From Treponema sp. (GTDB lineage Bacteria > Spirochaetota > Spirochaetia > Treponematales > Breznakiellaceae): a stretch of 17,397 nt of DNA. The notes under the pieces are model-generated. The model did no database searches and was not told the origin of the DNA. It was given only the letters and a program-made list of their open reading frames with translations. Positions 1-17,397 of this stretch are shown piece after piece. The position numbers and the translations under genes were made by a program. Location of the stretch: NCBI GenBank assembly GCA_031288815.1, contig JAITQR010000071.1, positions 1 to 17,397 of the forward strand, written 5' to 3'. Positions within the stretch are counted from its first letter, which is position 1. Every line of letters starts with the position of its first letter.

Positions 1-19
1 CCGGATAAATTTCACCCCA

Positions 20-93
20 TGGGCGCGAAGAGATTCGAACTCCTGACATCCACGGTGTAAACGTGGCGCTCTAACCAGCTGAGCTACGCGCCC
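20..93 (-). tRNA. tRNA-Val (anticodon UAC)
   Basis: On the minus strand the 7-bp acceptor stem GGGCGCG pairs with CGCGCCC, followed by discriminator A at position 20. The D-arm is typical (TAGCTCAGCTGGTTAGAGC). The anticodon stem CCACG/CGTGG encloses the loop TTTACAC, which places TAC at positions 34-36 and so gives valine. The T-arm AGGAG/CTCTT encloses the TTCGAAT loop. CCA is not encoded, since TGG follows the discriminator, so it must be added enzymatically. The gene lies downstream of plsC on the same strand and has its own promoter in the gap between them. Confidence 0.97.
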
Positions 94-144
94 GGCCCGT
101 TTTTTACCCTATAGGTAAAGACAGGGTCTGTCAAGGCGGGCCGT
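93..144. repeat. Nested inverted repeats over the tRNA-Val promoter
   Basis: Three perfect inverted repeats lie in this 52-base gap. An outer pair CGGCCCG (93-99) and CGGGCCG (138-144) brackets the whole promoter. TTTACC (103-108) and GGTAAA (114-119) surround the -10 box. GACAG and CTGTC (about 120-132) form a 5-bp stem with a 3-base loop overlapping the -35 box. None is followed by a T-run on the minus strand, so I do not call a plsC terminator. The arrangement may be chance in GC-rich DNA, or it may be a structured 3' end of the plsC transcript. Confidence 0.5.
106..134 (-). promoter_or_regulatory. Sigma-70-type promoter of tRNA-Val
   Basis: On the minus strand a perfect -35 box TTGACA (129-134) is followed by a 17-base spacer and the -10 box TAGGGT (106-111). 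The -10 keeps the three most conserved bases, T, A and the final T. Initiation would fall near base 99, a few bases before the mature tRNA 5' end at 93. The tRNA can therefore be transcribed independently of plsC. Confidence 0.75.
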
Positions 145-885
145 TCAGGCTCCTTCCCCATTTCCCTCAAGCATAGATCCGATAAGGGCGCGGGTACGGT
201 CCGCCAGGCGCTGCTTGCGGTCATCCGGCGGAAGACCCGCGGTGGGAATGGGCGGCCCAAAGGAAACCCCCACGGGCACCGAGTGGAGACGGTAGGTTTT
301 TTCAAACACCTCGTAGCTTCCCGCCAGGGCCACGGGAACGATGGGAGCCTCCGCCTGGGTGGCAAGTTTGAGGGAACCGGGGCGAAAGGGAAGGAGGCCC
401 TGACCCCGGCTGCGGTGTCCCTCGGGGAAGATGATCATGGCATCGCCGGCCCTGATCCGTTTAACCCCTTTGTCGATGGTCCGCAGCGCCTTCCGCGCAT
501 TCTTCCGGTCGATAAAAAACCCTCCCAGAAGGACTATCCACATGTTGAGCAGGGGGATATAACTCAGTTCTTTTTTGGCGATAAAACCGAAGGGGCGGCC
601 CGCGTAGGCCAGAATAAGGAGGATGTCAAAGATGCTGCCATGGTTACTGACAAAACACATGCCCCCGTTTCGGGGGATGTTCTCCCTGCCCCGCACAGTA
701 ATCCTGCAGCCGCTTAGGGCGATAACCGCCCGCGCCCAGCCCTGGGCAACCCGGTACATAAAAAGCGCCACCCGCTCCCGCAGGCCAAAAAGACTGATCG
801 TGAAACAGATAAGTCCCAGAGGGGTAAGAAAGATAAAAGCGCCTACCACCGGAAAAAAAATAAGGATGGTCTTGATCAGAACCAA
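145..885 (-). CDS. plsC: 1-acyl-sn-glycerol-3-phosphate acyltransferase (PlsC family)
   Basis: A 246-residue PlsC/LPLAT-family enzyme, which transfers an acyl chain to the sn-2 position of lysophosphatidate to make phosphatidate, the phospholipid precursor, at the inner membrane. All family blocks are visible: NHGSIFD at 81-87 with catalytic H82 and D87 (HX4D), FFIDRKN around 123-129, FPEGHRS at 153-159 (the FPEGTRS block with His for Thr), and APIVPVAL at 180-187. The N-terminus (about 4-33) is hydrophobic and probably membrane-inserted. The length is normal. The start is TTG at 885. No ATG lies upstream in frame before the previous gene and the Shine-Dalgarno is poor (GAAGGCGG, about 12 bases away), so the exact start is uncertain. 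It lies 35 bases behind the HAD gene and is probably co-transcribed with it. Confidence 0.92.
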   Translation of the reverse strand: MVLIKTILIFFPVVGAFIFLTPLGLICFTISLFGLRERVALFMYRVAQGWARAVIALSGCRITVRGRENIPRNGGMCFVSNHGSIFDILLILAYAGRPFGFIAKKELSYIPLLNMWIVLLGGFFIDRKNARKALRTIDKGVKRIRAGDAMIIFPEGHRSRGQGLLPFRPGSLKLATQAEAPIVPVALAGSYEVFEKTYRLHSVPVGVSFGPPIPTAGLPPDDRKQRLADRTRALIGSMLEGNGEGA

Positions 886-920
886 TTGACAAACCCGCCT
901 TCGGGAGATATACCCGCCGC

Positions 921-1547
921 TTACAAGGAGGCAAAGAGCGGGTCCAGCGCCCGCAGTTCCTTGCGGGCGGCTTCCGATCCCTGGAAAACAAAACCATGGA
1001 TACCCAAAGCTACCGCCTGGGCGATATTATCCGCCATATCGTCAAAAAAAACAAGCTCTTCGTATCCGCAGCCCAGGGCCTCCCTCAGGGAACGGTAAAT
1101 CGCCTCCTCGGGTTTGACGGCCCCCAGGTCGCAGGAAAAGACGCCCGCGTCGGTTTCCCGAAACACCGGGACCGCCTGCCGCGCCCAGTTGAGAAATTCC
1201 TTCGGCATATTGGAAAGAATGGCCGTTTTACAGCCCAGCCCTTTTACGATCCGCATCAGATCCACAGTATCGTTATTCAGCATCTTCCACGCGTCAATAT
1301 CCGTCTTGACAATAGCATCCATGTTTTCCTCCACGGGAACCGCCCCGGCGGAGGAAAAGAGCCGGTAATAGTACTCCCGGGTATCACAGATCCCCCGGTC
1401 CAAAAGATTCGCCCGGTTCTTCCGGTCAAAGTCCTGTATGGTTTCTGCCGCAAGGCCCGTAAGAGCCGCCAATTTTTTCACGGTTCCCGAAACCGGGGAA
1501 AGGCTGATCACGTTGCCATAATCAAACGCCACCGCTTTAATAGCCAT
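921..1547 (-). CDS. HAD-superfamily hydrolase, YihX/epoxide-hydrolase-N-like phosphatase
   Basis: A 208-residue haloacid-dehalogenase-fold hydrolase, probably a cytoplasmic small-molecule phosphatase. Motif I is VAFDYGNVI with nucleophile D9. The residue two further on is Gly rather than Asp, as in the FDLGNVI subgroup that includes the E. coli glucose-1-phosphatase YihX. Motif II is AILSNM with S112, motif III is the Lys of GAVKPEE (K145), and motif IV is FFDDMADN with D169 and D170. A helical cap lies between about 16 and 100. The start is ATG at 1547, preceded by a good Shine-Dalgarno (GGGAGTGG, about 5 bases away). An open frame continues upstream to 1688, but that part runs through a hairpin and the promoter and is not coding. 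The substrate cannot be read from sequence. First gene of a probable two-gene operon with plsC. Confidence 0.88.
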   Translation of the reverse strand: MAIKAVAFDYGNVISLSPVSGTVKKLAALTGLAAETIQDFDRKNRANLLDRGICDTREYYYRLFSSAGAVPVEENMDAIVKTDIDAWKMLNNDTVDLMRIVKGLGCKTAILSNMPKEFLNWARQAVPVFRETDAGVFSCDLGAVKPEEAIYRSLREALGCGYEELVFFDDMADNIAQAVALGIHGFVFQGSEAARKELRALDPLFASL

Positions 1548-1579
1548 TATCCACTCCCGTATTTTGGAATAATCCTTAC

Positions 1580-1618
1580 AAAAACAGGGCTGTCCGGAAG
1601 TCTTGGTTTCCGGACAGC
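1580..1618 (-). terminator. Terminator-like hairpin in the HAD leader
   Basis: A perfect 11-bp inverted repeat, GCTGTCCGGAA (1589-1599) and TTCCGGACAGC (1608-1618), has an 8-base loop. On the minus strand it is followed by CCTG and then TTTTT (1584-1580). This has the form of an intrinsic terminator pointing toward the HAD start 33 bases further on. With a promoter just upstream (1631-1659), it would lie within the 5' leader and could act as an attenuator. Alternatively it ends a read-through transcript from the right. Confidence 0.6.
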
Positions 1619-1630
1619 AACCGCTTAGCG

Positions 1631-1659
1631 TATCTATACAGAATAGCGGAAAAAGGCAA
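1631..1659 (-). promoter_or_regulatory. Probable promoter of the HAD-plsC unit
   Basis: On the minus strand TTGCCT (1654-1659) is followed by 17 bases and TAGATA (1631-1636). An overlapping TATAGA (1633-1638) is an alternative -10. Predicted initiation near 1624 gives a leader of about 77 bases that contains the whole hairpin at 1589-1618. Confidence 0.5.
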
Positions 1660-1804
1660 GTTCCCCAAGCCCCGCGCTGCCGCGTCAAAAATCCAAGCCA
1701 GGCCCCCGCGCGGCAAAGCCGGGGCGGAAGAGGACGATTTCCGCCGCCTCCCCGGTAACAGGCCCCCTAAAGAATTTTCGCTTTTTTTCATTTTCATTAA
1801 ACCA

Positions 1805-1830
1805 ATTCCGCGATTCCGCGCCCTTATATA
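1805..1830 (+). promoter_or_regulatory. Candidate promoter/operator of the nine-gene operon
   Basis: A TATATA box lies at 1825-1830, with no convincing -35 hexamer 16-18 bases upstream. Where a -35 would be expected there is a perfect tandem repeat, ATTCCGCG twice (1805-1820), which could be an activator or repressor site. A T-rich tract lies further upstream. This is the only obvious promoter candidate before the operon, since all later junctions overlap. Confidence 0.4.
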
Positions 1831-1842
1831 GGCATGAAAACC

Positions 1843-1867
1843 GCCGGCGCTTGTCGATCCTGCCGGC
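1843..1867 (+). repeat. Hairpin in the operon leader
   Basis: Two GCCGGC hexamers (1843-1848 and 1862-1867) form a 6-bp GC stem with a 13-base loop between the -10 box and the ribosome-binding site GGAAGGAG (1871-1878). It ends 3 bases before that site, so it may influence initiation on the first gene of the operon. Confidence 0.45.
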
Positions 1868-1885
1868 TGGGGAAGGAGTGCTTAT

Positions 1886-2833
1886 ATGGCGGGAAGATTA
1901 CCGGTGGCGCTTGGTCTTGCGGCGGTATTCCTGGTTTCGTGCCGGGGGGAGGGAGGATACAGCGCGGAGGAGCTTGAATCCCTGGCCCGGATGAGTCTGA
2001 TCCGGGGGGAATACGCGCAAGCCCTGGAATACGCGGAAAAGACCATCGCCCTGGATCGGGAGGAAAGGCCGGGACCTCTGTTTCTTAAGGGGCATATTCT
2101 TATCGCCCGGGAAGAAGACGAAAAGGCGCTGGATTTTTTCACGGGACTTTTCAGTACCCGCCGGGATGACGCGGGGGCCGAAGACATCCGGGCCTATATG
2201 TACCTTCTGGCCCGGGCGGGCCGGGCGGCGGAGGCGGCGGAGATGACCGATCTCTTTTTTGAAAGGGGCTCCTACTTTCCCGGTCTGGGCTTTTTTGCCT
2301 CCTCGGTGTACGAGTCCGCCGGCGAGACGGACAAGGCGGTTCTGGCGGCTTTTCTGGACTACGAATACCACTCGGGTTTTTCCGGGGCCGATGACGGATC
2401 TTTTCTGCGAAACATCGGAACCCTGGAAGAACGGCTTGAGGCCCGGAGCCTTGAGGAGGGCGAAAGCGCCGGGAACGCGGCCAAGGCCGCCCGGCCCCTC
2501 GAACTGCTCCGCAGCCTCTACGATCCGCAGACCGGCGTTCCCGCCGATTACGAGGCGCCTTTTTTCACCGGGGATTACATCGTCTGCAAAAAAAAGATCC
2601 GCGAGGGTTCCTTTACCGAGGCGGATTTCAGCCGCTACCTTTCGCTGGAACCCTACTTCCGTTCCTTTCCCTCTTACTACTGGAATCTCTGGCGGGGCGC
2701 CCTGCTGGTCAACGAAAAACCTCCCTCGGAATACCTGGCCGCCCTGGAAAAGGTGATCGCCCTGGACAGGGAAGGGATCTACGCGAAACCCGCCTGGGGA
2801 GAGCTTACCCGGTTCCTTGGATTTGAAGAATGA
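1886..2833 (+). CDS. TPR-repeat lipoprotein, operon gene 1
   Basis: A 315-residue exported lipoprotein. The N-terminal hydrophobic stretch ends in FLVSC, giving a lipidated Cys19 after cleavage by signal peptidase II. The mature part is helical. TPR-like helix pairs are recognisable at about 25-60 (ending YAQALEYAEKTIALD), 62-95 (LKGHILIAREEDEKALDFF) and 105-165. The C-terminal half (about 180-315) is less regular and ends in another ALEKVIALDREG-like TPR helix. TPR proteins usually hold protein complexes together, so a periplasmic scaffold role in the RND assembly is plausible but inferred. The start is ATG with GGAAGGAG 7 bases upstream. The gene overlaps the next one by ATGA. I recognise no specific family. 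Confidence 0.85.
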   Translation: MAGRLPVALGLAAVFLVSCRGEGGYSAEELESLARMSLIRGEYAQALEYAEKTIALDREERPGPLFLKGHILIAREEDEKALDFFTGLFSTRRDDAGAEDIRAYMYLLARAGRAAEAAEMTDLFFERGSYFPGLGFFASSVYESAGETDKAVLAAFLDYEYHSGFSGADDGSFLRNIGTLEERLEARSLEEGESAGNAAKAARPLELLRSLYDPQTGVPADYEAPFFTGDYIVCKKKIREGSFTEADFSRYLSLEPYFRSFPSYYWNLWRGALLVNEKPPSEYLAALEKVIALDREGIYAKPAWGELTRFLGFEE

Positions 2834-3492
2834 GGGGAGTTCGCGGGTCTTTCCGCCGGCCTTTCCGGCTGTGGATCGTCCTGGGCGCGGCGCTCCTGTT
2901 TTCCTGCGGACGGAACAAGGGAGAGGCGGAGCGGGCGTATCTGGCCGCCGTGGAAGCCTACGGCGGTGAAAATTACCAGGAGGCCCTTGTCCAGGTCCAC
3001 CGGGCCCTGAAAGCGGATCGGGCCTTTTACCAGGCCGAATTCCTTCTGGGCAAGGCGCTCTTCTTTGCCGGGGAGGAGGCCGGGGCCCTGGAAGTGTTTT
3101 CCCGGCTGGTAAAACGACGGCCAGAATACACCGAGGCCCGTCTCTGGCGGATCCGCTGCCTTGTTCTGGCGGGGCGCCACGGGGAAGCGGAAAAGCTGCT
3201 TGACCGGGAGCTTTCCTTTAATTCCTCGGACTGGCGGCCCCTGTACCTTTACGCCCTGCTGGCCCAGAAGACCGGGGATTACGAAAAAAGACTCTCCATG
3301 GGGAGGCGGGCGGAAATGACGCTGAGCGACAGCGCCAAGGTCTACCTGGATCTGGCGGTGGCGTGGTACGCCCTGGAACTGAAAGACCGGGCCGCCGCTT
3401 ACCTGGAAAAAGCCCAAACCGTTTCAGGCTCCAATATTCCCCTCGGGAGGATTGAAGAAACCCTGAAACAGTCTTTCGGAGGAGAACCATGA
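2830..3492 (+). CDS. TPR-repeat lipoprotein, operon gene 2
   Basis: A 220-residue exported lipoprotein. A basic N-terminus and hydrophobic segment end in LLFSC, with lipidated Cys26. Canonical TPR units follow: about 35-68 (AYLAAVEAYGGENYQEALVQ), 70-102 (LLGKALFFAGEEAGALEVFS), 104-136 (RIRCLVLAGRHGEAEKLLD), 138-170 and 174-205. It thus consists almost wholly of TPRs and is probably a periplasmic docking or assembly factor. The start is ATG in an ATGA overlap with gene 1. The Shine-Dalgarno is weak, so translation is probably coupled to gene 1. It resembles gene 1 in design but is shorter, and the pair may be an old duplication. Substrate and partner are unknown. Confidence 0.85.
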   Translation: MRGVRGSFRRPFRLWIVLGAALLFSCGRNKGEAERAYLAAVEAYGGENYQEALVQVHRALKADRAFYQAEFLLGKALFFAGEEAGALEVFSRLVKRRPEYTEARLWRIRCLVLAGRHGEAEKLLDRELSFNSSDWRPLYLYALLAQKTGDYEKRLSMGRRAEMTLSDSAKVYLDLAVAWYALELKDRAAAYLEKAQTVSGSNIPLGRIEETLKQSFGGEP

Positions 3493-3998
3493 GACGACAA
3501 TTTTACTGTTTCTTCCTGGGGCTTTTCGCCCTGCTGGCGTTTTCCTGTATGACAACAAACAAACGGTCTTCCTATACCGGCTATCCGCCCCCTCCCTTCT
3601 TCTGGGAGTGCCGGCCGGGCAGAATACAGGTGACAATCGACCGGGTTAGGGAGGAAGGCATCGCGGAACAGGTTGAGACTATCATTCAAACCTGGCTGGA
3701 CAGGAAACAAAACTACGATCTCAAAACAGACAGGCCCCTGTTCCTGGACCTTACCATGGAGCAGCGTTCCTTTATACGGAACGCGGAGTTCTATAACACC
3801 ATCTACATATCCTGCGTCCTGAGGGACGAGGAGGGGACGGTTTACGCCAGGGAAAACGAGTATATAACGGGCAGGCGGAACCTGGTAACCAGCCTGGAGC
3901 AGTACCGGATCATGAAGCGTATCATGGGGAAGCTTCTAAGGGATCAGAAGAAGCGCCACAGGGCCGCGGCGGCGTACCGCAAAAGAAATGAAAGCTAA
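3489..3998 (+). CDS. Small lipoprotein of unknown function, operon gene 3
   Basis: A 169-residue protein that I cannot assign to a family. The signal segment ends in LLAFSC, giving lipidated Cys20. It is followed by a short Ser/Pro-rich linker containing YPPPPFF (about 33-39), then a compact alpha/beta region (about 45-135) with alternating strands such as IQVTIDRV and TIYISCVLRDEEG. The tail (about 138-169) is very basic and helical. Size and layout would suit a small periplasmic lipoprotein partner of an outer-membrane channel, but this is a guess from position directly before the TolC-like gene. The start is ATG with a strong GGAGGAG, in an ATGA overlap with gene 2. It overlaps the TolC gene by 11 bases. 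Confidence 0.8.
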   Translation: MRRQFYCFFLGLFALLAFSCMTTNKRSSYTGYPPPPFFWECRPGRIQVTIDRVREEGIAEQVETIIQTWLDRKQNYDLKTDRPLFLDLTMEQRSFIRNAEFYNTIYISCVLRDEEGTVYARENEYITGRRNLVTSLEQYRIMKRIMGKLLRDQKKRHRAAAAYRKRNES

Positions 3999-5421
3999 GC
4001 GCTCCCGCAAGAGGCCAAGCCTTTTCCTTTCCCTGTTTTTGGCCCTGTTCCCGGCCCCCGCCGGCGCGCCGGAAGAAGCGGCGGGCCCCGGGGGAGGGAA
4101 GGTTCTGTTCCGATCGGCGGAAGAAGCGGCGGATTTCGCCGCCAGGAATTCCAGGACCTGGATACTGCGCGGAGAGGAGGTTTTACAGAATATGAAAGCG
4201 GCGAAATGGGACTTGCGGGAATTCCTTCCCAGCTTCAGCTTTTCCCTCAACGAATCGGACAGTACGGCTGTCATGGCCGGCGATTCCCGCAGCAAGAGTA
4301 TACAGGCTTCGATAAACCAGAAGATCTTCGACGGCGGCAAAAACAAGCTGGCCTACGAGACAAGCCGCCTTAACTCCCTCTACGCGTACCAGGAATACCA
4401 GGGGGAACTGAGGGAATTCCGCTCCGGTATTATCGCCCAGTACTATAGCTGCCTTATCCAGGAAGAAACGAACCGCGTCAGGGAAGACCTGCTAAACGCC
4501 GCCAGGGAAGAGCTTGAAATTATCCGCTGGGAAACCACTCTGGGCCTGGGCCTTGAGACGGATTATCTTGAATACCTCGCGTCCTGCATCACCATCGAAC
4601 ATGAACGGGATCAGGGCCTCCGGGATCTGAAAACACAGGAACGGCGCCTGAAAGATTCCGTCGGTCTTGACCGGGAGGCGGAACTGGAGATCCGGGAGGA
4701 TATCCACGACGGCTTTGAATACTTTTACTACGAACCCCACCTGGACCTGCTCTGGCGGCTGGCTAGAACCGCCAGCGTTGAGTTGAAAAAACAGAGCCTC
4801 GCGGCGCGGTCCGCTCAAAAACAGCTCGCCCACAGCCGGCGCTGGTACGTCCCCTCCGTCGGCGTACAGGGCAGCGTTTCCTTTGCCGGCCTCAGCTACC
4901 CGCTTACCGAGCCGAAGTACTCCCTTAAACTGACCTTTGATTTTTCCAACCTCAACCTCATGCCGCTGAGCCTCAATCCGGGTTACGGGTTTGAGCGGGA
5001 CCGGCTCTACCAGGTGAGCAACGGTGTCTCCGCGAGTATCCCGCCAAACCCGGTTTACCCCGTCGCCCGGAAACTGGAAGACCTGGCGGTACTGCGGAAC
5101 AGGCTTAATCAGGGGGAGGCGGAAAAAGAACTGGAGGAAAGGCTCTACAATCTGGTTATAGCCCACGACTCCAGCCTCCGTTCCGCCGACACGGCCCGGC
5201 GGATGATCGATGTACAGGAGAAGCGGATAGAATTTTCCCGGCTCCTGGTGGAACAGGGCCGGAAAAAACGGATCGATTTGCTGAACGAGCTTATCGAATT
5301 GAGCCAGTCAAAGATATCCCTCAGGGAACAGCGGATCCAGGCGGTGGCGCTGGAACGTTCCCTGGAAATACTCGCCGATTTTCCCTTTGGAGGTTTACGG
5401 TATGAATGTCTTGAACGCTAA
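3988..5421 (+). CDS. TolC-like outer-membrane efflux protein
   Basis: A 477-residue member of the outer-membrane efflux (OEP/TolC) family, the exit duct of tripartite pumps. The N-terminal signal peptide (about 1-27, basic then LFLSLFLALF, probable cut after PAGA) has no lipobox. The rest shows two repeated halves of long amphipathic helices (about 42-80 and 120-235, then 255-285 and 365-470) interrupted by short strand pairs, for example SFSFSLNESDS at 83-93 and SIQASINQKIFDGGKNKL at 104-121. The phrase QKIFDGG is typical of the first strand-to-helix turn. Length is normal. The ATG lies inside the end of gene 3 and has no clear Shine-Dalgarno, so expression probably depends on coupling. The following adaptor and two RND permeases confirm the role. 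Confidence 0.88.
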   Translation: MKAKRSRKRPSLFLSLFLALFPAPAGAPEEAAGPGGGKVLFRSAEEAADFAARNSRTWILRGEEVLQNMKAAKWDLREFLPSFSFSLNESDSTAVMAGDSRSKSIQASINQKIFDGGKNKLAYETSRLNSLYAYQEYQGELREFRSGIIAQYYSCLIQEETNRVREDLLNAAREELEIIRWETTLGLGLETDYLEYLASCITIEHERDQGLRDLKTQERRLKDSVGLDREAELEIREDIHDGFEYFYYEPHLDLLWRLARTASVELKKQSLAARSAQKQLAHSRRWYVPSVGVQGSVSFAGLSYPLTEPKYSLKLTFDFSNLNLMPLSLNPGYGFERDRLYQVSNGVSASIPPNPVYPVARKLEDLAVLRNRLNQGEAEKELEERLYNLVIAHDSSLRSADTARRMIDVQEKRIEFSRLLVEQGRKKRIDLLNELIELSQSKISLREQRIQAVALERSLEILADFPFGGLRYECLER

Positions 5422-6769
5422 AATTCCGGCCCTGGATCCGGTACTGATACTGTCCGGCCTGGCCCTGTTTTCCCTGGCCCAGCTTTCCTGTTCCCCTGAA
5501 ACCGTTTCTTCCGATGACCGGGCTTTCGCCGTTCAGGCGGTCTCCGTTGAGCTGAAGCCCCTGCGCGACAGCCTCAGCAGTTTTGGTTCCATCACGTACC
5601 GGATAAAAAACGATATTACCGTTCAGGTGGAGGGGACCATATCCTCCCTTTACGTGAAAGAGGGCGACCGGGTAAGGGCCGGACAGCCCCTGGCCCTGCT
5701 GCGGAACCTGGATCTGGAAACGCGGAGGGAACAGTACGAGAACGCCCTGGACGCGGCCAGGGCAAAGCTCAGCACCGCCCGGACGGGCATGCGGGAGGCC
5801 CGGCTCGCCGTGGAGGCCCGGATCCTTTCGGTAGCCAAGGAGGAATTCAGCCTGACCCAGCAGGAGCTTGAATTCGCCGAGGCCGCCGAGGCCCTGGAAA
5901 AACAGCGGAAACTCCTCAGCCTGGGGGGACTTACCGGCGCGGCCTTCAGGGACATGGAAGTTTCCCTCAGCGCCAGGGAAGCGGGCATCGCGGTGCTGAA
6001 AAAGGACATTGAAATTACCCGGCTGGGACTGCGGGAAGAGGATCTCGCCGCGGCGGGCCTTGAGCCTTCCCCTGATCCGGCGGAGAAAATCCGGCAGTTT
6101 GTGGAGCTGAATACCCGCGCCGCCGCCGCGGAACTGGAAGCCGCGGAAGCGGAACAGCGGAACGCGGAAAAAAACCTCGAGTCGGTTAACCGGCTTATCG
6201 GGGAACTGCTGATCCGTTCCACTGTTTCCGGCGTCGTGGGGGCGCTGTACTTCGAGAACGGCGAGCACGTCCCCCAAAACGAAAAGTTCGCCACCCTCAT
6301 GGACACCTCCGGGGTATTCGCCGTTTTTTATATTCAGGAACAGGACATGATCCGTTTTTCGGAAGGCGCGGCGGTGGAGATTGAGATACCCTCCCTGGGA
6401 CAGAGAGTTCAGGCGAAACTGGACGAGATATCCCCCGTGGCCGATCCCCAGAGCGGTAATTTTTCCGTTAAGGCCTCCCTCCCCAACCCCGATCTGAGCA
6501 TCAAGCCGGGGATGTTTATCAGGTGCCTTATCCCAAGAACAGAAGAACTGCTGCTGCTCTCAATTCCCGAAACGGCGCTTCTCGCGGACAAGGACGGAAG
6601 GGACTATGTGTTCTGCGCGGTAAAGGGCGCGGCGCTGATCAAGGCCGTGGAGGTTCACAGCCGCAGGGACGGCAGGCTCTGGATAGAAGCGGGGCTTGCC
6701 GAAGGGGACATGGTGATAGACAAGCCCTCCCCTTTTCTGAAAGAAGGAGCCCCCGTTGAATACCGCTGA
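5402..6769 (+). CDS. RND efflux periplasmic adaptor (HlyD/MFP family), lipidated
   Basis: A 455-residue adaptor linking the RND permease to the TolC-like channel. The N-terminus ends in LAQLSC, so Cys30 is lipidated, as in AcrA/MexA. The domain order is classical: first lipoyl half about 70-103 (VEGTISSLYVKEGDRVRAGQ), a long alpha-helical hairpin of about 105-260 rich in Glu/Arg/Ala, second lipoyl half about 270-305 (STVSGVVGALYFENGEHV), a beta-barrel about 308-390 and a membrane-proximal domain to the end (ending SPFLKEGAPVEYR). The hairpin is long, suiting direct contact with a TolC partner. I chose ATG 5402 because GGAGG lies 8 bases upstream. The frame also opens at TTG 5387, which has nothing in its favour. 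It overlaps the TolC gene by 20 bases and the next gene by 14. Confidence 0.9.
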   Translation: MNVLNAKIPALDPVLILSGLALFSLAQLSCSPETVSSDDRAFAVQAVSVELKPLRDSLSSFGSITYRIKNDITVQVEGTISSLYVKEGDRVRAGQPLALLRNLDLETRREQYENALDAARAKLSTARTGMREARLAVEARILSVAKEEFSLTQQELEFAEAAEALEKQRKLLSLGGLTGAAFRDMEVSLSAREAGIAVLKKDIEITRLGLREEDLAAAGLEPSPDPAEKIRQFVELNTRAAAAELEAAEAEQRNAEKNLESVNRLIGELLIRSTVSGVVGALYFENGEHVPQNEKFATLMDTSGVFAVFYIQEQDMIRFSEGAAVEIEIPSLGQRVQAKLDEISPVADPQSGNFSVKASLPNPDLSIKPGMFIRCLIPRTEELLLLSIPETALLADKDGRDYVFCAVKGAALIKAVEVHSRRDGRLWIEAGLAEGDMVIDKPSPFLKEGAPVEYR

Positions 6770-8210
6770 CTTTATTTTTTTACCGAAGATCTCTCCGGCC
6801 CTCCTGGCCCTGCGCGCCCTCCTCCTTGTCCCGGCGGCGTTGGTTTTATCCGGCTGTCCTGTCGCCAGTTTCGACTATCTGGATGTTTCCTGCTCAATTT
6901 CCGAGGGGGAGGCGTACTTCGCCGGGGATCATGTCCGGATAGGCTTTTCACAGGATCCCGACAAGGAAGACGCGGAACGGCAGATCGGGTTTTATGAAAA
7001 AGGCTCGGTGGCGGAAACGGTGTTCGCCTGGGAAGGGGCGAGCCTCCTGATCCGGCCAAAGAAACCCTGGCGGAGGGGACAGTCCTATTCCCTTTCCTTT
7101 GACGGGGATCTGCGGATGGAGCGGGGCGGGTCCTACGCGGTCAGGCTTTACCGGGCCTTCCTCTACGGCGAAGCGGATGACGCATTCGAACTGGTAAGTT
7201 CCTCCTTCGCGGAGGATACACTTACCCTGGTCTTCTCGAAACCGCCGCTTATCACCTCTTTTAACGAAAACTTTTTTCTCAGCCCCGGCGCGGAGTACCT
7301 GGCCGAATTTTCCCCCCATAGCGCCACGGTAAGGGTCAAGGCCCGGGACAGTTGGGGGCTGGATGTTTCCTACAGGTGGGAACTCGGAAACATGGTGAGC
7401 GCCGACGGCCGGCTTATGCGGAAGGAGTTTTCGGGGATCTTCCAGGGCCCCCGGGACACCGGTTTTCCCCGGCTGCTCGAGTCCTGCCCGGTGAGTTTCG
7501 ACAACCCGCCGGCCCTCTGGCACAGGGGCCTTTCCCTGGACGGCAATCTCCTGGAATGGCAGGGCATCGGTTTTGTTTTTTCCAAACCCATGGACGAGGC
7601 TTCGGTCAAAGGGGGAATCTCCTTTTTCCCCAGCCTGAAAGGCTACTTTGAACGGGAGGGGGAGGACCGGTTCATCTTTATCCCCGAGGAACCTTACCGG
7701 CTTGAACAGGAGTACCGGATCCTTGTGGCGGACACGGTGAAAGACCGGTTGGGACTTTCCCTTTTCGAGCCGGTACAGGTGTTTTTTACCGGGGCCGGCC
7801 GCTGCCTCACCGTGGATTCGCTTACCCTGGATGACGCCGGTGTAGCTCTGGTTCCCGGCGGGATCATACAGGAACACTACCTTGAGCCGGTAACGCCTCC
7901 CGCGCCTTTCCGCCTGCGGGCCAGCATCGATTTTTCCGCCGCCATCCCGCCTGAAAACCGGAAAGCGGCCCTGGACGCGGTATCCCTTTCGGTACTGTTC
8001 CCCCCATCGGCCCACAACCCGGCGCTGCTTGGCGCCCGCTGGTCAAACGGCGGCTCGCGGCTCTCCCTGGCCTGGGAGGATCTCTCCCAAAGCAGCGCCG
8101 CCGTCTCCAACTATTACCGGCTCGGTATTAGCGGTGGAACAAAGGGCCCGCAAAACGCCGCGGGAGAATATCTCAAGGAGGATCTATGGTTTCTGTTCTG
8201 CGCCAGGTAA
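6756..8210 (+). CDS. Lipoprotein with SbsA/Big_5-type Ig-like domains, operon gene 6
   Basis: A 484-residue exported lipoprotein. The hydrophobic segment ends in ALVLSGC, with lipidated Cys34. The mature part is all-beta and consists of about four units of the SbsA/Big_5 Ig-like type. The clearest is about 272-350: GFVFSKPMDEASV, then a predicted PEEPYRLEQEYRILVADTVKDR strand-turn block, then a VFFTG closing strand. Similar but weaker units lie at about 42-150, 152-255 and 375-484. Such domains mediate binding in cell-surface and periplasmic proteins, and no catalytic motif is visible. The start is TTG 6756, supported by GAAGGAG 6 bases upstream. The gene overlaps both neighbours (14 and 25 bases). 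Placing such a protein between adaptor and permeases is unusual for RND operons. Confidence 0.82.
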   Translation: MNTADFIFLPKISPALLALRALLLVPAALVLSGCPVASFDYLDVSCSISEGEAYFAGDHVRIGFSQDPDKEDAERQIGFYEKGSVAETVFAWEGASLLIRPKKPWRRGQSYSLSFDGDLRMERGGSYAVRLYRAFLYGEADDAFELVSSSFAEDTLTLVFSKPPLITSFNENFFLSPGAEYLAEFSPHSATVRVKARDSWGLDVSYRWELGNMVSADGRLMRKEFSGIFQGPRDTGFPRLLESCPVSFDNPPALWHRGLSLDGNLLEWQGIGFVFSKPMDEASVKGGISFFPSLKGYFEREGEDRFIFIPEEPYRLEQEYRILVADTVKDRLGLSLFEPVQVFFTGAGRCLTVDSLTLDDAGVALVPGGIIQEHYLEPVTPPAPFRLRASIDFSAAIPPENRKAALDAVSLSVLFPPSAHNPALLGARWSNGGSRLSLAWEDLSQSSAAVSNYYRLGISGGTKGPQNAAGEYLKEDLWFLFCAR

Positions 8211-9679
8211 AGTATTTTTTGGCCGGCCTGGCGATAATCGGCCTGGTTATCCGCTGCGGCTCCTGGCTGCTCCCGCCCCTGGAAGTGCTTTCGGTTTCCA
8301 CCCAGGGGGAACTGAGGATCGATTTTTCCGCCCCTCCCACGCCGGCGTCGATCCGGAAAGCCTTTTCCATGACCGAAGACGGGGTGGATCTGTTCGGGGA
8401 TTTTGAGTTTCAGGGCCGCCGGGTAATCTACCGTCCGGTGAACGGTCTCCGGGAAGGCCGGGAATATTTTGTCCTTATCGGAACCGGGGCGGAAGATGAA
8501 AAGGGCAACTCTCTGGAACGGGAATTCCGCTACCTGTTCCGTACCAAGGAGGATACGGAGGGCCCGCTGATCGTCTCGATTGAGCCGGCCGACGAAAGCG
8601 TCCTTACCCTGCCCCCGGAAACAATTTTTCTGCGCTTTTCGGAACCGGTGGATCCCCAGTCTTTCGGCGAGGCCCTGCGGATAAGCCCTTCGCTTGACCA
8701 TATCCTCCGCTGGGATACGGAGGGGACGGCGGTAAGTATCGTCCCCCTTAAGCCCCTGGACGAGGGAACCCGTTACACCCTTAGCCTTGGCACGGCCCTG
8801 CGGGACAGATCCCGGAACGCCATGCTTCTTCCCTACAGCGCCACTTTTCTCTACGGGCCGGATCGGGAAGCGCCGGTTTTCAGCCTGGAATGGGAAAATC
8901 CCTCGGGGCTCCGGGGCGGCCTGGAAGCGGAAAGCCTCAACCGGGGTATAGCGGGGGACGCGGAATTTTCCCTGGTCTTCAACAAGAAAGTCGCCGTCGA
9001 ATCGGTGCCCGGATTCCTGGAGATAAACCCCTCCCTGGGCATATCCTTTAGCCCGGATCTGAAAAACCGGGACCGGGGGAAAATCGGCTTTTCCCAGAAA
9101 CCGGAATGGAACAAACCCTACACGCTTATTGTCAAGCGGGGGATAGCGGACACCCTGGGGAACAAAACCCCGGCGGACATCACTTTTCCCCTGCTGTTTA
9201 ACCGGGGCGATTTCAAGCCTCCCGTCTTTGTCCGGGGCTTTCTGAAAAACAACAGTGTTTATGAAGCCATAGGCGGGGACAGCAACTTTACAACCATTAC
9301 CCTCGACGCCGTAAGTTTCCCCACCCAGACGGAAAAAGAAACGGAACTCTATCTTGTCTTTAAGGTTTCACAAGAGGCGGATCTGCTTTCCCTGGCAAGC
9401 GCCATGGGCAGCCTGTCCGTTTCCGTGTCCAACGGCTGCGCCTATATTTCCGTTAAAACCATGGATGTACTGAACCAGGCGGCCTATGCCGGAAGTCCGG
9501 TCTACGATCCCCTGGATTCGCCGGGGGCGGGGGAACGGTTCTGCGCCCTCCTGGTGGGAATTGAAATCGAAAACACTACCCATCAGGGGATGGTGACCAT
9601 CACCGTTGACGGGGATCTGGCGGACTCCCTGGGGAACATTTTGGGGGAAAGCGTCTCCATCATCTGGAACAAACAGTAA
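8186..9679 (+). CDS. Second SbsA/Big_5-type Ig-like protein, probable lipoprotein, operon gene 7
   Basis: A 497-residue exported protein of the same design as gene 6. The N-terminal hydrophobic stretch (9-22) ends in GLVIRC. Cys24 would be lipidated, but Arg directly before the Cys is unusual for a lipobox, so it could instead stay anchored by an uncleaved signal. Ig-like units: about 32-120 (RIDFSAPPTPASIRKAFS), 127-227 (best match, IFLRFSEPVDPQSFGEALRI then PLDEGTRYTLSL) and 230-345 (FSLVFNKKVAVESV then YTLIVKRGIADTLGNK). A more divergent C-terminal beta domain follows to 497. The start is ATG, with AAGGAGG 4 bases upstream. It overlaps gene 6 by 25 bases, and its stop shares one base with the next start (TAATG). 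Genes 6 and 7 look like diverged duplicates. Confidence 0.82.
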   Translation: MVSVLRQVKYFLAGLAIIGLVIRCGSWLLPPLEVLSVSTQGELRIDFSAPPTPASIRKAFSMTEDGVDLFGDFEFQGRRVIYRPVNGLREGREYFVLIGTGAEDEKGNSLEREFRYLFRTKEDTEGPLIVSIEPADESVLTLPPETIFLRFSEPVDPQSFGEALRISPSLDHILRWDTEGTAVSIVPLKPLDEGTRYTLSLGTALRDRSRNAMLLPYSATFLYGPDREAPVFSLEWENPSGLRGGLEAESLNRGIAGDAEFSLVFNKKVAVESVPGFLEINPSLGISFSPDLKNRDRGKIGFSQKPEWNKPYTLIVKRGIADTLGNKTPADITFPLLFNRGDFKPPVFVRGFLKNNSVYEAIGGDSNFTTITLDAVSFPTQTEKETELYLVFKVSQEADLLSLASAMGSLSVSVSNGCAYISVKTMDVLNQAAYAGSPVYDPLDSPGAGERFCALLVGIEIENTTHQGMVTITVDGDLADSLGNILGESVSIIWNKQ

Positions 9680-12630
9680 TGAAGAAGCTCATCGCGTTCT
9701 CGGTACGCCATCCGGTATCGGCGCTTTCCGCCCTAACGGCCCTGAGTCTCCTGGGGCTCCTCTGCGCCTTTATCATTCCGGTGGATTTTCTGCCGGCCAT
9801 AAGTTCCCGGAATCTCCTGGTAGCCGCCGAGTACCCGGGGGTTTCCGCCGGGGAGATGCGTTCCATGGTGACCATACCCCTGGAGGATACCTTTGCCTCC
9901 CTCAGGGGGCTCAAGTCTTCGTCATCGGTAAGCCGGGACGGTATTTCCCTGCTTTCCCTGGAACTCCACTGGGGAAGCGACATAGATCTGGCCCTGACGG
10001 AAAGCAGGGAACTTATCGACCTCTGCTACGAGACCCTTCCCTCGGGCTGCGCAAAACCCCGGGTGTTCCGGAACGATTCGGCCCGGACAGACGATATCAC
10101 CCTGATCCTCATACCCCTGGACGGGGATCTGCGTTACGGGCGGCATATCGCCGAGACGGACATCAAACCCCGGCTTCAGCGGCTTTCCGGAACCGCCTCG
10201 GTTTCCATCTCCGGGGGGGAGGAGGAGGAGATGCAGCTTCGTTTTCACCGGGCCGCCCTGGAATCCAGGGGGATCAGCCTGTCGGAGGCGGCGGAAATCG
10301 TGTCCGCCGCGAATTTTGAATACCCGGCGGGGACTATCCGGGAGGGGGAACGGGAGCGGGGAGTCAGGACGGCGGGACTCTGGAAAAGCCCGGAGGAGAT
10401 CGGAAACACTCCCCTGGTCTATAACGAGGGGGGTCTGGTCCGGGCGGGGGATCTGGCGGATCTGGTTCGAACCGGCAGGAGGAGGGAAGCCTTTTTCCTC
10501 TACAAGGGCATGGAGGCCGTCAGAATAGGAATCCGGAAAAAGGCGGGGGCAAGTCCCCTCCCCCTTTCCGCCGGGGTAAAGAGGGAAATCGAAACCCTCA
10601 AAAACCTGTACGGCAAGTGGTACGAATTTGAGATAAGTTCCAACACCGCCGATTCTGTCGTGGAATCCCTCTTGTCCCTCCTCTTTTCGGCTCTGGCGTC
10701 TATCCTTGCAGCCGGGGCGGTGGTATACCTGTTTTTCCGTTCGTTTAAGCTGTCCCTGCTTATCATGGGGATCATTCCCCTTTCGGCGCTGTTCGCGATC
10801 CTTGTTTTAAAGCTCTGCGGCCAAAGCCTCAACGTCATGTCCCTTTCGGGCATCTCCATGGGTATCGGCATGGTGATAGACGCCGGCGCCGTAACGGCGG
10901 AAAGTATCCGGAGGGAACTTGAAAGAGGAAGCGCCGAAACGACGGAGACCCTGGTCATACGCGGGGCGGAAGCCGTATCCCTGTCAAATTTCGCGTCCTC
11001 CCTCAGTACGGTCATCGTTTTCGCGCCGGTTTTTTTTATCGGGGGACTCCTGGGGGAACTCTTCAGCGGTATGGCCATAGGACTTATCGCGTCCATATCG
11101 GTCTCCTGCCTCCTCTCGTTTACCTACATCCCGGCCCTCTCGGTTTTTCTCTCCGGCCCGGCGGGGAGGGTTACCGATAATCCCTGGATAGCCCTGGCGG
11201 CGGAAAAATACGAAAAACTGTTGGCTTACCTGTTAAAGAAACCCCGTTACGCCTTTATCCCCCTGGCCCTCTGCCTGGCGGCCGGGCTTCCCTCCTTTTT
11301 TTTAATTGAACGCCGCCTCCTGCCGGAGCTTTCCTCAAAGATCCTGTCCTGGGAAATGGACTTTCCCCCGGACACGAACCTTGAGGCCCTGCGCCGCTGG
11401 GCTGTTGAAATATACCGGGATCTCCGGGAGGAACCCTGGATCAGGGAACTTGAAATCGCCGGGGGGCTTGAGCGCGGGGACTACCAAAGCCTTGCCCTGC
11501 TGGATGAAGGTTTTGAAAAACTCCGCCTTACCGCGAAACTCGGCATAAACTCCGAAAAGGGGCGGGAAAAGATCGCCGGCCTTTTCCGGAACGATTCTTA
11601 CCGGATCTCCTTCGGGAAATCCCGGGACATCCTCTCCCGGCTCCTGGATCTGAAAGGGGATTTAACGATCCTGCGGGCCGGAAGCCCGGAAGAGGCCAGG
11701 GCCAGGGCGGAAGCCCTGGCGGAGAGGGGCTTTTCCTTCGCCCCGGATGCCCTCCGCGGCGGGCCGGTGTTCAGCCCCGACCGGCTTGCCCTTTCCCGCT
11801 TTTCCCTAAGCGCCCGGTATACCGCCTCCGCGGCCAGGGACAGCCTGGAGGGGATATACGCCTCGTCCTACTACGAGGGAGGCCGGGAGATTCCCCTTTT
11901 GGTGAGGCTGCGGGACGAGGATATGAACTCCCTTGAGGATCTGGAAAACGTCCTTATTCCCGGGCCGGCGGAAAGCCGTATTCCCCTGCGGTTTTTAGGT
12001 TCCTTCGCCGAGGAAAGGGATGAAAAGGTACTGTTCCGCCACAACCGGCGGGACGCGAAAGAGATCCGGGGGCCGGGAATACTAAAGGGAGAGGGCCTTG
12101 ATCTGGTTTCCCCCGGCAGGGCGGATATTGACGAAATGACAAGAAACGGCCTCTTTCTCCTCATAGTCACCGGGGTTCTCCTCTACCTGAGCATGGGGGC
12201 CCAGTTTGAATCCCTTGCCGTACCTCTGGTGCTCCTCGTGGCCGTTCCCCCGGCCTGTTCCGGGGCCTTCCTCTCCCTCCTCCTTACCCGGCAGCCCCTG
12301 GACAGCAACAGCGTGATAGCCCTGATCACCCTCTTTGGCGTTTCGATAAACAATTCCATTCTCCTCTACGAATCCTGCGCCGGCAGGGACGGCAAGAAAC
12401 CGGAAAGCGGCGAAATAGCCGGGAACTGCGCGGGAAAACTGCGGGCCCTTCTGATAACCAACCTTACCACCCTTATCGCCCTCCTCCCCTTCGCCGCGGA
12501 TCCCCTGGGAATAAACGCCCAGGCGTCCCTGGCCACGGCGCTCATCGGGGGTCTTGGCTGTTCCCTGGTTCTGGTTCTTACGGTAGTGCCGGTATGTTTA
12601 CGCTACACCCTTCCCGGAGGCCGCCAATGA
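9679..12630 (+). CDS. RND-family inner-membrane permease, first of two
   Basis: A 983-residue RND (AcrB/HAE-like) transporter with the usual duplicated layout: TM1 about 12-34, periplasmic loop 35-325, TM2-TM6 about 327-490, TM7 about 523-543, periplasmic loop 544-820, TM8-TM12 about 821-975. TM1 is followed by VDFLPAIS, and the loop begins with the typical EYPGVSAGEM and TIPLEDT blocks. TM4 reads SMGIGMVIDAGAV, so D401 matches AcrB D407, while the second Asp (D408) is Ala, as in CusA-type pumps. TM10 reads GVSINNSILLYE, with N891 in place of AcrB K940. It is shorter than AcrB (1049 aa), mainly at the loops and C-terminus. The start is ATG in a TAATG overlap without a clear Shine-Dalgarno, so it is coupled to gene 7. 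Substrate unknown. Confidence 0.92.
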   Translation: MKKLIAFSVRHPVSALSALTALSLLGLLCAFIIPVDFLPAISSRNLLVAAEYPGVSAGEMRSMVTIPLEDTFASLRGLKSSSSVSRDGISLLSLELHWGSDIDLALTESRELIDLCYETLPSGCAKPRVFRNDSARTDDITLILIPLDGDLRYGRHIAETDIKPRLQRLSGTASVSISGGEEEEMQLRFHRAALESRGISLSEAAEIVSAANFEYPAGTIREGERERGVRTAGLWKSPEEIGNTPLVYNEGGLVRAGDLADLVRTGRRREAFFLYKGMEAVRIGIRKKAGASPLPLSAGVKREIETLKNLYGKWYEFEISSNTADSVVESLLSLLFSALASILAAGAVVYLFFRSFKLSLLIMGIIPLSALFAILVLKLCGQSLNVMSLSGISMGIGMVIDAGAVTAESIRRELERGSAETTETLVIRGAEAVSLSNFASSLSTVIVFAPVFFIGGLLGELFSGMAIGLIASISVSCLLSFTYIPALSVFLSGPAGRVTDNPWIALAAEKYEKLLAYLLKKPRYAFIPLALCLAAGLPSFFLIERRLLPELSSKILSWEMDFPPDTNLEALRRWAVEIYRDLREEPWIRELEIAGGLERGDYQSLALLDEGFEKLRLTAKLGINSEKGREKIAGLFRNDSYRISFGKSRDILSRLLDLKGDLTILRAGSPEEARARAEALAERGFSFAPDALRGGPVFSPDRLALSRFSLSARYTASAARDSLEGIYASSYYEGGREIPLLVRLRDEDMNSLEDLENVLIPGPAESRIPLRFLGSFAEERDEKVLFRHNRRDAKEIRGPGILKGEGLDLVSPGRADIDEMTRNGLFLLIVTGVLLYLSMGAQFESLAVPLVLLVAVPPACSGAFLSLLLTRQPLDSNSVIALITLFGVSINNSILLYESCAGRDGKKPESGEIAGNCAGKLRALLITNLTTLIALLPFAADPLGINAQASLATALIGGLGCSLVLVLTVVPVCLRYTLPGGRQ

Positions 12631-15600
12631 AAAAACGCCTCCCGGGCTTCCGGCTCCCGCGCCCCGCCGCGCCGGTCTTTGCCTTTGTCATGGTGTCCGT
12701 ACTCTGCGTCTATATTCTGAGGCAGGAGGAACTGGGGGAAGCCGGGGAGGGAAGATACCGGGTCTACAGCGTCCGTTTTGAGTACTTCGGAATGGATGAA
12801 ACGGAGATTGAGCGGCTCATTACCATTCCCCTGGAAGAAAAAATTTCCGGCCTGGGGGACATTTACGAGATCCGCTCGGTAAGCGAGTACGGAAAATCGG
12901 TAAGTTCCGTGTACTTCGATCGGAAAGCCGACGGAAAACGCCTCTACCTTGCCCTGAGGGACGCGGTAGACGCCCTGTACTCCACCCTTCCCGGGGCGGT
13001 ACAGAAACCCAGGATCTTTTCCGCCGAATCGGGCAAGCGGTCTTTCCTCAGCGCGGCGGTGTTCGCGCCGGGGGATCTTAACCGGGCCAGGGCATACGCG
13101 GAAGACCGGCTCAAAAGGGAACTGGAAAACCTGGACGGTATCGCCGAGGTCATTGTTTCAGGCGGAACCCAGAGGGAGATCCTCATAGAATTCGATCCGG
13201 AAAAAACCGCCGCCAGGGGAATAAACCCGGCGGTTCTGGGCGGGGTGGTACAGGACGCCAATATCCTCAGTCCCGGGGGAACCATCTACGGGAAGGAACG
13301 GAACAGGACCGTGGGGTTCAGAACCAGGCTGGGAACGCCGGCGGCGGGAACGCCCCAGGGGGGAGCGGCCAGCGATCCTTCCGGCGATACCGGCGATGCT
13401 TTTGAAGACGCTTTTCTTGGGGAACTCGAAAAACTGCCGGTTAAGGCCGGAGAAACCTTAAACACCCTGGATTACTTTGCCCGGATCGGAATCCAACCAA
13501 GGGAAAGGCGGGAGATCCTCAGGATAAACGGGGAGGAATGTGTGGGCGTTGATATTGTGGCCGCTTCTTCCGCGGACATCATCGCCCTTTCCCGGAAATG
13601 CGGAAAGATACTGGAGGGCCCGGTGGAGACCGGGACCGGGACGGGGGAAGGCGGGACGCCCGCCGTGTCGGTAACGATACTGCGGGACACCGGAAGATTC
13701 TTTGAATCGGCAATCCGGGGGGTGCGGAAGGCTATCCTCCAGAGCGTCCTGGCGGTGCTGCTCATCATCCCCCTGTTTTTCGGCCGGCCCAGAACCCTGG
13801 CCTTAATTCTGCTGTTCATCGGCGCGGATATCCTCTGGTCATTCGCGGTTCTCCACATCATTTCGGTCAAGCCGGACGAGAACCTGCTTTCCGGCATTTC
13901 AATATCCCTGGGGCTTATCGTAGACCCCTGCCTGGTCATGGCCTCCCTCGCGGAGCGGGAGAACAATCCGCTCCGCTACCGCGCCGCCGTCCCCGGCCTC
14001 CTGTGGGAGATCGCCGCCTCAACCCTCACCACCTTTCTGGTGATCCTGCCCCTCTGCTTCCTGGACTCCATCGTACCGGGAATCCGCAAGGTAGCCCTGG
14101 CGATCATGGCTATGCTCTGCAATTCCCTCGTGCTTTCGGTTTTCTTCTTCGCCGGTTTTCTGTTCCAGGAACAGGGGGAGCCCCTGCTGCCCCCAGGGTT
14201 TTTTCGCCGGACCCGGCGGCTTTACACCCGTCTCTCCTGGGGCTGCTGTCTTTTCAGCCTGGGCCGCCGGAGAACCATGGCCGGGATCTACGCCGGTTTG
14301 GCCGCCCTGTCCCCCGTTCTCTTCTTCGTTTCCGGGAAGAACGTCGGTCTTGACGTTCAGGATCAGGTACTCTACGGGTCGGTGGAATACGAAAGCGAAA
14401 AGTCAGGCGAATCGGTGGACAGGGATCTGGAGGATCTTTCGGATCTGATCCGGGAGAAAGAGGGGGTGCGTTACGTCCGCCTTGAAAGCAGGAAGGGACC
14501 CGGGGAATTGGAGATAGGTTTTGACGAAAAGAAAAGCGGCCGCGCGGATCTGGCCGCCGCCGTCGCCGCCCTGGCGCCCCGGGTGGGGAATGGTTTTCTC
14601 TACGTACCCGACGCGGAGGGCGCTAAGGCCGGAGGCGGGAGATACCCCGGAGGACCCAGGGTAAGGGAAATCGAGGTAGCCGCCGTGGGCGACGACGCCG
14701 GGATATGCAGGGAAATGGCGAAAAAGGGGGCCCGGGCCATGCAGACCATTCCCGGCTATGTCCAGGCGGTTCTCAACTTCAAGGAAGCCGAAGGGGTGGT
14801 AGAGCTGGTTCCCCACAGGGACAGCCTGGCAAGGAGCGGGCTTACGGTCCGGGACATGGCGAGGGACCTGCGCTGGACTGTGTTCGGCCCGGTGATTGAT
14901 AAGCGGGTACAGGGGGGAAGGGAGACGGACATCCGCCTGGTGGGAAGCGGGACGCGGAACGGTTCCCTTTCGCGGATTGCCAATCTCCCCGTCTCCTCTC
15001 CCGCCGGGGCGGTACGGCTTGAAACCCTGGGAAGCCTGCGGGAGAGGCCGGGGACAGGCAAAATATACCGCCGGGACGGCAGAAGGGCGGCTTACTTCAC
15101 CGTCCATCTCAGAGCCCCCAGTTCCAGCCAGGCCGCCGGGGCGGTAAAGAGGGCCCTGGCGGAATCCGCCGAAACCGGTTCCGGTGGGACGGACGGAATA
15201 GAACCGGCCCGGAAGGGCTACGGCTACCTCCTCTCCCGGGATCTGGAACTCCTGGAGGCCCAGTACGGAACCCTCTTTTTCGCCTTCCTGGGAAGCGGCG
15301 GGGGCATCTTCCTTGTTCTTCTCTGCCTCACGGAAAAGTGGAGAAGCGCCGTCCGTATCGCCTCAATTATTCCCGTCTCCTGCGCGGTTCCCCTCCTGGT
15401 AAGATTTCTCTCCGGAAAGCCCCTGGAGATGGGCGACATGGCGGCGCTGGTGGTGATAAGCGGCCTCAGCGTTAATAACGCCATCTACATCGAGGGGGCT
15501 CGGCTGAGGGCCGTTCATTTCCGGGTACGGGAAAAAATTCAGAGCATCCTTACCACATCCCTTACCGGAATAGCCGGGGCGGCGCCTCTTGCCCTCATGG

Positions 15601-15797
15601 GCGGGGAAGGCTTCCCCGCCGCCCTGTCCCGGGGGATCCTCTGGGGAACCCTGGGCTCCCTGGCCGCCGCGATCCTCCTGTTCCCGGCCTTATGCGGACC
15701 CGATCAAAAGACCGTAAACCCGGCTGGTTTTGGAAAAGCCTCGGTTTACCTGTTGTTTCCAAGGGCTTGCCATTCGGAAACCGAAGTTTCCGGATAA
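12627..15797 (+). CDS. RND-family inner-membrane permease, second and more divergent
   Basis: A 1056-residue RND permease paralogous to the preceding one but far diverged. TM1 is about 14-31, the first periplasmic loop 32-365 (with ERLITIPLEEKISGL at 62-76), TM2-TM6 about 366-512, TM7 about 548-568, the second loop 569-880 and TM8-TM12 about 880-1024. TM4 reads ISLGLIVDPCLVMAS: D433 is kept, but the next residue is Pro. TM10 reads GLSVNNAIYIEGA, with N950 where AcrB has K940. A Gly/Ser/Thr-rich low-complexity stretch (about 233-258) lies within the first loop, and a second one (about 333-345) lies just before TM2. The C-terminal tail after TM12 (about 1025-1056) is not typical. The start is ATG in an ATGA overlap, with GGAGG 6 bases upstream. 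An earlier ATG at 12594 in the same frame lacks such support. Probably forms a mixed complex with the first permease, as MdtB and MdtC do. Confidence 0.9.
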   Translation: MKKRLPGFRLPRPAAPVFAFVMVSVLCVYILRQEELGEAGEGRYRVYSVRFEYFGMDETEIERLITIPLEEKISGLGDIYEIRSVSEYGKSVSSVYFDRKADGKRLYLALRDAVDALYSTLPGAVQKPRIFSAESGKRSFLSAAVFAPGDLNRARAYAEDRLKRELENLDGIAEVIVSGGTQREILIEFDPEKTAARGINPAVLGGVVQDANILSPGGTIYGKERNRTVGFRTRLGTPAAGTPQGGAASDPSGDTGDAFEDAFLGELEKLPVKAGETLNTLDYFARIGIQPRERREILRINGEECVGVDIVAASSADIIALSRKCGKILEGPVETGTGTGEGGTPAVSVTILRDTGRFFESAIRGVRKAILQSVLAVLLIIPLFFGRPRTLALILLFIGADILWSFAVLHIISVKPDENLLSGISISLGLIVDPCLVMASLAERENNPLRYRAAVPGLLWEIAASTLTTFLVILPLCFLDSIVPGIRKVALAIMAMLCNSLVLSVFFFAGFLFQEQGEPLLPPGFFRRTRRLYTRLSWGCCLFSLGRRRTMAGIYAGLAALSPVLFFVSGKNVGLDVQDQVLYGSVEYESEKSGESVDRDLEDLSDLIREKEGVRYVRLESRKGPGELEIGFDEKKSGRADLAAAVAALAPRVGNGFLYVPDAEGAKAGGGRYPGGPRVREIEVAAVGDDAGICREMAKKGARAMQTIPGYVQAVLNFKEAEGVVELVPHRDSLARSGLTVRDMARDLRWTVFGPVIDKRVQGGRETDIRLVGSGTRNGSLSRIANLPVSSPAGAVRLETLGSLRERPGTGKIYRRDGRRAAYFTVHLRAPSSSQAAGAVKRALAESAETGSGGTDGIEPARKGYGYLLSRDLELLEAQYGTLFFAFLGSGGGIFLVLLCLTEKWRSAVRIASIIPVSCAVPLLVRFLSGKPLEMGDMAALVVISGLSVNNAIYIEGARLRAVHFRVREKIQSILTTSLTGIAGAAPLALMGGEGFPAALSRGILWGTLGSLAAAILLFPALCGPDQKTVNPAGFGKASVYLLFPRACHSETEVSG
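15772..15795 (+). repeat. Hairpin across the end of the second RND gene
   Basis: CGGAAAC (15775-15781) and GTTTCCG (15786-15792) form a perfect 7-bp stem with tetraloop CGAA. It extends to about 10 bp with flanking T-A, T-G and A-T pairs and reaches the stop codon. No T-run follows, so it is not a standard terminator. It may stabilise the 3' end of the operon message or reduce read-through into the ankyrin gene. The left arm region AAACCGA (15778-15784) can also pair with TCGGTTT (15741-15747), so two folds compete. Confidence 0.45.
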
Positions 15798-15820
15798 CTC
15801 TATTACTATCAAGGAGAAAG

Positions 15821-16729
15821 ATGATGAAGGAAGTGTTTTACGGATCACTGGACAAACACGGCGGGGCGGTTAGTATTTTGGCCGGCATAATACTAATAGC
15901 CGGTTTGGTATTGGCCGGCTGCGCGACACCGGGAAAAGGCGCTAACGATCCTGAACAGAGGTTTTTAGACGCTTTGATAAACGCGCGGTATGATAAAGCC
16001 CGGGCACTGGTGGAAAGCGGCGTTGACTGCAATAAAAACGCCAGGGCTTTTTATTATCTCTTTTCAAGAAAGAATTTGACTTTTGAGCAAAAAATCAAAA
16101 TAGCGAAAGATGTCAGCAAGGGCACGCTGACCAGCCCGTATATACTGCTTAATATCGAGCCGGAACATTATAAATCCGCGATAGAGGCTTTCGGCATAGA
16201 CCTTGGAATGCCAATAACTGTCACGGACGTGCCGCGCGGAACAACCGATTCGGGAAGCGGCATTCTGCACCTGGCGGCGCGGTACAACAATGTTGATTTG
16301 ACACGTTTTCTTTTAGATGCCGGCGTTGACGTGAATGTGCTCGACAGCAACGGGCATACGGCGTTGTTTTACGCGATAACCGTATACGGCCCCAGTATTA
16401 ACTGGAAGTCCCCGGTAATTGAAAACGAAACTACCGCGAAAATTAATTTTATAGGCGATATGCCGTATTATACCGATGCGCGGCAAGTACAGCAGAGGCA
16501 GGTTGCCAATGTTTTAGCGCTGCTGGAGGCCGGTATCAATATAAACCAGCAAAACCATGCCGGCTGGACGGTTTTGCATATCGCGGCGGCGGCTTATCCG
16601 GAAGGGCTGCGCAAGCTGTTGATTGAACACGGGGCGGACCCCGGGCTAAAAACAAACATGAACAGAACGGCTGACGATATCCTTCGGTTACGCCAATCAA
16701 CAGGCTCGCCCCGAAACTCCCCCGCGTAA
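15821..16729 (+). CDS. Ankyrin-repeat lipoprotein
   Basis: A 302-residue exported lipoprotein. A short N-terminal region and hydrophobic segment (17-31) end in VLAGC, with lipidated Cys34. Ankyrin repeats are clear at about 147-176 (ILHLAARYNNVDLTRFLLDA) continuing with GHTALFYAI at 178-186, then a non-repeat insertion of about 187-225, and two more at about 227-243 (VANVLALLEAGININ) and 247-278 (GWTVLHIAAAAYPEGLRKLL). A degenerate unit lies at about 45-75 (FLDALINARYDKARALVESG). Ankyrins bind proteins, and the target is unknown. The frame is open back to 15692, but AAGGAG at 15811-15816 supports ATG 15821 or 15824. Base use differs from the operon, with far more A/T (21 of 60 G+C at 16021-16080), suggesting separate origin. 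It lies 23 bases behind the second RND gene with no canonical terminator between them. Confidence 0.85.
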   Translation: MMKEVFYGSLDKHGGAVSILAGIILIAGLVLAGCATPGKGANDPEQRFLDALINARYDKARALVESGVDCNKNARAFYYLFSRKNLTFEQKIKIAKDVSKGTLTSPYILLNIEPEHYKSAIEAFGIDLGMPITVTDVPRGTTDSGSGILHLAARYNNVDLTRFLLDAGVDVNVLDSNGHTALFYAITVYGPSINWKSPVIENETTAKINFIGDMPYYTDARQVQQRQVANVLALLEAGININQQNHAGWTVLHIAAAAYPEGLRKLLIEHGADPGLKTNMNRTADDILRLRQSTGSPRNSPA

Positions 16730-16776
16730 ACGGGCTCTTGGGCATTAAACTTTCCGCTAAAAATACCGCGATTCCA

Positions 16777-16805
16777 CCGCCGGTGAACCGAAGGTTCGTC
16801 GGCGG
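16777..16805. repeat. Strong 13-bp hairpin in the intergenic gap
   Basis: The left arm CCGCCGGTGAACC (16777-16789) and right arm GGTTCGTCGGCGG (16793-16805) pair along all 13 positions, two of them G-U, with the triloop GAA. No T-run follows on the plus strand. It lies 48 bases after the ankyrin stop, so it may protect or help end that transcript, or it may be one end of a short interspersed element. Confidence 0.6.
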
Positions 16806-16867
16806 GAAAGCGCGAGCCTCGCGAAGCAAGCGGCTTGTTGAACAAGTCCTATGTAACCGAAGGCTCG
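16786..16867. repeat. Direct repeat bounding a structured 82-base segment
   Basis: AACCGAAGGTTCG (16786-16798) recurs as AACCGAAGGCTCG (16855-16867), differing at one base. Between them lie further small inverted repeats, CGCGA/TCGCG at about 16811-16823 and CTTG/CAAG at about 16833-16845. This dense structure in a non-coding gap looks like a small REP- or MITE-like repeat, but only one copy is visible in the window. Confidence 0.4.
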
Positions 16868-16876
16868 CCCCTTGTA

Positions 16877-16905
16877 TTGCCCTGCCCCGCCCTTCTTGTT
16901 ACTAT
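16877..16905 (+). promoter_or_regulatory. Promoter of the nicotinamidase gene
   Basis: TTGCCC (16877-16882) is followed by a 17-base spacer and TACTAT (16900-16905). Each box matches the sigma-70 consensus at four of six positions. Initiation near 16912 would leave a very short leader with GAGGTGG 5 bases before the ATG at 16923. If transcription begins slightly downstream of 16912 the ribosome site would be cut into, so an alternative -10 such as TATAAA (16903-16908) cannot be favoured. Confidence 0.5.
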
Positions 16906-16922
16906 AAAAAGAGGTGGTTTGC

Positions 16923-17397
16923 ATGATTATTGACATCTCAAAAACGGCGCTTATCGAAATAGACGTACAGAACGATTTTTGCCCTCCCTACGTATTGTCC
17001 GGGGGGGAAAAACTTCCCGCCGGCGCTTTGGCGGTTGAAAGGGGGGACGAGGTTATCCCTCCCCTGAATACCCTGGCGGGAGAATTCGGGCGGCGGGGGG
17101 GGCGGGTAATAGCCACCGCCGACTGGCACCCCCGGGGACACGTGTCCTTCGCCTCCGCCCAGGGCAGAAAGCCCGGGGAAGTCCTGGAACTCCCCGGCGG
17201 GGAAAGTCAGGCGCTTTGGCCGGATCACTGCGTCCAGGGAAGCGCCGGGGCGGATTTTCACGAAAAACTGGATCTTATAAACGTGAATCTCATCATCCGC
17301 AAAGGTTTCCGGCCCGGTCTTGACTCCTATTCGGCTTTTTTTGAAAACGACCGCAAGACCTCTACGGGACTTGAGGGTTATATTAAATACCTGGGGC
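16923..17397 (+). CDS. pncA: Nicotinamidase (PncA family), 5' part
   Basis: The first 158 codons of an isochorismatase-fold nicotinamidase, cut by the window edge. The enzyme hydrolyses nicotinamide to nicotinate and ammonia in the cytoplasm, feeding NAD salvage. Active-site residues visible by family comparison are D14 in IEIDVQNDF (triad Asp), D67 and H69 in TADWHPRGH plus H102 in WPDHCVQGS (metal ligands), and K127 in IIRKG (triad Lys). The catalytic Cys should lie just past the edge. ATG 16923 has GAGGTGG 5 bases upstream and a promoter close by, so this gene begins a new transcription unit unrelated to the RND operon. Confidence 0.93.
   Translation, partial: MIIDISKTALIEIDVQNDFCPPYVLSGGEKLPAGALAVERGDEVIPPLNTLAGEFGRRGGRVIATADWHPRGHVSFASAQGRKPGEVLELPGGESQALWPDHCVQGSAGADFHEKLDLINVNLIIRKGFRPGLDSYSAFFENDRKTSTGLEGYIKYLG

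What the first reader, a model, noticed from the sequence alone, without database searches (positions are those of the whole stretch)
1886..15797. Nine-gene RND machine with two unlike permeases and five extra lipoproteins
Seen: nine consecutive plus-strand genes with every junction overlapping by 1-25 bases, encoding TPR lipoproteins (two), an unknown small lipoprotein, TolC-like channel, lipidated adaptor, two Ig-like proteins and two RND permeases. Known: ordinary tripartite RND operons need only channel, adaptor and one permease, with MdtABC having two permeases. Inferred: the five additional envelope proteins form a scaffold or substrate-handling module, so the system may export a lipid, glycan or lipoprotein rather than drugs. 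I know of no named system with this composition.
Basis: partly seen in the sequence, partly recalled or inferred. Interest (0 to 1): 0.8.

Follow-up and report, generated by a model that had tools for sequence, protein, structure and literature searches.

The report
Spirochaete pump tied to giant toxins
The nine genes encode an old, conserved spirochaete envelope pump, and nearly every spirochaete genome found here to carry a giant secreted protein with interchangeable tips, some of them cell-wall-cutting, also carries this pump, so it is probably an unrecognised export machine for antibacterial toxins rather than a drug pump.

Summary
Confirmed: nine overlapping plus-strand genes (1886-15797) encode two TPR lipoproteins, a small lipoprotein, TolC, adaptor, two Ig-like lipoproteins and two unlike RND permeases. 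The set is an ancient spirochaete module: 69 of 95 loci hold TolC, adaptor, two Ig genes and two permeases; 41 of 60 loci chosen by the Ig gene hold both permeases. New: a giant secreted protein (about 2,650-5,100 aa) goes with it. Its N-terminal domain occurs in 75 of 392 spirochaete genomes; 73 of these carry the module marker, itself in only 89 of 392. On contigs over 0.9 Mb the two lie within 20 kb in 10 of 13; in four loci the giant's start overlaps the last permease's stop. The giants look like polymorphic toxins: like backbones with different tips, small secreted genes behind, orphan tip cassettes; 3 of 18 tips are recognisable cell-wall peptidases. Best reading: a dedicated RND/TolC exporter for giant toxins; export itself is inferred. 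The window holds no giant and its genome is not held; 4 of 7 relatives' genomes carry one, on other contigs. My paper searches found no named system.

The parts
1886..2833 (+). g1: TPR-like lipoprotein (315 aa), least conserved part
   Evidence: (TPR_7 25 bits, under cut-off)
2830..3492 (+). g2: TPR lipoprotein (220 aa)
   Evidence: (TPR_19 42 bits)
3489..3998 (+). g3: small lipoprotein (169 aa), PelC/LptE/CsgG/PqiC-type predicted fold
3988..5421 (+). g4: TolC-type outer-membrane channel (477 aa)
   Evidence: OEP 88 bits
5402..6769 (+). g5: RND adaptor (MFP), lipid-anchored by eye
   Evidence: HlyD_D23; RND_mfp 179 bits, over cut-off
6756..8210 (+). g6: Ig-like (Big_5) lipoprotein (484 aa)
   Evidence: 36.6 bits; invariant Cys34
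8186..9679 (+). g7: Ig-like (Big_5) lipoprotein (497 aa), string of Ig-like domains
   Evidence: 89 bits; pLDDT 88; SbsB/SbsC S-layer E 3e-9; invariant Cys24
9679..12630 (+). g8: RND permease 1 (983 aa); first TM4 Asp kept, second Asp and TM10 Lys replaced
   Evidence: (MdtB 9lyq, 192 bits, best solved relative)
12627..15797 (+). g9: RND permease 2, divergent (1056 aa); first TM4 Asp kept
   Evidence: Searches used the frame from 12630, one residue short
15821..16729 (+). ankyrin-repeat lipoprotein behind g9; no homologue in the fetched loci; possible immunity-type protein (speculative)

Best explanation
The nine genes encode a dedicated, RND-powered trans-envelope export and delivery machine for giant (about 2,650-5,100 aa) secreted polymorphic toxins of spirochaetes. 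Proposed working: the giant enters the periplasm through Sec (inferred: signal peptide read by eye). The two RND permeases (perhaps a mixed trimer as in MdtBC, recalled), the lipid-anchored adaptor and the TolC trimer form the conduit and push it out with proton-motive force (inferred; both permeases keep the first TM4 aspartate). The TPR lipoproteins, the PelC/LptE-like lipoprotein and the two Ig-string lipoproteins receive, hold or display the giant at the outer membrane (inferred). The giant's variable C-terminal tip, in some cases a peptidoglycan peptidase, then attacks a neighbouring cell, while a small secreted or lipid-anchored protein encoded just behind it protects the maker (inferred from gene order and tip families). 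Shown here: gene content and conservation, the giant-module co-occurrence and linkage, and the polymorphic architecture of the giants. Not shown: export, physical contact, toxicity, or a giant in the window's own genome.
For: Co-occurrence: giant N-terminal domain (A10) in 75 of 392 Spirochaetota genomes, 73 of which carry g7 at E<=1e-37, a level reached in 89 of 392 (Fisher 1.2e-60, not corrected for kinship; cut-off set). Kinship check: on an RpoB tree of 30 chosen genomes, the seven with neither g7 at that level nor the giant N-terminus lie scattered among those with both; 6 label changes are needed, 4 forced by well-supported branches. Linkage: 35 of 38 same-contig pairs lie within 20 kb; on contigs over 0.9 Mb, 10 of 13, against about 1-4% by chance. 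Operon coupling: in L041, L048, L056 and L068 the giant's ATG overlaps the g9 stop, with a ribosome-binding-type sequence inside g9. In L071 the giant follows TPR-TPR-TolC-adaptor-Ig-Ig directly, where the RND pair normally stands. Specificity: the giant's late region (A9) occurs in 72 genomes; those whose longest frame is 2,000 aa or more have the module marker in 52 of 54, shorter ones in 9 of 18. In seven of the marker-less genomes the fetched stretches hold late-region cassettes or fragments without the N-terminus. Polymorphism: the giants of G149 and G113 are 70-98% identical per block along the backbone, then 23-42% in the tip. 35 tips form 22 clusters that cross species. M23 (two tips) and NlpC/P60 (one) pass Pfam cut-offs. 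Small secreted/lipoprotein genes lie within about 70 bases behind 8 of 12 giants (secretion by eye).
Against: No giant lies in the window. Among the searched genomes of its relatives 4 of 7 have one, on a contig other than the module's. Ten further genomes with g7 at E 1e-22 to 1e-32 (G022, G049, G071, G107, G138, G146, G173, G186, G196, G227) were counted as lacking the marker; none has the giant N-terminus, so counting them in would give 73 of 99. 25 of 69 complete-module loci have a giant in the fetched stretch, so 44 do not. Only 3 of 18 tips scanned alone have a family over its cut-off. Immunity genes are inferred from position. No RND pump is known to me to secrete large proteins.
Confidence: 0.6

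Rival explanations
1. One reading: the machine exports a lipid, glycan or lipoprotein to the outer membrane or surface; the giants merely share operons or genomes with it.
For: g3 is predicted to have the PelC/LptE/PqiC/CsgG-type fold; PelC works with the TPR-containing PelB in polysaccharide export (recalled). A PlsC-like gene lies near the module in 3 loci (window, L062, L078). 16 of 89 module-marker genomes have no detected giant. In the window's relatives the giant is on another contig.
Against: The giant is the largest recurring flanking cluster (19 loci); the other printed clusters have 3-10 loci and most were not annotated. 73 of 75 giant-N genomes have the module marker.
Confidence: 0.17
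2. The giant is a partner rather than a cargo or a weapon: a periplasmic or surface structural protein with cell-wall-remodelling tips, which the module needs to work or helps to place.
For: The only tips with a family over its cut-off (3 of 18) are cell-wall peptidases (M23, NlpC/P60; weak CHAP and YkuD besides), so self-remodelling is conceivable; Trp-rich, probably helical N-terminal region (helices not predicted).
Against: Tips switch between closely related backbones, 35 tips form 22 clusters crossing species, and orphan tip cassettes alternate with small secreted genes: marks of polymorphic toxins.
Confidence: 0.13
3. An ordinary MdtABC-like multidrug or metal RND pump with lineage-specific accessory lipoproteins.
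For: Channel, adaptor and permeases are bona fide RND-pump families; closest solved relative of g8 is MdtB.
Against: The Ig pair and usually g2 stay with the pump over deep spirochaete divergence, while the three loci fetched around other RND genes (L064, L066, L067) lack them; the giant link would be unexplained.
Confidence: 0.1

Closest known systems
MdtABC/MuxABC-type tripartite RND pumps
   Same: TolC channel, adaptor, two different tandem RND permeases; g8's best solved match is MdtB
   Different: Five further lipoproteins, lipid-anchored adaptor (by eye), second permease far diverged, TM4 Asp-Asp reduced to one Asp and TM10 Lys replaced by Asn, giant toxin-like partner
Type I secretion (ABC exporter-adaptor-TolC; LapA/RTX-type giant proteins; recalled)
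   Same: TolC plus HlyD-type adaptor, giant secreted protein encoded alongside in many genomes
   Different: RND pair instead of an ABC ATPase; the giant bears an N-terminal signal peptide (by eye), so a Sec-first two-step route is implied
Polymorphic toxin systems (CDI, Rhs, MafB, LXG; Zhang et al. 2012, PMC3482391, passages seen)
   Same: Long protein with conserved N-terminus, variable C-terminal tip, following small gene, orphan cassettes
   Different: No RND/TolC trafficking in the passages seen; TolC and RND each occur 0 times in the held text (first 300,000 of 357,715 characters)
PelB-PelC outer-membrane exopolysaccharide exporter
   Same: TPR protein (PelB, recalled) with a PelC-fold lipoprotein (g3)
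   Different: Outer-membrane conduit here is TolC-type; no Pel genes seen; fold similarity only (9-14% identity)
Treponema pallidum MacAB-like and TP0790 RND efflux systems (PMC8407342, passages seen)
   Same: Spirochaete TolC-type channels and an RND pump
   Different: There one RND pump stands apart from the adaptor and channels; no TPR/Ig lipoprotein set is described in the passages seen

Membership tests
Tripartite RND efflux (HAE/MdtABC type) | TolC-type channel, MFP adaptor and RND permease encoded together | tested here: met
   OEP 88 bits, RND_mfp 179 bits, ACR_tran 432 and 214 bits
Tripartite RND efflux (HAE/MdtABC type) | Proton relay Asp407-Asp408-Lys940 (AcrB numbering, recalled) | tested here: not met
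   first Asp kept in g8 and g9; second Asp replaced and Asn at the Lys site in all full-length module permeases aligned. Of three other spirochaete RND genes one (L066) reads VDN/NNG alike, two (L064, L067) have the canonical VDD and K
Tripartite RND efflux (HAE/MdtABC type) | Small-molecule efflux | not testable with these tools
   needs knock-out and susceptibility assay
Type I secretion system | ABC ATPase as the inner-membrane engine | tested here: not met
   no ABC gene among the nine; inner-membrane parts are ACR_tran
Polymorphic toxin (the giant partner, not in the window) | Conserved backbone with abruptly variable C-terminal tip between close relatives | tested here: met
   G149 vs G113; 35 tips, 22 clusters
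Polymorphic toxin (the giant partner, not in the window) | Toxin-type domain at the tip | tested here: met
   3 of 18 tips over a Pfam cut-off: M23 35.0 and 36.4 bits (cut-off 28.7), NlpC/P60 28.0 (cut-off 23); the other 15 have no family over its cut-off
Polymorphic toxin (the giant partner, not in the window) | Immunity gene directly downstream | tested here: inconclusive
   small ORF on the same strand within about 70 bases in 8 of 12 giants (L129-L132, L135, L137, L138, L140); protection not testable
Polymorphic toxin (the giant partner, not in the window) | Orphan tip cassettes | tested here: met
   L129, L130, L157, L158, L159
CDI (CdiB/CdiA two-partner secretion) | Haemagglutinin-type secretion domain in the giant and a CdiB barrel | tested here: not met
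   no Pfam family over cut-off in the two giants scanned (L129, L137); outer-membrane protein of the module is OEP
Phage tail tape-measure protein | Match to phage protein families | tested here: not met
   0 PHROGs families at E<=0.01 for the 3 giants scanned
PelC/LptE-type lipoprotein (g3) | Fold | tested here: met

The most novel reading that the evidence does not exclude
Spirochaetes have a secretion system of their own: a Sec-then-RND/TolC machine with a nine-part lipoprotein-rich core, driven by proton-motive force, that exports and displays giant polymorphic toxins with exchangeable tips, some of them cell-wall-cutting, for fighting neighbouring bacteria. To my knowledge it would be the first protein secretion system built on a TolC-linked RND pump pair.
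Probability: 0.55. Interest if true: 0.93.

Novelty: categorically new. Interest (0 to 1): 0.85.

Why it matters
RND pumps are studied as drug, metal and lipid exporters; a protein-exporting TolC-linked RND machine would be a new secretion principle. It would also give spirochaetes, whose weapons against other bacteria are to my knowledge hardly described, a widespread antibacterial system, and would give a role to a large family of unassigned lipoproteins (457 g7-like proteins at E<=1e-6) and of 3,000-residue proteins. The claim is directly testable by deleting one gene and looking for one very large protein.

Tried and rejected
Rejected: chance ORFs (order conserved); a dead second permease (the first TM4 Asp is kept in every full-length module permease aligned: window, L001-L008, L039-L063, L065; the split g9 of L049/L050 was not in it); phage tape-measure origin of the giants (0 PHROGs for 3 giants); CDI (two giants).

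Led nowhere: plasmid search (0 matches); ankyrin gene in the fetched loci (0 tblastn hits); g7's conserved residues suggest no ligand or metal site (F, S, G, P, Y; inference); NCBIfam on three giants (one weak RipC match); a regular expression for NlpC tips was too loose and a crude lipobox expression too rough, neither is used. The promoter scan gave 3 sites against 4.7 in shuffles, and the terminator scan 36 against 24.1 (sd 5.0), scattered over both strands; I draw nothing from either. The protein search with the diverse g7 alignment added almost nothing, with g7 of long-contig genomes, gave 457 proteins (120 listed) and two names (Leadbettera azotonutricia, Gracilinema caldarium).

Rows dropped and choices: L009-L038 (short stretches of the g9 hits, most fetched again at length) and L064, L066, L067 are not in the 95; near-copies L042, L044, L046 and the window are in it. 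The 29 stretches were picked from the g9 hits, mostly the best; 26 hold Ig genes. The 60 stretches are strong g7 hits (E about 1e-44 or better, some genomes twice), leaving out loci already fetched through g9 and a few others of that strength. There is no g3 hit and no room for g3 in L041-L044, L068 and L071; g1 is weak or absent in several loci and sits on the other strand in L072, L098 and L104. In L049 and L050 g9 is broken, in L050 g6 is split. In the RpoB tree G013 has an aberrantly long branch, and the 30 genomes were chosen by me. The marker level E<=1e-37 was set; handles and main places were typed into.
Full report
What is in the window. One search confirms nine overlapping plus-strand genes between 1886 and 15797, with overlaps of 4, 4, 11, 20, 14, 25, 1 and 4 bases if g5 starts at 5402 and g9 at 12627. 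Pfam and NCBIfam give TPR (weak), TPR, none, OEP, RND adaptor, Big_5, Big_5, ACR_tran, ACR_tran. Upstream on the minus strand lie a PlsC-like and a HAD-like gene (names by eye) and a tRNA-Val. Behind g9 come an ankyrin-repeat lipoprotein (about 15821-16729) and an isochorismatase-like gene (name by eye). The window's own genome is not held; its relatives are uncultured termite-gut and rumen Treponema and other Spirochaetia (titles; the hosts of the termite-type records are partly recalled).

How conserved the nine genes are. An alignment of g7 found 8 loci in genome contigs; tblastn and profiles show g1-g9 in the same order in 7 of 8, the eighth being cut by its contig end. g9 was then searched in 392 Spirochaetota genomes and 29 stretches were fetched around chosen hits: nine (L039, L040, L045, L046, L048, L051-L054) show all nine genes in the window's order, three (L047, L049, L050) show all nine with the Ig pair moved in front of TolC (g9 broken in L049 and L050), and others lack g1 or g3. 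In the distant loci L056-L061 a divergent small lipoprotein gene stands in the g3 slot in 6 of 6. Two carriers could be named from protein records: Leadbettera azotonutricia (L061) and Gracilinema caldarium (L056).

A profile of g7 (A3) hit 159 of 392 genomes at E<=1e-8. I fetched 60 stretches around strong g7 hits not already covered through g9. 41 of 60 have both RND genes (4.5 kb or more of RND sequence by tblastn); 7 more have some RND sequence (L075, L081, L091, L108, L110, L119, L127); 12 have none, of which 7 are cut beside the Ig genes on at least one side (L076, L082, L084, L106, L120, L124, L125) and 5 have room (L070, L071, L079, L116, L122). L070, L079 and L116 are lone or broken g7 copies. 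Over all 95 loci tallied, 69 have TolC, adaptor, two Ig genes and two RND genes. Three arrangements exist: Ig pair before the RND pair, after it, or before TolC.

The permeases. g8's best solved relative is MdtB (192 bits); g9 matches solved pumps at no more than 96 bits (7cz9). Alignment of the full-length permeases shows that both keep the first TM4 aspartate, replace the second, and carry Asn where AcrB has Lys940 (numbering recalled). Of three other spirochaete RND genes, L066 has the same VDN/NNG pattern and L064 and L067 the canonical VDD/K. So neither permease looks dead, but the relay differs from AcrB's.

The tenth partner. Clustering flanking ORFs of the module loci gave one outstanding family: an ORF behind g9, or divergent from the module, in 19 loci; the other printed clusters have 3-10 loci and were mostly not annotated. 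Ten giants read whole are 2,649-3,704 aa, and frames reach 5,112. They start with a signal peptide (by eye) and gave no family over a cut-off in the whole-length scans made (Pfam: L071 piece, L129, L137; PHROGs: 3; NCBIfam: 3). In L. azotonutricia the frame is broken in two (L128; described only). With profiles for N-terminus and late region, 30 of the 95 loci contain the giant within the fetched stretch. In L041, L048, L056 and L068 the g9 stop overlaps the giant's ATG, with a purine-rich site inside g9. In L071 the giant follows the Ig pair where the RND pair normally stands; that genome has a complete module elsewhere (L054).

Giants as polymorphic toxins. (i) G149 and G113 giants are 70-98% identical per 100-column block along the backbone, then 23-42% at the end; G149 and G234 go from 79-90% in the last six backbone blocks to 7-30%. 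(ii) 35 tips of up to 250 aa form 22 clusters, and clusters join distant genomes; the tip of L140 groups with L132 and an L130 cassette, not with L131, its nearest backbone. (iii) Of 18 tips scanned alone, 3 have a family over its cut-off: M23 in L154 (35.0 bits) and in an L130 cassette (36.4), NlpC/P60 in L155 (28.0); under the cut-off are M23 in L134 and an L129 cassette, CHAP in L138 and YkuD in L132. (iv) Small same-strand genes, secreted or lipoprotein by eye, follow within about 70 bases in 8 of 12 giants examined, and a lipoprotein gene overlaps the giant of L156; one such protein (L131) has an SH3_3 domain over its cut-off. (v) Late-region cassettes follow the giants of L129 and L130 and stand in arrays with small genes in L157-L159. 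A motif like YDSSGDYWKLxxDGxL marks the boundary in 11 of 42 sequences.

Co-occurrence. The late region (A9) was found in 72 of 392 genomes; where the longest frame is 2,000 aa or more the module marker is present in 52 of 54, where it is shorter in 9 of 18. In the marker-less cases the fetched stretches show cassettes or fragments without the N-terminus in G133, G204, G207, G266, G269, G356 and G033, a complete giant in G023, and cut or unclear pieces in G232, G175 and G203. The N-terminus (A10) was found in 75 of 392 genomes, 73 with the module marker (g7 at E<=1e-37), which is in 89 of 392. Ten more genomes with weaker g7 hits (E 1e-22 to 1e-32) have no giant N-terminus; with them the share of module genomes having a giant would be 73 of 99. 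38 genomes have both on one contig, 35 within 20 kb; on contigs above 0.9 Mb 10 of 13, chance about 1-4% each. An RpoB tree of 30 chosen genomes (22 with both, 7 with neither, G023) scatters the 'neither' genomes among the others, with 6 changes needed and 4 forced, so common descent alone does not explain the link. Drafts among the seven may hide genes; G133, G204 and G207 lie on contigs over 3 Mb.

The window's own lineage. Of the genomes in which L001-L008 lie, 7 are held; a giant was found in 4 (G001, G002, G005, G007), 3,179-3,830 aa, on a contig other than the module's. So for the window the link is by kinship. The ankyrin lipoprotein behind g9 could be a left-over immunity-type gene: 'Imm-ank' is named as an immunity class in the passages seen of PMC3482391, but no homologue lies in the fetched loci; this is speculation.

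Literature. Searches for the module or an RND-linked polymorphic toxin in spirochaetes gave no relevant title (listings). In PMC3482391 (passages seen; first 300,000 characters held) TolC and RND occur 0 times. PMC8407342 (passages seen) describes T. pallidum's MacAB-like and TP0790 systems without such a set. The library lacks most subscription papers and all preprints.

Verdict. Observation confirmed. It is one ancient spirochaete machine. The best-supported role is a dedicated exporter for giant polymorphic toxins; the genomic association is strong, the mechanism is inferred. Its parts come from known families; 'categorically new' refers to the system as a whole, if the reading holds.

Noticed in passing
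window 15821-16729: Ankyrin-repeat lipoprotein gene 23 bases behind g9, in the place where several other genomes have the giant; possible immunity-type leftover.
   Followed up: partly
window 16924-17397: Isochorismatase/nicotinamidase-like gene (name by eye); a relative lies behind the module in L002 and L008.
   Followed up: no
L071 3254-19901 (G172): TPR-TPR-TolC-adaptor-Ig-Ig set followed directly by a giant gene with no RND pair; the genome has a second, complete module (L054).
   Followed up: partly
L127 4355-14849 (G030): Variant with longer Ig proteins (747 and 763 aa) and a single RND gene.
   Followed up: no
L157, L158, L159 (G133, G204, G207): Arrays of late-region tip cassettes with small secreted or lipoprotein genes in genomes without module marker or giant N-terminus.
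   Followed up: partly
L049, L050 (g9), L078 (g8), L128 (giant): Broken or split permease and giant genes; described only.
   Followed up: no
L089, L090, L101, L103, L107, L109, L112, L114, L121, L126: A second recurring neighbour of 261-320 aa near the RND pair in 10 loci, not identified.
   Followed up: no
L088, L092, L093, L096, L102, L105, L106: A small lipoprotein of 130-168 aa in front of TolC, probably the g3 counterpart.
   Followed up: no
L070, L079, L116 (G347, G341, G363): Lone, partly broken g7-like genes away from any RND genes.
   Followed up: partly
window 145-885, L062, L078: PlsC-like acyltransferase genes near the module in three loci.
   Followed up: no
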